Part shown: piece by piece, positions 1-64,000 of the stretch | Layout of the letters: each line of letters begins with the position of its first letter | Numbering within the stretch: position 1 is the first letter of the stretch | NCBI GenBank assembly: GCA_024760545.1 | Contig: CP060501.1 | Location: forward strand, 248,001-312,000 | Source: Nitrospira sp. | GTDB taxonomy: Bacteria > Nitrospirota > Nitrospiria > Nitrospirales > Nitrospiraceae | Direction: 5' to 3' | DNA length: 64,000 bases | The notes under the pieces: generated by a model | The model's database searches: none | Seen by the model: the letters and a program-made list of their open reading frames with translations, nothing else | Told to the model about the DNA's origin: nothing | Translations under genes and position numbers: made by a program

Positions 1-337
1 AAGTATCTATCCACTTCAGACCTGCAAAGAGCACTTCACCGTTCTAGGGATGGCACTGAACCTGCTCGGCTAAGCGCTTGCAGTGGAGTCCTCCGTCCAA
101 ACATCGGGGCCTACCCACACTGTTAAATTTACGTGCAGTACACATTTCGCGTGCGCGCGATTAGAGGCCTATGTCGAGAAGGCACAGGTTGAGCGTGCAC
201 AACGGTCACCTGTGCACCATGCTAACCAATAGGTACCCATCTCGGCAGACTGGTCGTCAAGGGAGCGTCGCCAGACCTCCCATTCCAAGACTCCCCGGCT
301 TTGAGCGAATGTTCGCAGTGGCTGCGCAGGTATCCAC
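1..337. other. No supported gene; possible tail of a truncated upstream gene
   Basis: The left edge has short open stretches on the plus strand that stop at about 73 and 126. One of them could be the end of a gene beginning outside the window, but nothing recognisable is encoded. The rest up to 337 shows no convincing coding signal. Confidence 0.4.
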
Positions 338-1882
338 ATGCAACTGAACGCTCTAGCCAATCCGTCATTGCCCAAACTCGCCTGGGTCGCGGAAGTCGAT
401 CGGACGAAAGAAGTTGTGACAGTGCAGCACGGTTCAGGTGTGGAAGTTCGGTCGACCTTTTTCATTGAGGGGGTGTGGAACGGTCCATTTGAGGATGGAG
501 GTTTCAGCGAGACGGACTGTGTGTTCGGTACCGGCGGCATCCTCAGCGAGCATTCGATTCGCTTCGTGACAAGCGCCTGCACGACGGATTACTTGTTCTA
601 TGCCGACACTCCGGGACAGGTCACGGTGTCTAATTCCTTGCCGCTGCTGCTGGGTGCCATCGGCGATACTCTCGATCCACGGTATTTGGAATACCCTGAA
701 ATCTGCGATTCGATCATGGAAGGCATCAACCGGTATCGACGAGACATTCCGACACAGCGAGGAACGGTGCGGCGTCAGATGTACCGAAACCTGGATGTCT
801 CCAGGGAGAAGGTCTTTGAGACAGAAAAGCGAATGCCGCCTCGGTTCAGGAGTTTTAAGGAGTACCGGAGTTATCTGGAGGAGAACTATGCCCTGATCGC
901 GGCCAATGCGAGAGATCCACAGCGAACACAGCCGCTCGAAATATGGTCTACTCAATCGAAGGGCTACGACACGACCGCGGTGAATGCGATTGCACGGACC
1001 TATGGGATCGATAAAGTCTTTACCGTGACCAAAGCCAAGCAAGTCGGCGTGCTGGCCCATCAAGACGAAGGCGAGTTGCCTGACGATGACGGGGGAGCAA
1101 TTTGCGAATCGCTCGGTCTGTCGTGCATCCGGCTCAATCGGCGCGCGTTTACCGAGGAATTCGACCAAGAGTACCTGTATTACTGCGGGCTCCATCACAA
1201 TCAGGATGCCAATCTGAAGGACATCAGGAAGCACATCTCGAATGTCGGCATTCTACTGACCGGAACACATGGGGAGATCTGGTACACGAAATCGTGTTTA
1301 GGCAAACGGGCATATTTGGATTCTGAGCTGAGAAAATGGGATATGGGCGGCCATGGAATGGCTGAGCTCCGTCTGGTGGTTGGTTTTATTCATCTCCCGT
1401 TCCCGTACATCGGAGCCAGGCGTAAGGAAGATATTGTTGAGATTACGGAGTCTTCCGAGATGGATCCCTGGCGATTGGGGAATACGTATGATCGGCCGAT
1501 CGCGAGACGGATTGCCGAAGAAGCCGGCGTTCCCCGACACGCGTTCGGCCAATCCAAAATGGGGTCCGTGGTCCTTTTCCCTGGCCCGTCGGTCCCTTAT
1601 GGCCGAGCGCTACGAATCGAGTTTTTCAATTACCTGGCGAATGAAAAGATTATGATGAGATCCGCGGCGTGGTTCTGGCCGTTGGTTCGGTGGGTCAATA
1701 CCGTTCTCATGATGAAATCAAGGCGACGCTATGCGGCCGTCTACTACATGGAACGGGCGATTTCCAAGCTGACCGGACGAGACTTTCGTTTTAGGCAGTG
1801 GTGGCGGGATCGTGAGGGGTCACTGTTTTGCTTTTGCGTGAATAGAACGGCGAGCGCGTACGGGAATATCTTAAACGAGTGA
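338..1882 (+). CDS. Asparagine-synthase-like protein (ATP-pyrophosphatase fold), function unknown
   Basis: A 514-residue protein. The N-terminal ~130 residues resemble the region before the synthetase domain of asparagine-synthase-like proteins, with an SNSLPLLLGA stretch followed by LDPRYLEY. The ATP-pyrophosphatase loop, normally SGGxDS, appears as STQSKGYDTTAV at about residues 204-215, so the signature is degenerate. The N-terminal nucleophilic Cys of a glutaminase domain is absent (the protein starts Met-Gln), so ammonia release from glutamine is not expected. Relatives occur in polysaccharide and RiPP (lasso cyclase) loci, but here there is no partner gene beside it. It lies outside the integrative elements, upstream of tRNA-Gly. 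The family call is moderately supported; the substrate is unknown and catalytic activity is doubtful given the loop. Confidence 0.55.
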   Translation: MQLNALANPSLPKLAWVAEVDRTKEVVTVQHGSGVEVRSTFFIEGVWNGPFEDGGFSETDCVFGTGGILSEHSIRFVTSACTTDYLFYADTPGQVTVSNSLPLLLGAIGDTLDPRYLEYPEICDSIMEGINRYRRDIPTQRGTVRRQMYRNLDVSREKVFETEKRMPPRFRSFKEYRSYLEENYALIAANARDPQRTQPLEIWSTQSKGYDTTAVNAIARTYGIDKVFTVTKAKQVGVLAHQDEGELPDDDGGAICESLGLSCIRLNRRAFTEEFDQEYLYYCGLHHNQDANLKDIRKHISNVGILLTGTHGEIWYTKSCLGKRAYLDSELRKWDMGGHGMAELRLVVGFIHLPFPYIGARRKEDIVEITESSEMDPWRLGNTYDRPIARRIAEEAGVPRHAFGQSKMGSVVLFPGPSVPYGRALRIEFFNYLANEKIMMRSAAWFWPLVRWVNTVLMMKSRRRYAAVYYMERAISKLTGRDFRFRQWWRDREGSLFCFCVNRTASAYGNILNE

Positions 1883-1968
1883 GCGAACCCGTCGAGTCCT
1901 ATTTGGCTACTGCATCGTTAGAAGGAAGATCACGCAATCGATCTGTTGCGGAGGGCGCAATCTTGACC

Positions 1969-2112
1969 ATGAAATACTGTTCGAAATGTTCTGATCTATT
2001 ATCGACGGTAGGACCTAGGAGTGAAAATGAGATACCATTTTACTGGGAGACAAAAAAGGTCGGGGAGTCTCATTTACGGTTACGAACCATTTGGTCGTCC
2101 ACGCTGCCGTAA
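1969..2112 (+). pseudogene. Truncated small zinc-ribbon protein
   Basis: A 47-codon reading frame begins with Met-Lys-Tyr-Cys-x2-Cys and continues with an aromatic FYWETKK stretch. This parallels the intact zinc-ribbon gene on the minus strand at 37621-37824 (KYCPTCSN, then MYYWAKLRR). The second Cys-x2-Cys pair of that protein is missing here and the reading frame ends in unrelated sequence, so this looks like a decayed or frameshifted paralogue. It sits between the asparagine-synthase-like gene and tRNA-Gly. Confidence 0.35.
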
Positions 2113-2268
2113 CGTGGATTCCAGCCAAAATCGCCTCGCCGTGCGCTTCATCCAGGTAGCAAGTTCGTAGATTGGGTTATGAAATAAGGAGGATGATTGC
2201 CGTTGACAGTGAGGGGAGTTGGTTTCTTGACTTGGACCTGATGCCCACGTAGGATGCACTTCCAGCGA

Positions 2269-2343
2269 GCGGGCGTAGCTCAGTGGTAGAGTCCTAGCTT
2301 CCCAAGCTAGTTGTCGTGGGTTCAAATCCCATCGCCCGCTCCA
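2269..2343 (+). tRNA. tRNA-Gly (anticodon CCC), integration site
   Basis: The cloverleaf can be drawn by hand: a 7-bp acceptor stem GCGGGCG/CGCCCGC, a D-arm GCTCAGTGGTAGAGT, an anticodon stem CTAGC/GCTAG enclosing the loop TTCCCAA (anticodon CCC), a T-arm with GGTTCAAATCC, discriminator T and an encoded CCA. The 3' 47 bases are the integration target of the elements to its right. The integrase stop codon lies inside the tRNA on the opposite strand. Confidence 0.93.
2297..2343. repeat. attL: tRNA-Gly 3' end, 47-bp direct repeat
   Basis: Bases 2297-2343, from GCTTCCCAAG to CCA, are repeated identically at 41274-41320, and a diverged copy lies at 16564-16608. A tRNA 3' end duplicated at both ends of a region, with an adjacent integrase, is the standard signature of site-specific integration. 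Confidence 0.9.
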
Positions 2344-3518
2344 ATATTTCCAAGCACTTCGAGATCAATCCCCTTCACAGCAGTTTCCGCCATCACGGTT
2401 CTAGTCACGGTTCCATTTGAAACCGGGGGCTGTTCTGCCTTCAGGGGACCGCTCTCAGCATGAATCACACTCGGCTTACCGAAGCTAGCCACGGTCTCAA
2501 TTGCAGCCTTCAGGTGGGTGGGGGACAAGTGGGCATATCGACCAACTAAGCCTGTTGTACTGTGTCGGAGCAGGGCAGCGATTGTGCCTTCGGTTTGCCC
2601 ACTCATAGCTAATCGACTCGCGAAGGTATGGCGCAAGGTGTGCCACGTGACGCCTTCCAGCTTGAGGGCCTGGACAGCTGGTGCAAAGACCCGTGAATAG
2701 AAGTTCCGTTGATCCAATCGTGTGGCTGGGTTCTCAGAGGGAAACACCCACGTCGACCGCTGCCATGAGTCAAAGCCTCTGAGGACCGCCTTCGCTTCTT
2801 CATTCAGAGGGGCGTACTGAACCGTTCCTGCCTTCGTGTACGAGAGCGTTAGAATACCGCGCTCCAAGTCCACATCGGCCCACTTCAAGCCAAACTGCTC
2901 ACTCATACGAAGCCCCGTAAGGATAGCCAGCCGAGCCCAAGAACCATAGATGTCGCCAAGTCGCGTGATCAATGCCGCTTCTTCTTCTGAGGTCAGGAAG
3001 CGAGTCTTCCCCGTAGAGACTTTGGGAAGGGATACAACCGCAAAGGGGTTCTTATCAACGTTCCCATCCCGAACAGCCTTGTTCAGGATATGGCGTAGGA
3101 ACTTCATGTAATGGATGATGGTCTGAGCCGCTAATCCTTCGGTCTGAAGGTCTCGCTGAGCTTCGTCCAATAAAGCAGGGGTGATGGCATTTAGCCGCTT
3201 CCCCTTAAGTCGTGCCTTCCACCACTCACCATAGTGTTTCTCGGCCGCCTGATTCTTCACCCGCGAGACCGTCACATGCGCGGTGATGAGCTCCTCGGCT
3301 AGGACATATCCGCCATGCTGATACCGTTCAGGAAAGAATCGACCGTCCTTTTGTTCCAACTTTGCTTTCTCGTAGAACTCTCGGGCCTTCGTCTTATTGG
3401 GAAAACTTCCGAACCTTCGCTCTCGGCCTACGTGGTACAGGCGGACATACCACACGAGTTTGCCCGTCGAGTCCGTCTTGCTCACCAACCCTCGATTTTG
3501 TCTTCCTGCTCGTGCCAT
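2322..3518 (-). CDS. int: Tyrosine recombinase / integrase of element A
   Basis: A 398-residue phage-type integrase that would catalyse excision and integration at tRNA-Gly. An N-terminal arm-binding and SAM-like core-binding region spans about residues 1-165. The catalytic domain follows with the full set of active residues: R204 (TGLRMSEQ), K229, H293 and R296 (HTLRH), H319 (LLRHS) and nucleophile Y328 (GRYAH). The C-terminus extends ~60 residues beyond the usual end and its last codons are read from the antisense strand of the tRNA, so integration and coding are coupled. The gene starts 3 bp after the upstream ribbon-helix-helix gene, indicating co-transcription from the palindromic region at 3702-3740. 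It appears intact, and a decayed relative lies at 16609-17311. Confidence 0.95.
   Translation of the reverse strand: MARAGRQNRGLVSKTDSTGKLVWYVRLYHVGRERRFGSFPNKTKAREFYEKAKLEQKDGRFFPERYQHGGYVLAEELITAHVTVSRVKNQAAEKHYGEWWKARLKGKRLNAITPALLDEAQRDLQTEGLAAQTIIHYMKFLRHILNKAVRDGNVDKNPFAVVSLPKVSTGKTRFLTSEEEAALITRLGDIYGSWARLAILTGLRMSEQFGLKWADVDLERGILTLSYTKAGTVQYAPLNEEAKAVLRGFDSWQRSTWVFPSENPATRLDQRNFYSRVFAPAVQALKLEGVTWHTLRHTFASRLAMSGQTEGTIAALLRHSTTGLVGRYAHLSPTHLKAAIETVASFGKPSVIHAESGPLKAEQPPVSNGTVTRTVMAETAVKGIDLEVLGNIGAGDGI
2391..2412. promoter_or_regulatory. Putative integrase arm-type sites, left side
   Basis: Two near-copies of GTCACGGTT lie at 2392-2400 (ATCACGGTT) and 2404-2412, spaced 12 bp, inside the 3' end of the integrase gene. 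Three copies of the same nonamer lie inside the right-end repeat (41115, 41127, 41150). Paired oriented repeats on both sides of the att core are what arm-binding sites look like; binding is inferred. Confidence 0.55.
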
Positions 3519-3521
3519 GCG

Positions 3522-3677
3522 TCACCGTCCTTTCTGTTCCGCTTCTGAAGCTTGTTTGAAATGTACTTCCAGCAGATGCCTGATCAGCCCCGCTGCGCTG
3601 GTGCCGCGCTTCCGCTCGGCGTCGAGTTTGGTTTTAAGAGTGACCGGAAGTTGAATGTTGAGCCGTTGCATTCTCAT
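3522..3677 (-). CDS. Ribbon-helix-helix (Arc/CopG-like) DNA-binding protein
   Basis: A 51-residue protein beginning MRMQRLNIQLP. It has the short basic beta strand (RLNIQLP) followed by two helices (TLKTKLDAERKRG, then AGLIRHLLEVHFKQ) typical of Arc/MetJ repressors. The start at 3677 is chosen because GGAGG stands about 8 bases upstream; a longer frame reaching 3725 would read through the palindrome. It ends 3 bp before the integrase start, so it probably represses its own promoter and the integrase through the palindrome just upstream. Confidence 0.7.
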   Translation of the reverse strand: MRMQRLNIQLPVTLKTKLDAERKRGTSAAGLIRHLLEVHFKQASEAEQKGR

Positions 3678-3701
3678 CTTTGTTTCCTCCGTACTGCCAT
3701 G

Positions 3702-3740
3702 CACCATAAGATACATAGTGTACATATGTATCTTATGGTG
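3702..3740. promoter_or_regulatory. Perfect 16-bp inverted repeat between divergent RHH genes (operator candidate)
   Basis: Arms at 3702-3717 and 3725-3740 are exact reverse complements, separated by GTGTACA. The element sits in the only gap between two divergently transcribed ribbon-helix-helix genes, one of which leads the integrase operon. It most likely holds the shared operator and overlapping promoters. Confidence 0.75.
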
Positions 3741-3787
3741 TCAAGTGGTGTTTGACTGAATCGAAGGGATTGAGTACCCTTACTGCC

Positions 3788-3973
3788 ATGAAACCTGACC
3801 CAAAAACAGATGTAACCGTTCTGAATCTTAGGGATATGCCGAAAGACCTTATCGCGAAGATTAAGGCAGCTGCAGCGCTGGAACATGCCTCATTGAGGGA
3901 ATACGTGACGAGGCTTCTCGATAATCACGTTCAGGAACTGGAGAAGAAGGGGCACCTGCCGAAGGGGAAGTAA
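3788..3973 (+). CDS. Ribbon-helix-helix protein, antitoxin-like
   Basis: A 61-residue protein starting MKPDPKTDV. Its strand TVLNLRDMP and two helices (LIAKIKAAAALEHAS, LREYVTRLLDNHVQ) match FitA/Arc-type antitoxins and phage repressors. No PIN-domain or other familiar toxin follows; the next gene (4012) starts 38 bp downstream and is unrecognised. It is divergent from the RHH-integrase operon across the palindrome and could be the competing regulator of a two-repressor switch. An upstream TTG at 3752 is in frame, but the ATG at 3788 gives the better-defined domain; the ribosome site is weak for both. Confidence 0.6.
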   Translation: MKPDPKTDVTVLNLRDMPKDLIAKIKAAAALEHASLREYVTRLLDNHVQELEKKGHLPKGK

Positions 3974-4011
3974 TGGCCGCCCTCCCAGAGGTCCTCGGGG
4001 AAATTTGACAG

Positions 4012-4770
4012 ATGCTTTCTTGGCGGTCAAAGATTTCACTCGTGCAGTTCTTGCGTTTGCAGTCCCTCGAGTCGATTAACACTCTAATACTAAAGCACGA
4101 TTTTGCTATTCCCGGTTCAGGGCTCTCTTCCTATGAGCTTGAATCCGTAATCCTGCAGGCTACCGATCATCAGATAAGAAACCTCTTGGATGAGGTTCTA
4201 CGAACCCAGAACACACTTCGGTTCGACGTGTCTCCTCGATATCGATTTGATGAGCGCTTCAAAGATCTGAAACTATGTCTGCTTTTGGACGGCCTTCAGG
4301 TCGAAGGTTCACAGCTCATTCAAGTTGAGCCCACCGTCGACGGGGCAGATCAACCTGAAGACGCTCTTTCTAGAGAACTAAAGAGCTCGGGGCTTCCCAA
4401 TCGAGAGGATATTATTAGAGTGCTTACAAACTCAGCTGAAGCATTTCGAAAATCTCCTCCAGATTTCAATGGCTGCTTAAGTAATGCACGGGTAGCCTTG
4501 CAAACGCTTGCCACAGACATAGCAAAGGGTCGGCGTGTACGTTATCCAGGTTCATTTGATGAGAACCTGTGGGGACAAGTTCTTGCTTATCTTCGAACGT
4601 CAGATTTGATCAGCAAACGAGAAGAAGACGGTCTAAGTGGGGTATTTACCTTTGTTAGTCCTGGCGCTCATTCCCCCGTGGGGTTAGATGAAGCCGAGAT
4701 GACTAGACTTGGGCGATCGCTTATAGTTTCGATGTGCTACTTTCTTGTTAAACGCCATAATGGCAGTTAA
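4012..4770 (+). CDS. Hypothetical protein, possibly defence-related
   Basis: A 252-residue soluble protein that I do not recognise with confidence. The C-terminal ~110 residues (NARVALQTLATDIAKG to LGRSLIVSMCYFLVKR) are helical and contain a GAHSPVGLDEAEMTRLGR stretch reminiscent of the C-terminal helical domains of abortive-infection and phage-accessory proteins. The N-terminal half is also mostly helical. Base composition looks more AT-rich than its neighbours, consistent with recent acquisition. It follows the antitoxin-like RHH gene by 38 bp on the same strand, so it may be its operon partner. Confidence 0.5.
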   Translation: MLSWRSKISLVQFLRLQSLESINTLILKHDFAIPGSGLSSYELESVILQATDHQIRNLLDEVLRTQNTLRFDVSPRYRFDERFKDLKLCLLLDGLQVEGSQLIQVEPTVDGADQPEDALSRELKSSGLPNREDIIRVLTNSAEAFRKSPPDFNGCLSNARVALQTLATDIAKGRRVRYPGSFDENLWGQVLAYLRTSDLISKREEDGLSGVFTFVSPGAHSPVGLDEAEMTRLGRSLIVSMCYFLVKRHNGS

Positions 4771-4809
4771 TGCTCATGCTCGATTGGTGCTATTTATATT
4801 CGGACATGT

Positions 4810-5262
4810 TCATGGCAGCCTCTTTCTCGTCAAGAGTTCTGCACTATCGTCAGGTTGTGTCGTTTCAGGTTCTGGTAAAATCTTGGGTTCCCACCCGGGT
4901 TTCCTCATGTAGCCAAAACGGTCAATAATGAATGTTCTTGGTTCCTGTTGAGTGATCCCGATTTGTTGAGAGGGACGCCCATGCCCCCGATCCAGAAGCG
5001 AGTTGGCCGCTGCCAGTCGTACCTGCTCGCTCCCACCATGATCTCTCAGATGGACCAGGGTCTCTAGGCAGGCCTCGCTTTCCATCGCCGCTGCTTCCTT
5101 GAATGGACGAGTGAGCTTATTGGGACTTCCAGCCGGGCGACCGGAATTAGGGCGCTTTCCACCATGGCGCTTGATAAATCTTGATTCTTTTCCATCGCTA
5201 TTTGTCTGTGTCTCTGGTGTGTGATCATCACTTTGCATGGCAGCCTTATTGTTTTTCGTCAT
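4810..5262 (-). CDS. Phage-type small protein with GGKRPNSGRPAGSPNK motif
   Basis: A 150-residue basic protein. The stretch KRHGGKRPNSGRPAGSPNKL at about residues 33-52 is a motif frequent in phage and mobile-element proteins related to small terminase subunits and DUF5681 proteins. It is followed by a helical region with LAAANSLLDRGHGRPSQ. It is the last gene of a three-gene overlapping operon behind the replication protein (start 5262 overlaps the upstream stop at 5259). A role in DNA binding is likely; packaging is uncertain because no large terminase is present. Confidence 0.55.
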   Translation of the reverse strand: MTKNNKAAMQSDDHTPETQTNSDGKESRFIKRHGGKRPNSGRPAGSPNKLTRPFKEAAAMESEACLETLVHLRDHGGSEQVRLAAANSLLDRGHGRPSQQIGITQQEPRTFIIDRFGYMRKPGWEPKILPEPETTQPDDSAELLTRKRLP

Positions 5263-5864
5263 GACCTAGCCTCCTGCTTTCTCCCATCGTATCCACGCTC
5301 CCTGACGGTCCAGGCCGCACAGAGTCGTCCGTTAGGGTCCGTTTGCCCCACCGTTCGAATCAACGATAGCGGTACCCGTTGACCATCAGTGAGACACACC
5401 AGCCAACGCCCTGCGTCCCAGCGATTCTCCTGCACTGTTCCGTGTTCTCGATCTTCAGAACCCCCACAGAGGTTCCCCGTCTTGTCCTGATGGGTGACAA
5501 GCCAGCCGGGTTGAATGGGAGGCTGAGGAGTGCTCTCGCCGAGTCGGACTCTATCCGAGGCCAGTGTCCCGCCAGGGATGAGGAGGGTTTCCACTCTGGT
5601 CCCTGAAGGGAAACAGCGTCCACACTGATAGGCTGACTCATGGGAGAAGCGCAGCCAATACCCACCGCCACATTGATCACAATAGTCTGTACCTGGTTTG
5701 CTAGGAAGGCGGGGTTCGCTCCCTCGTGAGGGCGAAATTTCCGACGAAACGTTACAGGATGGAACTGACATTAGTGACATTATGTCTAGTTTGGGTAGAA
5801 TGTCGCCTTTGTCAGTTCGATCCCGGGGAGTTTCTGTCAAAAAACTGGAGAGCCACTTATTCAT
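5259..5864 (-). CDS. Hypothetical zinc-finger protein next to the replication gene
   Basis: A 201-residue protein with one central treble-like Cys cluster, YCDQCGGGYWLRF then YQCGRCF (about residues 61-85), suggesting a zinc ribbon. The N-terminus contains a TDKGDILPKLDIMSLMSVPS segment of the kind that often trails DUF3987-type replication proteins. Its start overlaps the replication gene stop (ATGA-type overlap), so it is translationally coupled to it. Function is unknown; an accessory replication role is inferred from position only. Confidence 0.5.
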   Translation of the reverse strand: MNKWLSSFLTETPRDRTDKGDILPKLDIMSLMSVPSCNVSSEISPSRGSEPRLPSKPGTDYCDQCGGGYWLRFSHESAYQCGRCFPSGTRVETLLIPGGTLASDRVRLGESTPQPPIQPGWLVTHQDKTGNLCGGSEDREHGTVQENRWDAGRWLVCLTDGQRVPLSLIRTVGQTDPNGRLCAAWTVRERGYDGRKQEARS

Positions 5865-8259
5865 AAGAGCTCACTTTTGGATTAATCCAGTATTCGGTTT
5901 TGCCCTTCTTCCTAAAAGCCGGAGGGCTTTCTTGCTCCTTAAGCCACCCAAGGGAGACAAGCTCATCACAGGCATTCTCGATCAGTTCCCGGTCATGAAG
6001 ACAACTCCAGTTCTTCCGATAGACATCACGTACCGTGAACGGGTTAGGAAGGCCTTTTTTCTGAAGTTTCTCTGCGAGTCGTGCCGCCGCCTGCTGCGTC
6101 GCATTCGTCACCAGCCCATAGATTCGGCGGGCATGGGCTTCCAGATAGCCACACCAGGCCGCAGCGTATTCGGCATGCCGTGCGGAGATCTGAGCAGAGA
6201 CGGGTGAAGCATTGGACGCTAGATCCAACAGATGGAATATCAGGGCCAGACTCGGCATGAGCGATCGATACTTCCCAAGATGCTCCAGGATGACGGGCTC
6301 ATCGTCTTGCGAACGAAGTTTCATTTCCAGTTCCGTCAGGAACTCATTGAAGACCACTTGCCCCTCATCGCTGAAGCGGTAATAGGGGGTGCGCTCATTT
6401 TCATCCCCATAGGCCCCACATTGACGAAAGTCCATATCGGCCATGTGCTGCACCGCATGGTGCGCCGTCTGTCTGGCATAGGCGTCAATGGGCCGATCAA
6501 TGAGTTTCCAGGCGGAGGGTTCATCGGGATAGACGCACATCTGAAGCCGCTGCACGAAGCCGTCATTGTTGTGCCCGCGCATAGCCGCGTAGAGGTAGCC
6601 CGTTAACTTGGCAGGCTGAATCCCGCCAAACAGTGACACGGTGTTGCTGGGCGTGTAGATATGCCCCCGTCCAATGCGGTCGGCGGTGTAGGAGTTCTGC
6701 CCATTGAACCCTTCCAAGAAGAAGGCGCGGTCGCTTTCATGCCCGTCTTTATCCCACGTCGCGAGGAGACCGATCAGCTCATCTCGAAAAACTAGCAAGC
6801 CTCGTGGATTCTCCGCTTGGAGCTCGGCCATCTTTTCCACGGTCGCATCGTTCGTTTTGTAACGTCGCCACACGGGCCGGTCCGGTTCCGTTAAGTCGCG
6901 AAACTCCTGTTTGATGTCATCCATGTTTTTCCCGGGCTTACCGATCCCCTTGGCCACCTTGCGCATGTCGGCCTGCAGAGCTTCCTTCTGAGCTTTGAAG
7001 GCTTCAACTTCCGCATCATGCTTCTTGAGAGCCTCGTCATAGGCCTGCTTCGCAAGGGACTCGAGCTTTTCAAGGGGCTTCATCGCTTCACTAATGGCAG
7101 GTGTTTTCAGCATGCTTGGCCGCCCAACTACACCGCCCCAAAGATTCGGAACAACGGTCCAATCATCGTTCTTTTTGGGACGAATGCCGCACCCAGCTCC
7201 GATGATGGACCCCGCCATGACGATCATGGCTGTGGCCACATAATCAGGAGGGCATTGCATGCGTTCGGAGACATCTTTCACCATGCCGCGAAACGCGGAT
7301 GGCACAATCTCGAGGGGTAATGGTGGAACAGGGGCGAGCTCGGCCTTGATCGGCTGAATTTCCGGCCATTCGCCAGGAGATGGCACTAACAAAGACGACA
7401 TTGTAGCGCCATCGGCTGCCAGGACAGGTTCAGCCTGAATCAAGAGGTCTTTGAACTGCTCCGGCGTCCCTCCGGCTTGGAGCCATTCCACCACGTCACC
7501 TTTCGGTGGAAGACCTGGCAGACGGAGGACCTTTACGAATGAAGCTCCTGCCGCAGTTGCCATATCTGCCACGTCCCGTAAGTATCGTTCTCCTCGTTCA
7601 TCCTGATCGGGGCAGATAATGACTTCTCGCCCCTTCACAGCGCTGAAGTCCGTTCTCTTGGCCGCGTTGGCTCCGCCTGCTGTGGTGGTATGCACCCCGG
7701 GTAAGCCCGCTGCGACGGCAGCCTCAACGGCTTTCTCGCCCTCGTGGAGCACGATAGGGGAATCAGCAACTTGAAGAAGAGCAGGCAGCCGGTACAGCAC
7801 CCGCCCAACGCCCTCCAGGCCCCACACCCATCTGCCATTGCCATCGGGACGGCGTTGGCGGAAATCTTTGGGATCAAAGCGGACCGCTTGATAGAGAGGT
7901 GAACCCATTGCATTGGTGTAGTCATAGGTCTCAACGATTCGCCGTCCCTGATGGCCATTCGTGGCAGCGTGGCCGTTCACGCCCGCTACCAACTGTAAAG
8001 CTTCCGAAAATCCACAACCCTTCACGTTCTGGACAAGTGCAAACCCATCACCCGCTTGCGGGATGCACTGATTGCAGAACCACGTTCCTCGGCCGTCCAG
8101 ATCGTCAAAGCGGAACCGATCTTTTCCACCACATGTCGGGCAGGGCCCGTGTTGCTTTGGTGTCTGGGGTACTTCAATGCTGAGATGGGCTAGAATGTGT
8201 CGCCAGCGTCCCCTAGCGGCATCTTGTATCGATCTCGTGTTTCCTGCCGCCATGGTCAT
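5857..8259 (-). CDS. Zinc-finger/TOPRIM primase fused to a DUF3987-like helicase region
   Basis: An ~800-residue replication protein of phage-satellite type. A CHC2-like zinc finger (CPTC ~40-43 and CNQC ~62-65) is followed by a TOPRIM domain (~170-270; HEGEKAVEAA with the acidic cluster CPDQDERGE). The C-terminal ~500 residues match the DUF3987 class (PDYVATAMIVMAG, GRPSMLKTPA, LVFRDELIGLLATWDK, FLEGFNGQ). It should prime and possibly unwind the element's DNA, allowing independent replication after excision. The start at ATG 8259 shares bases with the stop of the preceding small gene (TGATG), so translation is coupled. Confidence 0.85.
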   Translation of the reverse strand: MTMAAGNTRSIQDAARGRWRHILAHLSIEVPQTPKQHGPCPTCGGKDRFRFDDLDGRGTWFCNQCIPQAGDGFALVQNVKGCGFSEALQLVAGVNGHAATNGHQGRRIVETYDYTNAMGSPLYQAVRFDPKDFRQRRPDGNGRWVWGLEGVGRVLYRLPALLQVADSPIVLHEGEKAVEAAVAAGLPGVHTTTAGGANAAKRTDFSAVKGREVIICPDQDERGERYLRDVADMATAAGASFVKVLRLPGLPPKGDVVEWLQAGGTPEQFKDLLIQAEPVLAADGATMSSLLVPSPGEWPEIQPIKAELAPVPPLPLEIVPSAFRGMVKDVSERMQCPPDYVATAMIVMAGSIIGAGCGIRPKKNDDWTVVPNLWGGVVGRPSMLKTPAISEAMKPLEKLESLAKQAYDEALKKHDAEVEAFKAQKEALQADMRKVAKGIGKPGKNMDDIKQEFRDLTEPDRPVWRRYKTNDATVEKMAELQAENPRGLLVFRDELIGLLATWDKDGHESDRAFFLEGFNGQNSYTADRIGRGHIYTPSNTVSLFGGIQPAKLTGYLYAAMRGHNNDGFVQRLQMCVYPDEPSAWKLIDRPIDAYARQTAHHAVQHMADMDFRQCGAYGDENERTPYYRFSDEGQVVFNEFLTELEMKLRSQDDEPVILEHLGKYRSLMPSLALIFHLLDLASNASPVSAQISARHAEYAAAWCGYLEAHARRIYGLVTNATQQAAARLAEKLQKKGLPNPFTVRDVYRKNWSCLHDRELIENACDELVSLGWLKEQESPPAFRKKGKTEYWINPKVSSYE

Positions 8260-8423
8260 CACCGCACCCCGCTTTCATCAGCGATTGCAAGAAACTCCTC
8301 GTCAGTGACTGGGCGACCTCGTTGCGCTTTAAGGCGAAGGCGCAGGCCCACCCGTCGGGCGGCTTCTTTCAGAATTCCTGGCAGCTCCTCGGCGATGTGG
8401 GTGAATCCATGATTGCGGGTCAT
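8259..8423 (-). CDS. 54-residue hypothetical protein
   Basis: A short frame beginning MTRNHGFTHIAEELPGIL and rich in Arg and Lys, with a helical centre. Its start lies 3 bases inside the end of the AlpA-like gene (8420) and its stop shares TGATG with the replication protein start, so it is embedded in a fully overlapping operon. That spacing, rather than homology, is the main evidence that it is real. Confidence 0.6.
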   Translation of the reverse strand: MTRNHGFTHIAEELPGILKEAARRVGLRLRLKAQRGRPVTDEEFLAIADESGVR

Positions 8424-8680
8424 GGGTTCACCTCGCCCGTCTTGGAGTCTCTCAAGGCTTCCCGAACCTCGGCTAAATCGAATCTAAGTCCGCGCCCGTG
8501 CTGCCCAATTCGAAAGGCCGGAAGACCCCCCTGCACCATGCGATAGAGGCTACTCTTCGGGATACCTAACGCAATCGCGCATTGCGTGGCATTCAGAAGA
8601 GGTGAAGGACCTATGAGCTGAGGAGATTCAGCTTGTATGCTCTGAGGGACTCTGGAGCGGTTGGGAGATGTACTGGCCAT
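8420..8680 (-). CDS. AlpA/excisionase-like helix-turn-helix protein
   Basis: An 86-residue protein with a winged-helix excisionase-type domain at about residues 28-80: LLNATQCAIALGIPKSSLYRMVQGG, then GLPAFRIGQHGRGLRFDLAEVREAL. This pattern (helix-turn-helix, then a PxxRIG wing and a W/F-D-x-V end) is shared by AlpA, Xis and MerR-like regulators of phage satellites. AGGAGG precedes the ATG at 8680. It leads the replication operon and probably directs excision, or activates integrase or replication genes. Confidence 0.75.
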   Translation of the reverse strand: MASTSPNRSRVPQSIQAESPQLIGPSPLLNATQCAIALGIPKSSLYRMVQGGLPAFRIGQHGRGLRFDLAEVREALRDSKTGEVNP

Positions 8681-8749
8681 GGCGTTGATCCTCCTGGTTT
8701 AGTGTTGAAGGCCAACGCCACTCTATGTGCACTGTAGTTACTAGCCCGG

Positions 8750-9475
8750 TTAAGGTAACTTTTTCCTTCCAGATCGATACTGCGAGACCGTTTTCTCGAA
8801 CGTGCCGAAGGTCATGGATTTCCTTCCTTCCTGGAAGTCGTACTCAATATCCCCCGTTGGGCCATATCCGGGATTTAACTCCAGCACATCCAAGTCGCCA
8901 TGGAGAGCATTCCATAAATCCTTTGCCTGTTCATCTTGTCTTAGGGCAAGACGACCGATGATCTGGCTGATTGTCGGTCCATCTTTTGCGATTTTCCCTC
9001 TAGGGTGTTTCGCGTTGCGGGACTGGTGCTTTGCGTACCGTTCCCCTTTGTTGACCTTCTTCGCGTGCGTTTCGTCAGTGAGAAAGGCGAGACCTTCCTC
9101 CGGACCCAACCGGACGGCGGTCTTTAGGTGAGCAAGAAATGAAACATCCTTGCCCACAGCCGGAGGCCAAAGAAAGCCACCATAGCTGATAGGTTTCTCT
9201 GGATTGCGCACGGCGTATCGATAACGACGCATCTCTTGGGCCATGAGGTCACGAATCTGTTTCGCTGTGTATCCGGTCTGTAGGAGGCGATCACCCGTTG
9301 CACGGAATTCCTTAACGAAGTTGTCAGGTATCCAGGGAGGCAATGAGCCTATTACGCCGTCGTATTCTGCCGAGCGGCGGTCATCGAGCATTTGTGCCGC
9401 ATTGGCAATCTCAGCACCAATTTGGTAGGGATCATTATCAGATTCGGTCGGTTGAAGTTCTGTTCTTCTTGGCAT
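8750..9475 (-). CDS. Hypothetical protein of the mobile element
   Basis: A 241-residue soluble protein, unrecognised. The start MPRRTELQ at 9475 is chosen because AGGAGGGG lies 5 bases upstream; a longer frame reaches 9517. The middle is basic (HAKKVNKGERYAKHQSRNAKHPRGK, about residues 135-160) and is preceded by a SYGGFLWPPAVGKDVSFL stretch. The basic linker and position upstream of the AlpA-like gene suggest a DNA-related role for the element, but nothing specific can be assigned. Confidence 0.55.
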   Translation of the reverse strand: MPRRTELQPTESDNDPYQIGAEIANAAQMLDDRRSAEYDGVIGSLPPWIPDNFVKEFRATGDRLLQTGYTAKQIRDLMAQEMRRYRYAVRNPEKPISYGGFLWPPAVGKDVSFLAHLKTAVRLGPEEGLAFLTDETHAKKVNKGERYAKHQSRNAKHPRGKIAKDGPTISQIIGRLALRQDEQAKDLWNALHGDLDVLELNPGYGPTGDIEYDFQEGRKSMTFGTFEKTVSQYRSGRKKLP

Positions 9476-9838
9476 AACCCCTCCTGCATGGAAGGCTGGC
9501 CAGGAACAACAATGCACGCAATACCAGGGTAGACCATATTACTCCAAGACACTAAGCGCAAAAGCGAGAGATATGCCAGGTCGATATATAGGACAGCGTA
9601 TCGCCAGCTCCGTGGCAGATATTCAACAGTGTGAGTGAATGTTCTCCTGAATAACCAACAGTGAACCTTCTTCCTATTTAAAGAGGTCGCGGGAAGACCG
9701 AGACCTGGATTAGTTCCACCCAGTTTACAGGAACGAAATGTATTTCCCCGCGAGAACCGATTGAGCAGATACGCTCGGCTGGCCTCTCACCCATTCACAC
9801 TCATGGCCAAGGCTCCTGGTTTTTGAAAGAACGAGCCA
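9476..9838. other. Intergenic, 363 bp, no clear feature
   Basis: No frame with a convincing ribosome site is seen on either strand. The stretch separates the replication block of element A from its cargo. A short inverted repeat (GGTC / GACC near 9686-9705) is too weak to call. Confidence 0.4.
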
Positions 9839-9919
9839 CTACTTGCGCCATGCCGCGACCATGATGCACGTCAGTCCCACAATCGAGCTCACGAGAATCG
9901 CTTCGATTATCCACGGCAT
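9839..9919 (-). CDS. 26-residue membrane peptide
   Basis: The frame starts MPWIIEAILVSSIVGLTCIM and ends AWRK, one hydrophobic span with a positively charged C-terminus. AAGGAG stands at a good distance before the ATG at 9919, and the gene begins 22 bp after the stop of the 57-residue membrane protein, so both are probably translated from one message. Peptides of this size often stabilise membrane complexes; no family can be named. The gene is too short for routine callers and may be missed. Confidence 0.55.
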   Translation of the reverse strand: MPWIIEAILVSSIVGLTCIMVAAWRK

Positions 9920-9941
9920 ATGGCTACTCACTCCTTCCCCA

Positions 9942-10115
9942 TTATGAATGCAGCGCCGTCATTGTCAGCTCGGCGCCGCACGATTGGAGCAGCAGGAGCG
10001 CACCGAGGAATAGGGTAATCATGACGGGCCAGATCATCGCGAGCACACCGAGAACGAGGACGAGCGTAATCCCGGCCAACGTCTGTTGGACGAGCGGGCT
10101 CTTAGCTCTCATCAT
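9942..10115 (-). CDS. 57-residue membrane protein
   Basis: Begins MMRAKSPLVQQTLAG and contains two closely spaced hydrophobic segments (ITLVLVLGVLAMIW and MITLFLGALLLLQSC), probably a helical hairpin. The start is fixed by AAGGAGGA 6-7 bases upstream; a longer open frame to 10295 lacks such a site. It heads a two-gene unit with the 26-residue peptide. Upstream, a sigma-54-like promoter (10269-10284) and a tandem palindrome (10361-10398) match those in front of the multicopper oxidase gene, so it is probably co-regulated with it. Function unknown. Confidence 0.6.
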   Translation of the reverse strand: MMRAKSPLVQQTLAGITLVLVLGVLAMIWPVMITLFLGALLLLQSCGAELTMTALHS

Positions 10116-10268
10116 ACGATCCTCCTTCCGTACTCTCTTTTGGAAGATGCGAAAAGTTTGTAACAGTATTACCCCGCGCTTCCGTGTGGAAAATGTCGTC
10201 AGCGTTCGGCGTCCCGATGATAGGTACCTTACGATTTGGATGATCCAAGACGCGTGTTCTCTGCCATC

Positions 10269-10284
10269 AGCAAGTTGCAGACCA
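10269..10284 (-). promoter_or_regulatory. Sigma-54-like promoter (-24/-12)
   Basis: On the minus strand the sequence reads TGGTCTGCAACTTGCT: GG, ten bases, GC, with a perfect TTGCT -12 box and a partial -24 box. The predicted start is near 10257, giving a ~140-base leader before the 57-residue membrane gene. Support comes mainly from the matching arrangement at 15425-15440. Confidence 0.4.
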
Positions 10285-10360
10285 CTGATGGCCACGGGGA
10301 CGCAGACTCACAAATGCTGGAGATTCAGGACTGTTCCCCTGCTCTTCCCGAAAAGCAGCC

Positions 10361-10398
10361 TGAATCATTTATATTCACTATGAATCAATTGTGATTCA
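10361..10398. promoter_or_regulatory. Tandem palindromes, candidate activator sites (copy 1)
   Basis: Two 18-bp near-palindromes, 10361-10378 (TGAATC-N6-ATTCAC) and 10381-10398 (TGAATCAATTGTGATTCA), are spaced 20 bp start to start. They stand 78 bp upstream of the -24 GG at 10282-10283. A second pair of the same design lies at 15515-15552. Confidence 0.6.
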
Positions 10399-10545
10399 CC
10401 TCATGAAACTTCCCTCTGGAGGAAACCCGCGATATTCAGCATTCACAGCATTCGCGGGGATCAGCCGTGGCCTGTGGCTTGCTTATGGAGCTGAGCGTCA
10501 ATGATGCTCATGGTCATGGATGGCGAGAGCCTAGAGGAGACCTCA

Positions 10546-10764
10546 ATGCCCGACAACAAGAAACGCTGGGTCGAACTGACGACTCCTGATCAGCATGCGG
10601 ATGGAACGTGGAGTTGTCGCTATGTCATCTTTGAGTTCGAGTCAACACGATGGAGATGTAACAGAGGACGACCTGAAGGCAGCTTTGCATCCAGAGAAGA
10701 GGCACAAGCTGCCGCATTGGTACAGGCACAGATTCTGATCCATGGACGGAAGCCCAGATCCTAA
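10546..10764 (+). CDS. 72-residue hypothetical protein
   Basis: Begins MPDNKKRWVELTTPD; the start is chosen for GAGGAGA about 6 bases upstream, although the frame stays open to 10501. The sequence suggests a small beta-rich domain (TWSCRYVIFEFESTRWRC) followed by a helix (SREEAQAAALVQAQIL), resembling small stress or cold-shock-like basic proteins without matching one I can name. It is transcribed away from the membrane-peptide operon, beyond the tandem palindromes at 10361-10398. Confidence 0.5.
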   Translation: MPDNKKRWVELTTPDQHADGTWSCRYVIFEFESTRWRCNRGRPEGSFASREEAQAAALVQAQILIHGRKPRS

Positions 10765-10799
10765 TACGTTCCCAATACGAAGTAGACTCTTGATGCTTG

Positions 10800-11024
10800 T
10801 CAGCCTTCGTCCGCCTGCAATCCGGCCATAAGTGCCTGCACCGTCTTCGGCGCATTCCCTTCGGCAAGTGCTGTTATGGAGGACCAGTAATTGAAGACGT
10901 GTCGGGCTCCATGACGCTTTAACACTAGCCATAGGTGGCGAATCGAGTGGGGCATCGGACTGTCCGGCAACTCACCCACAATCTTATTATACGGCTCGAC
11001 GTCCCGGTTAGATTCCAATACCAA
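10800..11024 (-). CDS. 74-residue hypothetical protein
   Basis: A short frame with a helical, Trp/His-containing centre (SIRHLWLVLKRHGARHVFNYW) and no membrane segment or known motif. It is convergent with the 72-residue gene. No strong ribosome site is visible, so this is a weak call. Confidence 0.35.
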   Translation of the reverse strand: MVLESNRDVEPYNKIVGELPDSPMPHSIRHLWLVLKRHGARHVFNYWSSITALAEGNAPKTVQALMAGLQADEG

Positions 11025-11082
11025 CTAATTCCGATTCTTCCTCTCCCTCAGCTATTCATCCGATTTCGCCGTTGGAATACCG

Positions 11083-11113
11083 GAAGGCGGCGATCGGTGT
11101 GATCACCGCCTTC
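11083..11113. terminator. Strong hairpin after the copper operon
   Basis: GAAGGCGG pairs with CCGCCTTC and the inner GATC pairs with GATC around a GGTGT loop. The hairpin lies 20 bp beyond the stop of the cupredoxin/propeller gene (11133, minus strand). No long U-tract follows on either strand, so it may terminate weakly or protect the mRNA end. Confidence 0.5.
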
Positions 11114-11132
11114 TTCTCGGCTTCTCATAAAG

Positions 11133-13220
11133 TTATGGGCAGTTTATCGAGGGATCACTACCAATCGGGTTCCGCTGCTGCGGCGACAGTTTCGAACACC
11201 ATTCGGCGGGCAGCTCCTGCACCCACCCGTTGTAGACGACCGGAATCGGCAGGACGCCCTGTCCGCCCATGCCCGGTTGGCCGATTACCTTCACCCTATC
11301 GGGAATGGAAAAGTCGGTAGTAGTCGCCCCCACCGTCCCTAGCAACACGCGCCCGGCTATGGTGGCATTTGCAGGATTCCCTCCGGGAGCTGGATCCACG
11401 ACGATCAACGCGTTGCTGAATTTGCTGGCGACATAGGCGTAATAGCCACCGCCATCCTTGGCGCCGTATTGCACGCCATGGCACCCTGGATCACAGGGCA
11501 ACATGGCCACGACCTGGTCTTCCGTAGGCGAGCCCTTCCGGGTATCGACAACCGTAATGGTGCCGGTCAGAGTATTCGCCGTAACCATGTTGGTTCCGTC
11601 CGGACTCACCGGAGTCTGTATCGGGAGGGCGCCAACCGGACCTGATATGTTTCCCTGCCCCGCAACATCCAGAGGGAAATAGTTCATACCAATCTTTAGT
11701 AAATCGATATCATTATGGACCTTAGCTCCCGTCACGGGATTAATGACCGTGATCGTGTTATCAAGAAAATTGGCCACGTAATACTTGCTCGAATCGGGCA
11801 TCATGCCCGTAGCAATTGGTACATGACCCGTAGGAATTGTGGCAGCGATTCCACCATCGCCTGTGAAGTCATACACTGTCGAGGTGTTAAGATTTTCATT
11901 GGGCGTGACCATCTTCATTCCATTATGGCTCATCCAATGACCATGAGGATGGGTGGCGGTAAACACATCTTCCCCTCCCGGTCCCATCGGGATGTCCCGA
12001 AGCTTGGGAAGAGGGTTGGTGGCATAGGCAGGATTAAAAGCGTCAAACTCGCGAACGTTGTTGCCACCGTTTTGTGCCACATGCACTTGGTCGTTGTTGA
12101 CTCTCGTCATCACATGTGAGGGGGCGGGACCCGTCGGAAGATCATACATCCATTCACCGGTCGTTCTATTAAACACCGTCAATCTCTCGTCGAGCCATTG
12201 AGTCTGATAGATCACCGTCTGATTTCGATCCGTCCACATGTTGTGGGGATGATTCATATTGTGAGTTGGGAGCGCGATCTTCTTCGTCAACACCCACTTG
12301 TTGTGTGCATCGACGGTGACGGCCGTCGCCGTCCCCGGCTTCGACTTCCCCGCCGTCAATTCAAACTGGGTGTCGACCCAGATTTCACCAACGGGGGCCG
12401 TCCCTGGGTCACTCAATTGGGCTGATGGATTGAACGGAAGAGTAGGATCATAGGCCGCAAGCGCCGGAGCGACATTCGGAACGTCAAGCCTCTTCCCATT
12501 CTCATCGTACACAATCACCGGGACAGCCGGATAGACTGGTGCCCACGAGTCCTTGGTGTAATCTTTCCAATTCCCTGGCTTCGTGGCAATAAAGAATGTG
12601 CGCAAGAGACGGAGCGCCAAATCGCTGTAGGTCGGGACCGTAACGCCGTTCACCAGTGAAATCTTTTTGCCAAGATCCAATCCAATGGGCCCTAAGCCTA
12701 ACTGCTGCAAGATGTTGTTAGGGCTATCCACTTTCGTGTTGGGATCATCCACGATGACCGCCGCGAACATATAGACATGGATGTCACAGATGAAGACGTA
12801 GAGTCCTGGATCATTCAAGGTCACGGTGGCCACGCCTCGCTTTGCCGGATCGCGAACATCGATGGCTGTCTTGAATGGCATGTTTTTGGCTCCGGTGGGG
12901 TAAATCAAACTCAACGCCGTATGGACCGTGCTGGCTTCTCCACTATACGTGGGAAACCCAACCGTTTCTCCGGGAGCAATGACGGCGAGGGATTTTTCTC
13001 CCACTGTGCCGATTTGTCCGAGTTGAGGCACACACCCGAATCCTGATTTCGAGTTGCCCGTATTAATACAGGTAAAAAAGTTTCCCGGATTGTCTCCAGC
13101 TTCGAATGAGACGACTGGAGCCTTAGAAACTGCCGCACGAGGAGCGGCCTGGGCTACGCCAAATGTTCCCCATCCCATCAGCAGACTGAGAGCAGCCAAT
13201 AAGAGATGTCGCATTTTCAT
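11133..13220 (-). CDS. Exported cupredoxin-beta-propeller protein with His-rich hub
   Basis: A 695-residue protein with a signal peptide (cleavage after AQA ~25). The N-terminal cupredoxin domain carries type-1 copper ligands H100 and C145-x2-H148-x2-M151 (VFICDIHVYM). From ~310 a YVTN-type beta-propeller follows. The loops entering its blades hold many histidines: H320/H324/H326 (THNMNHPHNM), H369, H380, H424/H426/H428/H432 (THPHGHWMSH), H466, and H581 beside C576 and C580. Nitrous oxide reductase also combines a propeller with a cupredoxin and has a His-lined copper cluster in the hub, but in the opposite domain order. The protein lies 60 bp downstream of the multicopper oxidase gene and is probably co-transcribed with it. 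The reaction is unknown; a periplasmic copper redox enzyme or electron carrier is inferred. Confidence 0.75.
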   Translation of the reverse strand: MKMRHLLLAALSLLMGWGTFGVAQAAPRAAVSKAPVVSFEAGDNPGNFFTCINTGNSKSGFGCVPQLGQIGTVGEKSLAVIAPGETVGFPTYSGEASTVHTALSLIYPTGAKNMPFKTAIDVRDPAKRGVATVTLNDPGLYVFICDIHVYMFAAVIVDDPNTKVDSPNNILQQLGLGPIGLDLGKKISLVNGVTVPTYSDLALRLLRTFFIATKPGNWKDYTKDSWAPVYPAVPVIVYDENGKRLDVPNVAPALAAYDPTLPFNPSAQLSDPGTAPVGEIWVDTQFELTAGKSKPGTATAVTVDAHNKWVLTKKIALPTHNMNHPHNMWTDRNQTVIYQTQWLDERLTVFNRTTGEWMYDLPTGPAPSHVMTRVNNDQVHVAQNGGNNVREFDAFNPAYATNPLPKLRDIPMGPGGEDVFTATHPHGHWMSHNGMKMVTPNENLNTSTVYDFTGDGGIAATIPTGHVPIATGMMPDSSKYYVANFLDNTITVINPVTGAKVHNDIDLLKIGMNYFPLDVAGQGNISGPVGALPIQTPVSPDGTNMVTANTLTGTITVVDTRKGSPTEDQVVAMLPCDPGCHGVQYGAKDGGGYYAYVASKFSNALIVVDPAPGGNPANATIAGRVLLGTVGATTTDFSIPDRVKVIGQPGMGGQGVLPIPVVYNGWVQELPAEWCSKLSPQQRNPIGSDPSINCP

Positions 13221-13280
13221 AAAGCCTTCCTTTTAGAGGTTTCAAGTGTTTCATCTATGTTCACGCATGGCGATCCAGCG

Positions 13281-15269
13281 TCAGTGCGTCGGGTGGACGT
13301 GAAGCTCTGACCTCATCCCGAACGTGGCATGAGGAAGAATGTGACAATGGAACATCCACCGACCTAAGGCGCCCAGGTCCGACAACAGATCGTTTTTTTT
13401 GCGATCGTCCATGGAGAATCGGAAGGTGAGCGTGTAATTCCCAGGCACATCCACGACGTCCCGAAACTCCTTAGGAAAGTTGTATGAGGGCCCGCTTATG
13501 CCTGCTCGTGGGGTCAGCTTGATCGGCTGCACTGAAAACCCGTGCAAATGAAACGGATGGTGAGCCCCCGTCGTATTGGTCATCGTTAGCTCCAGCGTAT
13601 TGCCGATGATTGCATGCCGGGCTGATTCCAGATAAAAAGGATTGCCGCTGCCGAAGTTGCCCATACCATCTGCGCCAAAGCCTGTGAATTCACGCGGCAT
13701 CGGGATACCCTCCACCGATGCTTCAAAAGCACCAGTGTTAGTAGTGAACGTAAACTTGATGTCCTTATCCAGCGACCCTTTTTCTCCGGCATCAAGGACA
13801 AGATCAGTCATTGGTCCACCGAGAACCTTGACCATCGCTTGCGCCCCGAAACTCGCAAGCAGTGCCGTACCGTTCGCGATGTTGGGTTGAGGGGCCGCAT
13901 GACCGGCCACCTTCAGATGCATCACCGGCACCGTCGGCAGCCACGAGTATGTGGCTTCCACTCGCTGGTAATCCTCGGTCCACAGGGTGAGGACGGAATT
14001 TTGGGCGGCGTTACCCGGAATATTCGCCACCACATCCGCACGACTTGCAGGCGGGAGCAGAATCTCGCCGAGCTCATAATGTGTAACAAATTTACCAGAA
14101 CTGCCCCCCTCAACAAGGGCATTGTTGAGGAATCCTCCCTCTCCACCGATTCGAACGAGGTCAATTTGCTTCCCCGAGTTGTCCGTCAAAAGAAGGCGAA
14201 CATAGCGGACCGGCGAGGGATTCACGATCTGCAACCGCAGCCCCTGACCTGCCTGGACAGGAAGTGTCACCGCCCCAGCTGCAAGCGCGCCCGGCGCCGC
14301 AGGCGTTCCGGCCCTCGCGCCAACAGTGACGCCATTGGTCAGGACCGTAAACCCTTCACTCATACGACCAGTCAACCCGGGAGATTGAATGTTCGGAATG
14401 TCTCCGGCACCGTATAAATTCGGCGTATACACTCCATTGGCATCAAGCGGATCCGTTTCGCAGAGGATGAGCGGGGACTGAGTCAACGGATGGTTTTGGT
14501 AGTTGATCTGCCACGATTGAATGCCGCTGACGTGTGGCAGATTGCCGTCAAATGTGGCTGGATTGCTCCCATTGAGGCCAGACCCGCATACCGTGATGTC
14601 ACTGATCACCAACGTCTTGGTTTGCTCTGCCGAAGGGATCACGCCCAGATTTCGGAGCCGTTGCTCATACCCCGGAGCCTCCCCCCGATTGTCTTCAATA
14701 ATGATCGACCCGTAGAGTCCTTTGGCCACTTGATTGGTCGACGAGCGGTGATGCGGGTGGTACCAGAAGATCCCCGGCCGGCTTACGATGAACTTATAAT
14801 CGAATGTACCCTCTGGGTCCACCGCAGCCTGTGTCAGTTCCGAGCCGTCACTTTGATTGTTTAACTCAATGCCGTGCCAGTGAATACCCGACTTAGCCTC
14901 TGGATCCGAATCTGAAGGCGTGAGTTTATTCACGTAATGCACGATGACTTTGTCTCCCACCCTGAGCCGAAATTCCGGACCGGGTATGCCAGGCGGTGTA
15001 CAAGTGGTTAAGGCAGCATTCGAACAGCTCTTAAAGGTCATCGCGTTGTTCGCCCCCACCCCATTGCCGATTTGGACGGATGCCTCGCTTGCCACAATCC
15101 ACGTCTCGATGCCGTTGTTGGGATTATCATCCGCGTCGAGCACCTGCGGAACCACATAGGGCCCGACTCCCGTCGTGGCCTGCGCCATCTCGTTGCCGGA
15201 CACACACAGCATGAGCCCTAAGATCCCGGCGAGGCATGCTTTCCAACCGATCACATTCACGAGGTTCAT
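13281..15269 (-). CDS. Periplasmic multicopper oxidase (three-domain, laccase type)
   Basis: A 662-residue protein with a signal peptide (to about MAQA, 31). All four copper motifs are present: HWH (130-132), HPH (171-173), HPFHLHG near 590-600, and the C-terminal HCHILPHATFGM (641-652), which supplies type 3 and type 1 ligands with an axial Met652. Such enzymes couple one-electron oxidation of a substrate (phenols, metal ions, Cu(I)) to reduction of O2 to water. The Met-rich loop of CueO-type cuprous oxidases is not obvious. It is followed by the cupredoxin/propeller gene; upstream are a sigma-54-like promoter and tandem palindromes. Copper use is certain; the physiological substrate is not. 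Confidence 0.9.
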   Translation of the reverse strand: MNLVNVIGWKACLAGILGLMLCVSGNEMAQATTGVGPYVVPQVLDADDNPNNGIETWIVASEASVQIGNGVGANNAMTFKSCSNAALTTCTPPGIPGPEFRLRVGDKVIVHYVNKLTPSDSDPEAKSGIHWHGIELNNQSDGSELTQAAVDPEGTFDYKFIVSRPGIFWYHPHHRSSTNQVAKGLYGSIIIEDNRGEAPGYEQRLRNLGVIPSAEQTKTLVISDITVCGSGLNGSNPATFDGNLPHVSGIQSWQINYQNHPLTQSPLILCETDPLDANGVYTPNLYGAGDIPNIQSPGLTGRMSEGFTVLTNGVTVGARAGTPAAPGALAAGAVTLPVQAGQGLRLQIVNPSPVRYVRLLLTDNSGKQIDLVRIGGEGGFLNNALVEGGSSGKFVTHYELGEILLPPASRADVVANIPGNAAQNSVLTLWTEDYQRVEATYSWLPTVPVMHLKVAGHAAPQPNIANGTALLASFGAQAMVKVLGGPMTDLVLDAGEKGSLDKDIKFTFTTNTGAFEASVEGIPMPREFTGFGADGMGNFGSGNPFYLESARHAIIGNTLELTMTNTTGAHHPFHLHGFSVQPIKLTPRAGISGPSYNFPKEFRDVVDVPGNYTLTFRFSMDDRKKNDLLSDLGALGRWMFHCHILPHATFGMRSELHVHPTH

Positions 15270-15424
15270 GATGCGTCTCCCTGGTTATGTCAATGATCTA
15301 CTTGCAATATTCACTTAGCTACCCAACAGCGACGTTGGTTACAATCTTGTAGATTATATTTACCAAGAACTCGACCTTGCTTAAATTAAATTACCTATTA
15401 ATGACTAGGATTCGTCACTACAGA

Positions 15425-15440
15425 GGCAAAGAACGAGCCA
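15425..15440 (-). promoter_or_regulatory. Sigma-54 promoter of the multicopper oxidase operon
   Basis: On the minus strand it reads TGGCTCGTTCTTTGCC, differing from the TGGCACG-N4-TTGCW consensus at two positions. Predicted start near 15413, giving a ~145-base leader to the ATG at 15269. The tandem palindrome begins 76 bp upstream of the -24 element. Confidence 0.65.
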
Positions 15441-15514
15441 TGGTGGGGGCACATACAAACGATGACAATTTCGACGTTTGTATTTTTCCCTGGATCGATA
15501 ATTATCCCGGCGCA

Positions 15515-15552
15515 TGAATCGAATTGATTCACTTAGAATCAAAATGTATTCA
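15515..15552. promoter_or_regulatory. Tandem palindromes, candidate activator sites (copy 2)
   Basis: TGAATCGAATTGATTCA (15515-15531) and a weaker partner at 15535-15552 (AGAATC-N7-ATTCA) are spaced 20 bp. This matches the pair at 10361-10398 in half-site, spacing and distance to a sigma-54-like promoter. Confidence 0.6.
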
Positions 15553-16293
15553 AGGGTGGACGCCGCAGCTTCTTCACCCTCGTCGATGCGCACGCCTATA
15601 TCTCATCATCGCCAGAGATACATTGTGGTGGTTCCTGACAGAGCCCTCTATCACAGCAAATCACGACATTTAGTACTTGCGGCTTATTACGGTATGCCAT
15701 TCTGTCACTTGCCTTCCAAGTTTCTCTTCCGACGTCGGAACCAGTAATTGTTTATGCACTTCCTTAACCCAGTTGACTGTTTCCAGCCACATAAGTCTGT
15801 ACTGCAGCATTCTTTCGGGTGGACACGCACCGGGAAAAGGTAAGGTGTATTAGGATTTTCTCTGGGAGGGTTAAATACGCCGGAGAATTTCTATAGTCAA
15901 GTCATTTAACACCTTGGGCCAAAAATATTTGGATGTGTGTCACTCTGACACACTGGTTACTTGGCCGCTCCCTTAGTAAATCAACTTCGATCACCTCTAA
16001 ACTGGAAGGACCTCGTCGCTCAGGGGAAAATGCAGCTACGGCAAAAACTAATTATGTTTTTAAGCTTGTTGAATCCCAGCATAGCGGCGGTAGGTTGGAG
16101 ATTTCGCGCATACATCTTGATACCGTTGCTGCTGGTCATCACAACGAACAAATCCCAGTCGGACTTACTCATCGTGAGAGTTAGTAAATGTGTTAATCCT
16201 TTTCACAGCCGAACAGGATTGATCCCTCTGCGTCAATGACGGGTTGGGGGGTGCTTAAACGCGGGGTTTCCTTTTTTGCGCGATTTCCCATTA
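15553..16293. other. 741 bp without a supported gene
   Basis: The stretch is AT-rich relative to the cargo genes. The short plus-strand frames here (for example 15514-15747) have no ribosome site or recognisable content. It probably represents decayed element DNA between the copper cargo and the right end of element A. Confidence 0.4.
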
Positions 16294-16608
16294 AGAAGAC
16301 CCGGGGGTCGTTGGGGGAGCAGGATCGCCGTGAATACATGGCTAGTCGTAGAGGACCCATGTTGCACCCCCGCCAACGACGAAAGGGCGGCGGGGATCTT
16401 TCCCGTCACGGTTTCTGTCACGGTTGGAATCCGAGAAGAGTCACGGTTAGGGCATAACATAGGATGACACAGGAGACAACGGCAGCACACAAACCCCTTG
16501 ATAGGCTTGCGTCTGCCGTGATCCTGAGTATCATAGAGTATACTGGTGTTTCTGGGGTAATCCGCTTCCCGAGCTAGTTGTGTTGGGCAAATCCCATCGC
16601 CCGGTCCA
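16294..16608. repeat. Element right-end repeat, copy 1 (with arm sites and decayed att)
   Basis: Roughly 315 bp that match 41007-41320 at high identity, including GGCTAGTCGTAGAGGACC, the CAACGGCAGCACACAAACCC block and CTGCCGTGATCCTGAGT. It contains three GTCACGGTT nonamers (16405, 16417, 16440) and finishes in a diverged tRNA-Gly 3' end. Two copies, each ending in an att site, mark two related integrated elements. Confidence 0.8.
16564..16608. repeat. Internal, decayed att site (tRNA-Gly 3' fragment)
   Basis: Resembles 2297-2343 but has lost two bases in the T-arm region (TGTTGGGCAAATCC) and carries substitutions in the acceptor end (CGCCCGGTCCA). It marks the junction between elements A and B. 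Confidence 0.8.
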
Positions 16609-17311
16609 ACCTTTTCAATAAGTTCGAGAACTTTCCCGTTCACAGCAGTCTCCACTGTCACGGTTCCAATTGGATCCACAGCCTCTTCCAGCTTGGTGTG
16701 GCTCGGCTCAGGGTGAGCGGGAATAGGCTTACCGAAGCTAGCCACTGTCTCAGTCGCGGTCTTCACGTGGGTGGGGAGTGGTGAGCATAGCGACGCACCA
16801 GACCTGTGCTACTGTGCCGTAGCAATACGGCGATGGGCCCTCGGAAAGGTATGTCGTAAAGAGTGCCAGGTCACACCTCAAGCTTGAGAGGGAACAAAGA
16901 CTCGCGAACAGAGGTTAGGCTGATCCATCCATATAGCTGGATTCTCAGAGGGAAAGACCCACTTCCATTGCTGCCACTGTTGGAACCATCTCAATATCGC
17001 TATGGCTTCTTCATTAAAATGGGAGTACTGCACCTTGCCGGCCTTTGTCGGTGGCAAAGTCAGTTTACCTCGGTCTAAGTCTACGTTGGCCAACTTCGCT
17101 CAGGATCCATATGGATGAGCCAGCTTGTCCAGCAAGGCAGATTCTTCCTCCCAGGTCAGAAATCTGGTTTGCTCAGTCGATACCTCGGGAAGGATCGTAC
17201 CGGCGAAGGAGGTTTTTCTCAACTTTTCCATCCCGAACTGCCTTGTTGATGATTTGGCGCATAAACTTAATGTAATTCATGATGTTTTGAGCAGCGAACC
17301 CTTCCTATGAT
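16609..17311 (-). pseudogene. Decayed integrase of element B
   Basis: Fragments in different frames align with the intact integrase at 2322-3518: a middle segment WVFPSENPA (about 16940-16970) and the C-terminal TETVASFGKP, then GTVTVETAVNGK and GPGDGI next to the att site. The active-site region with HxxR and Tyr is disrupted, and sequence before the middle third is missing beyond ~17311, where the DsbA-like gene begins. Its position directly beside an att remnant copies the arrangement of the intact integrase at tRNA-Gly. Confidence 0.85.
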
Positions 17312-17316
17312 TAAGA

Positions 17317-18354
17317 TTACTTGCTCAGAAGTGAGTCGATCATTGCCTGAAAATCAGATAACGGTCTTGCGCCGATTAATGGGCGCCCGTTAATAAAAAA
17401 GGTCGGGGTACTGGTCACTCCGAGTTTCAGCCCTTCTCGAAGGTCCTTTAATACCTCATCGCGATAGCGGTTTTCCTTCATGCAAGCGTCGAACGATGTC
17501 TGATGCAGTCCCAACTCTTCAGCGAGAGCGGAGAAATTCCAGCCGACTACCGAGGCCGGTCGAGTGAACAAAGCGTCATGATATTCCCAAAATCGGTTCT
17601 GCTCGGCGGCACACTGGGCTGCTTGAGCAGCAAGCTGAGCCTGCCGATGATTCGGGCCTGGGAAATCGCGGTAGACCAACTTCAATTTGTTTGGATACTT
17701 GACTAAGAGTTCTTTGAGAATGGGTACGCTACGTCTGCAATAGGGACACTCAAAGTCAGAAAACTCGATGATCGTTACTGGAGCTTCGGCGGCACCAATC
17801 CAAGGATCGTCATCGGCACTGACATTCAGCACAGGTAGTTCTGGTTGAGGAAGATTCACATGGATCTTGGTATTTCGTCGTAATTGAACCAACAGTGCTT
17901 GGCGAATTCTGGATACATCCTCGGTGGTCTGCTTATTACGTCGAATTGGGCCAGGCAGATTGGCGAGTTTGACGATTGTTTCAGATTCGCCTGCTTCCTC
18001 AATGAGAACAGGAATGGATATGCCCACTCTGGCGGCTTCGGCCGCAAGTAGCTCCTCTTCGATGAGGTGTTGTACCGACTCATTCAGCAGCTTGGCCCGC
18101 TGCGCTTCTACCTGGTACAGAGGAAGAGCGACAGCCTGTTCAATTTCCGTCAGCGTGATAGAACGTGTTCCGATTGTGGCAACCACCTGTGCTCTGTCTT
18201 TGGAAACCGAGGGCTTCTGGAAGGGTACCGTTGAATTGAAATGTCCTGTTATGAACAGGAGTATAGACAGACCTCCGATGCCGCCTACTATTCCAGCTAG
18301 TGATGAGATTTTCACTATTACCTCGTGGATGATCTTTTCAAGGTAGCAATACAC
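17317..18354 (-). CDS. DsbA-family thioredoxin-fold protein with N-terminal SurA-like region
   Basis: A 345-residue membrane-anchored periplasmic protein. One N-terminal transmembrane helix (~14-38) is followed by a helical SurA/parvulin-N-like segment (~60-165; ATIGTRSITLTEIEQAVALPLY). The thioredoxin fold (~185-345) has the redox motif C203-P-Y-C206 and the cis-Pro loop TSTPTFFINGRPL. It probably oxidises or isomerises disulfides in exported proteins, perhaps those of the Tad pilus or copper proteins nearby. It abuts the integrase pseudogene, so its C-terminus marks one end of element B cargo. Confidence 0.85.
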   Translation of the reverse strand: MYCYLEKIIHEVIVKISSLAGIVGGIGGLSILLFITGHFNSTVPFQKPSVSKDRAQVVATIGTRSITLTEIEQAVALPLYQVEAQRAKLLNESVQHLIEEELLAAEAARVGISIPVLIEEAGESETIVKLANLPGPIRRNKQTTEDVSRIRQALLVQLRRNTKIHVNLPQPELPVLNVSADDDPWIGAAEAPVTIIEFSDFECPYCRRSVPILKELLVKYPNKLKLVYRDFPGPNHRQAQLAAQAAQCAAEQNRFWEYHDALFTRPASVVGWNFSALAEELGLHQTSFDACMKENRYRDEVLKDLREGLKLGVTSTPTFFINGRPLIGARPLSDFQAMIDSLLSK

Positions 18355-18815
18355 GATTAGAAATCCAGCAATTCCTGAGAACCAGAACCGAGTTAATGCA
18401 GCATGACCACACTCACATGGCTGATGGTGGTCGGCACGCTCTGTGTGGGGCCTCCTATTGCCACGGGGGTCTTATCACTGTCCAACCAACGCTGCGATAG
18501 GAGCTGGGTTGCAGCACTACGGTCAAAGCCTTTGGGAGCGTGGGTTCGTGTTTTCGTAATTCAAGAGTAAGGTAGGTTTCCCCTTCCAAAGCAGTACCCT
18601 GTCCGTATATGCGGCCCCCTCCCAGCTTGGTATGGGCAGAAGACCGGATCCGTTCTAGCCTCGGTCACATGGGTCGTATTGAACAGAAAACCAAAGAGGC
18701 GACGTTCCAATAGGGTACACAAACCTAACCGGGACAAGTGTTAATCAAGGAAGGATGAAAAGGAAGCAATGCATGACACTGCCGAAGAGCGCTGACGCAA
18801 GGAGACGACCTTAGT
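18355..18815. other. 461 bp intergenic before the sigma-54 activator gene
   Basis: No credible gene is seen on either strand. It separates divergent dsbA-like and activator genes and should hold both promoters; none matches a consensus closely enough to annotate. Confidence 0.4.
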
Positions 18816-19817
18816 ATGCTTAAATGGGATGAAACTCTGATCGGGAACAGCAGGTGTTTTCTTCGTGTCAAAAGCATGATTCCGCTCGTAAGCAGGTCCA
18901 AGTCGACAGTATTGATCTCAGGGGAGACAGGGACAGGAAAGGAATTGTTTGCTCGCGCGGTTCATTATTCGAGTGAGCGGAGAGGAAAACCATTCGTGCC
19001 CGTGAATTGTGCGGCCTTGCCGGATTATCTGGTGGAAAACGAGTTGTTCGGTCACAGCAAGGGTGCGTTCACTGGCGCACTCGTCGAAAAACATGGGCTG
19101 TTTTACGAGGCGGATGGAGGGACCTTGTTCCTCGACGAGATCAATAGCCTCAATATGGTGGCTCAGAGCAAACTCTTGCGTGTGCTTCAGGATCAGGAAT
19201 TCAGACCGCTGGGCTCCACAAAAAGTCGAGTGGTCGATGTGAAAATCGTGGCCGCCACAAACACAGATTTGCGGTATTTGGTTGAAGCCCGCCAATTCCG
19301 CGAAGATTTGTTCTATCGATTGAATGTGTTATCCCTGGTGCTTCCTCCGCTGCGTGACAGAAGGGAAGATATTCCCGAGTTGGCCAGACAGTTTCTGAAG
19401 CGCGCCGTTGGTGAATTTGCAAAGGGCGATGTTCAACTATCTGCCGATGCCATTACGAAGCTGATGAACTATGCATGGCCGGGTAATGTAAGGGAGTTGC
19501 AGAGCGTAATACACCGCGCAACAGCGATGGCGAAGGGCGATGCACTTGAAGTTTCGGACCTTGACTTGCCTGATTATAAACCGTCTGGATCAGCCGCGAT
19601 ATATGTGCCAGAGCGGATAATCATCGATAAGTGCGGCTTTCAGGCTATGAAGGCGAAGATGATCGATGAGTTCGAGCGGACATATCTGAGTCAGATTCTT
19701 ACCGAGCACCAGGGGAATATTTCCAAGGCTGCACGAGCGGCGCAAAAAGAGCGCCGTGCCTTCCAACGGTTGCTCCATAAACACGGTCTCGATCGTCGTA
19801 TTTTTTCTGCGGCATAG
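18816..19817 (+). CDS. Sigma-54-dependent transcriptional activator lacking a sensory domain
   Basis: A 333-residue AAA+ enhancer-binding protein. Walker A GETGTGKE is at residues 36-43, the sigma-54 contact loop GAFTGA at 83-88, Walker B LFLDEI at 104-109, the arginine-finger region FREDLFYRLNVL follows, and a Fis-type helix-turn-helix occupies the last ~50 residues (QGNISKAARAAQKERRAFQRLL). The AAA+ domain begins almost at residue 1, so there is no receiver or GAF domain; such proteins are constitutively competent or controlled by a partner, as with PspF/HrpR. Sigma-54-type promoters at 19921, 21325 and 21534 suggest it activates the neighbouring pilus genes. Confidence 0.92.
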   Translation: MLKWDETLIGNSRCFLRVKSMIPLVSRSKSTVLISGETGTGKELFARAVHYSSERRGKPFVPVNCAALPDYLVENELFGHSKGAFTGALVEKHGLFYEADGGTLFLDEINSLNMVAQSKLLRVLQDQEFRPLGSTKSRVVDVKIVAATNTDLRYLVEARQFREDLFYRLNVLSLVLPPLRDRREDIPELARQFLKRAVGEFAKGDVQLSADAITKLMNYAWPGNVRELQSVIHRATAMAKGDALEVSDLDLPDYKPSGSAAIYVPERIIIDKCGFQAMKAKMIDEFERTYLSQILTEHQGNISKAARAAQKERRAFQRLLHKHGLDRRIFSAA

Positions 19818-19920
19818 TGTTGATGGGTAGCCGTGCGTTGCCTGAGGAGTGATCGCCGCAGCCGAAATGATCAGGCCGCGTATCAATAAACATTTCACGG
19901 TGATCCGTGAGAGTTTCGCT

Positions 19921-19936
19921 CGGCATCGGGTTTGCT
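19921..19936 (+). promoter_or_regulatory. Sigma-54-like promoter before the winged-helix gene
   Basis: CGGCATCGGGTTTGCT has GG, ten bases, GC and a perfect TTTGCT -12 box. The predicted start (~19947) nearly coincides with the GTG at 19951, which would make the message leaderless unless translation begins at GTG 19987/19990. An inverted repeat TCACGG-N4-CCGTGA (19895-19910) lies just upstream. Confidence 0.45.
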
Positions 19937-19950
19937 GTTGACCAGCGACT

Positions 19951-20268
19951 GTGGAAAGTCCGGATCAGTATCCAACTAGCAACAGTGTGGTGCGGCTCCT
20001 ACTCTGGTATCTCCAATCGCATCCAGACGCGAAGGATACGGCTGAGGGGATCGAGCACTGGTGGCTTCGCGCGCACGGCGTTACTGTCGATCGAATGGGT
20101 GTGAGAAAAGCTCTCAATGATCTCGTCGCAAGGGGTTGGCTTATCCGGAGAGGAAGCATGTCTGAATGTCAGATCTATGGCTTGAACCCAACACGAAGAA
20201 GGGAACTGCAGCAGGTGTTGGAATCAAATATCGAAGACCTTCGATCAAATGGGCGATCAAGGCCATAG
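19951..20268 (+). CDS. Small winged-helix-like protein
   Basis: Up to 105 residues from GTG 19951; in-frame GTG codons at 19987 and 19990 are alternatives and no start has a clear ribosome site. The pattern of helices (VVRLLLWYLQSHPD, VDRMGVRKALNDLVARGWL) followed by a short hairpin (LIRRGSMSECQIYGLNP) resembles winged-helix DNA-binding domains. It lies between the sigma-54 activator and the pilus genes and converges on the TPR lipoprotein gene. A regulatory role is plausible but unproven. Confidence 0.55.
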   Translation: MESPDQYPTSNSVVRLLLWYLQSHPDAKDTAEGIEHWWLRAHGVTVDRMGVRKALNDLVARGWLIRRGSMSECQIYGLNPTRRRELQQVLESNIEDLRSNGRSRP

Positions 20269-20277
20269 GATGCCACC

Positions 20278-21282
20278 CTATGGACAGGAGCCCACCTCGG
20301 ACGCATTCGATGCAGCCGTTCCATTAGCGGCGTTAGGGACTGCTTGACGGGCAAGCCGAAGATTCTCCGAAGCCTTCTCATAGTATTGCGGACTGAGTTC
20401 GATGGCCTTCTCGAAGCAGACGACGGCTTTCTTGGTGTGGCCGACCCCGAGGAGGGCGACGCCGAGGTTGTTATAGGCGCGTGGTTCATCCGTCGCTTTT
20501 TTGAAGGTATTGAGTGCATCGACAAACCGGCGACGATGGGTATAGGCGATGCCCAAGTTATTAAAGAGCTTAGCAGAGTTAGAACCGGCTGCAATGGCCT
20601 GCTCATAAGCCTCGATGGCAGATTCGTAATTGCCGCTCAGGGCATAAGCGAGACCAAGATTATTCAACACGCTCGGTTCGCGCGGTCGATAGATTAGAGC
20701 TGCATGATAGGACGTAATGGCATCGATATGGAGTTTTTTCTGGTCATACAAGAGGCCGAGTAAGTTATGAGATTGCCAGCTCGATGGATCAAGCATGATG
20801 GCCTTCGTTAAAGCCTTCTCGGATTCTGCCAACTTACCCTGGCGCAAGTAGATCTGCCCGACGCCCTCGTAAACCTGCGCAGAATTGGGCTCACGCGTCT
20901 GTAGGTCTTGAAACTGCGTCAGGGCTTGATCGAGCAAGCCCTGTTGTAAAAGCGTCTGTCCTAGCTTGAGGCGGACTGAGTTACGGGTGGGATCGGCCTT
21001 TAACGCTTTGTCGTAGTGTAAACTCGCCAGCAGATAATTCCGAGTTTGCGCATCGAGATCTCCCTTGCGTTCATGCTCTTCCGCCGTCAGTTCAGGAGTC
21101 GTGGAAGTTGCCTCAGCCAAGTGTTCTTGTTGCTTCTTCTGCTCATCCACGAGCTTGCGATATTCCGCCATATCAGTAGCTGAAGTGATCTGATCTTTGG
21201 CCCACCCGCAAGCGGTTAACGCCGAGGTTCCGACCACGAGCCCCATCGAGAGCCATAGTCTTCGAGGTTGTCGAGATATCAT
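20278..21282 (-). CDS. tadD: TPR lipoprotein, TadD-like
   Basis: A 334-residue outer-membrane-type lipoprotein. The start at ATG 21282 is chosen because GAGGAG lies ~8 bases upstream and it places a lipobox (SALTAC) about 25 residues in. The remainder is a coiled segment and about seven tetratricopeptide repeats (for example YLLASLHYDKALKADPT, SAQVYEGVGQIYLRQGKLAE, NNLGLAYALSGNYESAIEAY). TadD-type TPR lipoproteins assist secretin assembly in Tad pilus systems, fitting the divergent flp operon. The open frame continues upstream to 21657 but that part is not protein-like. A sigma-54-type promoter at 21325-21340 gives a short leader. Confidence 0.85.
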   Translation of the reverse strand: MISRQPRRLWLSMGLVVGTSALTACGWAKDQITSATDMAEYRKLVDEQKKQQEHLAEATSTTPELTAEEHERKGDLDAQTRNYLLASLHYDKALKADPTRNSVRLKLGQTLLQQGLLDQALTQFQDLQTREPNSAQVYEGVGQIYLRQGKLAESEKALTKAIMLDPSSWQSHNLLGLLYDQKKLHIDAITSYHAALIYRPREPSVLNNLGLAYALSGNYESAIEAYEQAIAAGSNSAKLFNNLGIAYTHRRRFVDALNTFKKATDEPRAYNNLGVALLGVGHTKKAVVCFEKAIELSPQYYEKASENLRLARQAVPNAANGTAASNASEVGSCP

Positions 21283-21324
21283 CACTGCCAGCTCCTCTGG
21301 TGTGAGTTGTGAGTGTACAGAGTC

Positions 21325-21340
21325 AGCATGCCGCGAGCCT
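21325..21340 (-). promoter_or_regulatory. Sigma-54-like promoter of the TPR lipoprotein gene
   Basis: On the minus strand AGGCTCGCGGCATGCT: GG, ten bases, GC, with good -24 and -12 cores. Start predicted near 21314, 32 bases before the ATG. Confidence 0.45.
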
Positions 21341-21352
21341 GACCATTGGTCA
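21340..21352. promoter_or_regulatory. Palindrome TGACCATTGGTCA between divergent pilus promoters
   Basis: A perfect 13-bp palindrome touching the -24 side of the minus-strand promoter, in the gap between tadD-like and flp. A second short palindrome CTGAT-TACG-ATCAG lies at 21368-21381. Either could bind a regulator. Confidence 0.35.
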
Positions 21353-21533
21353 AACAAAACCATTTTTCTGATTACGATCAGGGCAGCGGTCCCAGCTGAA
21401 TCCGTGCACTGCGGCGCCGAAGCCCTAGTTTCAGGCTGTTTGGCAATCTTAGTCTGAGGCGCGCGTGCCGCAGGTGATGTGAAGTCAACGGGCGTGTGCT
21501 GAAAAATCATCAAGTTTGGAGAGACACCAGATC

Positions 21534-21549
21534 TGGCCAGCCACTTGCT
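21534..21549 (+). promoter_or_regulatory. Sigma-54-like promoter of the flp-tad operon
   Basis: TGGCCAGCCACTTGCT has a TGGC -24 core and TTGCT -12 box at the correct ten-base spacing. The predicted start is near 21560, about 160 bases before the pilin ATG. Confidence 0.55.
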
Positions 21550-21719
21550 ATGTACTGGACCAATGACATGCTGACTTGGCTGTGAACAGACGAGCAAGAA
21601 AAAGGAGGTGAAAACAGTTCTGAGAGACGCCACTGGTCGCACGCGAAGGAGCGGCAAGTCATAAAAACTGTCCTGGCTGCATTAGATTCAATCTTAAAAA
21701 TCTAAGAAAGGGATTACCC

Positions 21720-21887
21720 ATGTTGAACGTCATTCGTCAGTTTGTGAAGGAAGAAGAAGGCGCCTCTGCAGCGGAATATGCCATCCTGCTGGGGTTGATC
21801 GCGCTCGGAATGGTTGCCGGTACCACGTTGTTAGGTAACGCCATCGGCACGTCTCTCACCAATGCCGCAGGCATTGTTGCGAGCTAA
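21720..21887 (+). CDS. flp: Flp/Fap-type major pilin
   Basis: A 55-residue prepilin. After a short basic leader it has the Flp signature EEEGASAAEYAILLGLIALG, in which the A24-type peptidase cuts in the GA region before the conserved Glu-Tyr, leaving a hydrophobic assembly helix. GAAAGGG precedes the ATG. It is the first gene of the Tad locus and is followed by a stable stem-loop and the prepilin peptidase gene. It would polymerise into the adhesive Flp pilus. Being only 55 residues, it is easily overlooked. Confidence 0.95.
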   Translation: MLNVIRQFVKEEEGASAAEYAILLGLIALGMVAGTTLLGNAIGTSLTNAAGIVAS

Positions 21888-21910
21888 GTGCACCTATGCG
21901 GCTTCGGGGC

Positions 21911-21934
21911 GGTTGGCCCATGCGTGGGCCAGCC
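21911..21934 (+). terminator. Stem-loop after flp (attenuator or mRNA stabiliser)
   Basis: GGTTGGCCCA pairs with TGGGCCAGCC around TGCG, a ten-pair stem with one G-U. There is no U-tract, so partial termination or 3' protection is likelier than full termination; this would give excess pilin over the downstream proteins. Confidence 0.5.
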
Positions 21935-22012
21935 GGTCTCCGGCAAGACACTTGAGCCGGCGAGACGTGAAGGCGTGAAGAGAGTTTGGCAAGTGAGGAC
22001 GACCGCGGAGGC

Positions 22013-22543
22013 ATGACCTTGGAACTATCGATCATTATCCTCTTGTTGGTTACAGTGCTCGGCACGGCGATCGTGACGGATCTTCGATCATCCCGCATTC
22101 CGAACTGGCTCACCTTTCCGGCAATGGGCCTTGGCATTCTCATTCAGGCCTGGATCGGTGGTCTAACCGGTGCCCTATCCAGCTTGGCCGGCCTTGGCCT
22201 GGGAACGGGACTGTTCTTCCTGCTGTATCTCAGTAAGGCGCTTGGAGCAGGAGATGTGAAATTAATGGCGGCGATTGGTGCGATGCTCGGTCCCTCTGCT
22301 GTCCTCTCCGTTGTTGCGCTCTCCATGATGGTGGGTGGTGTCTATGCGTTGGGTGCCATGGGCTATCAATGGGGGCTCACCGCAACATCCAGGAAATTAG
22401 CGTGTGCGACCTACGGAACGGTGATGACCGGCGGAGCGACTGGGGTGAGGGAGTTACAGTTGCCGTTTAAATTGCGGTATGGACTGGCGATCGCCGTTGG
22501 TACCCTACTGTTTCTCGGGGGGGTCCGACCGTTTGGGGGGTAG
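22013..22543 (+). CDS. cpaA: Prepilin peptidase TadV/CpaA (A24 family)
   Basis: A 176-residue integral membrane aspartic peptidase that matures Flp prepilin and TadE/F pseudopilins. The catalytic aspartates lie in TDLRSSRIPNWLT (about residue 21-33) and AGDVKLMAAIGA (~75). Five or six hydrophobic segments are visible and, as usual for TadV, no N-methylation domain. ATG 22013 follows CGGAGG; an upstream in-frame start at 21986 is less likely. Confidence 0.92.
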   Translation: MTLELSIIILLLVTVLGTAIVTDLRSSRIPNWLTFPAMGLGILIQAWIGGLTGALSSLAGLGLGTGLFFLLYLSKALGAGDVKLMAAIGAMLGPSAVLSVVALSMMVGGVYALGAMGYQWGLTATSRKLACATYGTVMTGGATGVRELQLPFKLRYGLAIAVGTLLFLGGVRPFGG

Positions 22544-22667
22544 GCATAGCGCGGGACTGCGCTAGGGTTGACCAAGTAACTACTCGTTGGTCCCATGCGC
22601 GAGAGTAACCTATGAACAGGGCACAAACCAGAAATCACATGGGTGGGATTGAAGAGGAGGATGGGCA

Positions 22668-23489
22668 ATGAAACGGTATCGGCCTCTGGCGTTTTTCGGA
22701 TTGTCGGTCGTCTTCGGCATCATCACGAGTGTTCTCGTATTTTCCTGGCTCCAAAACGAGAAGAACCGGTTGATGGCCGCTCCATTGCCTACGAGTGCGA
22801 ATATCCAAGTGGTGATGGCCAATGCCGATATCGCGTGGGGAACTAAGCTCACACCCGAGATGGTCATGCTGCAGGAGGTGCCACCCGGTGTGATTCCGGA
22901 AGGACACTTTACAACCGTCGAGGCGGTCAAAGACCGGGTGCTCCTGGCGAATGTGAAGCGGAATGAGCTGCTCATGGAATCGAAATTGGCTCCCGTCGGG
23001 ACGAGCGGAGGAGTTGCAGCCGTGACCGATGTGAATATGCGGGCCATGTCAGTGAAGGTCGATGATGTGATCGGAGTTGCCGGGTTTATCAAGCCGGCTG
23101 ATCGAGTCGATGTCATGGTGACCATTGAACTGGTTCCAGGGAAACCGGAGCAGACTGTGTCCAAGACGATTTTAGAGAATGTGAAGGTATTGGCCGCCGG
23201 CACGCAGATGGAACGGAAGGGGAAAGACGAAGAGCCGGTGCAGGTGCAAGTCATCACGGTCGAAGTGGACGTAGACGACGCGGAGAAGCTGGCATTGGCG
23301 TCGACCCAGGGGAAATTGCGGCTGGCACTTCGGAATTCCCTCAACAGCGAAAAAGTGATGACCAAAGGGGCAAAGGTCGGATCGTTGTTAAGTTCATATC
23401 GTCCCAAGGCGGCTGTGACTGATAACGGCGAAGGCGGTTTTCGGGTCGAGATCATCAAGGGTGATGTCCGTAAGGAAATAATGTTTTAG
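22668..23489 (+). CDS. cpaB: Flp pilus assembly protein CpaB/RcpC
   Basis: A 273-residue protein with an N-terminal membrane anchor (~7-25) and a SAF domain (~45-105; ANADIAWGTKLTPEMVML, VLLANVKRNELLMESKL), then the RcpC beta domain with VDVMVTIE and VQVQVITVEVDVDDAEKLALA. It ends VEIIKG-x8-F, the usual CpaB tail. It acts in the periplasm with the secretin. GAGGAGG precedes the ATG. Confidence 0.92.
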   Translation: MKRYRPLAFFGLSVVFGIITSVLVFSWLQNEKNRLMAAPLPTSANIQVVMANADIAWGTKLTPEMVMLQEVPPGVIPEGHFTTVEAVKDRVLLANVKRNELLMESKLAPVGTSGGVAAVTDVNMRAMSVKVDDVIGVAGFIKPADRVDVMVTIELVPGKPEQTVSKTILENVKVLAAGTQMERKGKDEEPVQVQVITVEVDVDDAEKLALASTQGKLRLALRNSLNSEKVMTKGAKVGSLLSSYRPKAAVTDNGEGGFRVEIIKGDVRKEIMF

Positions 23490-23508
23490 AGATTGAGGGA
23501 GGCGCGCA

Positions 23509-24141
23509 ATGTTGCTTAGACAGGATCGATCACGCGTTCATGGACGGTGGGTAGTGGCTCTGGTCTGCGGCGGGATGCTGCTGGCAGGGCCATTGACTGC
23601 CATGGCAAAGAGTAGCGACATCCAGCTGGTATCCTTCTCAAAAGATTCTCAGCAGCTCAGCCTGGTGGTGGGCAAGTCGACGGTGGTCACCATGCCCGTG
23701 CCCATCAAGCGGGCGTCCCTGGCGGATCCGCATATTGCCGACGCGATGGTACTGAGCCCAAAGCAGATTTATGTGACCGGCAAGGGATACGGCACGACCA
23801 ATCTGACCCTGTGGGGGAAGGATGACCAAGTGCTTGCTATACTTGACCTAGACGTCGGGGTGGATCTTGTCCGATTCAAACAGCAATTGGCCGAATTGCT
23901 GCCAGATGAAACCAATATTCGCATGAGGGGTGCGCATGACCATGTGACGCTGTTCGGGACTGTGTCGAGCGAGGCGCGTCTCAGTCAGATTCTGGCGGTG
24001 GCTGAAGCTTATGCCCCAAAGAAAGTCCTGAATTTTCTCAAGATCTATCCCGAGCCGCCTGGAAGCAAGGGGCATCCTGATGTCCAGACGGTTACGATTG
24101 AAGTGATCAAGGGGACGTCGGTGAATTCGGTGAAGTTCTAA
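23509..24141 (+). CDS. Secretin-less paralogue of the CpaC N-terminal domains
   Basis: A 210-residue exported protein (signal peptide ending near AMAKS). Residues ~40-180 parallel, almost motif by motif, the N-terminal part of the CpaC secretin encoded next: VVGKSTVVTMPVPIKRASLA, LSPKQIYVTGKGYGTTNLTLW, LPDETNIRMRGAHDHVTLFGT and AEAYAPKKVLN each have a counterpart. The secretin barrel is missing. The last 15 residues (IEVIKG...VKF) instead look like the CpaB tail. It was probably made by local duplication of cpaC and may form an extra periplasmic ring or an adaptor between CpaB and the secretin. Confidence 0.75.
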   Translation: MLLRQDRSRVHGRWVVALVCGGMLLAGPLTAMAKSSDIQLVSFSKDSQQLSLVVGKSTVVTMPVPIKRASLADPHIADAMVLSPKQIYVTGKGYGTTNLTLWGKDDQVLAILDLDVGVDLVRFKQQLAELLPDETNIRMRGAHDHVTLFGTVSSEARLSQILAVAEAYAPKKVLNFLKIYPEPPGSKGHPDVQTVTIEVIKGTSVNSVKF

Positions 24142-24175
24142 CGTGTCGGGCAGTTGGCAAGAAGGCGGGAGGAAT

Positions 24176-25630
24176 ATGACGATGAGATTACGAAATGCGA
24201 TCACGATTCTGAGCTGTGCCGTCACGATCTTGGCCGGGTCCCAGGCGTTTGGGGAAGCTCCGGTTCAGGGTGCCGGAGAGAATCGCGACGTCCAAAAACT
24301 TGAATTGACCGTGGGCAAGTCAAAGGTGTTGGACCTGCCCGTAGCGATCAAACGAGCCTCATTGGCCAATCCCGAGGTGGCGGATACGGTGGTCCTCTCG
24401 CCCACCCAGATCTATGTGACGGGAAAGACCACAGGGGTGACGAACGTGACGCTCTGGAACGAGAGCGGCAAGATGATGGGCATGTATGACGTGGTGATCG
24501 CCCCGGATGTGACGCGCCTCAAAGAGAATCTGCATAAGACCTTGCCGGATGAACACGGCATTCTGGTTACGTCTGATCACGACCACATTACGCTCTTGGG
24601 CACGGCCTCCAATACCAACAACTTGAACCTCGCCTTGAGCATGGCGGAGGCCTATGCTCCGAAGAAGGTCGTGAATGCCATGCAAGTGGGCGGCGTGCAG
24701 CAAGTCATGTTGGAAGTCCGCGTGGCCGAGATGAGCCGAGAGTTGATCAAACGGCTCGGGTTGAATTTTACCGGCTTCGGGAACGACTACTTTGGCCTCT
24801 CCATTTTGGGCAACCTGACAAGGCTTGCCACTCTGTCTCATCCCATCGGTCAGACAGCTACCGCGACCCTCGAGGCGACGCAATTGATCCAGGGCGCGTT
24901 TGGATTCAACGCCGCGAGTACCTCGTGGACGGGATTTGTGGATGCGCTCAAAGAAGAAAATGCGCTGAAAGTGTTGGCCAAACCGACGTTGGTGGCGTTG
25001 AGCGGACAGGAAGCCGCGTTTCTGGCCGGGGGAGAATTCCCAATTCCGGTGCCGCAAGCCTTCGGTTTGATCACCGTCCAGTTTAAGAAATTCGGTGTCG
25101 GATTGGTCTTTACGCCGAATGTCTTGAACAGCAAGCACATCAGCCTCAACGTGGCGCCTGAGGTCTCAGAGCTGGACTTCTCCAACGCCCTCCGGCTGCA
25201 AGGCTTTATTGTCCCCGCTATTACCACGAGGCGGGCGACGACCACGATCGAATTGGCCGATGGACAGAGCTTTGCCATCGGGGGGTTGTTGCGCGACAAC
25301 GTCAGGGAGTCGATGAAAAAGGTTCCGTTCCTAGGCGAACTGCCAATTCTCGGTGCCCTGTTCCGCAGCAGTTCATTCCAGAAGAATGAGACAGAATTGG
25401 TGATCATTGTGACTCCCCATTTGGTCAAGCCGCTCGATATGAATGCACAGACGCTGCCCACTGACTACTATGTGGAACCGAACGACTTCGAGTACTACTT
25501 GATGGGATTTCCCGAAAAGAGCGGCCATGGCGGCAAGGCAGGTCAGCGGTCGCCTGCGGCTGAAATGCTATCCAACCGCATCAGCATGGGCACTGCGATG
25601 GAGGGTCGCGTCGGGCATCTGATGCCGTAA
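24176..25630 (+). CDS. cpaC: Tad secretin CpaC/RcpA
   Basis: A 484-residue outer-membrane secretin. After a signal peptide comes the pilus N-terminal domain (LELTVGKSKVLDLP, VVLSPTQIYVTGKTTG), a BON-like domain (~110-175), VMLEVRVAEM, and the secretin core ending GQSFAIGGLLRDN, VPFLGELPILGALFRS and ELVIIVTPHLVKP. ATG 24176 follows GGGAGG. It forms the pore through which the Flp pilus leaves the cell. Confidence 0.95.
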   Translation: MTMRLRNAITILSCAVTILAGSQAFGEAPVQGAGENRDVQKLELTVGKSKVLDLPVAIKRASLANPEVADTVVLSPTQIYVTGKTTGVTNVTLWNESGKMMGMYDVVIAPDVTRLKENLHKTLPDEHGILVTSDHDHITLLGTASNTNNLNLALSMAEAYAPKKVVNAMQVGGVQQVMLEVRVAEMSRELIKRLGLNFTGFGNDYFGLSILGNLTRLATLSHPIGQTATATLEATQLIQGAFGFNAASTSWTGFVDALKEENALKVLAKPTLVALSGQEAAFLAGGEFPIPVPQAFGLITVQFKKFGVGLVFTPNVLNSKHISLNVAPEVSELDFSNALRLQGFIVPAITTRRATTTIELADGQSFAIGGLLRDNVRESMKKVPFLGELPILGALFRSSSFQKNETELVIIVTPHLVKPLDMNAQTLPTDYYVEPNDFEYYLMGFPEKSGHGGKAGQRSPAAEMLSNRISMGTAMEGRVGHLMP

Positions 25631-25675
25631 TGACAGGCCTCATCACGATAGATTGAAATGAAGAAGGAGAGAACC

Positions 25676-25948
25676 ATGACACGACTCGTGACAATGTTGA
25701 CGATGACCGCCAGTGTGATGATCGGGGCCTGTGCGCCGACGACGATCAGTCCGAATTGGGGCACGGCCTATCAACAGATGCGCGCCGGCCAGATCATGAA
25801 CCCAACGGCGGGTGAAGATCTCGCGCCCGTTGAGGGGCTGGATGGAAAGGCCAATGCCACCGCCATGGGAGCATATCGAAAGTCATTTGAAAAACCCGAT
25901 ATCGATTTGGGCCGTTCGGTTGTGACAAGCGGTATCCAGACCCGTTAA
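25676..25948 (+). CDS. Small lipoprotein of the Tad locus (CpaD-position)
   Basis: A 90-residue protein with a lipobox (MIGACAP, Cys ~19) preceded by AAGGAGAG and an ATG at 25676. The mature part is short and hydrophilic without known domains. In other Tad loci a lipoprotein (CpaD, RcpB) follows the secretin and acts as a pilotin; this one is too short to be called CpaD but holds the same position. Confidence 0.65.
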   Translation: MTRLVTMLTMTASVMIGACAPTTISPNWGTAYQQMRAGQIMNPTAGEDLAPVEGLDGKANATAMGAYRKSFEKPDIDLGRSVVTSGIQTR

Positions 25949-25966
25949 TAGGATCATGGTCGTCGT

Positions 25967-26392
25967 ATGACAAGCACCAAGCGAATATTGAGTGAGCGGG
26001 GGATCGTCGCAGTGGAATTTGCGCTGCTGCTGCCAGTGTTCCTCATGATTCTGTTCGGCATTATCGAATTCGGCAGGATGATGTACGGCCGCGAGATCGT
26101 CACGAACGCGGCACGGGAAGGGGCGAGGGCCGGCATTGTGGCGAGAGCGCCAGCGACCACCAAGCCTAGCGGTGCGACGATTACGGCAATTGCAAACAAC
26201 TATCTGACGGGGACCGGAATCAGCCCGGCCAGTGTGACCTTTACTCCAGTCGGTGCACAATTGGCCTATCCGGCTGCCCTCACCGTGAGCGTGGTGTATC
26301 AATATAATTTTTTAGTTCCTTATCTTCCAGCGGTCATTGGAATTCCCAATCCCCTCATCATTAATACACAGGTGGTGATGACCCATGAGTAA
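25967..26392 (+). CDS. tadE: TadE-like pseudopilin
   Basis: A 141-residue protein with the TadE signature: basic start, GIVAVEFALLLPVFLMILFG membrane helix with the Glu at the pilin-type position, then IIEFGRMMYGREIVTNAAREGARAGI. The rest is a periplasmic beta domain. Its 3' end overlaps the TadG-like gene by 8 bp. Confidence 0.9.
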   Translation: MTSTKRILSERGIVAVEFALLLPVFLMILFGIIEFGRMMYGREIVTNAAREGARAGIVARAPATTKPSGATITAIANNYLTGTGISPASVTFTPVGAQLAYPAALTVSVVYQYNFLVPYLPAVIGIPNPLIINTQVVMTHE

Positions 26393-27461
26393 GCACTGGC
26401 ACAAACGGCCCAGGGCCTCACTCAAGAACGAACAGGGGGCGGTGGCTGCGATGACCGCGATTTTACTCCTGGTCTTGTTGGCTTCTGCGGCGGCCGCGAT
26501 CGATATCGGCCATGCGCTTGTGGCAAGAAACGAGTTGCAGAACGCGGCGGATGCCGGCGCCTTGGCTGGAACTCGGAGGCTGGGCGCCCTATATCAAGGC
26601 ATGACTACCGCCGCACAGCAGACCTATACATTAACCGGTGGGGACCAGGCGGCAATCGTGGCTGCGGTGCAATCCGTTGGAGCGGCAAATAAAGCGGCCG
26701 GTGTATCCCTTTCCATTAGCGCAGGGGATATTGCCATTGGAAAATGGAACTCCACAACGTTGACTTTTGCTCCTACGGGGGCTCAACCGCACTCCGTCCG
26801 TGTCACGGCGAGACGTGATGGAGCAGCGAACGGTCCCATCAGCACATTTCTCGCACATGTCGTCGGATTGAACAGTGTCAACGTCAGCGCGTCCGCGACT
26901 GCCGATCTCTCGCCTGTCGGTGCAGTGGCGCCGGGGCAGCTGGATGCGCCGTTCGGGATTTCCACGTTTTATTTCAACACATATGGGTGTGGCGATGTGA
27001 TCAAGTTCTATCCTAATGACGGAACCCCGCAAGCCTGCGCTGCGTGGACCACCTTCAACGAAAGTCCATCGAACGCGAACACGCTGAAGAATATCGTCGA
27101 CGGCTTGCGTCTCGACACCTACCAGGCTCCAGGAGTGTCTCCGGGAAACACGTTAAATTTTACCAACGGCAATCTGGCCTCGGTGTTTCCGAAATTGCAA
27201 CAGCTCTACAACGCAAAGAAAGATTCCAACGGCAATTGGGACGTGTTCGTTCCCGTCTATAACTCTCCGAACTGCGCGTCAAATCAAAATTCGGGCGCCC
27301 TTCCTGTTGTGGGATTTGCCGAGGCCAGAGTCACAAGTGTCCAGGGCGCGCCAAACTTTTCGATCAATGCGACGGTGCTGTGCAACATCTTCGAAGGGAA
27401 TACGACCGGAGGCGGTCCTGCCTACGGAGTGAGTGCAACGATTCCCGGTCTCGTCCAGTAA
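26385..27461 (+). CDS. tadG: TadG-like protein with TadE/Flp-type N-terminus
   Basis: A 358-residue envelope protein. EQGAVAAMTAILLLVLLASAAAAIDIGHAL followed by ARNELQNAADAGALAGTRRL is the typical TadG N-terminus (one membrane helix and the helix after it). The remaining ~300 residues are extracytoplasmic, contain several Cys (CGDVIKFYPNDGTPQACAAW, NSPNCASNQ) and lack a recognisable vWA MIDAS. Translation is coupled to the TadE-like gene. Confidence 0.85.
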   Translation: MSKHWHKRPRASLKNEQGAVAAMTAILLLVLLASAAAAIDIGHALVARNELQNAADAGALAGTRRLGALYQGMTTAAQQTYTLTGGDQAAIVAAVQSVGAANKAAGVSLSISAGDIAIGKWNSTTLTFAPTGAQPHSVRVTARRDGAANGPISTFLAHVVGLNSVNVSASATADLSPVGAVAPGQLDAPFGISTFYFNTYGCGDVIKFYPNDGTPQACAAWTTFNESPSNANTLKNIVDGLRLDTYQAPGVSPGNTLNFTNGNLASVFPKLQQLYNAKKDSNGNWDVFVPVYNSPNCASNQNSGALPVVGFAEARVTSVQGAPNFSINATVLCNIFEGNTTGGGPAYGVSATIPGLVQ

Positions 27462-27497
27462 TCGTCAGCTGGCATTCAACCCAGGAGTGCATCGCAC

Positions 27498-28718
27498 ATG
27501 GCCCGACTGATTGCAGTCTCGATCGATTGTCGGAACGAAGAGGTCCGGCGGACGTTTGAAGACATCGCCTCGCGCCGGCGCCACTACTTGATTACCAAGG
27601 GGCAGGGCACCGGTGTCGCCGATATGTTGTTGCTTGAGCTGGACGAATTTCGCCCCCAGCACACATTCGATCGTGTTCGCCAACTTCTCAGTATGACCCC
27701 GGATCTTGAGATCTTTTTGACTGCCTCGCACATGGATCCGCAGTTGTTGCTGGAAGCCTTCCGCGTCGGGGTCAAAGAGTTCCTGCCGCAGCCGCTTACA
27801 ACACAGGATGTCGAACCAGCTCTGGTGCGGTTCGAGGAGCGATTCGCCTCTAAGACATCAGGTATGGAGATGGAGGCCGGTAAAGTCGTGGCCGTCTTCG
27901 GCGTCAGAGGCGGGGTGGGGGTAAGTACTGTGGCCACCAATTTAGCCGTCTCGGTCCAACAGGTCCAACGACATGAACCAGTCGCCTTGGTGGATCTGGA
28001 CGTGCAGGGTGGAGAGCTGGGTCTGTTTCTGGACCTGCCTGCTGCTCAAGGTGTGGCGCATCTGACGAGAGACATTTCACGCCTGGATGAAACCATCATC
28101 CGGAGCACGTTGGTGCGGCACTCATCCGGGGTGTACTTTCTCGCCTCAGGCTGTGATGCCTATGAGGAGTGGAAGTCAGCTCCTGGAAACATGATGCGGG
28201 TCCTGGCGCTTCTCCGATCCTTCCACCGGCATGTATTCGTGGACTGCGGGCACATCCTCGACCCATCGATTCGAGAGGTGCTGGATAGTGCCGATCAAGT
28301 CCTCGTGGTGACGACATTGACGCTCCCGGCAGTCCGACGGACCAAGCGGTTATTGGACGTTCTGGCTGAAGCACGGCATCCCGCCGGCAAGGTTGCCCTC
28401 GTCATGAACCGCTATGAAAATGACCAGAAGGATCTTCTCGAGGAAACAGAGGCCATGTTGAAGTTCCCGATCACCGGACTCATCCCGAATGACTATGGAT
28501 CGGCCAGTGAGGCACTTCAGCATGGGAAACCGCTGACGGTGGTGGCCTCAAAGACCCTCATTGGACAATGGTATCTACGCGAGGTCGGACGACTAATCGG
28601 CAGTCACGAGGATGCTGCGGGATCCTCCCCAAAGGGACAGGCGAAGAGCCAGTCGTTGTTGGGGCGGTACTTTCCAAGCCTCAGTCTGGATATGAGGCGT
28701 AAACCGTCTGCCGTATAA
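27498..28718 (+). CDS. cpaE: CpaE/TadZ pilus localisation ATPase
   Basis: A 406-residue protein with a receiver-like N-terminal domain (~1-120) and a MinD/ParA-type ATPase domain. Its P-loop reads FGVRGGVGVSTVATNLA (about residue 134), lacking the signature and core lysines of true ParA, which is common in CpaE/TadZ proteins. Further motifs are VALVDLDVQGGELGLFLDL and HVFVDCGH. It places the Tad machine at its cellular site. Confidence 0.92.
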   Translation: MARLIAVSIDCRNEEVRRTFEDIASRRRHYLITKGQGTGVADMLLLELDEFRPQHTFDRVRQLLSMTPDLEIFLTASHMDPQLLLEAFRVGVKEFLPQPLTTQDVEPALVRFEERFASKTSGMEMEAGKVVAVFGVRGGVGVSTVATNLAVSVQQVQRHEPVALVDLDVQGGELGLFLDLPAAQGVAHLTRDISRLDETIIRSTLVRHSSGVYFLASGCDAYEEWKSAPGNMMRVLALLRSFHRHVFVDCGHILDPSIREVLDSADQVLVVTTLTLPAVRRTKRLLDVLAEARHPAGKVALVMNRYENDQKDLLEETEAMLKFPITGLIPNDYGSASEALQHGKPLTVVASKTLIGQWYLREVGRLIGSHEDAAGSSPKGQAKSQSLLGRYFPSLSLDMRRKPSAV

Positions 28719-28767
28719 GTCGTGAAGCCTTGATGTAGGTGAACGCGAAAGAGGATCAGGAGGCACC

Positions 28768-30081
28768 ATGTTATCTGCAAGATTGGTGAATGGAGCTGAA
28801 CAGGGTACTCACTATCAGGAACTGAAGGATCGCCTTCATCAACGTGTGATCGAACTGCTCGACATGAACGCGATCGGTACGATGTCACAGCATGTGGTGA
28901 CCGAACAGTTGACCAAATTGATCGAGCAACTGCTGCAACAAGAATCCGTTCCGTTGAATCAGAGAGAACGAGCTCAAGTTACGCAGGACGTATTGCATGA
29001 GGTGCTTGGCTTGGGGCCGTTAGAGCCGCTCTTGTCGGATCCCACGATCAACGACATCCTTGTCAATGGAAGTAAACAGGTGTTTGTCGAACGGTCCGGG
29101 CGTCTCGAGCTGACGCCGGTTCGGTTTAAAGACGATGCGCATCTGAGGAAGATCATCGAGAAAATCGTCTCCCGAATCGGGCGTCGAATCGATGAGTCCG
29201 TGCCGATGGTGGATGCACGATTGGCCGATGGGTCTCGCGTGAATGCGATCATTCCTCCATTGGCCATCGACGGGCCGTCGCTCTCGATCAGGAAGTTCAG
29301 CAAGGATCCGTTACAGTTGCACCATTTGACTGAGAAGCGGTCGCTGACCCCTGAAATCGGCGAGTTATTGAAGGGGATCGTTCAGGCGCGCCTGAACGTA
29401 CTCATCTCCGGTGGTACGGGCACAGGCAAGACGACGATGCTGAACATCTTGTCCGGATTCATCCCGAATACCGAGCGGATTGTGACGATTGAAGATGCGG
29501 CCGAGCTGCAGTTGCGGCAGGAGCACGTCGTGCGATTGGAAACGCGTCCGGCAAACATTGAAGGAAAGGGTGAAATTGCGCAGCGTGAGCTTGTGAAGAA
29601 CGCCCTCCGGATGCGTCCTGACCGCATCATCGTGGGCGAGGTTCGTGGTGCCGAGAGTTTGGACATGTTGCAGGCCATGAATACAGGTCATGACGGATCG
29701 TTGACGACTGTACATGCCAACTCCTGCCGAGATGCCCTCACAAGACTCGAAACGTTGGTGTCCATGGCTGGGTTCAACCTGGCGCCAAAGGCAATGCGGC
29801 ATTATATCTCATCGGCACTGGACGTGATTATTCAGATTGCCCGTTTGTCAGATGGGACAAGGAAGGTGGTCAGCATCCAGGAAATTGTCGGGATGGAGGG
29901 CGACCTCATCACGCTCCAGGAATTGTTTGTCTTTCAGCAGACCGGTCTTGACGAAAACCAGAAGGTCAAGGGTCGATTTAAGGCGACAGGTGTGCGACCG
30001 AAGTTTGCGGAACGATTGGCCGCCAAGGGCATTGTGCTTCCGGCCACGATCTTTGATCCAATGAAGGTGTACGAATGTTAA
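28768..30081 (+). CDS. cpaF: Tad secretion ATPase CpaF/TadA
   Basis: A 437-residue secretion ATPase that powers pilus polymerisation. An N-terminal helical domain (~1-80) and the NTD2 region ([20 protein letters not shown]) precede Walker [10 protein letters not shown] (215-223), an Asp box, Walker B ([14 protein letters not shown]) and the His box ([13 protein letters not shown]). AGGAGG precedes the ATG and the end overlaps tadB by 7 bp. Confidence 0.95.
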
Positions 30082-31040
30082 CTGCACTGATTGGACTCGG
30101 TATCTTTGGCACGATCCTCCTCTTCATGTACGCCTGCAGGCTGACCTACCGGGTGGTCGCGCCACGGGGAGCCGACCGCGCAATTGAGCGGATGCAGGAC
30201 TGGTCTGCCCCGATCGAGGCGGGCTCTTCCGACATTGTGCGCAAAGACACAATGAGCGAGATCCCCTGGTTTAACGATCTGCTCAAACGGGTCAAAAAGC
30301 TGCAAGTCCTGAAAGTGCTTCACCAACAGGCGGATTGCCAGACGCCACTCGGGGTGTTCATCCTCACAGCGGGGGTCCTTGCGCTGGGTGGATTCGTCGT
30401 GGTGATGTCGATGGTGCAAAAGTTCATCCTTGCCGTCATGACCGCAGCCCTATTGGGTTCGATTCCCTATTTCTATCTGGTTTGGCAGAAAAGCCAGCGA
30501 CTTGCCCGGTTCGAACGCCAGCTCCCTGAGGCCCTCGAACTTGTCTCACGGGCCTTGCGGGCGGGTCATGCGTTTTCGGTGGGACTCAAAATGGTGGGAG
30601 AAGAGGCGGCAAATCCCATTGGGAAAGAGTTTAGGCGAGTATTCGATGAGGTGTCGATGGGGGTGGCGCTGCCTCAAGCCCTTGAGAACATGACCCATCG
30701 GCTAGACAGCGTCGATCTCCGGTTTTTCATCACCTCTGTCCTGGTTCAGCGAGAGACTGGTGGAAATCTGGCTGAGATCATTGATTCGCTGGCTTCTTTG
30801 ATCAGGCAGCGGTTTGAGTTGCAGCTGCGTGTCAAAGCTCTTTCTGCCGAGGGGCGCATGTCTGCCGCGATTCTCTTGGGACTGCCTATTGTCATTGGGA
30901 TCGCGCTTTTCAAGATAAATCCCGAGTATATGAAGGTGTTGTTTGCCGATCCCATGGGTCAAAACCTTGCGACTTTCGGAAGTATCATGATGATTCTTGG
31001 CGCAGTGGTCATGAAACGCATGGTTGATATCAAGGTCTAA
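30075..31040 (+). CDS. tadB: Tad inner-membrane platform protein TadB
   Basis: A 321-residue protein with one N-terminal helix, a pair of helices near 90-140 and a C-terminal helix pair, framing a T2SSF domain ([24 protein letters not shown]-like segment [28 protein letters not shown]). It forms the membrane platform with TadC. Confidence 0.93.
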
Positions 31041-31050
31041 GGAGTTACAC

Positions 31051-32007
31051 ATGGAACTTCCGCTTGTCGCAGCGTTCTGTGCATTTCTCGCGATTATGCT
31101 GTTGGGATCGGCTCTGTATGTGTTCATAGAACGACGAGAGACCGTCGAGGTCTGGCGCCGACGCACGGAGGGGCAGACGCATGGTCTTGACGAAGGGAAT
31201 CCTTCAGCGACTCTTCTCGAGACGATGCAGGCGCAACTTCAAGCATTACTCGAATGGTTTGCGAAATGGAATCAGCCATCGGATGTGGAAGAGGTCAAAG
31301 CGACCCGCCAGCTGTTGGTCACGGCCGGATATCGGGGGAGAAAAGCCCCGATCTTCTTTGTCGGGGCGAAACTACTGTTGGCCGTTGTACTTGTTACCTT
31401 GTTCACGATGGTTCCCGTGAAGCTCCTCGGCTTTCCCACTACCACCACCATGCTGTTTTATTATGTCTCCTTGGCTGCGTGCGGGTACTATGCTCCATCG
31501 TTCTGGCTGAAGCGTGTGATCGCCGAACGGCAGGATACTCTCCAACGGGCTATCCCTGATGCCTTGGATTTGATGGTTGTGTGCGTGGAGGCTGGCCTGG
31601 GATTGGATCAAGCGATCGCCCGTGTGGGGCAAGAGGTGAGTCAGGCCCATCCGGTCCTCGCGGATGAATTGAATGTGCTCTCGCAGGAATTGAGAACCGG
31701 GGTGCAACGCCAGGTTGCACTGCGCAATCTCGCCAAGCGGACGGACATTGAGGAGGTTAGAAATCTCGTTGCGATGCTTGTGCAGACGGATCGGTTTGGG
31801 ACCAGCATCGGCCAGGCGCTTCGTGTCCATGCCGATTCGATGCGGACGACGCGCCGGCTTAAGGCTGAGGAAATGGCGGCGAAGTTGCCCGTCAAGCTCT
31901 TGTTCCCCCTCGTGTGCTTCATTTTCCCCAGCATGTTTATCGTCACGATCGGGCCTGCTGCTATTCGGATGATCAAAGAGCTGTTTCCTCTCTTGCTCGG
32001 CAAGTAG
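31051..32007 (+). CDS. tadC: Tad inner-membrane platform protein TadC
   Basis: A 318-residue T2SSF-family membrane protein from ATG 31051 (GGAG upstream). Key segments: AIPDALDLMVVCVEAGLGLDQAI, LADELNVLSQELRTG, and LVAMLVQTDRFGTSIGQALRVHADSMR, followed by the terminal helix pair. It follows tadB by 10 bp. Confidence 0.93.
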   Translation: MELPLVAAFCAFLAIMLLGSALYVFIERRETVEVWRRRTEGQTHGLDEGNPSATLLETMQAQLQALLEWFAKWNQPSDVEEVKATRQLLVTAGYRGRKAPIFFVGAKLLLAVVLVTLFTMVPVKLLGFPTTTTMLFYYVSLAACGYYAPSFWLKRVIAERQDTLQRAIPDALDLMVVCVEAGLGLDQAIARVGQEVSQAHPVLADELNVLSQELRTGVQRQVALRNLAKRTDIEEVRNLVAMLVQTDRFGTSIGQALRVHADSMRTTRRLKAEEMAAKLPVKLLFPLVCFIFPSMFIVTIGPAAIRMIKELFPLLLGK

Positions 32008-32037
32008 ATGTCCTGCGAGGTTGGAGCGTTATAACTG

Positions 32038-32958
32038 GTGGATTCGCCCTTACGAGCGGACGGTCAAGTAGCCCTGTTAGGTCGTGTGCTGGCCGACGGG
32101 GGATTTCCTGGGAAGCCTGGGGGGATCTATCAGGTTGACTCCACCGCATGGGGTATCCTCGCCCTCTCTGCATGTGACGGACCGACTCAGCTTCTCGATC
32201 AGGCACGGGATCTCTTGATGCGAGATCAGCTTCCAGACGGCCGGCTCTGTGTCGATACGACTCATCCCACTTCATTTTGGCCAACCGCTTTGGCGATCAT
32301 GGCCTGGGAACATACAGAGTCGTGCCGTGATGCACAACAGCGAGCCGTCCGCTTTATGTTGGAGACGACAGGCCGCCACTTTCCAAGAACCCCGGATCTG
32401 CCGTCAGCACACGATCCCATGCTCAAGGGGTGGCCATGGGTTGGTGACACCCATTCATGGATCGAACCAACGGCGATGGGGGTGATGGCGTTGCGAGCGG
32501 TGGGACTCGGGCAGCATGATCGTGTCAAGGAAGCCGTTCGCATGGTGCTCGATCGCCAATTGCCCCATGGAGGCTGGAATTATGGAAATGCTCTCGTCTT
32601 GGGGACGGAACTGCGCCCCATGCCGGAAAGCAGCGGTGCAGCACTGGCCGGCTTGGCCGGCCTTGTCGAACGTGATGCTGTTCGTGCCAGCCTGGCCTAT
32701 CTCCAACATGAAGTGACACGATTACAAACGCCGATTTCGCTCGGTTGGAGCTTGCTTGGATTGGCTGCTTGGCAATACGCACCACCCAATGCTGCGGTTC
32801 TGATTGAACGGTGTTTGGCGAATCAGGAGCGGTACGGGGAGTACGAAACCTCGGCCCTCTGCCTGCTGGTTCTCGGAGGGTTGGCTGTGGAAACCGGTGG
32901 CCGGAGTCCGCTCATTTCAACTGCGAAGAACAAGGGCCTTGCTGTCGCTCTCAACTAA
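32038..32958 (+). CDS. Alpha/alpha-toroid protein (prenyltransferase/squalene-cyclase repeat fold)
   Basis: A 306-residue protein from GTG 32038. It is built from repeats ending in aliphatic-helix motifs typical of the terpenoid-cyclase toroid: STAWGILALSAC, WPTALAIMAWE, EPTAMGVMALRAVG, GGWNYGNALVLG, SSGAALAGLAGL, LGWSLLGLAAW and ETSALCLLVLGG. There is no DxDD or cyclase DCTAE motif, no signal peptide and no membrane helix, so binding rather than cyclisation of a lipid or a peptide is plausible. It begins 30 bp after tadC and precedes the DUF362 gene by 11 bp; the set looks like an extension of the Tad operon. Confidence 0.75.
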   Translation: MDSPLRADGQVALLGRVLADGGFPGKPGGIYQVDSTAWGILALSACDGPTQLLDQARDLLMRDQLPDGRLCVDTTHPTSFWPTALAIMAWEHTESCRDAQQRAVRFMLETTGRHFPRTPDLPSAHDPMLKGWPWVGDTHSWIEPTAMGVMALRAVGLGQHDRVKEAVRMVLDRQLPHGGWNYGNALVLGTELRPMPESSGAALAGLAGLVERDAVRASLAYLQHEVTRLQTPISLGWSLLGLAAWQYAPPNAAVLIERCLANQERYGEYETSALCLLVLGGLAVETGGRSPLISTAKNKGLAVALN

Positions 32959-32969
32959 ATAGGAGTTTT

Positions 32970-33995
32970 GTGGATCTTCCCACGGATTATCGAGCACCCC
33001 AGGGTCTTACACGCCGCGATGTCTTGCGGGCTCTAGCGGGTGGTTTAGTCATTGGAGCTGGGACCCTGGTTGTTCCAAAACGGTATTTTCGCTTGCCGCA
33101 AGAGGCGGAAACCTTTGTGGCTAAAGTAGCCCATTATCAGCTCGATATCGCCGGCATTCTTTCTCTTGGGATGGTGGAGTTGGGAATTCGTAAAACAGAA
33201 ATCCAAGGAAAGCGGATTCTGCTCAAGCCCAACCTGGTCGAAACGGCTTCAGAGGCTCCTCATATCAATACACATCCGCTGGTCCTGCGTGGGGCGATCG
33301 AGGCATTTCTTCGTTTAGGCGCTGCCGCCGTGATGGTGGCAGAGGGGCCAGGGCACCGGCGAGACACGTTGGCCGTGTACGAAGAGTCCGGCCTGGCTGA
33401 TGTTTTAACCGAAGACCGAATTAAGTTTCATGACCTCAACTACATCACCGGGTATGCATTACCGAATGCCGGTAGACAGACCACAATGAAAACCCTGACT
33501 TTTCCTGCATTGTTCCAAGAGGTCGATTGGATCGTCTCCGTGGCGAAGATGAAGACCCATCATTGGACCGGCGCTACGCTGTCGATGAAAAATCTCTTTG
33601 GGGTGATGCCGGGGAGATACTATGGGTGGCCCAAGAACGTTTTGCATCACGAGGGGATACAGAATTCGATTCTCGACATCAACGCAACGTTGAAGCCGCA
33701 CTTTGCAATTGTCGATGGAGTGATAGGAATGGAAGGCGACGGGCCTATTATGGGAGATCCTAAGCATGCTGGTGTCCTTGTGATGGGGCGCAATCTTCCT
33801 GCCGTCGATGCGACCTGTTGCCGCATCATGGGCATCGATCCCTATAAAGTGACCTACTTGGAACAGGCTGACAATTGGTTGGGGCCCATCGGTGAGAGAT
33901 CAATTGAGCAGCGTGGAGAAACCATTGTCTCCACGCAGACAGACTTTAAACTGATCGATACAATACCGGCTCAACATGGCATTCGACTTTCCTGA
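32970..33995 (+). CDS. DUF362 family protein with twin-arginine-like signal
   Basis: A 341-residue protein. GTG 32970 is chosen for AGGAG 5 bases upstream; it gives the N-terminus TRRDVLRALAGGLVIGAGTLVV, a Tat-type signal. The body matches DUF362 (ILLKPNLVETASEAPHINTHP, VAEGPGHRRDT, VAKMKTHHWTGATLSMKNLFG, IVDGVIGMEGDGPIMG, GRNLPAVDATCCRIMGIDP). DUF362 proteins often sit next to ferredoxin domains, but no Cys-rich cluster is present here. The family has no settled biochemical role. Its stop overlaps the next start. Confidence 0.85.
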   Translation: MDLPTDYRAPQGLTRRDVLRALAGGLVIGAGTLVVPKRYFRLPQEAETFVAKVAHYQLDIAGILSLGMVELGIRKTEIQGKRILLKPNLVETASEAPHINTHPLVLRGAIEAFLRLGAAAVMVAEGPGHRRDTLAVYEESGLADVLTEDRIKFHDLNYITGYALPNAGRQTTMKTLTFPALFQEVDWIVSVAKMKTHHWTGATLSMKNLFGVMPGRYYGWPKNVLHHEGIQNSILDINATLKPHFAIVDGVIGMEGDGPIMGDPKHAGVLVMGRNLPAVDATCCRIMGIDPYKVTYLEQADNWLGPIGERSIEQRGETIVSTQTDFKLIDTIPAQHGIRLS

Positions 33996-34333
33996 TGAGG
34001 ACTATCTTGCATAGACTCGTTGTACTGTTATTCTTGCTGTGCCCAGTCATTCTGTATGCGGCCGAGGCTGATATGCCACCTGTACAGAAGGAACCTCTAC
34101 TCTACGATCACTATATTGGGTTAAAGCGTATGCAGGAAAGCCTGGCCGGTCGTTCGTTGGAAGAGCAGGCTCGATTACAGCCGCAGATCAATCGAGCGGA
34201 ACGTCGCGCGTGCGAACAGGTTCAGCGGGAACGGCAGGAGGGGGTGCCGAAAGAAGACTATCGCCGACAGGGAGGAGATCAATTTCTCGTGTTCGCTCAG
34301 CAGTTGGAGCAATACTGCCTCTCCATTCGTTAA
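33995..34333 (+). CDS. Small exported helical protein
   Basis: A 112-residue protein with a clear signal peptide (LVVLLFLLCPVILYAAEA) and a charged helical mature part with two Cys (RRACEQVQRER; LEQYCLSIR) that may form a disulfide. Its ATG overlaps the DUF362 stop (TGATG), so it belongs to the same unit. No family recognised. Confidence 0.65.
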   Translation: MRTILHRLVVLLFLLCPVILYAAEADMPPVQKEPLLYDHYIGLKRMQESLAGRSLEEQARLQPQINRAERRACEQVQRERQEGVPKEDYRRQGGDQFLVFAQQLEQYCLSIR

Positions 34334-34340
34334 AACAATA

Positions 34341-35540
34341 GTGGAACATCTCAGATCAGATCCAGAGCCAATGTGCGATGCCGGAGCCGTTGCCTACTTG
34401 CCTACGCTTGATGGGCTGCGCGGTGTCGCGATCCTCCTGGTTCTCTGGTATCACACTCCCTTTCTGTTTCAGCACTTTCCGGAATTTGGAGGGGCACAAT
34501 CCGCATGGTCCATGCTCGGCTTTGTTGGCATGATGAGTCTTGGCGGTTGGATAGGCGTAGATCTTTTTTTTGTCATTAGCGGGTTCCTTATCACATCTAT
34601 TCTGATTCGAGTAAGGGATCGGGATTCTTCATCATTCGTCTTTTGGGGAAGGCGCGCATTACGGATTTTTCCCCTCGCTGGAATGTACTTGCTGATTCTG
34701 TTTTGCCTGACACTACTTGATGATCCGCTGCGGATGATGCCTGGCTTTGACGGGTGGTCATGGTACGTATTCTACCTCGGAAACATCCACATCACGATAT
34801 ATGGGTGGCAACCGTTGGCGTTTATGATCTTGTGGAGTTTAGCCATAGAGGAACAGTTCTACTTGGTTTGGCCACTGCTCGTGCGGATGGTAAGCGCTAC
34901 TCGGCTGATATGGTGGATCATCGGCTTGATATTGTTCGTGCCGCTCGTGAGGGCAGTAATGGCTTCGACCACTGATTACCCCGCCACCTATGTTTTTACA
35001 CTTTGCCGAATTGATGCGCTGGCCGCAGGTGCCCTTATGTCGGTGTTACTCAACTCTCACGAATGGAGGCAGAAGACTTTTCGAGTATGTGAGCGGCTTG
35101 TGGTTCCGGCATTGGGGTTGATCGTGCTCACGTTACTGGTACCATTTAGTCCCTCATTACCACAAACAAGACCATGGTTTTTCAGTGTATTCGGATATTC
35201 TTTGCTAGCGGCTAGTTTTGCCGTTTGTCTTGTAGCTAGTCTAAAGACTAGGACGCTATGGTACGGTGCATTAACTTCGCCATTCCTGAGATTTGTGGGA
35301 AGACGTTGTTACGGGCTATATGTGTGGCATGTGCTCGTCGCCAGTATGATCACGGCGGCGTTGCAGCCATTTCAAATCGGCTTTTATGGCCACGTGATGC
35401 TTTGGTTGATCACTCTTCTGGTCGTTGCGTGTGGGTCGTGGGTGTTACTGGAGGAACCAATGCTTAGGCTAAAATACTTGATACCATATGAAAAGAAGCT
35501 GAAAGCGAAGTTTGAATTTAAACTGGCCCAAGTACAGTAA
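34341..35540 (+). CDS. Membrane acyltransferase (acyltransferase-3 family)
   Basis: A 399-residue protein with about ten transmembrane segments. The N-terminal motif LPTLDGLRGVAILLVLWYHTPFL contains the essential His; ISGFLITSIL and RRALRIFPLAGMYLL and SLAIEEQFYLVWPLL follow, all diagnostic of OafA/NodX-like O-acyltransferases. It would acylate a cell-surface glycan or glycolipid. It starts (GTG 34341) 7 bp after the small exported protein and ends the operon. Base composition seems slightly lower in GC than the tad genes. Confidence 0.88.
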   Translation: MEHLRSDPEPMCDAGAVAYLPTLDGLRGVAILLVLWYHTPFLFQHFPEFGGAQSAWSMLGFVGMMSLGGWIGVDLFFVISGFLITSILIRVRDRDSSSFVFWGRRALRIFPLAGMYLLILFCLTLLDDPLRMMPGFDGWSWYVFYLGNIHITIYGWQPLAFMILWSLAIEEQFYLVWPLLVRMVSATRLIWWIIGLILFVPLVRAVMASTTDYPATYVFTLCRIDALAAGALMSVLLNSHEWRQKTFRVCERLVVPALGLIVLTLLVPFSPSLPQTRPWFFSVFGYSLLAASFAVCLVASLKTRTLWYGALTSPFLRFVGRRCYGLYVWHVLVASMITAALQPFQIGFYGHVMLWLITLLVVACGSWVLLEEPMLRLKYLIPYEKKLKAKFEFKLAQVQ

Positions 35541-35691
35541 GGATGTATCGTTATAAGAAAACAACAGCGGTAATTGCGTGGGTGACAACCCCACCTCAGG
35601 CGATTGACCTTGGTTTTTAGTACTGCAGAAACCTCTGCTAGCCTCTTCATGGGAGTTCCGCTGCAACTGCGGATTGGTGCTGTGTGGATTT

Positions 35692-36102
35692 TTATTGTTT
35701 GTGAAAACAGGGGGCTTGCTCTTCTTCCATTACGTTCGTCGCCTGAGTCACCTCAATCTCGACAAAGGTCCCGCATCGGTTGATCCAAAATTTCGGCCGG
35801 GCCTGCGGAGAGAGAGGCGGTATGGGGGGGGGAGGGCCCACTGCGGGAAGGTTGATCTGGACGTTGACAACTGTGAGGGAAGGAGCTGGAAGGTAGGATA
35901 TATATGGCCAGAACGACAATCCCAGTAATGGTGGGATGCGCTGAAGCGGTGAGTTCATCATGCGGCTGTCATGACGTTGCATCGCGTCACCGCTGAAATC
36001 GCGCACTATCGTACCGCCCTGACTATCACCACTATATAAGAAAACGGCTGTAGCCAGTACACACATCCATAATTTCATGCGAATATCATACTTATTCCGC
36101 AT
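35692..36102 (-). CDS. Small exported proline-rich protein
   Basis: Up to 136 residues; ATG 36078 (MKLWMCVLATAVFLY) is an alternative start giving a neat signal peptide. The mature region has a proline tract (GPPPPIPPLSPQARP) and a C-terminal RCGTFVEIEVTQ segment with two Cys. No family is recognised. It is transcribed towards the acyltransferase. Confidence 0.45.
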   Translation of the reverse strand: MRNKYDIRMKLWMCVLATAVFLYSGDSQGGTIVRDFSGDAMQRHDSRMMNSPLQRIPPLLGLSFWPYISYLPAPSLTVVNVQINLPAVGPPPPIPPLSPQARPKFWINRCGTFVEIEVTQATNVMEEEQAPCFHKQ

Positions 36103-36395
36103 AGGTTTCGTTACCTGGGAATATTCCTAGTGTGGGGGACTTCCGTTTCACAGGTTCCTGGTCACGGGCCCTGCGATCGGCCATGGCATTCCGTCGATGA
36201 CCCGTCTTCTTTTGGCACGTGGCCCCAATATGGCATGAATCTCATCAAACATAATGGCGAATAAGCATTCCGCTCTATTGCTATTTGCCAGGCTCGCTAT
36301 TACCCCCCTTTCGACGTACCTCATTCGAATCTGGCCCTAATCGCTATACCTGATACGGTTAACTCAAGGATGATGCGACCACCAACAGGAGGGCG
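36103..36395. other. Intergenic, 293 bp, between divergent small genes
   Basis: No gene seen. It should contain promoters for the divergent exported-protein and zinc-ribbon genes; no consensus element stands out. Confidence 0.35.
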
Positions 36396-36644
36396 ATGAT
36401 GAGCTGTATACGTTGTCAGGGGTTGATGATGGAAGAGCGCATGATCGATATGGAAGCTGGGTATGGCGAGATGTGGAGTCGCAGCTGGCGCTGTTTCAAT
36501 TGCGGACACCGACATGATGCCGTCATACAGCAGCACCGCAAGACCCATGTAACAGCAGGAATTGTAAGCCCCGAGGCCCTGACAATTGATGAGACTGTCG
36601 AGCTGCCGTGGGACTCAGATCCGATTGAACCCCTGGCTGCCTGA
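36396..36644 (+). CDS. Small zinc-ribbon protein
   Basis: An 82-residue protein with two Cys-x2-Cys knuckles, SCIRCQGLM (residues 4-7) and RCFNCGHRHD (~32-35), forming a zinc ribbon, then an acidic tail. AGGAGG precedes the double ATG. It is followed 51 bp later by a response regulator gene on the same strand. Role unknown; likely a nucleic-acid or regulator-binding adaptor. Confidence 0.65.
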   Translation: MMSCIRCQGLMMEERMIDMEAGYGEMWSRSWRCFNCGHRHDAVIQQHRKTHVTAGIVSPEALTIDETVELPWDSDPIEPLAA

Positions 36645-36695
36645 GGAGACTGGTTGCTTTCAGAGGAGCTCCGACATGAAAGGAGGGGCAAGCTC

Positions 36696-37058
36696 ATGAA
36701 ACAGCCCACCATCCTTATCATTGATGACCACACGTCACTTCGTACTTTACTCGCGCTCAACCTTGAGGATGCCGGCTATCGGGTTTGTGAGGCAGCCGAT
36801 GGCCGGCAGGGACTCGAACGGTTTCGGGCGCAGGCCGTGGATTTAGTCATCACGGATCTGGAGATGCCAGAGATGAATGGCCTGGAGGTGATCTTGGAAT
36901 TGACCCGGGCGTTCTTGAATGTGAAGGTCATCGCCATGAGCGGCCACTCTGCAAACGAACTCCAGAAAGCCAGGCTCTTCGGGGCTCGGCAGACCTTTTC
37001 GAAGCCCCTGGATCTCGATGCATTGCTGCACGCGGTTCAATACGAGCTGCAACACTAG
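36696..37058 (+). CDS. Single-domain response regulator
   Basis: A 120-residue receiver without an output domain. Acidic pocket D10/D11, phosphoacceptor D54 (VITDLEMPEMNG), switch Ser in VIAMSGHS and the conserved Lys in FSKPLD are present. ATG 36696 follows AGGAGGGG; the frame is open to 36654. No histidine kinase is adjacent, so it is an orphan receiver. Confidence 0.88.
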   Translation: MKQPTILIIDDHTSLRTLLALNLEDAGYRVCEAADGRQGLERFRAQAVDLVITDLEMPEMNGLEVILELTRAFLNVKVIAMSGHSANELQKARLFGARQTFSKPLDLDALLHAVQYELQH

Positions 37059-37307
37059 CTCCTACTTAAGTAATCAGTGATCTCAATCACTTTTAAGTGG
37101 CTTGAAGCCAGCAGTTAAGGGGTTGGACAAAATCCGTCACTTAGGGAGCCAATTTGTTTATGCAGTGCTTCATTAGACAGTTATTATGGCTTATTTCGCC
37201 GACACTCATGACATTAAACACGGCCCAGCACCTGCATCTCCCTTAGATCTAAGCAGCTACGGTTAACCAAGGGTGCGGGGGTGTCCCACCCGAGGGAGGA
37301 GTCCATC

Positions 37308-37565
37308 ATGCTCGATGCGGACGTGAAGGAGGAATACCGAAGCGCCCTAACCCAGTATGCCCAAGCGAAGGAGATCTTAGAGCTTGCACGGTGTCATAGA
37401 AGCAGAGCCCTCTGTGCCCTTATCGAATCTGATTCCACGTTGACTGGAGCCGTAGAGCTCGCGATCAAGGATGACGGATTTTATGAAATGCTAGAGGCTA
37501 TGGTGCTCGAATACCTCGGAGGGAAGGTGAATGTCGCAGCATTACATAGAAAGACCTGGGCCTAG
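37308..37565 (+). CDS. 85-residue hypothetical helical protein
   Basis: Starts MLDADVKEEYRSALTQYAQA after GGGAGGAG (ATG 37308). It is predicted to be mostly helical, soluble and unrecognised (AKEILELARCHRSRALCALIE; FYEMLEAMVLEYLGG). It stands alone between the receiver gene and a convergent zinc-ribbon gene. Confidence 0.5.
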   Translation: MLDADVKEEYRSALTQYAQAKEILELARCHRSRALCALIESDSTLTGAVELAIKDDGFYEMLEAMVLEYLGGKVNVAALHRKTWA

Positions 37566-37620
37566 CATTTCCTGCCCAGACTTTGTGGTAAGCAAGTCTC
37601 ACCGTCACGGTCTGGATGCT

Positions 37621-37824
37621 CTATACAGTTTGCGTGACCCAATCTGGAGCCAGATAACTCGTCACACTAGTCTCCCGCGCACAACTATCACATGTTCCCT
37701 GCCGAGTGACCGAACCATGCCTTCGGAGTTTTGCCCAGTAGTACATTCGTTCGTCTTCATTCCTTGGGATGTCGAAGGACAACCTATTACTACATGTTGG
37801 ACAGTACTTAACCGTCATAGACAT
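37621..37824 (-). CDS. Small zinc-ribbon protein (intact copy)
   Basis: A 67-residue protein with KYCPTCSNRL and GTCDSCARE, two Cys-x2-Cys knuckles forming a zinc ribbon, and AGGAGG 8 bases before ATG 37824. A truncated relative is at 1969-2112, outside the elements. Confidence 0.6.
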   Translation of the reverse strand: MSMTVKYCPTCSNRLSFDIPRNEDERMYYWAKLRRHGSVTRQGTCDSCARETSVTSYLAPDWVTQTV

Positions 37825-38413
37825 GATTGCGACCTCCTCTCGTAGGCCAATAGGTTCATTGTGTATGTGCAGGAGGCTTAGTCTACCCAGGCGAAATGGG
37901 GAGGAGGCACTGGGATATATCCTAGGGTACTAACGTAAACGGGAGCAGATGGGAGGCACCGCACAGCGCGTTGAACATGCAAGCGCCGGTCGACTTCTAT
38001 GCCACGTGGTTAGTCAAAAACAAGTCACGACCTGTCCACAATTAAACGGGGCAGTACAGCATTCCTTGAAAGAGTCTCAACTCCATGATGAGTGGCGGGG
38101 TGTGCCGAAGCCCTGACTAGAAGCAGTCTCCGTACGAGAAGCGAGAATAAGACGCTTGGCTAGTGGTCAGTGCCGAGAGCTTGGAAACCACGGAATGCGG
38201 CTGGTGTCTGGAACTTGTTTGAGTTTGGGGTTTGCATAAAAAATGCTAATGCCTAACTTCTTTTGACTCTTATTTTTGGCAATCGATTTGGGGTTTGATT
38301 TGGAGTGATTGTGAGTAGACATCGCGCACTTATATCACGAAGCTGTGGCTAAGCGTGTCCTAAAGACCCCACATATTATCATTTGGTAATAACCAGCAAC
38401 TCTGCAGGATGTT
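37825..38413. other. 589 bp with no supported gene
   Basis: AT-rich tracts (around 38230-38290) and no frame with a credible ribosome site. Appears to be decayed or non-coding element DNA. Confidence 0.4.
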
Positions 38414-38713
38414 TTAGGAATTCCACTTTTTGAGTTCTTGTGCCCGATCTCCCTGTGCATCAACAGATCCCAGACCGCCTGAAGAACATGACAATCTCGA
38501 TTGGTCAGGGTTTTGCCAGCTTGGGCTGTCATGCTCGCACTGTATCCAGCCTACCTCCAGGGACTCCGACGGGTGGAACTTTTTGCCAATCTCGAATAGA
38601 TAGTGCTTAATGAGATCCACTTCGAGGCTGGACAGTTCCTCTATTTTCAGACTCTCATTGAGCAGGGCTTCGGAAACGTACATAAATCGCTTAACTTCTT
38701 CGTGCAAGCTCAT
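38414..38713 (-). CDS. Hypothetical small protein, possibly frameshifted at the end
   Basis: From ATG 38713 the frame reads MSLHEEVKRFMYVSEALLNE with a well-formed helical N-terminal half (LEVDLIKHYLFEIGKKFHP), while the last ~35 residues are compositionally odd, suggesting a frameshifted C-terminus. No clear ribosome site. Unrecognised. Confidence 0.35.
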   Translation of the reverse strand: MSLHEEVKRFMYVSEALLNESLKIEELSSLEVDLIKHYLFEIGKKFHPSESLEVGWIQCEHDSPSWQNPDQSRLSCSSGGLGSVDAQGDRAQELKKWNS

Positions 38714-39418
38714 AAGCGAACCATTGTCGGTAATTGGTTTGCGGCTGGAGAATCTACAAGAATTGTGAGGCATACACAAGTAGGAGTAGGTTCTATCAGA
38801 CAATTATTGATCCTTAATATACTATTCTACGAAGTGCCTCTCTAACAGATTATAGTCAGCTAATCACCTCCAAGGGTTTCCATATCCCCCAATCGCTTCG
38901 CCTCGCTGAAACTGACCTGTAGGCGGGGCATGTCTCGATCACACTCAACTATCAACACAGTCGTTGTGTTAGCCGTAATCGTCGCTTCCCGCGAACGGCA
39001 CCGCGGATGCTCTGAGCATACCGTACGCTCGCAATTCACATGAGTGAGCTCCAGCAAGAGGAGTGCCACTGCAATTCGAGTCTCTTTCAGCAGAAAATGG
39101 TGGAAGAATCATTGGAGACGATCATTGTGGGGGATTTTGCCACATGTGTCTCGACGGACCTGTGACAATAGGCAATTAGACAAAGACTGCCTGGATCAGG
39201 CGACGGTGCTCGTAAGGAACAATGAATCCATTTGGGTTCTACATGTATCCAAATGATCCACTTCATCGCACGTCTTGTTACCAGACATACGACAATACGT
39301 GTGAATGCATACTCTTCCCGCGCCATCGACGTGGCTCACTCTTTGCTGACGATTCGGGCACGGGATTCTCTATTCGACAAAATACCCGAGACTGAGGAGC
39401 AAATGTGAAAGGATTGGG

Positions 39419-40018
39419 ATGGTGAGCAAAGATACTGGCATTGCTACTGACGCGTTCCGAGAGTTGGACAAGAATTTACGGGCACAAGCACACCATGAGG
39501 CCCCCTATGAGAAGGCCCTTGGCAAAATGACCATCCGCTTTTCCTTACTCCATATCTCATTGGAGTGTTTTGCCTGGGAAGCATGGGGGCTTGCGATACG
39601 GACGGCTCTGGTTCTGACGAAGGACTTGCCGATAACGCTCCTGGTAGAGAAATTACGCTCCAGCGAGGAGTGGCTGATCTACAAAGAGAAAGACCGCGAG
39701 GACTTTCGGCGTATTTTGGATAGGATAGAAAGCGTGGCAAGTAGAAGAAACGAATTATTGCACTCACTCTGGGTTATCGACGGGGGAAAGCCCGTACGTT
39801 GTTTCAATCGCAAGAAGGCGGCAGGTGGGAATGCCTCATCAGTGGATGACATCAACCGCTTAAGTCGAACGATCACCGAAATCCTGGCAGACTTGGTAGC
39901 ATTCAGAGAGAGAAGGCCTCTGGAGCAGGTTGGGCTCGGCCTCCATGCAGACCAAAACAATCCAGCACGTGGCAGTCGTGGTGCCACGGCAGTGCCAGAA
40001 CACCATGACACACCGTGA
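39419..40018 (+). CDS. HEPN-like protein, putative RNase
   Basis: A 199-residue, mostly helical protein. Residues 110-115 read RNELLH, the R-x4-H motif of HEPN nucleases, at the end of a long helix (EDFRRILDRIESVASR) as in that fold. A preceding helix pair (FSLLHISLECFAWEAWG) fits. The tail (from ~175) is Pro/Ala-rich and may be non-native. HEPN proteins act as toxins, abortive-infection effectors or CRISPR RNases, usually with a partner; none is adjacent. Assignment rests on one motif and fold impression. Confidence 0.5.
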   Translation: MVSKDTGIATDAFRELDKNLRAQAHHEAPYEKALGKMTIRFSLLHISLECFAWEAWGLAIRTALVLTKDLPITLLVEKLRSSEEWLIYKEKDREDFRRILDRIESVASRRNELLHSLWVIDGGKPVRCFNRKKAAGGNASSVDDINRLSRTITEILADLVAFRERRPLEQVGLGLHADQNNPARGSRGATAVPEHHDTP

Positions 40019-40182
40019 TCCATCAGGCTCTGAGTCATTATCGATCAGCTTCTTTGGGTGAGGATTCCTTTTGCTGGGTGTCGTGAGATGGAACCTCGGC
40101 GGGACTCTTCAGCAGGGTTCAGGTTAAAGTGAGCATGGTCACTTCTTGCTATCACGCTACTACGGACACCGCCTTCCCGCTT

Positions 40183-40313
40183 TTGCCCTGGTGTTGCAAA
40201 ACCAATATGGTACCTAAACCGATGACGGGTGGGGGGGCCGCCCACTCGAGGGTGGGGGGTCAGGAGGCAGGTGTTATTACGGTGTTAATGAGAGCGACAA
40301 AACGGACTCAAAT
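40183..40313. repeat. Degenerate direct repeat near the right end of element B, copy 1
   Basis: About 120 bp resembling 40875-40993, sharing a GGTGGGGGG core, a CCATTCGAG-type block, GTGGTAATAAGGTGT-like sequence and AACGGACT. The two copies bracket the RiPP-precursor-like gene. Confidence 0.5.
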
Positions 40314-40470
40314 GAAGTGAATGGGTACGAGGCCAGGCTACGGCTTAAACCGTGTATTCCCTTGGTAAGAGAGGGGATTGCCCAGGTCTTGGACTTGAGC
40401 AACCCCCGCCTGGGTCCGTGGATCCCCACTGAACATCTGATCAACTCACGAACCAGCGCTGCCAAGTTGA

Positions 40471-40635
40471 TCAACGGGTGATGTCCTGACAATTCGAATT
40501 TCCCGGCACGCCATCGTAACCGCCATTACCAAAACCGCAATTGCCTTTACCAGAACGCGTCGCAGTGATGTCTCGCAACAACTCGTGTTTCGCGAACACT
40601 GGCGTGACATATGATTCTTTTTGTTCTGCTTTCAT
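40471..40635 (-). CDS. RiPP-precursor-like peptide with lasso-type leader motif
   Basis: A 54-residue peptide with an excellent ribosome site (AAGGAGGTGA before ATG 40635). The N-terminal half places Y9, P12, F14 and T24 exactly as in the YxxPxLxxxGxxxxxT leader recognised by PqqD-like/RRE proteins in lasso peptide systems; only the Gly position is Glu (E18). The C-terminal half is Gly/Asn-rich with two Cys (C33, C49) and ends QDITR. A typical lasso core needs Asp or Glu at core position 7-9, which is lacking if the core starts near residue 26, so another modification type or an uncharacterised family is likely. No maturation enzyme lies next to it. The asparagine-synthase-like protein at 338-1882 is a remote candidate only. 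Confidence 0.6.
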   Translation of the reverse strand: MKAEQKESYVTPVFAKHELLRDITATRSGKGNCGFGNGGYDGVPGNSNCQDITR

Positions 40636-40874
40636 ATGCTTCACCTCCTTTCTTGTTGGAGTAGGCTTGCTTGAATCAATTGGGAATCCCTAGCCTCTTC
40701 AGGGTAAGTGGTGCCCCAAAACTACCTCTATTGGGACCATCGAAATAATCCCTCATTCAGGGGGCAGGTAGTAGGAACAGGCTGTCCATTCTTGAACAGC
40801 GCCATCCTTTCGAGTTGGCTTTAGGAAGACTGGAACCATAGGGAGGATTAGACACCGTGAATGACTTCGTTTTG

Positions 40875-40993
40875 TCGTGGCGGCGCAAACCAAATATAGG
40901 TTACTTTTCCTTAAGCCGGTGGGGGGCCGGCCATTCGAGAGCATGGCAGGTGGTAATAAGGTGTAAAGGTGAGCAACAGAACGGACTAATGAG
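40875..40993. repeat. Degenerate direct repeat near the right end of element B, copy 2
   Basis: Partner of 40183-40313 (GGTGGGGGGCCGGCCATTCGAG and AGGTGGTAATAAGGTGT). Origin unknown; possibly old duplications of element-end DNA. Confidence 0.5.
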
Positions 40994-41006
40994 TATATCG
41001 TTTTAG

Positions 41007-41320
41007 GAAGACCCAGGGAGCTCTTTTGGTGACAGAAATGCCGCTGAATAAATGGCTAGTCGTAGAGGACCCCAAAAGGCACCCCCGCCAACGACAAACA
41101 TGCCGGGGGGGTCCGTCACGGTTTCTGTCACGGTTGGAATCCGAAAAGAGTCACGGTTAGGGGATACCATGGGATGCCACAAGAAACAACGGCAGCACAC
41201 AAACCCCTTGATAGGCTTGTGTCTGCCGTGATCCTGAGTGTCATGGAGTATGCTGGTGTTTTAACCATGATCCGCTTCCCAAGCTAGTTGTCGTGGGTTC
41301 AAATCCCATCGCCCGCTCCA
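41007..41320. repeat. Element right-end repeat, copy 2 (with arm sites)
   Basis: Matches 16294-16608 over ~315 bp and ends in the perfect attR. Contains GTCACGGTT at 41115, 41127 and 41150, the same nonamer found in the 3' end of the integrase gene. Confidence 0.85.
41274..41320. repeat. attR: perfect 47-bp copy of tRNA-Gly 3' end
   Basis: Identical to 2297-2343. It has no 5' half of a tRNA upstream, so it is an attachment-site duplicate, not a second tRNA gene. It closes the ~39-kb inserted region. Confidence 0.92.
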
Positions 41321-41442
41321 TACCTCGCTTGACCCGACCGCGAGCTCTTTTTCGTTTTTTGTATCTGTCGCGAGCGGATAAACACCTTCAGTGTTATTGG
41401 AGCCGGGAAGCAGGGTTCAGAGCTGAACCGGCGACGGAGTGC

Positions 41443-41467
41443 GGTTCAAATCCCATTGCCCGTTCCA
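41443..41467. repeat. Further tRNA-Gly 3' remnant
   Basis: GGTTCAAATCCCATTGCCCG and the following TTCCA match the T-arm and acceptor end of the tRNA with two substitutions, 123 bp beyond attR. Flanking bases (CCATACC after both copies) agree. It suggests an earlier integration at the same tRNA whose element was lost. Confidence 0.7.
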
Positions 41468-41715
41468 TACCGAGCTTGCTCGTGCCGACGGCTCCTCTGC
41501 TTCTCTCACGGCAAGCCTAGTGACCTTCTTATTACCGTTCATTCCGCCACGATTTCGTTGGGAGCGGGCCATCCCGTCCAATTTTGAACCAACTAGTTAG
41601 AGTTCAATTCTGCTAGCCCCATCTTGAGAGGGATTGGAGTCTTCCTACACAGGCTGTTAGGAACACTCCGCTACTTTTTGAGACTCGGGCCAAGCTTCAT
41701 GTAGGGAGAACACAC

Positions 41716-42477
41716 ATGCATTTGAAATGGATTCAGAGTGGCGTTCTTAGCTTATTGCTTCTCGTCAGTCTTTCCGCCTGCAGTGGCAACGGTGATACGC
41801 CGCAGCCATCTCCTGCACCTCTCCCGGCAGCCTCTGCCGAGGGGTTTTGGACCGGCACTACGGACACGAATCGGACCATTGCCGGGCTTGTACTCGACGA
41901 CGGTGTGTACTGGGTCCTTTATTCCGCAGTTGGCGATCCATCGGTTGTCGCTGGGCTCATACAAGGCGATAGCAGTTCGCAAAATGGTGTCTTCACGTCT
42001 TCAAACGCCAGGGATTTCAATTTGGAGGGACAGCCAATACGTAACGCCACAATCAATGGGAACTATGCGATAAAGCAAAATCTGAATGGCACACTTGTCT
42101 ATCAGACCGGTGGACAGAGTACTTTTACGACGACATACAATAGCGCGTATGAGTTGACGCCGGATATGAATGCCGTTGCGGGAACCTATACCGGTGAGGT
42201 CGCTGCGAATGAAACCGCGACGGTGGTCTTGACTTCCAATGGAGGAATATCAGGCAGTTCCAGTACTGGGTGCACCTTCACCGGCTCATTTTCACCTCGG
42301 ACTCATGGGAACGTGTTTAACATTACGGTGACCTTCGGTGGACAAGCCGCATGCAGCAACGGGGCAGATACGCTGACCGGGATTGGAACGTATGACGCCG
42401 GGACCAAGACGCTTACCAGTGCGGCGTTGAATAGCACGAGAACGAACGGATTTATTTTTATCGGCACTAAGCCGTAG
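41716..42477 (+). CDS. Exported lipoprotein, hypothetical
   Basis: A 253-residue lipoprotein (lipobox LSAC, Cys ~22, then a SGNGDTPQPSPAPLPA linker). The mature part is beta-rich and Gly/Thr-rich with alternating strands (FWTGTTDTNRTIAGLVLDDG, AGTYTGEVAANETATVVLTS, GCTFTGSFSPR) ending in a GTKP turn. Small beta-barrel or sandwich proteins of this type are common in environmental bacteria; no function is assigned. GTAGGGAG precedes the ATG. Confidence 0.7.
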   Translation: MHLKWIQSGVLSLLLLVSLSACSGNGDTPQPSPAPLPAASAEGFWTGTTDTNRTIAGLVLDDGVYWVLYSAVGDPSVVAGLIQGDSSSQNGVFTSSNARDFNLEGQPIRNATINGNYAIKQNLNGTLVYQTGGQSTFTTTYNSAYELTPDMNAVAGTYTGEVAANETATVVLTSNGGISGSSSTGCTFTGSFSPRTHGNVFNITVTFGGQAACSNGADTLTGIGTYDAGTKTLTSAALNSTRTNGFIFIGTKP

Positions 42478-42699
42478 ATGGGTACACAGGTTGATCCAAT
42501 TCCCACGGTAATACTTTTGGACCACCTCAACGTGAATCTGAGGGATGCAAACGGCGAGTCGGACTCGTACTCAGGAGCAAGGACGGTAATCGTACCTTGA
42601 CCCTTTCTCCTAACGAGCCTTCCGCCATGAAGTTGGTGGAGAAGGGAGGTCGGACAATCTGGGGAGCGCCGTAACTTCCGTGGGAAGGGATGAAAGCCG

Positions 42700-42891
42700 T
42701 CAGACTGCTTTACGAACCAACCCTGAACGCAGGCAGCGGGTGCAGACCCGAATACGCCGATGGCTTTTGCCGACCACAGCGCGAACGGTCTGGATATTGG
42801 GGTTAAACACGCGCCTGGTCTTATTGTTGGCGTGACTGACATTGTTGCCCGATACGGGCTTCTTTAGGCAAATCTCGCATTGTAATGCCAC
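42700..42891 (-). CDS. rpmB: Ribosomal protein bL28
   Basis: A 63-residue protein with the L28 signature: [34 protein letters not shown] and a C-terminal [12 protein letters not shown]. Two Cys-x2-Cys pairs mark the zinc-binding (C+) form. Translation starts at GTG 42891 after GGGAG. It is divergent from the cobalamin riboswitch transcript. Confidence 0.95.
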
Positions 42892-43039
42892 GGTCGTACT
42901 CCCTTTCCGCTGAGTGAACTCGAAGTTAGCGTGCGGATACTACCATAGCCTGCCGAACACTCACAAGCGTCCGACTGTTTCATGATGCATGAAGGCCCGG
43001 CATGATCGAACTTGACAAGATTTGGCGGTCTCTCCTATT

Positions 43040-43270
43040 GTTCTGGGCGCGAGAACTCCTGAGTAAGGGAAGAGGGTGAAACGCCCTCGCGGTCCCGCCG
43101 CTGTAAATGGGGACGAAACCCGTCGACGCCACTGGCGTGGCCGTGAAACGTCGTTCGTGAATCGTGAAACGTCTCGGTCTTGATGCGAGATACGATCCAC
43201 GAGATACGCTTCACGTGCATGTTGGGAAGGCGCGGGGAGTAGGATGAACCATGAGCCAGAAGACCTGCTC
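43040..43270 (+). ncRNA. Cobalamin riboswitch upstream of btuFCD
   Basis: Contains the core elements in order: AAGGGAAGAGGGTGAAACGCCC, GCCGCTGTAAATGGGGA, GCCACTGG, GGGAAGGCGCGGGG and GAGCCAGAAGACC. A ~75-base extension between GCCACTG and GGGAAGGC carries short repeats (CGTGAAACGTC twice, GAGATACG twice). It should sense adenosylcobalamin and lower uptake-gene expression; the platform is the terminator at 43332-43372. Confidence 0.9.
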
Positions 43271-43331
43271 AGAGAGGGTGACCATTGTTCCCTCGAGGCT
43301 GGGGAACAGGTGAGGATGAAGGAGCGGGTGC

Positions 43332-43372
43332 AATCCTCAGGGTCTATCCAGGCCTTGGGGATTTTTTCTTTT
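43332..43372 (+). terminator. Intrinsic terminator: expression platform of riboswitch 1
   Basis: AATCC pairs with GGATT, with an inner AGG/CCT helix, followed immediately by a U-rich run (TTTTTTCTTTT). It lies ~60 bases after the aptamer and touches the btuF start, indicating transcriptional attenuation. Confidence 0.7.
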
Positions 43373-44378
43373 GACTCGATGGCGAAGATATCATTCTGTT
43401 ATTGCTGCGTGTCTCCTGACTGTGCTGTCCCTGCCTCTTGTGCAGGCGGCCGAATGCGAGCGAGGAGATTGCACTGAGATGAAACGGCGGCAACAGGGGA
43501 TCCTCACTGGGATGCCCTTTATGACGCATGTGTCGTCGCGGGCTTTTGTGGATGATGCCGGGCGCAGGATCTACCTTGCCAAGCCGCCTGCCCGCGTCGT
43601 ATCGCTCGCTCCGAGCATTACCGAAATGCTGTTTGCGATCGGGCTGGATGAACAGATCGTCGGCGTGACCGAGTTTTGTGACTTTCCGGCGGCGGCGAAA
43701 TCAAAAGCCAAGGTGGGATATTCGAACCCCAGCGCGGAAGCCTTGATTGCCCTCCGTCCGGAATTAGTCCTGGCCCCCCGAGATTTTCTCCGTCCTGATC
43801 TGCAGACGAAGCTCGAGCAGCTGAAGATCCCCCTTTTCTTTCTTGAAGCTCAAACAGTGGAAGATATCCTGTTGCAAATTCATACGTTGGGAAAAATGTT
43901 TGAGAAAGTGCCGGCCGCCAATGAGGTGACTCAGAGCATGCGTCAACGCATCGCCGAGATTCGACGCAAAGTCGAAACGCCGCCGGCGCGGCGGGTGCTG
44001 TATGTCCTGAACAGTCAGCCGTTGATTACCGTAGGGCCGGGAAGTTTCATCCACCAGATGATCGGCCTCGCGGGAGGGGTGAACATCGCTGCGCAGGCCG
44101 GCATGGCCTATCCGAAGCTGAGTATGGAAGCGGTGCTCAAGGACGATCCGGAAGTGTTGATCTTTCCCAGCGGTGAAGTGGAGACGGTGCCGCGCAGCGA
44201 GCAGCAGCAATGGCGGCGCTGGGACTCACTTTCGGCCGTCAAGCAGCAGCGCTTTCACGAAGTCTCCTCGAATCTGTTGAATCGTCCAGGTCCTCGAGTG
44301 GTCGAGGCCTTGGAACAACTCGCCCGTGCGATCCATCCGGAAGTGTTCGGTTCCGGTGAAAGTACCGGTCACCCATGA
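43371..44378 (+). CDS. btuF: Cobalamin ABC transporter substrate-binding protein BtuF
   Basis: A 335-residue periplasmic protein. The only start giving a signal peptide (RRYHSVIAACLLTVLSLPLVQA) is TTG 43371, which falls in the U-tract of the terminator; a GGGGA in the terminator's 3' arm serves as ribosome site. The FecB/BtuF domain is clear: RVVSLAPSITEMLFAIGLDEQ, IVGVTEFCDFP, KVGYSNPSAEALIALRPELV, and the second lobe with LNSQPLITVGPGSFIHQMI. It delivers corrinoids to BtuCD. Confidence 0.88.
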   Translation: MTRWRRYHSVIAACLLTVLSLPLVQAAECERGDCTEMKRRQQGILTGMPFMTHVSSRAFVDDAGRRIYLAKPPARVVSLAPSITEMLFAIGLDEQIVGVTEFCDFPAAAKSKAKVGYSNPSAEALIALRPELVLAPRDFLRPDLQTKLEQLKIPLFFLEAQTVEDILLQIHTLGKMFEKVPAANEVTQSMRQRIAEIRRKVETPPARRVLYVLNSQPLITVGPGSFIHQMIGLAGGVNIAAQAGMAYPKLSMEAVLKDDPEVLIFPSGEVETVPRSEQQQWRRWDSLSAVKQQRFHEVSSNLLNRPGPRVVEALEQLARAIHPEVFGSGESTGHP

Positions 44379-44385
44379 GGATCTT

Positions 44386-45528
44386 TTGAAGCAGACGCCT
44401 GCCACAGTTCAGTCCGGTTCATGTGCCGGACTCTTGCCCAGCGAATCGTCTCGTGTGAACCCAGCTAGAGGCATTGTGGCTCAAGGGGCCATTCTCACGA
44501 ATTCACGGTGGATGACGACCTTGGGAATTCTTGCTCTCACGGCCATCGCGGTCAGTTTCGTCTGTCTTCACTTCGGCGCGCAGCCGATTGCATATGGTGA
44601 GATTCTACGGGTGTTTGTCGACGCCGTGAGCCGCAAGGAAATCAACAGTGGAACATCGGATGTGGCGACAACCATTCTGCTGCACGTCCGACTGCCCAGA
44701 ATGCTGCTGGGTTTCTTGGTTGGATGTTCCCTGGCCACAGTGGGAGTGGCCTTGCAGGCATTGTTACGGAACCCGTTGGCCGATCCCTATGTGCTTGGCG
44801 TCTCCAGCGGAGCCGCGCTTGGAGCTGCAGTAGGAGTCTTGCTTGGAGCGGGCACCACATTTTTGGCGGAAACCGCGCTGCCAGCCTACGGGTTTGCCGG
44901 AGGTCTCTTGGCGTTGGTGGTCGTCTATCGAATGGCTGCCAGCTATGAGCAGTTGCCGATCCACAGCCTGCTGCTGACCGGGGTGATTCTGAACGCCATC
45001 TTTTCAGCCTTGATCATGTTTATCACTTCGATCCTGGAGCCGAATCGTTCGTACGGGATGATGGCCTGGTTGATGGGCACGCTGACCGCCCCCACCTACG
45101 GTGGTCTGGCTGGGCTCGCCGTCTATCTTTCGATCGGCCTATTCCTTCTGTTCAGCCAAATGCGGGTCCTCAACATCTTAGCGTTGGGAGAAGATTCCGC
45201 TCGCACCCTCGGAATCGATACGGAAAAGGCGAAGCGGTTCATCTTTGTGTTAACGGCGTTGGTGACCGGCGCGGTCGTGTCCGTCAGCGGCATGATCGGA
45301 TTTATCGGTATGGTCGTTCCCCACGCCGTGCGCTTGGTCACAGGTGCGGACCATCGCTTGCTTCTTCCTGCATCGGCTCTGGTGGGTGGCACCTTTCTTA
45401 TGGGTGCCGATACGATTGCGCGGACCTTGATATCGCCCGCGGAAATTCCGGTGGGCATTATTACAGCCCTGGCCGGTGGACCATTCTTTGTGTATCTCTT
45501 GCTCTGGCGAAAGGATCGCTTGGCGTGA
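44386..45528 (+). CDS. btuC: Cobalamin ABC transporter permease BtuC
   Basis: A FecCD-family permease with about ten transmembrane segments. Motifs: RLPRMLLGFLVGCSLATVGVALQ, NPLADPYVLGVSSGAALGA, ALGEDSARTLGID and GMIGFIGMVVPHAVRLVTG. The start is set at TTG 44386 (GAGGA upstream), giving ~380 residues; ATG 44512 would remove the cytoplasmic leader only. Overlaps btuD by 4 bp. Confidence 0.9.
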   Translation: MKQTPATVQSGSCAGLLPSESSRVNPARGIVAQGAILTNSRWMTTLGILALTAIAVSFVCLHFGAQPIAYGEILRVFVDAVSRKEINSGTSDVATTILLHVRLPRMLLGFLVGCSLATVGVALQALLRNPLADPYVLGVSSGAALGAAVGVLLGAGTTFLAETALPAYGFAGGLLALVVVYRMAASYEQLPIHSLLLTGVILNAIFSALIMFITSILEPNRSYGMMAWLMGTLTAPTYGGLAGLAVYLSIGLFLLFSQMRVLNILALGEDSARTLGIDTEKAKRFIFVLTALVTGAVVSVSGMIGFIGMVVPHAVRLVTGADHRLLLPASALVGGTFLMGADTIARTLISPAEIPVGIITALAGGPFFVYLLLWRKDRLA

Positions 45529-46427
45529 GTGAGTTGTCCGACAGCCGGTCGAAGCAAGAGGCAGTTGCCGGCTCGGTCGGCGTCATCGAGCCACATCCGG
45601 CGTACGACGTGCAGGCCGTTCGGTTCCGCTACCAGTCCAAGGGATTGGATGCCATCAGGTGGATACTTGAGGATGTCTCCTTTTCCGCTCAAGCAGGTGA
45701 AGTGTTGGGAGTCGTCGGTCCCAATGGATCGGGGAAAACCTCCTTGCTGAAAGTGCTGGCGCGGCTGCTGCGTCCGGTGCAAGGCCGCATCGATTTGTTC
45801 GGACAAGAATTAGCCGCTATGGCTCAACAGGAGGTCGCTTGTACCGTTGGTGTGGTACCACAAGATAGCCAACAGCTCTTTCCGTTTACCGTAGCAGAAA
45901 CCGTCCTCATGGGGCGCTTTCCTCATCGGCCTCGTGGCCGATGGACCAGCGGATTCGGATGGGAAAGTCGAGAAGACGTGGCCATTGCCGAGGAGGCGAT
46001 GATGACGGTGGACATCGTTCACCTGGCTCATCGTGCCGTCACGGATCTTTCCGGTGGCGAGCGGCAGCGCGCCATGATTGCACGGGCGCTTGCGCAGACG
46101 CCGAAAGTTTTATTGCTCGATGAGCCGACCGCATTTCTCGATCTGCAGCATCAGGTTGAAATCTGTTCGGTACTAGTCCGGCTCAAAGAGGAACGCCGCT
46201 TAACCGTTGTTCTCGTGTCCCATGATCTGAATCTCGTCAGCCAGTATTGCGACCGGATTTTGTTGCTGGATCACGGTCAGGTGGTACGGCTGGGCCGCCC
46301 AGAAGAAGTGATTGAACCGGAGGTGTTGGAATCGGTGTATCGGTGCCGGGTGTTGGTGGATCGGCATCCGGGAACCGGGTTGCCTCGGGTGACGCTTCCT
46401 GGCCGCTCCCTGTCCGGAGGAATGTGA
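45525..46427 (+). CDS. btuD: Cobalamin ABC transporter ATPase BtuD
   Basis: A 300-residue ABC ATPase. Walker A GPNGSGKTS, Q-loop VGVVPQDSQQLFPFT, signature LSGGERQR, Walker B KVLLLDEPTAFLDLQHQ and H-loop LVSHD are all present. A ~30-residue N-terminal extension precedes the nucleotide-binding domain. It energises BtuC. Confidence 0.92.
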   Translation: MSELSDSRSKQEAVAGSVGVIEPHPAYDVQAVRFRYQSKGLDAIRWILEDVSFSAQAGEVLGVVGPNGSGKTSLLKVLARLLRPVQGRIDLFGQELAAMAQQEVACTVGVVPQDSQQLFPFTVAETVLMGRFPHRPRGRWTSGFGWESREDVAIAEEAMMTVDIVHLAHRAVTDLSGGERQRAMIARALAQTPKVLLLDEPTAFLDLQHQVEICSVLVRLKEERRLTVVLVSHDLNLVSQYCDRILLLDHGQVVRLGRPEEVIEPEVLESVYRCRVLVDRHPGTGLPRVTLPGRSLSGGM

Positions 46428-46428
46428 T

Positions 46429-47196
46429 ATGAGGACGGGCAAGATCGCGCTGCTTCATCTTGAGACGGTTCCCGGGGCCATCGAGCGAAACCGATTTGTG
46501 ATTGTCGAGGCCATCAAGCATGCAGCCGCAACCGGCGCCGAGTGGATCGTGACGCCGGAGCTTGCGGTGTGCGGATTGCAGTTTGCCCACGTCGTCGGGT
46601 CGGATTGGATACAGCCGCAACCAGACCCTTGGATGCAACAGGTCTGCAAACTGGTCAGGACTCTGAAGCGAACCGTATTTCTCGGCTGCCCGGAGCGGGA
46701 GGGCGGTCGGTGCTATAACTCGGTGTTTGTCATCGGCCCGAGTGGGGAAATTTTGGGTAAACATCGCAAGATCAATGTAGTGAGTGATTCACTGGCATGG
46801 TCCAGCCCCGGCGAGACAGTCGCTCCGATCGAGTGCGATGGGATCAAGGTCGGCGTACTCATCTGCAGTGACGTCTATACCTCGAATATCGCCAGGGCGC
46901 TGAGATTCGAAGGGGCGCAGCTGTTGGTGTCGCCGGCGTCATGGGGGCCTGGAATTCATGGTCCGAATGGGGAGTGGGAGCAGCGGACTCATGAAACAGG
47001 ACTTCCGTTGATCGTCTGTAACCGAACCGGCGCGGAGAAGACGCTGGATTTTTGGAAGGCTCCAAGTCTCGTCGTGCAGGACGGCACGCGTCTGCTCGCA
47101 CACACGTCCAAGAAATCCGCCGTGCTGACATTCAACTGGGATTTCGACGCCATGAGCCTGCGTTCTTCAAAGTATTCCATCGACTACATCAGGTAG
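46429..47196 (+). CDS. Carbon-nitrogen hydrolase (nitrilase superfamily)
   Basis: A 255-residue amidase-type enzyme with the catalytic triad E44 (TPELAVCG), K114 (KHRKIN) and C146 (LICSDV). Substrate cannot be told from sequence. It starts 1 bp after btuD ends and is thus in the riboswitch-controlled btu operon; amide hydrolysis of corrinoid side chains or of a nitrogen compound is conceivable but speculative. Confidence 0.85.
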   Translation: MRTGKIALLHLETVPGAIERNRFVIVEAIKHAAATGAEWIVTPELAVCGLQFAHVVGSDWIQPQPDPWMQQVCKLVRTLKRTVFLGCPEREGGRCYNSVFVIGPSGEILGKHRKINVVSDSLAWSSPGETVAPIECDGIKVGVLICSDVYTSNIARALRFEGAQLLVSPASWGPGIHGPNGEWEQRTHETGLPLIVCNRTGAEKTLDFWKAPSLVVQDGTRLLAHTSKKSAVLTFNWDFDAMSLRSSKYSIDYIR

Positions 47197-47344
47197 TCAT
47201 ACGACCTGTGATCAGAGTCAGTTTAGCGAGTCAGCAATGTTCGGTTGATCGATACAAACCGGTGTAGACAGGAAGAGAGGCACCCCTCTCCTGCATAGGA
47301 ATCAGGGTGCGTAACAATTATTCTGGGGGGATTCTTTAAGACCA

Positions 47345-47490
47345 TACCGTCAGCGACGGGGAAGATGGTGAAAATCCATCACGGTGCCGCCACTGTAAGC
47401 GGGGAGTGACTCTGCACGATGCCACTGTGTGCTTCGGCGCATGGGAAGGCGCAGAGTTAACGACGAGCCGCAAGTCAGGAGACCCAACTG
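47345..47490 (+). ncRNA. Cobalamin riboswitch upstream of btuB-cob operon
   Basis: Compact aptamer with GACGGGGAAGATGGTGAAAATCC, GCCGCCACTGTAAGCGGGGA, GCCACTGTG, GGGAAGGCGC and GAGCCGCAAGTCAGGAGACC. No extension like that of the first riboswitch. It precedes btuB by ~40 bases. Confidence 0.92.
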
Positions 47491-47505
47491 CCGGGATTAT
47501 CGATG

Positions 47506-47522
47506 CCCTTCGAGTCAAAGGG
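47506..47522 (+). promoter_or_regulatory. Ribosome-site hairpin: platform of riboswitch 2
   Basis: CCCTT pairs with AAGGG, which is part of the AAAGGGAGG ribosome site of btuB. No U-tract follows. Translational control is therefore likely, in contrast with the terminator of riboswitch 1. Confidence 0.5.
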
Positions 47523-47530
47523 AGGTTTCC

Positions 47531-49558
47531 ATGAGTCGGGTTCGTCCGTGTTTGTTGTGCAGTTTTCTCGTTTTTCTATTCGGCCTCTTTTCTCCTCTAG
47601 TCTCTGCATTTGCGCAGGATATCGCGATGGCCGATCAGCAAGAGGTCATCGAGGTCCCCGATGTGGTGGTCAGCGCGACCAAGACAGCAATTCCAGCCAA
47701 GCAAGTCACCAGCGCCGTAGAGGTGATCACCGGCGAAGACATGCAACAACGAAAAGTCAGAACCGTTGTGGAGGCCCTGCGCTGGGCTCAAGGACTTTCC
47801 ATCAATCAAAGTGGTGGCCTCGGCACGGTCGTGGACGTGCGGATGCGGGGCGGAACGCCGGAGCAAACGCTCGTGCTCATCGATGGAGCGATCGTCAACA
47901 GCGCCACGATCGGGAATTATGACTTTGCCAACCTCACATCCGATAACATCGAGCGGATTGAGATTCTGAGAGGTAGCCAGAGCATGTTGTGGGGTTCGGA
48001 TGCGATGGGCGGTGTGATCAATATCACGACGAAGCGAGGGCGGGACAAGCCCAACATCTCCGCGTTTACCGAGTACGGATCATTCAATACCATTCGAGGG
48101 GGAGGCAGCCTAGCCGGGAAGAAGGGGCCCATTGATTTTTCCGGTTCGCTCACCCGTTTGGATTCGGCCGGATTTTCGGCCATCAATTATCGACGCGGTG
48201 CTGCTGAGCGCGATGGATACCACAATTGGCAGGGATCGGTTCGGGTCGGGGCCGATCTTCCCAGGGATGGACGACTCGAGTTTAGTTTTCGATGGATGCA
48301 GAGCGTCGTCAATTTCGATGGGTTTGCGTTTAATCCAGTCACCTTTGCATCCGATCCAGCGGATGTTCTCGGGGCGAAATCAAATGATACCCAATACATT
48401 TTTGCAGGAAACTATTCGCAGCCGATCACCTCATGGTGGTCGCAACGATTGACATTGTCGCGAGCGACGGACAATCTCGTGAGTAACGGGGGAACTTTCG
48501 AACGGAACGTTGTGACCGATATAACGGCGCCGATTGGGTTCCCATTCAAGTCACAGATTGAGACGACGAGCAACCGGATTGAATGGCAGCATAACATTCA
48601 AGTCGGTAAACCCTTGTTGCTGACAGGTGGATATCAATTTCGTGAGCAGAAGGGCAGCAATCGAGACCTGCTTACAAATATAAACACGTTTGAGAATAAA
48701 GTTCTCAGCAGTCATGCGGGATTCGGGGAGGCACAGCTCAACCTTTGGGATCGTGTGTTTGGAACAGCGGGGATTCGGCAGGACGAGTATAACGTGTTTG
48801 GAAGCGCCACAACGTATCGTGTGACTGGGGGATATCTGCACCAAGAAACGGGGACAAAACTGCGCGGTAGTTATGCAACAGGGTTTCGAGCACCGACGAT
48901 CAACCAATTGTTTTTCCCTGGGTTCGGGAATCCGAATTTGCAGCCCGAGAAGAGCCAAGCTTTGGATGCAGCCATTGAACAAACATTACCAAATGATTGG
49001 GGTTCGATCAGCGTAGGATACTTTTGGACTCGTTATCGCAATCTTATCCTGTCTGTGTTTGATCCGCTTGTTTGTACGGCGCCTGGTTCGTTCGGGTTCT
49101 GTGCGCAGAATGCGGGGTTGGCTAGAGCGCAGGGCGTGGAGGTCAGCACAAAGTTGAAGCTCCTCCGTGATAGAGCATGGGCTAAGAGCCTGGATCTGAT
49201 GATCAATTATACGTACTCAGCCACGCGCGATATTAGTGATGGTTCGGAGACACGCCTGCCAAGGTGGCCGCTCCATCAAATAACGACCATCATCAGCTAT
49301 CAACCTCTTGAGGGTCTTCGGGGTAACCTGGAGGGGCGGTACGTGGGTGAGCGGTTTAACAACGTTGGCAACAACGGACCGATCCCATCATTCGTGGTCT
49401 GGAATCTCTCCGCCAGTTATGACATCACAAAGCAGGTCCAGGCCTATTTGCGTTTCGACAACATCTTCAATGAGAAGTATGAAGAGGTCCTGTTCTTCGG
49501 CACGCCGATCCGCTCGATTTTCGGCGGCGTGCGCATCAATTATGATCTTCCGATCTAG
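47531..49558 (+). CDS. btuB: TonB-dependent cobalamin receptor BtuB
   Basis: A 675-residue outer-membrane protein from ATG 47531 (GGGAGG upstream). Signal peptide (FLVFLFGLFSPLVSAFAQ), TonB box region EVIEVPDVVVSATK, plug domain (QVTSAVEVITGEDMQQRK, IERIEILRGSQSMLWGSDAMGGVINI) and a 22-strand-type barrel ending in an aromatic-terminated strand (GGVRINYDL). It imports corrinoids across the outer membrane. Confidence 0.92.
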   Translation: MSRVRPCLLCSFLVFLFGLFSPLVSAFAQDIAMADQQEVIEVPDVVVSATKTAIPAKQVTSAVEVITGEDMQQRKVRTVVEALRWAQGLSINQSGGLGTVVDVRMRGGTPEQTLVLIDGAIVNSATIGNYDFANLTSDNIERIEILRGSQSMLWGSDAMGGVINITTKRGRDKPNISAFTEYGSFNTIRGGGSLAGKKGPIDFSGSLTRLDSAGFSAINYRRGAAERDGYHNWQGSVRVGADLPRDGRLEFSFRWMQSVVNFDGFAFNPVTFASDPADVLGAKSNDTQYIFAGNYSQPITSWWSQRLTLSRATDNLVSNGGTFERNVVTDITAPIGFPFKSQIETTSNRIEWQHNIQVGKPLLLTGGYQFREQKGSNRDLLTNINTFENKVLSSHAGFGEAQLNLWDRVFGTAGIRQDEYNVFGSATTYRVTGGYLHQETGTKLRGSYATGFRAPTINQLFFPGFGNPNLQPEKSQALDAAIEQTLPNDWGSISVGYFWTRYRNLILSVFDPLVCTAPGSFGFCAQNAGLARAQGVEVSTKLKLLRDRAWAKSLDLMINYTYSATRDISDGSETRLPRWPLHQITTIISYQPLEGLRGNLEGRYVGERFNNVGNNGPIPSFVVWNLSASYDITKQVQAYLRFDNIFNEKYEEVLFFGTPIRSIFGGVRINYDLPI

Positions 49559-50965
49559 ATGAGCATGGTGGATTATCCACGGTTGGTCATTGCCGGGACG
49601 TCAAGCGGCGTCGGGAAGACGACCGCCACGTTGGGGATTTTGGCGGCCTTGCGTGAGCGAGGCCGCCGGGTTCAGCCGTTCAAGGTCGGGCCCGACTTTA
49701 TCGATCCGAGCCATCACCGGGCGGCTACCGGCTGCTCGTCTCGAAATCTTGACGGGTGGATGCTTGGGGGGGACCTGAATCGTTCGATCTTTGCCCGCGC
49801 CGCGGCCGACGCGGAGATCTCGATTATCGAAGGCATGATGGGGCTGTTCGACGGCAGTTCGCCGCTGAACGAGGTCGGCAGCACGGCTGAATTGGCGAAG
49901 CAAGTGAATGCGCCGGTGCTGCTCGTAGTCGATGGGAGCGCGATGGCCCGATCCGCGGCGGCGATGGTAGGCGGTTACGCGCGCTTTGATCCCGAGCTGC
50001 GTGTTGCGGGAGTTTTGTTCAATCGTGTCGGGAGTGAAGGACATTATCAACTCCTGAAGGCGGCTGTTGAGCAATCTACCGACGTGGTGTCCGTCGGATA
50101 TTTGCGTTCGGATCCCGCGATGACCATTTCGGATCGGCATCTCGGACTGGTCATGGCCATAGAGCAGGGTGGCGATCAGCTTTATCATCGCTTGGCAATG
50201 GCAGCGCTGGAGACGGTTAATCTTGATCGGATCGAGGCACTCGCCCATTCGTGTGGCACGCTGCCGGGATCAGTCTCTCAGCCGGCGATAAAAAGTCATG
50301 GCCGTACCGTTCGAATCGGTGTGGCACAGGATCGGGCGTTTTGCTTTTACTACCCGGACAATCTTGAATTGCTGGAAGCGGCCGGCGCCGAACTCGTGAG
50401 ATTTTCTCCGTTGAACGACGACGTATTGCCGGATGTCGAGATGCTGTATCTTGGCGGTGGATATCCGGAATTGTATGGCGAGGAGTTGGCCAAAAATGCC
50501 TCGATGCGCGCGGCCATCAAGCGGTTTGCCGAGCGCGGCGGGGTGATCTATGGGGAATGCGGTGGGTTGATGTATCTGACGGAATCGATCCGCGATTTCG
50601 ATGGCCGTTCCCATGCAATGGTCGGAGTCTTTCCGGCCGAAACGGCCATGCGGAAACACGGCCTTACTTTGGGGTATCGAACGGTGGAATGTTCACGACG
50701 CAGCATTCTCGGAGAGGCCGGCGTTACAGCGCGAGGCCACGAGTTTCACTATTCAACGTTGGTTGCAAGAGAGCCGCTGCAGTATGCCTGTACACTGAGC
50801 GATGCAGAAGGCAGTTCGAAGGGGAAGGACGGATTGACAAGACACAATGTCCTCGCGCTCTATACTCATCTGCACTTTGCGAGTCAGCCGCAGATCGGGA
50901 CGGCGCTGGTGAATGCTGCCCGTCATTCCGCCGGTCGCACATCGGTAAGCGCGGGCCGGGCGTGA
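49559..50965 (+). CDS. cobB: Cobyrinate a,c-diamide synthase CobB/CbiA
   Basis: A 468-residue glutamine-dependent amidotransferase. N-terminal P-loop SSGVGKTT (AGTSSGVGKTTATLGIL), an ATP domain with GMMGLFDG, and a C-terminal triad-type GATase domain (YLGGGYPELY, YGECGGLMYL with the nucleophilic Cys, and GHEFHYST). It amidates side chains a and c of cobyrinate. It starts immediately after btuB and overlaps cobO by 1 bp. Confidence 0.93.
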   Translation: MSMVDYPRLVIAGTSSGVGKTTATLGILAALRERGRRVQPFKVGPDFIDPSHHRAATGCSSRNLDGWMLGGDLNRSIFARAAADAEISIIEGMMGLFDGSSPLNEVGSTAELAKQVNAPVLLVVDGSAMARSAAAMVGGYARFDPELRVAGVLFNRVGSEGHYQLLKAAVEQSTDVVSVGYLRSDPAMTISDRHLGLVMAIEQGGDQLYHRLAMAALETVNLDRIEALAHSCGTLPGSVSQPAIKSHGRTVRIGVAQDRAFCFYYPDNLELLEAAGAELVRFSPLNDDVLPDVEMLYLGGGYPELYGEELAKNASMRAAIKRFAERGGVIYGECGGLMYLTESIRDFDGRSHAMVGVFPAETAMRKHGLTLGYRTVECSRRSILGEAGVTARGHEFHYSTLVAREPLQYACTLSDAEGSSKGKDGLTRHNVLALYTHLHFASQPQIGTALVNAARHSAGRTSVSAGRA

Positions 50966-51564
50966 TGATGGATCACGACGAGCATAAAGCGAAAATGGAG
51001 CGTCTGAAGGCCTCCGTTGATCGACACATCGAGGAGGCGCAACAGGAAAAGGGCCTGTTAATCGTCTATACCGGCGCAGGCAAGGGGAAGACGACTGCTG
51101 CGCTGGGGATGGTGCTGCGCTGCATCGGGCACGGGCAGAAGGTTGCGGTGGTGCAGTTTATCAAGGGCGCTCTCGATACTGCGGAAGAGCGCGCTCTGAA
51201 GTCTCTGGGCGATCGAATCATCTTCCTGCGGATGGGAGAGGGCTACACCTGGGAAACTCAAGACCGGGCACGCGACACGCAGTTTGCGCAACAGGCCTGG
51301 AAGACGGCTTGTGAATTCCTGAGCGATGCGTCCTATGCCATGATCGTCCTCGACGAGTTCAATATCGCGCTGCAGCACGACTATGTCGGTCTTCAAGAGG
51401 TCCTGCCGGTGCTTCGCGATCGGCCGCCGATGCAGCATGTGGTGATTACCGGTAGAGGGGCGCCGGCGAAACTCATTGACGAGGCCGATTTGGTGACGGA
51501 GATGAAACAAGTGAAACATCCTTTCCGCCGGGGCATCAAAGCACAGCCCGGAGTTGAATTTTGA
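50965..51564 (+). CDS. cobO: Corrinoid adenosyltransferase CobO/BtuR type
   Basis: A 199-residue P-loop enzyme (VYTGAGKGKTTAALGM, then VVQFIKG, YAMIVLDEFNIAL and VITGRGAP) that adenosylates Co(I) corrinoids. ATG 50965 overlaps the cobB stop. The open frame extending upstream to 50557 is not coding. A second, unrelated PduO-type transferase lies downstream. Confidence 0.95.
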   Translation: MMDHDEHKAKMERLKASVDRHIEEAQQEKGLLIVYTGAGKGKTTAALGMVLRCIGHGQKVAVVQFIKGALDTAEERALKSLGDRIIFLRMGEGYTWETQDRARDTQFAQQAWKTACEFLSDASYAMIVLDEFNIALQHDYVGLQEVLPVLRDRPPMQHVVITGRGAPAKLIDEADLVTEMKQVKHPFRRGIKAQPGVEF

Positions 51565-51779
51565 AAGGGCCGGTACAGAAGACCTGCGGGGCATGCGGGA
51601 ACTCGTTTGAGTGCGGCGGCTATCAATGTTGGTGCGGGACGGTCGGGATTACCGAACAGCAAATGGATTGGATTGCCGCACGATTTGAGGACTGCCTTTG
51701 TCCAGGCTGTTTGAGAAAAATCGCCACCGGAGAATTGGGGCCGCAGGCGACAGAGACTATCGGACCCAGTGCTTCATAA
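51561..51779 (+). CDS. Cysteine-rich CWC-type small protein
   Basis: A 72-residue protein with eight Cys (KTCGACGNSFECGGYQCWCG, then CLCPGCL), matching the Cys-rich CWC family that often lies next to cobalamin or nitrogen genes; probably binds zinc. It starts at TTG 51561 overlapping the cobO stop. Confidence 0.7.
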   Translation: MKGPVQKTCGACGNSFECGGYQCWCGTVGITEQQMDWIAARFEDCLCPGCLRKIATGELGPQATETIGPSAS

Positions 51780-51972
51780 TGGACGTGCAGCGGATATTGA
51801 ACGATGGTGTGTGACGCGGGTTCACCTGTGCCATTCATTCGCTATTTAGCGTGACCGGTGTCTTGACGGCGCAGAGCAACCGATTGAGGACATTGGCTGA
51901 TGGAGCGGCTTCCTCCACCCAGCTCAATACGGACAGGTTGCCAATCGCATGGATACTGGGATAAGGAAGGGT

Positions 51973-52740
51973 ATGCCCGGTAAAACCCGTATCATTAAAG
52001 GAATACGGTCCCATAGCAATGGGGCGGTTTCCAAGCCAGATGCCTCCCGACATCATAACGGTGCGGATCACGCGTTCACCGTGAACGAGCGCAAGGCCGT
52101 CTATCGCGCCATTTTTGAGCGCCGCGATGTCCGTCGCAATTTTCTGCCGACACCGATTCCCAACAAAGTGCTGACCCGGTTGCTGACGGCGGCTCATCAC
52201 GCCGGTTCAGTCGGGTTCATGCAGCCATGGGACTTTGTGGTCATCCGCGATCGTTCGACAAAACGTGCAGTGAAGAGCTTATTCAATGAAGTGAATGCTA
52301 AGGCTGCGGCACGGTATACCGGCAGCAGGGCGGCTCTCTATCGAAGCTTGAAACTGGAGGGCATCGAGGAAGCGCCGGTCAATCTTTGTGTGACGTGCAG
52401 CCGGCGGCGTGGCGGTCCGCATGTCCTGGGCCGTGCGACGGTGCGCGAGACGGATTTGTACAGCACGTGCTGTGCCGTTCAGAATCTCTGGCTGGCCGCT
52501 CGTGCAGAAGGTATCGGTGTCGGCTGGGTCAGTATTCTGGACCACGAGGCGCTGAAGCGGGTGGTCGGCGTCCCCAAGTCGGTGACGGTGCTGGCCTATC
52601 TTTGCCTTGGATATGTGGCCGGCTTTGAGGCGCGGCCCGATCTTGAAACCGTGGGGTGGCGGAAGCGGATTCCGGTTGGCCGGTTGATCCATTATGAGTC
52701 ATGGGGCAACCGAGCCCGTGATAGGAGGGGGGAAAGGTGA
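51973..52740 (+). CDS. bluB: 5,6-dimethylbenzimidazole synthase BluB
   Basis: A nitroreductase-fold enzyme of ~255 residues that fragments reduced FMN to make the lower ligand of B12. Motifs: RRDVRRNFLPTPIP, AAHHAGSVGFMQPWDFVVI, LCVTCSRRRGGPHVLGRAT and CCAVQNLWLAARAEGIGVGWVSI (BluB signatures). ATG 51973 follows AAGGAAGG; the first ~35 residues are poorly conserved and the true start may be later. Presence with cobT indicates DMB is the native lower ligand. Confidence 0.9.
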   Translation: MPGKTRIIKGIRSHSNGAVSKPDASRHHNGADHAFTVNERKAVYRAIFERRDVRRNFLPTPIPNKVLTRLLTAAHHAGSVGFMQPWDFVVIRDRSTKRAVKSLFNEVNAKAAARYTGSRAALYRSLKLEGIEEAPVNLCVTCSRRRGGPHVLGRATVRETDLYSTCCAVQNLWLAARAEGIGVGWVSILDHEALKRVVGVPKSVTVLAYLCLGYVAGFEARPDLETVGWRKRIPVGRLIHYESWGNRARDRRGER

Positions 52741-53345
52741 TGCGCATCACCAAGGTTTACACGAGAACAGGGGACGCGGGAAAAACCAGGCTGGCGGGAG
52801 GGCAGCAGGTCTGGAAAGATAGTTTGCGCGTCGAAGCCTACGGGACGGTGGATGAGCTCAACGCGTCGGTCGGCGTGGTTCGCGTGATGAATGCCGACAT
52901 GACAGATGAGCACGAGGCTGCCCAGCGGCTCGAAGAAGAACTACGCTGGGTACAAAACAAGCTATTTGATGTCGGAAGCATTCTTGCGACGGCGCCCGGG
53001 CAGACGTTCAAGAATATGCCGCAAGTGGCGGCGCAGGATGTCACACGCCTGGAAAAACTGATTGATCGCTGCCAAAAAGATCTGGAACCCCTTAAAGAAT
53101 TCATCCTGCCGGGAGGGGGGAAAGTGTCCGGCTTTCTGCATCAGGCCAGGACGATCTGCCGCCGGGCAGAGCGGTTGTGCGTCGCACTATCGAAAACGGA
53201 ACCGGTAGAGCCTGCGATCATCAAGTTCGTCAATCGGCTCAGCGACGCCCTATTTGTATTGGCTCGTTGGGTGGCCAAGACTCAGGGTGAGTCGGAGTTC
53301 CTATGGGAGCGGGATGTCCAGCCCAAGAAGAACCAAGAAGCGTGA
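52740..53345 (+). CDS. PduO-type ATP:cob(I)alamin adenosyltransferase
   Basis: A 201-residue helical-bundle enzyme with TRTGDAGKTRLAGG, the signature near the N-terminus (vYTrtGDxGxT), GTVDELNASVG, the substrate-binding RRAERLCVAL and a C-terminal NRLSDALFVLARW. It does the same reaction as CobO with a different fold. ATG 52740 overlaps the bluB stop; AGGAGGGG is upstream. Confidence 0.93.
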   Translation: MRITKVYTRTGDAGKTRLAGGQQVWKDSLRVEAYGTVDELNASVGVVRVMNADMTDEHEAAQRLEEELRWVQNKLFDVGSILATAPGQTFKNMPQVAAQDVTRLEKLIDRCQKDLEPLKEFILPGGGKVSGFLHQARTICRRAERLCVALSKTEPVEPAIIKFVNRLSDALFVLARWVAKTQGESEFLWERDVQPKKNQEA

Positions 53346-53871
53346 TCGAGCCCAGCCTGCGGGGAAACTGATATTTGTTCTCGGTGGGGCGGCGTCAGGC
53401 AAAAGCGAGGTGGCGCTTCGCCTGGGACAAGGGGACCGGCCGAAGGCCTTTGTCGCAACCGGCCAGGCGCTGGATGATGAGATGATGGCTCGGATTACTC
53501 GGCATCAATCGACCCGCCCTTCCGACTGGGTGACGTTTGAGGTTCCAGCGAAGCTCGTGAATTGGCTTGATAGAAAAGGGAAGCAATATCAATCTATTGT
53601 TATAGATTGTCTTACGTTATGGTTGAATAATTTAGGCGGGAAGATTACTGAAAAAATGCTCGTTGAAGAGATCGCGAGATTGCTTCAAGCCATTCGAAAG
53701 GTACCGGCGAAAGTGGTGCTCGTCAGTAATGAACTCGGGATGAGTCTGGTCCCGGTTGGACCGGACGTCCGGCGCTTTCGCGATCTGGCCGGAAAGATGA
53801 ACCAGCTGGTGGCGGATGAAGCCGATGAAGTCCACTTTGTCGTGAGCGGCCAGACCTTAAGGCTGAAGTAA
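53314..53871 (+). CDS. cobU: Adenosylcobinamide kinase/guanylyltransferase CobU
   Basis: A 185-residue enzyme with P-loop FVLGGAASGKSEVAL, VATGQALDDEM-ARITRHQ with the guanylylated His, IDCLTLWLNNL and VSNELGMSLVP. It makes adenosylcobinamide-GDP. ATG 53314 overlaps the pduO-type gene by 32 bp, an unusually long overlap; an internal start near 53361 would remove it but cut close to the P-loop. Confidence 0.93.
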   Translation: MSSPRRTKKRDRAQPAGKLIFVLGGAASGKSEVALRLGQGDRPKAFVATGQALDDEMMARITRHQSTRPSDWVTFEVPAKLVNWLDRKGKQYQSIVIDCLTLWLNNLGGKITEKMLVEEIARLLQAIRKVPAKVVLVSNELGMSLVPVGPDVRRFRDLAGKMNQLVADEADEVHFVVSGQTLRLK

Positions 53872-53879
53872 AGGATGTC

Positions 53880-54935
53880 ATGAAACTAGTTGATGTAGTG
53901 GACAAAATTGAAGTGCCGGACGAGCAGATGGCCCGACAGGCTCAGGCTCGGCTCGATCGTTTGACCAAGCCGATAGGAAGTCTCGGCCGTCTGGAGGAAC
54001 TGGCCGTGCGGTATGCCATGATTGTCGGCGAAGTAAAGCCAAGCGTGCCGAAAGGTGTCGTCTTCACGTTTGCCGCGGACCATGGGATTGCCCGTGAAGG
54101 TGTCAGCGCCTATCCTCAAGAGGTCACACCGCAGATGGTGCTGAATTTCTTGCGCGGCGGCGCAGGGGTCAATGTGTTGGCGCGGCATGCCGGAATTGAA
54201 GTCCGTGTCGTCGATATCGGTGTCGCCTACGAATTCGGCTCGATACCCGGGCTGATCCACAAAAAGATCATGCCGGGAACCAATAGCTTTCTTACCGGAC
54301 CGGCGATGAGCCGAGAGCAGGCGGAGCAGGCCATTGCGGTCGGCATTCAGCTCGCGATTGACGCAGCCCACCAGGGAATCGGAATGATCGGAACCGGTGA
54401 AATGGGAATCGGCAACACCACGGCCAGCACTGCGATCACGGCCGTGATGACCGGGCGGCCGGTGGAGGAGGTGGCTGGGCGCGGAACGGGAATCGACGAT
54501 GCGGGCTATCGGCACAAGGTGTCGATCATCAAGGAGGCGCTCTCCTTTCACCATCTTGATTCGAGTGACGCATTGGAAGTTCTTTCGAAAGTAGGCGGAC
54601 TCGAAATCGCCGGACTCGTCGGCCTCATTCTTGGATCGGCTTCGGTGAGAGTGCCGGTCGTACTGGATGGATTCATTGCCGGAGCCGCCGCGCTGATCGC
54701 GGCTCGTCTACAGCCCAAGTGTCTTGGTTACATGATTGCATCCCATCGATCTGCGGAGCGCGGGCATCAGGTATTGCTCGACCATCTCGGATTGAAGCCG
54801 CTGCTGGATCTGGATCTACGGCTGGGTGAGGGGACCGGCGCTTGTTTGGCCATGAATCTGATGTGCGCCGCCATCAAGATCATGACGGAAATGGCAACGT
54901 TCGGCGAGGCAGGTGTGTCGGAGCGCCGAGCATGA
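53880..54935 (+). CDS. cobT: Nicotinate-nucleotide-dimethylbenzimidazole phosphoribosyltransferase CobT
   Basis: A 351-residue enzyme activating the lower ligand as alpha-ribazole phosphate. Motifs: LTKPIGSLGRLEELAVRYA, FAADHGIAREGVSAYPQEVT, MIGTGEMGIGNTTASTAI and the C-terminal DLDLRLGEGTGACLAMNLM with the catalytic Glu. Overlaps cobS by 4 bp. Confidence 0.95.
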   Translation: MKLVDVVDKIEVPDEQMARQAQARLDRLTKPIGSLGRLEELAVRYAMIVGEVKPSVPKGVVFTFAADHGIAREGVSAYPQEVTPQMVLNFLRGGAGVNVLARHAGIEVRVVDIGVAYEFGSIPGLIHKKIMPGTNSFLTGPAMSREQAEQAIAVGIQLAIDAAHQGIGMIGTGEMGIGNTTASTAITAVMTGRPVEEVAGRGTGIDDAGYRHKVSIIKEALSFHHLDSSDALEVLSKVGGLEIAGLVGLILGSASVRVPVVLDGFIAGAAALIAARLQPKCLGYMIASHRSAERGHQVLLDHLGLKPLLDLDLRLGEGTGACLAMNLMCAAIKIMTEMATFGEAGVSERRA

Positions 54936-55696
54936 CAACTTTCGTTCGGCCTTTTCTATTCGCTTGGCATTTCTTGACCGCGGTTCCGCTGAGTCGTCGT
55001 CATCATGAGCCGACCGCAACGGAGCTGGCTGCGTCAATGGCGTGGTATTCCACCGTGGGTCTCATGATCGGTGGCGCGCTGGCGTTGGCGGACGCGGTAC
55101 TGGCCAAACTGTTTGCCATGGAGGTCGTGAACGTATTGGTGATCGTGCTGCTCGTCGCGATAACTCGTGGATTACATCAAGACGGATTGGCGGATACGCT
55201 TGACGGTCTTGCCGGCGGCCGAACGCCGGCCGATCGTTTATCTATCATGCGTGATCCGAGGATCGGTGCGATTGGCGCGACTGGTCTTTTCTTGTCGTTG
55301 ATTCTCCGTTATGCGGCCTTGGCGGGGCTTCCGTCGTCACTCCGTATTCCAGCTCTCGTTTGCATGCCGGCCTTGGGCCGTTGGGCCATGGTCACCTTAG
55401 CATGGCTCTCTCCCTACGCAAGAACAGAAGGCGGATTGGCCGCTCCATTCCTCGTGCATTTGTCCTGGTTTCACGTGTTGGGATCGACCGTCGTCCTGGC
55501 CGTCGCGCTTGTTCTAGGCCTAGGCGCCCCTGCAACGATGATGGCGTTAATCGGATGCTGTGTCGTCATCGTTGCCATTCAGGCCAGCTGTCGGGCTTTG
55601 TTCGGTGGCATCACGGGCGATACTCTGGGCGCCACGAATGAAGTCGTCGAGATCCTCTTCTTGCTCTTTCTCCCACTGTTGCTTGTCCTATCATGA
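54932..55696 (+). CDS. cobS: Adenosylcobinamide-GDP ribazoletransferase CobS
   Basis: A 254-residue polytopic membrane protein joining adenosylcobinamide-GDP with ribazole phosphate. HFLTAVPL near the start, LHQDGLADTLDGLAGGRTPADRLSIMRDPRIGAIG (acidic metal-binding region) and a terminal GDTLGATNEVVEI are typical. ATG 54932. Confidence 0.94.
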   Translation: MTTFVRPFLFAWHFLTAVPLSRRHHEPTATELAASMAWYSTVGLMIGGALALADAVLAKLFAMEVVNVLVIVLLVAITRGLHQDGLADTLDGLAGGRTPADRLSIMRDPRIGAIGATGLFLSLILRYAALAGLPSSLRIPALVCMPALGRWAMVTLAWLSPYARTEGGLAAPFLVHLSWFHVLGSTVVLAVALVLGLGAPATMMALIGCCVVIVAIQASCRALFGGITGDTLGATNEVVEILFLLFLPLLLVLS

Positions 55697-56649
55697 CCGG
55701 CGGCGAATTGCTGCTCGCAGCGAGCATCGATGCCGTGGCGGGAGATCCTCGGTGGTTTCCACATCCCGTTCGTGGCATGGGGGCAGTGATTGCGTGGTAC
55801 GACAGGTCTGTCAGAAAGATCTGTCGGAATCCGTATGCACTCCGCACAGGCGGTCTGCTGCTGGCGCTCGGGTTGCCGGCGTCTGTATTTTTCTTCACCC
55901 GCGAACTCATTGCGCTGACCGACCAGGTGACCTGGTGGCTGGGAAGCCTGGTGTCGGTCGGGCTTGCATGGACGACGCTGGCGGGGCGCGATCTGTGGAA
56001 TCATGTGTCGGCGGTAAGGGGACAACTGGAGCAGGGCAATCTCACCGAGGCTCGTCGAGCTGTCAGCCAAATCGTTGGTCGGGATACTGACCAACTCTCA
56101 GAGGAGGAGATTGTTCGTGCGTCGATTGAAACCGTGGCGGAAAGCACGAGCGATGGAATTATCGCACCGTTGTTCTATCTGATGATGGGAGGCGCTCCGC
56201 TGGCTCTTGCGTACAAGGCCGTGAATACATTGGATTCGATGATCGGCCACAAAGACGAACGGTACGTCGATTTTGGCTGGGCCTCCGCCCGGCTCGATGA
56301 CATTGCCAACTGGATTCCAGCCCGCCTGTCCGCCGTCCTTCTTCTCCTTGCGGCTGGCTTAGTCACGGGTCAGGGTGATCGCGTGAGGGCCGGGTGGCGT
56401 GCGCTTTGCCGTGACGGCGGCAAGCACCCAAGTCCGAACAGCGGACAACCGGAGGCGGCGATGGCCGGGTCCTTGGGAGTTCAACTGGGAGGAGTCAATT
56501 ACTACGGGGGAGTACCAGATGAACGACCTGTCATCGGAATACCTGGACGTCGGCCTCTGGTGAAGGACCTCGTGATCGCATCTCGTATCATGATCGTCGC
56601 GTGTCTCTTGGGCGTGATTCTGACGGTAGGAACGGTATGGCTCGTCTGA
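55693..56649 (+). CDS. cbiB: Adenosylcobinamide-phosphate synthase CbiB
   Basis: A 318-residue membrane protein (DAVAGDPRWFPHPVRGMG, VGRDTDQLSEEEIVRASIET, AEStSDGIIAPLFYLMMGGAP, VNTLDSMIGHKDERYVDFGWASARLDDIANWIPAR) attaching aminopropanol phosphate to adenosylcobyrate. Overlaps both neighbours. Called CobD in the aerobic nomenclature. Confidence 0.94.
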   Translation: MTGGELLLAASIDAVAGDPRWFPHPVRGMGAVIAWYDRSVRKICRNPYALRTGGLLLALGLPASVFFFTRELIALTDQVTWWLGSLVSVGLAWTTLAGRDLWNHVSAVRGQLEQGNLTEARRAVSQIVGRDTDQLSEEEIVRASIETVAESTSDGIIAPLFYLMMGGAPLALAYKAVNTLDSMIGHKDERYVDFGWASARLDDIANWIPARLSAVLLLLAAGLVTGQGDRVRAGWRALCRDGGKHPSPNSGQPEAAMAGSLGVQLGGVNYYGGVPDERPVIGIPGRRPLVKDLVIASRIMIVACLLGVILTVGTVWLV

Positions 56650-57752
56650 AAAGTCCAATCCATGGCGGCAATGTTTACGCGGCGTCGCGTGAACTTGGCC
56701 ATGACATCACGAAACTCATCGACTTCAGCGCCAGTATCAACCCGTTAGGTCCTTCGCCGCATGTCTGGCGCGCAATCGTCAACGCTCGCCATCTGTTACG
56801 TCACTATCCCGACCCGGATTGTTGGGATCTCCGCCAGACACTGGCCAGATACTGGCAAACAACTCCGGAACGGATCGTGATGGGAAATGGATCGACGGAA
56901 TTGATCGATGCGCTTCCTCGCGCACTCAGCATTCGTCATCTCCTGATTGCGCAGCCCACTTTCTCGGAATATGCCGCATCGATGGCGCGAGCCGGAGGGT
57001 GTGTGGATGCTGTCTATGCGAAGCGTCGGGAGCAATACGCGCAACCGATCGATGCCTTGTGTCGTGTCATGGAGAAACGGCGGAGCACATCCAAGACCGT
57101 CGACGGAGTCATGCTCTGCAATCCCAATAGTCCAAGCGGGCAAACCTGTTCCATCGATGATGTCCGGCGGTTGGCACGTATTGCGCAGCGCCGAGGGATT
57201 TGGTTGGTCATAGACGAAGCATTTGCCGATTATTGCCCGGAGCGATCATTTCTTCCAGAGGCCGCTTCGTGGCCTCGTGTCGTCATCTTGCGCAGCATCA
57301 CCAAGTTTTACGCCTTGCCCGGACTGCGGATTGGATATGCGGTGGCTGCGCCTTCAGTGATTCAATCCTTCCGTAAGCAGATTTCGACGTGGTCCGTGAA
57401 TGCGATGGGACAAGTGGCTGCGCTCGCCGCGGTAAATGACCGGGCTCACGCGCGAAAGAGCGTTCGGTTCATGACGAGAGAACGGAAACGGTTCAGAAAC
57501 CTGCTTGCCGCCCTGCCCGGCTGTTCAGTGATGCCGACGTATGCCAACTATTTCCTTGTGGAATTACCACGTGGATGGCGGTCACGTGAAATGGCCGAAC
57601 CGTTGCGGGTCGAAGGGCTCTTGGTTCGCGACTGTTCTGTTATTCCAGGAATGAACTCCCGTTCCATTCGCGTTGCCGTGCGCTCTCGACAAGAGAATGA
57701 CCGGCTCATCCAAGCCTTGTCGAAGCTGCTTCACCAAGAAAAGTTGCGATGA
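56637..57752 (+). CDS. cobD: PLP-dependent threonine-phosphate decarboxylase (CobD/CobC type)
   Basis: A 371-residue class I/II aminotransferase-fold enzyme. HGGNVYAASRE, DFSASINPLGP, GNGSTELI, CNPNSPSGQ, WLVIDEAFADY and the PLP lysine in RSITKFYALPGLRIGY are present. It makes (R)-1-amino-2-propanol phosphate for CbiB. ATG 56637 overlaps cbiB by 13 bp. Confidence 0.92.
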   Translation: MARLKSPIHGGNVYAASRELGHDITKLIDFSASINPLGPSPHVWRAIVNARHLLRHYPDPDCWDLRQTLARYWQTTPERIVMGNGSTELIDALPRALSIRHLLIAQPTFSEYAASMARAGGCVDAVYAKRREQYAQPIDALCRVMEKRRSTSKTVDGVMLCNPNSPSGQTCSIDDVRRLARIAQRRGIWLVIDEAFADYCPERSFLPEAASWPRVVILRSITKFYALPGLRIGYAVAAPSVIQSFRKQISTWSVNAMGQVAALAAVNDRAHARKSVRFMTRERKRFRNLLAALPGCSVMPTYANYFLVELPRGWRSREMAEPLRVEGLLVRDCSVIPGMNSRSIRVAVRSRQENDRLIQALSKLLHQEKLR

Positions 57753-58465
57753 AGGGAACTTCGACACGCGTCCGTACCCAATATCAAGTGATTGGCCCCA
57801 CACTCGTGATCAGTCTCGGAGGCCGAAGGCGTGTGCTGTCGTCTGCCCCGCAAGGTGGAGGGTTCAGTCCGGCTTCCCACATTCTCAACCATCAAGTTGA
57901 AACGAGGCCCGGTTCGAATGGGCCCTTTCCTGATCCGGCGCGCTATCTGCGAAAGTTGGCCACTCAACTTGGGGTTGCTCCGGGAACGATCGGGTTGATG
58001 ACTGCAGTACCGATGACGCAATTAGTCATGGCTCGAGCTGCAGCGGGGCGGCTCTGGGTGGAATGTTTTGCCACCGTTGGAGTGACGAATGCAGTTCGGG
58101 CCGGGGACTGGCCGCTGCGCCGCATTCATCGAAGGGAAACATCCAGACCCGGAACGATCAATCTCATCATCGTCACGAACGGGAGTCTTTCAGGCGCTGC
58201 TATGGTCGGCGCGGTGCAGGTTGCCACCGAGGCCAAGACGGGTGTCCTGCGCGATCATGGGGTGCCGACGTGGGAGGGCCGGTCCGGTGCGACCGGGACC
58301 GGCACGGATGCGGTCGTGATTGCGTGTCAGGCGCGCGGGCTAGGACCTCCGCATATGTATAGTGGCACTCACACGATCATGGGTGTGCTGGTCGGGCGAG
58401 TGGTGGCTGATTGCGTCTCTCGCGGTTTAGCCAAGGCAAAGCAGTGGCAAAGGAACCATCGATGA
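57749..58465 (+). CDS. cbiZ: Adenosylcobinamide amidohydrolase CbiZ
   Basis: A 238-residue enzyme that removes the aminopropanol side chain from salvaged (pseudo)cobinamides, giving adenosylcobyrate for rebuilding with DMB. Motifs: SSAPQGGGFSPASHILNHQV, GLMTAVPM, VTNGSLSGAAMVGAVQVATEAK and ATGTGTDAVVIAC with PHMYSGTHTIMG. Its presence beside bluB and cobT points to corrinoid remodelling. Confidence 0.92.
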   Translation: MKGTSTRVRTQYQVIGPTLVISLGGRRRVLSSAPQGGGFSPASHILNHQVETRPGSNGPFPDPARYLRKLATQLGVAPGTIGLMTAVPMTQLVMARAAAGRLWVECFATVGVTNAVRAGDWPLRRIHRRETSRPGTINLIIVTNGSLSGAAMVGAVQVATEAKTGVLRDHGVPTWEGRSGATGTGTDAVVIACQARGLGPPHMYSGTHTIMGVLVGRVVADCVSRGLAKAKQWQRNHR

Positions 58466-60003
58466 AGGCACGCGCTCTCGCGGTGCTCGGTACAGGGTCA
58501 GATGTGGGCAAAAGCCTGATCACGGCCGGCCTGTGCCGATTGCTGTATCGGACCGGTGCGCGTGTCGCGCCGTTCAAAGCCCAAAACATGTCGTTGAATT
58601 CGTTCGTCACTCCCGCCGGCTCTGAAATCGGAAGAGCTCAAGCGTTGCAGGCGGAGGCCTGCGGGATTCCGCCCCATGTCGATATGAACCCGATTCTCCT
58701 CAAGCCGGAGTTCGACGACTGCTCGCAGGTCGTCGTGCTTGGAAAAGTGTTCGCGAAGCAGAAGGCATCGTCGTATTTCGAGGGTCGGCGGACGCTCTGG
58801 ACTGTCGTTGAAGAGAGTTATGCTCGGTTGGCGAGCCGATACGAAGCGATCGTGATTGAAGGCGCGGGCAGCGCGGCGGAAGTCAATCTCCGGGAGCGCG
58901 ATCTGGTCAATTGGCCTGTCGTGAAGTTGGCTGATGCCAAAGTGCTCCTGGTGGCGGATATCGATCGGGGCGGGGTATTTGCTCAAGTGCTTGGAACATT
59001 GGATCTGTTGGAGGCAGAGGAGCGCGCGAGAGTCTGCGGGGTTATTATCAACAAATTCCGTGGCGACGCGACGTTATTCGACGATGGCGTGCAATTCTTG
59101 GAGTCCCGAGGCGGGATCCCGGTGTTGGGTGTGGTCCCGTTTCTTCGTGATCTCGTGCTCGATCAAGAAGATAGTCTTGACCTCGTCCGTCATGGAGCAA
59201 CCAATTTTTCGACTGACCGGATCAACATCGCGGTGATTTTGTTGCCGCACATGAGCAACTTTACTGATTTCAATGCGTTGGCGGCCGAGGGGGATGTTGC
59301 GTTGAAGTATGCCGCTTCGCCATCGAATCTCATCGATGCGGACGTGGTGATCATTCCAGGGAGCAAGAATACGTTGGCGGACTTGTCTTTCTTGCAAAAG
59401 AAAGGCTATGGGTCAGCACTCGATGATCATGTGCATGGTCGGCGAGAACTGATCGGTATCTGCGGTGGCTATCAGATGCTTGGCCGACAGATATCGGATC
59501 CTCATGAAGTTGAACAGGGCGGTACGAGTTATGGACTGGGCTACCTGAATACGGAGACGGAGCTCACGCAGACCAAGCGGACCGCGCAAGTGGAAGCTCA
59601 CCCGACGCACGCCCTTGTGGGTGATCATAATGTGGTCCGCGGGTATCACATTCACATGGGCGTCACGCTGCGCGGAAATGAAAGTCCGTGTTTTAGAGTC
59701 AGCCGATATGTAGCATCGAATGGGGAGACTCAATCATCGCCCGCTCCGAAGGAGGAAGTATTCGATGGAGCGATCCGGAATGATGGCCTTGTGTGGGGCA
59801 CGTACATCCACGGTGTATTTGATGAATCTGGGTTTCGCCGAGCCTGGCTCAATCGTGCTCGCACGAGAAAAGGGCTTCCTCCACTTGAAGAATTCACGTC
59901 AGCGGTTGTGACGGATCGACTAGCCGGAGAACTTGATCGGTGGGCTGATCATTTGTCCCATCACCTCGATGTGTCTCGCCTCGGCGAATATTTTCACCCA
60001 TAA
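58462..60003 (+). CDS. cobQ: Cobyric acid synthase CobQ/CbiP
   Basis: A 513-residue glutamine amidotransferase adding four amides (b, d, e, g). P-loop VLGTGSDVGKSLITAGLCR, FKAQNMSLNSFVTPAGSEIGRAQ, IEGAGSAAEVNLRERDLVN, ADIDRGGVFAQ, PGSKNTLADL, GICGGYQMLG with the nucleophilic Cys, and YIHGVFD. ATG 58462; overlaps cbiZ by 4 bp. Last gene of the cobalamin run. Confidence 0.95.
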   Translation: MKARALAVLGTGSDVGKSLITAGLCRLLYRTGARVAPFKAQNMSLNSFVTPAGSEIGRAQALQAEACGIPPHVDMNPILLKPEFDDCSQVVVLGKVFAKQKASSYFEGRRTLWTVVEESYARLASRYEAIVIEGAGSAAEVNLRERDLVNWPVVKLADAKVLLVADIDRGGVFAQVLGTLDLLEAEERARVCGVIINKFRGDATLFDDGVQFLESRGGIPVLGVVPFLRDLVLDQEDSLDLVRHGATNFSTDRINIAVILLPHMSNFTDFNALAAEGDVALKYAASPSNLIDADVVIIPGSKNTLADLSFLQKKGYGSALDDHVHGRRELIGICGGYQMLGRQISDPHEVEQGGTSYGLGYLNTETELTQTKRTAQVEAHPTHALVGDHNVVRGYHIHMGVTLRGNESPCFRVSRYVASNGETQSSPAPKEEVFDGAIRNDGLVWGTYIHGVFDESGFRRAWLNRARTRKGLPPLEEFTSAVVTDRLAGELDRWADHLSHHLDVSRLGEYFHP

Positions 60004-60319
60004 ATGCCTCTGCTCGACAAGGCATCCTGCCTATCATCCATGTAGTTGATTATCACTACGTTTTTACTGATTTAGGCATCAATATCGGCTTCAATTTTCG
60101 CATGGAGCGATGCCGATATTCAGCGTTTTCTTGCCATCCATCAACAAGTCGTTACACTGCATGGGACAGCATGATTCGACGATGTGGGGATGAGAAAACG
60201 TGCCTTGGGTACGAGCGATGAGGCAGGTGCAGGCAATGGATTGATCTGCGCGATCAGTGTGGTGAGGCCGATGCGCTGAGAACAGCCTGAGAGTCCATTG
60301 AAAGGAGAGGAAAGGCGTT
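60004..60319. other. Intergenic, 316 bp, with a weak terminator-like hairpin
   Basis: ATGCCT/AGGCAT around a ten-base loop (about 60004-60025) directly follows cobQ and may end the operon. The rest should hold the promoter of the chemosensory cluster; no clear -10/-35 or sigma-54 box was found. Confidence 0.4.
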
Positions 60320-60682
60320 ATGAGCAAAATCGTGGTCGTCGATGATTCATATGCAGAACTGCAGCTTATCGAGTCATATCTCAAGGCTGCCCACCATACC
60401 GTCCTGTCGTTCTCAACCGCAGACGGTTTGGAAGATAAGATCGCCTCTGAGAAGCCGGACCTCATTGTCTTGGACGTGGTGATGCCGGGTCGGAACGGAT
60501 TTCAGGCGTGCCGGGATTTGAAGAATGATGCTCGATTCAAGAACATCCCGATCGTGCTGTGCACCTCGAAGGGACAGGAAAGCGATAAATTCTGGGGGCA
60601 GCAACAAGGAGCCAACGGTCACGTCGTAAAACCCTTCAAATCGGAAGACCTTCTGCAGGCGGTGAAGCTAGCGCTTGGCTGA
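60320..60682 (+). CDS. CheY/PilH-like response regulator
   Basis: A 120-residue receiver with acidic pair D8/D9, phosphoacceptor D52 (IVLDVVMPGRNG), Thr in VLCTSKG and Lys in VVKPFKSEDL. GAAAGGAGAGG is upstream. As first gene of a cheY-cheW-mcp-cheA order it resembles PilG/PilH of the Pil-Chp pathway controlling twitching or second messengers. Confidence 0.92.
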   Translation: MSKIVVVDDSYAELQLIESYLKAAHHTVLSFSTADGLEDKIASEKPDLIVLDVVMPGRNGFQACRDLKNDARFKNIPIVLCTSKGQESDKFWGQQQGANGHVVKPFKSEDLLQAVKLALG

Positions 60683-60712
60683 GTGAGCTGATGATGCATG
60701 GGCCGGGAGACG

Positions 60713-61288
60713 ATGGATCCACTCTGTAACTTACCCCAGCTTAGCCCAGACGCAACACTGGAGCAGGCAAGATCGACAGGTACCTTGAGAGTCTGCCTGA
60801 TCACACTGGGAGGAAGAAGCTTTGCCATAGACCTAGGCCACGTTCGTGAAGTCTTCAAACTTGAGTCGATCACGCCGGTGCCCGGCATGCCCGCAACGCT
60901 GGTTGGCGTCGCCAATCTACGCGGGACCATTATCCCCCTGGCCGATTTACGGTCGACTTTGGGTACATCTATTATGGCGGACGTCCAAAAATATGCGGTG
61001 ATCGTACGACATGGCGCTCAACAAGTCGGTATCCTGATCGACGAGGTGCCCGAAATCCGCACCATCGATATTGACGACCTGTCGTCCCCATCGGTCCGTG
61101 ATGCGGCTGTCGATCATCCGTTTCTTTCCAGGTTGTTCAAAGCCGAAAACAACGTGAGGGGCATGCTGGAAGTGTCGCGATTGCTGGCCTCGGTGGAGGA
61201 AGTGAGCGGCGACGCTCGTGTGTCCGTGCACGGTAAGCATGACGGGAGCGATGGCGCGACCGGCACCGGATCGTATCTCGGTCGGTGA
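60713..61288 (+). CDS. CheW/PilI-like adaptor
   Basis: A ~191-residue single CheW domain ([64 protein letters not shown]) linking receptor and kinase. ATG 60713 is preferred for GGGAG upstream; ATG 60698 is possible. The 3' end comes 14 bp before the receptor start. Confidence 0.9.
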
Positions 61289-61302
61289 GGAGGAGGGAAG
61301 TC

Positions 61303-63192
61303 ATGGCGAAGCAAGGTAGGGCACGGAAGTGGTCGATCATGGCATGGTTCAAGAACCTGAGAACCTTGCCCAAGCTCCTGATTGGGTTCTCTGTGATTAT
61401 TATGGGCATGATGGGAATCGGTCTGATCGGCTTGTTGGGGCTCGATCGGCTGAAAGGCGAACTGCGGTCCATCTATGATGAATCAACGGTGGGAGTTTCC
61501 AATGCCGCCGTCAGCAGCACCAATCTCAGCCTCTACCACAATGCGCTCTTGAGCGTCGCACATCAAACGCAGAAGGTCGATTTTGACGAGGCGATCCTCC
61601 CGCTCACTGAATTGAAGAGGAGGACTCTTAGACCTCTTGAGACCTACCGACCATCCGCCACGCACGAGACTTTGGACGGCCGTCGTGACGGGCAGGAGTT
61701 GGACGTTCTCCTGTTCACCTTGAGAGAGTATTTTGCCGCCGCTGAAAGTGCGGTCGGGGCCTTCAACGACAGTTTTGATCCTTCCCTCACGAATGAGCAA
61801 AAGCAGTCGATGCGAGAGTTGGGCAACACAGTGCTGTCCAGCGAAGTGGCCTTTTGGCATGGCCGCGCGATATGGCGTTTCCAATGGCTGACGGGACTCA
61901 TTCAGGACCTTGCGCGGGAATTGAACAACCGTGGACAGGAAGCGGCTGCCTATCTGAGCAACGTGATGTTGGGGGGAGCCATTTTAGCTCTGGTCTTGGC
62001 CATCACCATCGGGTACTTCCTGGCCCGCAGTATCGTCAAAGACATCATTCATGTGGCCGATGTCGCCACACAGGCGGCCGCAGGAAATCTTCAGGCTCGA
62101 GCAAGGCTTGAAAGCGACGATGAAGTGGGCCATATGGCCAAGGCATTCAACATCATGTTGGATCGGATCACGGCTCTGGTGTCGACGGAAGAAGAGCGGG
62201 ATATGATGCAAAAGCGTCTGGTGCAATTCCTGGTACTCGTGTCCGATGTCGGAAAGGGAGACTTGACCAAGCGAGGTGAGGTGACGGCGGACATGTTCGG
62301 TAACTTGGCCGACGGCTTCAACCTGATGATCCAGCGGTTCGCGCAATTGATGAAGCAAGTGAGAGAATCGGCCGAGCGTGTGAACCGATCCGCCGGAGCG
62401 TTGCGTGACAATGCCGGGCAGATGGCCGGAACCGCCAAGCATCAAGCCGATGAGTCGATGAAGACGCTCGGCGCGGTGGAACAGCTGACCGTTTCGATGC
62501 GCCAAGTGGCGGAAACGGCGGAGGCCTCATCCGAATCGGCCCGCCAGGTTTTGAAAGCCACTGAAAACGGAGGCATTGCGGTGCAGGAAACCGTGCAGGA
62601 TATGCAGCGCATTCGATCGGCGGTTCAACGCATGTCGAAGCAGGTCAAAGCCCTGGGAGATCGGTCGCTGGAAATTTCGCAAATCGTGTCGACCATCCGA
62701 GACATCGCGAATCAGACCAACCTGTTGGCGCTGAATGCCGCCATTGAGGCTGCCGGTGCCGGGGAAGCGGGCGCCCGTTTCGCGGTTGTCGCCGATCAGG
62801 TCCGGAAACTCGCCGAAAGTTCGACCCAGGCGACACGCGAAGTCGCTGATCTGGTCAAGGTGATTCAGAGCGAGACGCAACATGCCGTCGTGTCGATGGA
62901 ACACGAAACCCAGGCGGTGGAAGCCGGATCGGCTTCCGCTCTCCGAACCGGAGATGTGTTTAAGGAAATTTCGACGATCGCCCAACGATCTGCGGAACTT
63001 GCCCAAAGTATCGCATCGGCCGCAGCCAATCAAACGGCTTCGACAGACCAGGTCGGCCGTTCGATCAAAGACTTCACCGGCGGTGCCGTGGCAACACAAA
63101 AGGCCACCGATTCAGCTCGAGCGACTGTGGAAGACATGGTGAAATTGGCCGAAAGTCTGACGGCATCGGTATCTCAGTTCAAGCTGGTCTGA
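61303..63192 (+). CDS. Methyl-accepting chemotaxis protein (PilJ-like)
   Basis: A 629-residue receptor from ATG 61303 (GGAGGAGGG upstream). First membrane helix ~27-48, a ~160-residue helical sensor region, second helix ~220-242, a HAMP domain (~243-296; [23 protein letters not shown]), a second HAMP-like segment, then a signalling domain with the hairpin tip [34 protein letters not shown]-type sequence and [15 protein letters not shown]. The sensor resembles four-helix bundles and its ligand is unknown. Confidence 0.93.
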
Positions 63193-63244
63193 GGGTCTAC
63201 GACACCGGCTGAATCAGGGAACGCCATGAGCTGAAGAGGCACCG

Positions 63245-64000
63245 ATGAGCTCGGAGTTCGACCGGCAAAATCTCATCAGTATTTTTGTTCTGGAAGCGTC
63301 AGATGGACTGGCGGCATTAGTCAAGGCATTACATTCTCTCGCCGACGCCCTTCCCTTACCACAACAACTCACAGAGCAGTTTATCGTGGCCCACCGTATC
63401 CATGGGGCGGCTGCCTTGTATGGGTACAGCGGAGTCGCACAGTTGGCCAAGCGTCTGGAGATGCTGCTGGAACAAGCAACCGGCATCCCGCCTGACCAAT
63501 GGTCACGGGCGGTGGATGTGATGCGGAACCTTACGCAAAGCATTCAAACCATTGTACGGTCCATCGATCAAGGCGGCGGCGAAGATCTGGAGACGGTGAA
63601 ACGATGCCTGGAATCGAGTGAAGGCCTGGTGGAGGAAGCCGACGGCACGGCATCGTCCGTGAGTCAGGAATATGTGCTGCCCGCGCTGGATCCCGAGATG
63701 ATGTCGTACTTTATTCCCGAAGCGGAAGGGTATCTCGAGACGATCGACGAGCTGATACGGGTTCTGCGAACCGAACCGGAGAATGAAGACGCGATTTACC
63801 GACTCTTTCGCGCCGTCCATACCCTCAAGGGGTCGGCGTATACCATAAGTTTTCAGGTCATCGGAGATGTGGCCCATCCGATGGAGAACGGCATGATCGC
63901 GATCCGGGAGAAGCGCCTTCAGTTACAAGGCCAGCTTCTCGAAACCATAACACAGGCTGCCGGCACGATCCGCCTGATTCTTCAACGTGACCTCGCGAAT
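63245..64000 (+). CDS. CheA/ChpA-like histidine kinase, N-terminal part (cut by window end)
   Basis: Open for 252 codons from ATG 63245 to the window end. Two Hpt domains are visible. The second has the canonical H192-TLKGSA site (FRAVHTLKGSAYT). The first has H50 in the matching place (IVAHRIHGAAALYG) but His replaces the usual Lys three residues later. Multiple Hpt domains are characteristic of ChpA-type kinases. The dimerisation, kinase and CheW-like domains lie beyond the window. Confidence 0.85.
   Translation, partial: MSSEFDRQNLISIFVLEASDGLAALVKALHSLADALPLPQQLTEQFIVAHRIHGAAALYGYSGVAQLAKRLEMLLEQATGIPPDQWSRAVDVMRNLTQSIQTIVRSIDQGGGEDLETVKRCLESSEGLVEEADGTASSVSQEYVLPALDPEMMSYFIPEAEGYLETIDELIRVLRTEPENEDAIYRLFRAVHTLKGSAYTISFQVIGDVAHPMENGMIAIREKRLQLQGQLLETITQAAGTIRLILQRDLAN

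Follow-up and report, generated by a model that had tools for sequence, protein, structure and literature searches.

A candidate sigma-54 regulon in Nitrospira marked by tandem palindromic upstream sites

Two places on the minus strand of a 64-kb stretch of Nitrospira DNA (the window, meaning the whole stretch that was analysed) carry a pair of palindromes followed by a sigma-54-type element, one before the gene of a 57-aa membrane protein and the other before a multicopper oxidase gene. Are these enhancers of one regulon, which activator would act on them, and what else would they control?

Tandem sites and sigma-54 elements

An earlier note on this DNA had proposed the same architecture at both places, and direct reading confirmed the palindromes, their step and the -24/-12 elements. 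Site 1 (10361-10398, minus strand) reads TGAATCACAATTGATTCA-TAG-TGAATATAAATGATTCA, with 1 mismatch over both palindromes, and is the UAS of the 57-aa gene (9942-10115, minus strand, ATG at 10115); site 2 (15515-15552, minus strand) reads TGAATACATTTTGATTCT-AAG-TGAATCAATTCGATTCA and is the UAS of the oxidase gene (13281-15269, minus strand, ATG at 15269; 662 aa, Pfam Cu-oxidase_2 and _3). The centre-to-centre step is 20.5 bp at both, and their consensus is two copies of TGWATC-N5/6-GATWCA with a step of ~20 bp. The -24/-12 elements are TGGTCTGCAACTTGC (10270-10284, minus strand), 76 bp downstream of the proximal palindrome of site 1, and TGGCTCGTTCTTTGC (15426-15440, minus strand), 74 bp downstream of the UAS of site 2. 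Three matching intervals had been claimed; the palindrome step and the UAS-to-promoter distance do recur genome-wide, but leader length varies, and since anywhere between ~34 and 250 bases separate promoter and start at other sites (according to which start is taken), the matching leaders of sites 1 and 2 are a coincidence.

Site 1 has a second sigma-54-like element on its other side, TGGCCTGTGGCTTGC (10468-10482, plus strand, 69 bp away), which was missed at first and outscores the minus-strand TGGTCTGCAACTTGC. It faces a 72-aa frame (MPDNKKRWVEL..., 10546-10764, plus strand; nothing above cut-off in Pfam) as a divergent candidate target. Plus-strand transcription may start from TGGCCTGTGGCTTGC, with site 1 firing both ways, and the site is possibly a UAS common to the 57-aa gene and this divergent gene. 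A genomic paralogue of site 1 at C1:4164856 keeps both elements in identical form. In G091, a genome of the same species, the upstream DNA has drifted with indels, both palindromes are still recognisable, TGGTCTGCAACTTGC is identical and TGGCCTGTGGCTTGC has one base changed. A third tandem palindrome, also missed at first (39223-39260, plus strand, 3 mismatches), has the -24/-12 element TGGCTCACTCTTTGC (39332-39346, plus strand) 71 bp downstream and a sigma-54-like element, TGGCACTCCTCTTGC, 154 bases away on its other side. It precedes a 199-aa frame (39419-40018, plus strand), a 78% identical homologue of which follows a site at C1:4188722; the first 150 residues of this homologue had no match in Pfam.

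Single palindromes with at most two mismatches are ordinary in the 64 kb (their count was reached by 12/100 and 7/100 shuffles), and it is the tandem that is unusual. Two tandem spacings with at most three mismatches gave 7 and 11 matches in the window's own genome (4.81 Mb) and 0 in the reversed-pattern control, one of the 7 (C1:1940097) looking like chance. The part of this genome that was read holds 21 sites, three of them with no sigma-54-like element in range; C1:991560 has a borderline one only. Within the genus, at least one tandem match was present in 59 of 79 genomes, an upper figure in that several single 3-mismatch matches look like chance (e.g. G063, G021), at least two were present in 44, and the control gave 0/79. 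Across the whole order the tandem was found in 114 of 196 genomes (control 0). These genus- and order-wide counts rest on the N8-N8 form, because matches to the N8-N7 form are often chance-like: among 59 relatives it matched in 13 genomes and once in the control (G043), and beyond the own genome G002 alone was convincing and G016 possible.

A sigma-54-like element was present at 92 of 102 distinct sites, and 105 such elements lay near 101 sites against 14.7 expected, a sevenfold excess. The sites combine two features of a sigma-54 regulon: downstream of the operator a -24/-12 element with GG...GC spacing, and upstream, within reach by looping, a pair of palindromes for an activator. Promoter distances of 53 and ~73 bp in the own genome had hinted at helical phasing by two turns, which was rejected (10.5-bp vector length 0.01 over the 105 elements); an apparent optimum near 11.5 bp, from the same calculation, was set aside because orthologous sites are not independent.

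Candidate activators

The best overall explanation, to which we give a probability of about 0.75, is that the sites of the window are enhancers of one Nitrospira sigma-54 regulon, with two paralogous NtrC-type response regulators, RR1 (C1:4129161-4130567) and RR2 (C1:4144797-4146248, receiver-AAA+-Fis HTH architecture), as its likely activators. Each has as neighbours a histidine kinase and a solitary PF04392 protein of substrate-binding type, and a TonB receptor lies near RR1 in the own genome. The RR2 operon carries the same kind of tandem site upstream, so RR2 is probably self-inducing. Tandem and promoter lie between a DUF928 gene and the (TonB)-PF04392-HK2-RR2 operon in all six genomes read, which were chosen for having site and regulator gene on one contig; in G061 and G062, the DNA directly before the RR1-adjacent TonB operon had no such site.

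Tandems and regulators occur together within the genus. Among the 79 genomes, 53 had at least one tandem and at least two matches to the HTH profile, 6 the tandem only, 3 (G060, G070, G090) the HTH matches only and 17 neither (Fisher p 1e-9; Spearman 0.78 between tandems and HTH matches; both uncorrected for phylogeny). The mean number of tandems was 0.29 in the 21 genomes with one HTH match versus 4.13 in the 30 with three; G005, with a single HTH match, has two tandem matches, one of them chance-like. Beyond the genus the association is weak (14, 27, 6 and 26 of 73 family genomes in the same order, p 0.19). In genus g12, TGTATC-type tandems accompany just one HTH match in each genome; tandems even without an HTH match were seen among 60 genomes from other families, which were not tabulated (G142, four tandems and no match).

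From the sites, promoters, targets, conservation and within-genus co-occurrence read in the sequences we infer binding, phosphorylation, looping and a signal. A dimeric activator with a Fis-type HTH would bind each TGWATC-N5/6-GATWCA palindrome, two adjacent palindromes would recruit a hexamer-forming AAA+ activator, and this would loop to the sigma-54 polymerase at the -24/-12 element, mostly 70-77 bp away.

It is unlikely, though the strongest competing account, that the sites are real sigma-54 enhancers served by another protein, either the near-universal L060-type third paralogue (C1:4021966) or the nearest activator in the window, a sigma-54 activator without receiver domain (18816-19817, plus strand). 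The L060-type protein is 47% identical to RR1 over the HTH, and the tandems of g12 accompany a single HTH match; however, at least one HTH-profile match is present in 77 of the 79 genus genomes, and a paralogue so widely shared cannot explain why tandems are nearly absent where there is one match (a single match being taken as L060 type from nothing more than its length and strength). Although the oxidase site is 3.3 kb away from the window activator, matches to this protein at E <= 1e-90 are found in no more than 13 of 79 genomes against 59 with tandem matches, and we rejected it as the general regulator.

Targets of the sites

The regulon activated by RR1 and RR2 would have many exported or membrane proteins among its outputs, above all P80 (our name for a family of conserved Nitrospira proteins, mostly of 80 aa, to which the 57-aa protein belongs), further TonB receptors, two-partner secretion, HxsA-type peptides, probable lipoproteins and, depending on the strain, copper oxidases. 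The small regulon of tiny membrane peptides and extracytoplasmic copper enzymes that the earlier note had drawn is too narrow for the 21 own-genome sites and the mixed targets of the genus, where TonB receptors, two-partner secretion and HxsA peptides were found after sites. The His-Xaa-Ser target at C1:882884 is assigned by two matches over the NCBIfam cut-off, HxsA2 (NF038296, 77.8 bits, cut-off 48) and HxsD (TIGR03976, 57.8 bits, cut-off 50).

Orthologues of the oxidase are present in 22 of 79 genus genomes (E <= 1e-40). The earlier note had held that absence of the palindromes upstream of orthologous copper genes would count against it, and largely absent they are: the upstream DNA read contains the tandem at 4 of the 22 (window copy included) and lacks it at 18, only the window copy has site and promoter within 450 bases, and several orthologues have sigma-54-like elements without tandems. 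Upstream half-sites of the orthologues were also inspected for an alternative spacing, with no general pattern. The gene downstream of the oxidase (11133-13220, minus strand) encodes a 695-aa protein that appears by eye to be exported, with weak pseudoazurin and beta-propeller signals below the family cut-offs. It is 43% identical to the site-linked propeller protein at C1:4144665 (660 aa, with a Pfam propeller match and no Pfam cupredoxin match), and an oxidase-propeller pair is also present in G059. A copper nitrite reductase-like gene follows a site in four other genomes (L164, L109, L106, L158); these genes and the propeller protein at C1:4144665 may be further copper-protein targets.

Such genes, the window oxidase and the kinship of the C1:4144665 protein with the cupredoxin-like one of the window are what a copper-responsive regulon, suggested by the wording of the earlier note, would offer, in which copper status switches copper enzymes and small membrane proteins together. 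We regard it as improbable, given that the tandem reaches so few oxidase orthologues, that many of the targets seen are non-copper proteins, that the 660-aa protein has no Pfam cupredoxin match, and that no metal-sensor family was found in the RR2-linked kinase (Pfam, NCBIfam) or the two binding proteins (Pfam).

P80 is an undescribed small membrane protein family; the 57-aa form against NCBIfam and the 80-aa forms against Pfam and PHROGs gave nothing above cut-off. It is present in 57 of 79 Nitrospira genomes and under purifying selection (median dN/dS 0.33 over 824 pairs), so that the 57-aa output proposed at the outset is a real, conserved gene with upstream sites. Among 42 members read, 25 had the tandem and 23 both tandem and promoter, at a UAS-to-promoter distance of 70-76 bp in 22 of the 23 and 83 bp in one (100 shuffles gave 0); in an overlapping named P80 set, 26 of 42 were at 71-76 bp. 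The tandem was not detectable at 17 of the 42, one of which has just 62 upstream bases, and P80 also occurs in genomes without tandem matches (G009, G081, G008, G084). The 80-aa form is predicted as one long helix (mean pLDDT 75); perhaps P80 acts on a membrane complex as a modulator with a single helix.

One could take the palindromes and -24/-12-like elements for chance or for the sites of unrelated regulators, and single palindromes, sigma-54-like 15-mers and some single tandem matches can indeed be chance. For the whole set this reading is refuted in silico by the zero control matches in 79 and in 196 genomes, the sevenfold promoter excess and the almost constant 70-76 bp that separate UAS and promoter in P80, and it keeps a negligible probability, even if single sites such as C1:1940097 may be chance. 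Common control of the two places by sigma-54 and a tandem palindrome of enhancer type, as originally proposed, is strongly supported in sequence by the genome counts, the promoter excess and the P80 sites.

The 26-aa frame proposed as a second peptide (9839-9919, minus strand) has evidence both for and against it. G091 keeps it with four base changes, 3 of them silent at the third position, and no counterpart was found beside the 41 other P80 members (240-420 downstream bases scanned); in L242 and L262 the short hydrophobic frames downstream of the P80 gene are unrelated to it. As a general output class, tiny membrane frames were rejected, being a minority theme apart from P80: a strict scan, which omits the window site because the best-scoring promoter there is on the other strand, found them after 3 of 91 promoters, where shuffles gave 0.08, and after 6 of 566 promoters of the background.

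Relation to known systems

NtrC at glnA is an NtrC-type two-component system with paired upstream palindromes and a sigma-54 promoter, and the present system resembles it in the receiver-AAA+-Fis HTH architecture (RR2), the two upstream palindromes, the -24/-12 promoter and the site at its own operon. In contrast to the NtrC half-site TGCACC, the half-site here is TGWATC, and many targets are exported proteins. Both regulators fall below the NCBIfam cut-offs for NtrC, AtoC, NtrX, ZraR and GlrR, with 432.3 bits for RR1 and 404.3 for RR2 against the NtrC (NR(I)) equivalog TIGR01818 (cut-off 558.6). The PEP-CTERM-associated PrsK/PrsR also has a sigma-54 response regulator and an exterior-directed regulon; RR1 (401.6 bits) and RR2 (402.8 bits) show likeness to PrsR (TIGR02915) but remain under its curated cut-off of 502.6.

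The exported and membrane outputs fit the theme of sigma-54 as a controller of the exterior, whose targets have to do with the surface of the cell and its exchanges with the surroundings (Francke et al. 2011, PMC3162934); in the passages of that paper considered here, Nitrospir* appears in a tree placement and a reference, and the terms copper and tandem are absent. A Nitrospira rpoN was cloned and co-expressed in E. coli, where it lowered quorum-sensing promoter activity (PMC8553950); unlike the present circuit, the passages concerned describe neither an enhancer site nor a regulator of NtrC type nor a set of targets. A Nitrospira sigma-54 regulon was not found in searches of open-licence papers, in the passages considered of PMC8553950 and PMC3162934 or by a term search of PMC12316311, and the tandem-palindrome/sigma-54 switch of Nitrospira is apparently undescribed so far.

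Further, we tentatively suggest a surface-remodelling switch of Nitrospira's own, a possibility that we would rather doubt than expect. A TonB receptor and the lone PF04392 binding protein would catch an external ligand, which would activate the self-amplifying kinase/response regulator pair; the P80 one-helix membrane proteins would be the signature output, and adhesins, peptides and redox enzymes would be strain-specific cargo gained by acquiring the tandem enhancer, also on mobile elements such as the window's own.

Nitrospira is a main nitrite oxidiser and includes comammox strains; it is hard to manipulate. For tests in a heterologous host, the analysis provides a defined operator, two candidate regulators, a list of targets and, in P80, a family of membrane proteins that is undescribed.

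Tandem sites in the window and across the genome

The earlier note had described two alike control regions, and both read directly as tandem palindromes with a downstream sigma-54-like -24/-12 element on the minus strand, one (10361-10398) ahead of the 57-aa gene (9942-10115), the other (15515-15552) ahead of the multicopper oxidase gene (13281-15269), with a palindrome centre step of 20.5 bp at both and the element at 76 and 74 bases from the tandem, respectively. The leader length that the two sites were said to share did not match generally across the wider site set. The first site has a further sigma-54-like element oriented the opposite way, and both elements are retained at the paralogous locus C1:4164856 (C1, the contig of the 4.81-Mb genome on which the window occupies 248001-312000). 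In G091, a genome of the same species, the first site has indels and drift upstream, an unchanged minus-strand -24/-12 and two still recognisable palindromes. A third tandem site was found on the plus strand (39223-39260), with a sigma-54 promoter at 71 bases, ahead of a 199-aa gene (to 40018) whose homologue, 78% identical, stands behind another tandem site at C1:4188722. On its other flank, 154 bases away, the third site has an additional sigma-54-like element.

A genome-wide motif search returned 7 and 11 tandems for two spacings (one of the 7 chance-like) and 17 single TGAAT-N8-ATTCA palindromes, while the reversed-pattern control returned 0 for both. A flexible-spacing scan of 360 kb, comprising the regions around matches and the window, gave 21 sites; in 18 of them a sigma-54-like element stood 20-165 bases away (borderline in one case). 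When the first frame downstream of each site is taken as its target, the targets include the oxidase, two related pairs (the 57-aa gene with its paralogue, and the 199-aa gene with its homologue) and HxsA2/HxsD (C1:882884, tandem site and sigma-54 element ahead of His-Xaa-Ser peptides). Others are a Mur-ligase-like protein, a propeller protein (Lactonase propeller in Pfam), two likely lipoproteins (judged by eye), a TonB receptor operon, and an operon of a PF04392 protein, a kinase (HK2) and a response regulator (RR2). An M12-type protease with two-partner secretion, CHAT and DUF928 genes behind it is also among them, as are two paralogous soluble peptides of 57/56 aa (...IFYANPKLK..., C1:4289158 and C1:4309987) directly behind tandem sites; one of the two peptides was searched and matched no NCBIfam or PHROGs family. 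Of 17 clear site-promoter pairs, 10 precede an exported or membrane protein (judged by eye), and the many exported or membrane targets agree with the general sigma-54 theme of the cell exterior in Francke et al. (PMC3162934).

Sites in relatives and the small membrane protein family

Within the genus Nitrospira, 59/79 genomes carried the tandem and 44/79 at least two (maximum 12 per genome, control 0/79), counted as a fixed N8-N8 tandem with at most three mismatches; some single matches are chance-like. When W was allowed as the third base, with at most two mismatches, the tandem was present order-wide in 114/196 genomes and 17/35 genera (control 0), the half-site often being TGTATC or CGTATC in the other genera listed. 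At the fetched loci, 92 of 102 distinct sites had a sigma-54-like element, and 105 elements were in range, where the rate across entire loci predicts 14.7. Judged from sequence, the sites are real and probably represent a sigma-54 regulon that is widespread in the genus. In genus g12 of the same family, a near-identical TGTATCTGAAGACATACA-type tandem recurs in many genomes with a single HTH-profile match, and this is perhaps a sister regulon.

The most consistent predicted output of the regulon is a new small membrane protein family, usually of 80 aa, to which the 57-aa protein belongs. Relatives occur in 57/79 Nitrospira genomes, with a maximum of five in one genome, and tandem was found in 25/42 upstream regions (40 fetched members, the window copy and its paralogue) and tandem plus promoter in 23/42, 22 pairs at 70-76 bases and one at 83, compared with 0 in 100 shuffles. 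Nitrospira sp. BO4 has the 57-aa protein at 100% identity. Of 45 relatives in named genomes, 44 carry the label Nitrospira or Nitrospiraceae and the remaining one Nitrosospira (isolate CMX), in a scan by a single peptide pattern in which absence elsewhere is weak evidence; the window is accordingly assigned to Nitrospira. The 42 of these loci with at least 400 upstream bases, which overlap the first 42 and are not independent of them, had tandem in 27 and tandem plus promoter in 26 (spacing 71-76 bases). By codon comparison, dN/dS lay at 0.09-0.46 in the 12 printed comparisons that involve the window copy, and its median across the family was 0.33 (824 pairs with dS 0.1-1.5). AlphaFold2 predicted a single helix spanning residues 7-70, of which only about residues 11-50 reached high confidence (mean pLDDT 75, pTM 0.38), and no library family name was obtained from NCBIfam (57-aa form) or Pfam and PHROGs (80-aa forms). 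The 26-aa frame (9839-9919, minus strand) is retained in G091 with four changes, three silent, and had no counterpart in the downstream DNA scanned at the 41 other family members. Further short hydrophobic frames of 24-34 aa lie soon behind regulon promoters at L132 (three, from 1778), L099/L107 (1501) and L163 (5917).

Candidate regulators

Among thirty strong and three weak activator-domain matches in the genome, one HTH type is common to three proteins, including the NtrC-type paralogues RR1 (C1:4129161-4130567) and RR2 (C1:4144797-4146248), which are 14 kb from each other and close to regulon sites; a kinase and a PF04392 protein adjoin each of the two, and both regulators fell under the cut-off of all the best 25 NCBIfam models listed for each. 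Tandem and promoter stood between the DUF928 gene and the (TonB)-PF04392-HK2-RR2 operon in 6/6 genomes read (our own and five picked because site and HTH shared one contig). Tandem presence tracked at least two HTH matches in the 79 genus genomes (53/6/3/17, p 1e-9, a statistic that ignores phylogeny). Outside the genus, in 73 genomes of the same family, the link was not significant at a stricter HTH threshold. Beyond this table, among the 60 genomes of other families, G142 has four tandems and no HTH match.

NtrC acts by kinase-to-regulator phosphotransfer, oligomerization on paired palindromes, DNA looping and ATP-driven opening by sigma-54 polymerase. By analogy, the kinase would phosphorylate the regulator, an oligomer would form on the paired palindromes, and a loop would precede ATP-driven opening. 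The PF04392 binding protein would feed the HAMP/GAF kinase, a sensor role suggested because no ABC permease or ATPase was seen between the two.

The oxidase and a copper nitrite reductase-like gene

Oxidase orthologues occur in 22/79 genus genomes; G091 had no match at E <= 1e-40, yet kept the 57-aa gene. In the upstream DNA read (418 to 1,500 bases), only four of the 22 orthologues (L271, L275, L280, L283) showed a tandem. A promoter was in range at two of these four, and the window copy alone had both tandem and promoter within 450 bases upstream. The copper reading is a strain-level detail. Tyrosine integrase and primase-helicase (DUF3987) genes (2322-8262), probably of an integrative element, adjoin the region, about 8-13 kb and 5 kb from the oxidase, respectively; the oxidase may therefore be mobile cargo of that element that acquired the enhancer.

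In four genomes a tandem site precedes a copper nitrite reductase-like gene (L164, 4098-5048; L109, L106 and L158, 89-93% identical to it), and a sigma-54-like element is located 110-139 bases from the tandem. The L164 gene scored 200.7 bits against TIGR02376, under the model cut-off of 296.3, and is followed by a globin and a cytochrome c-like frame.
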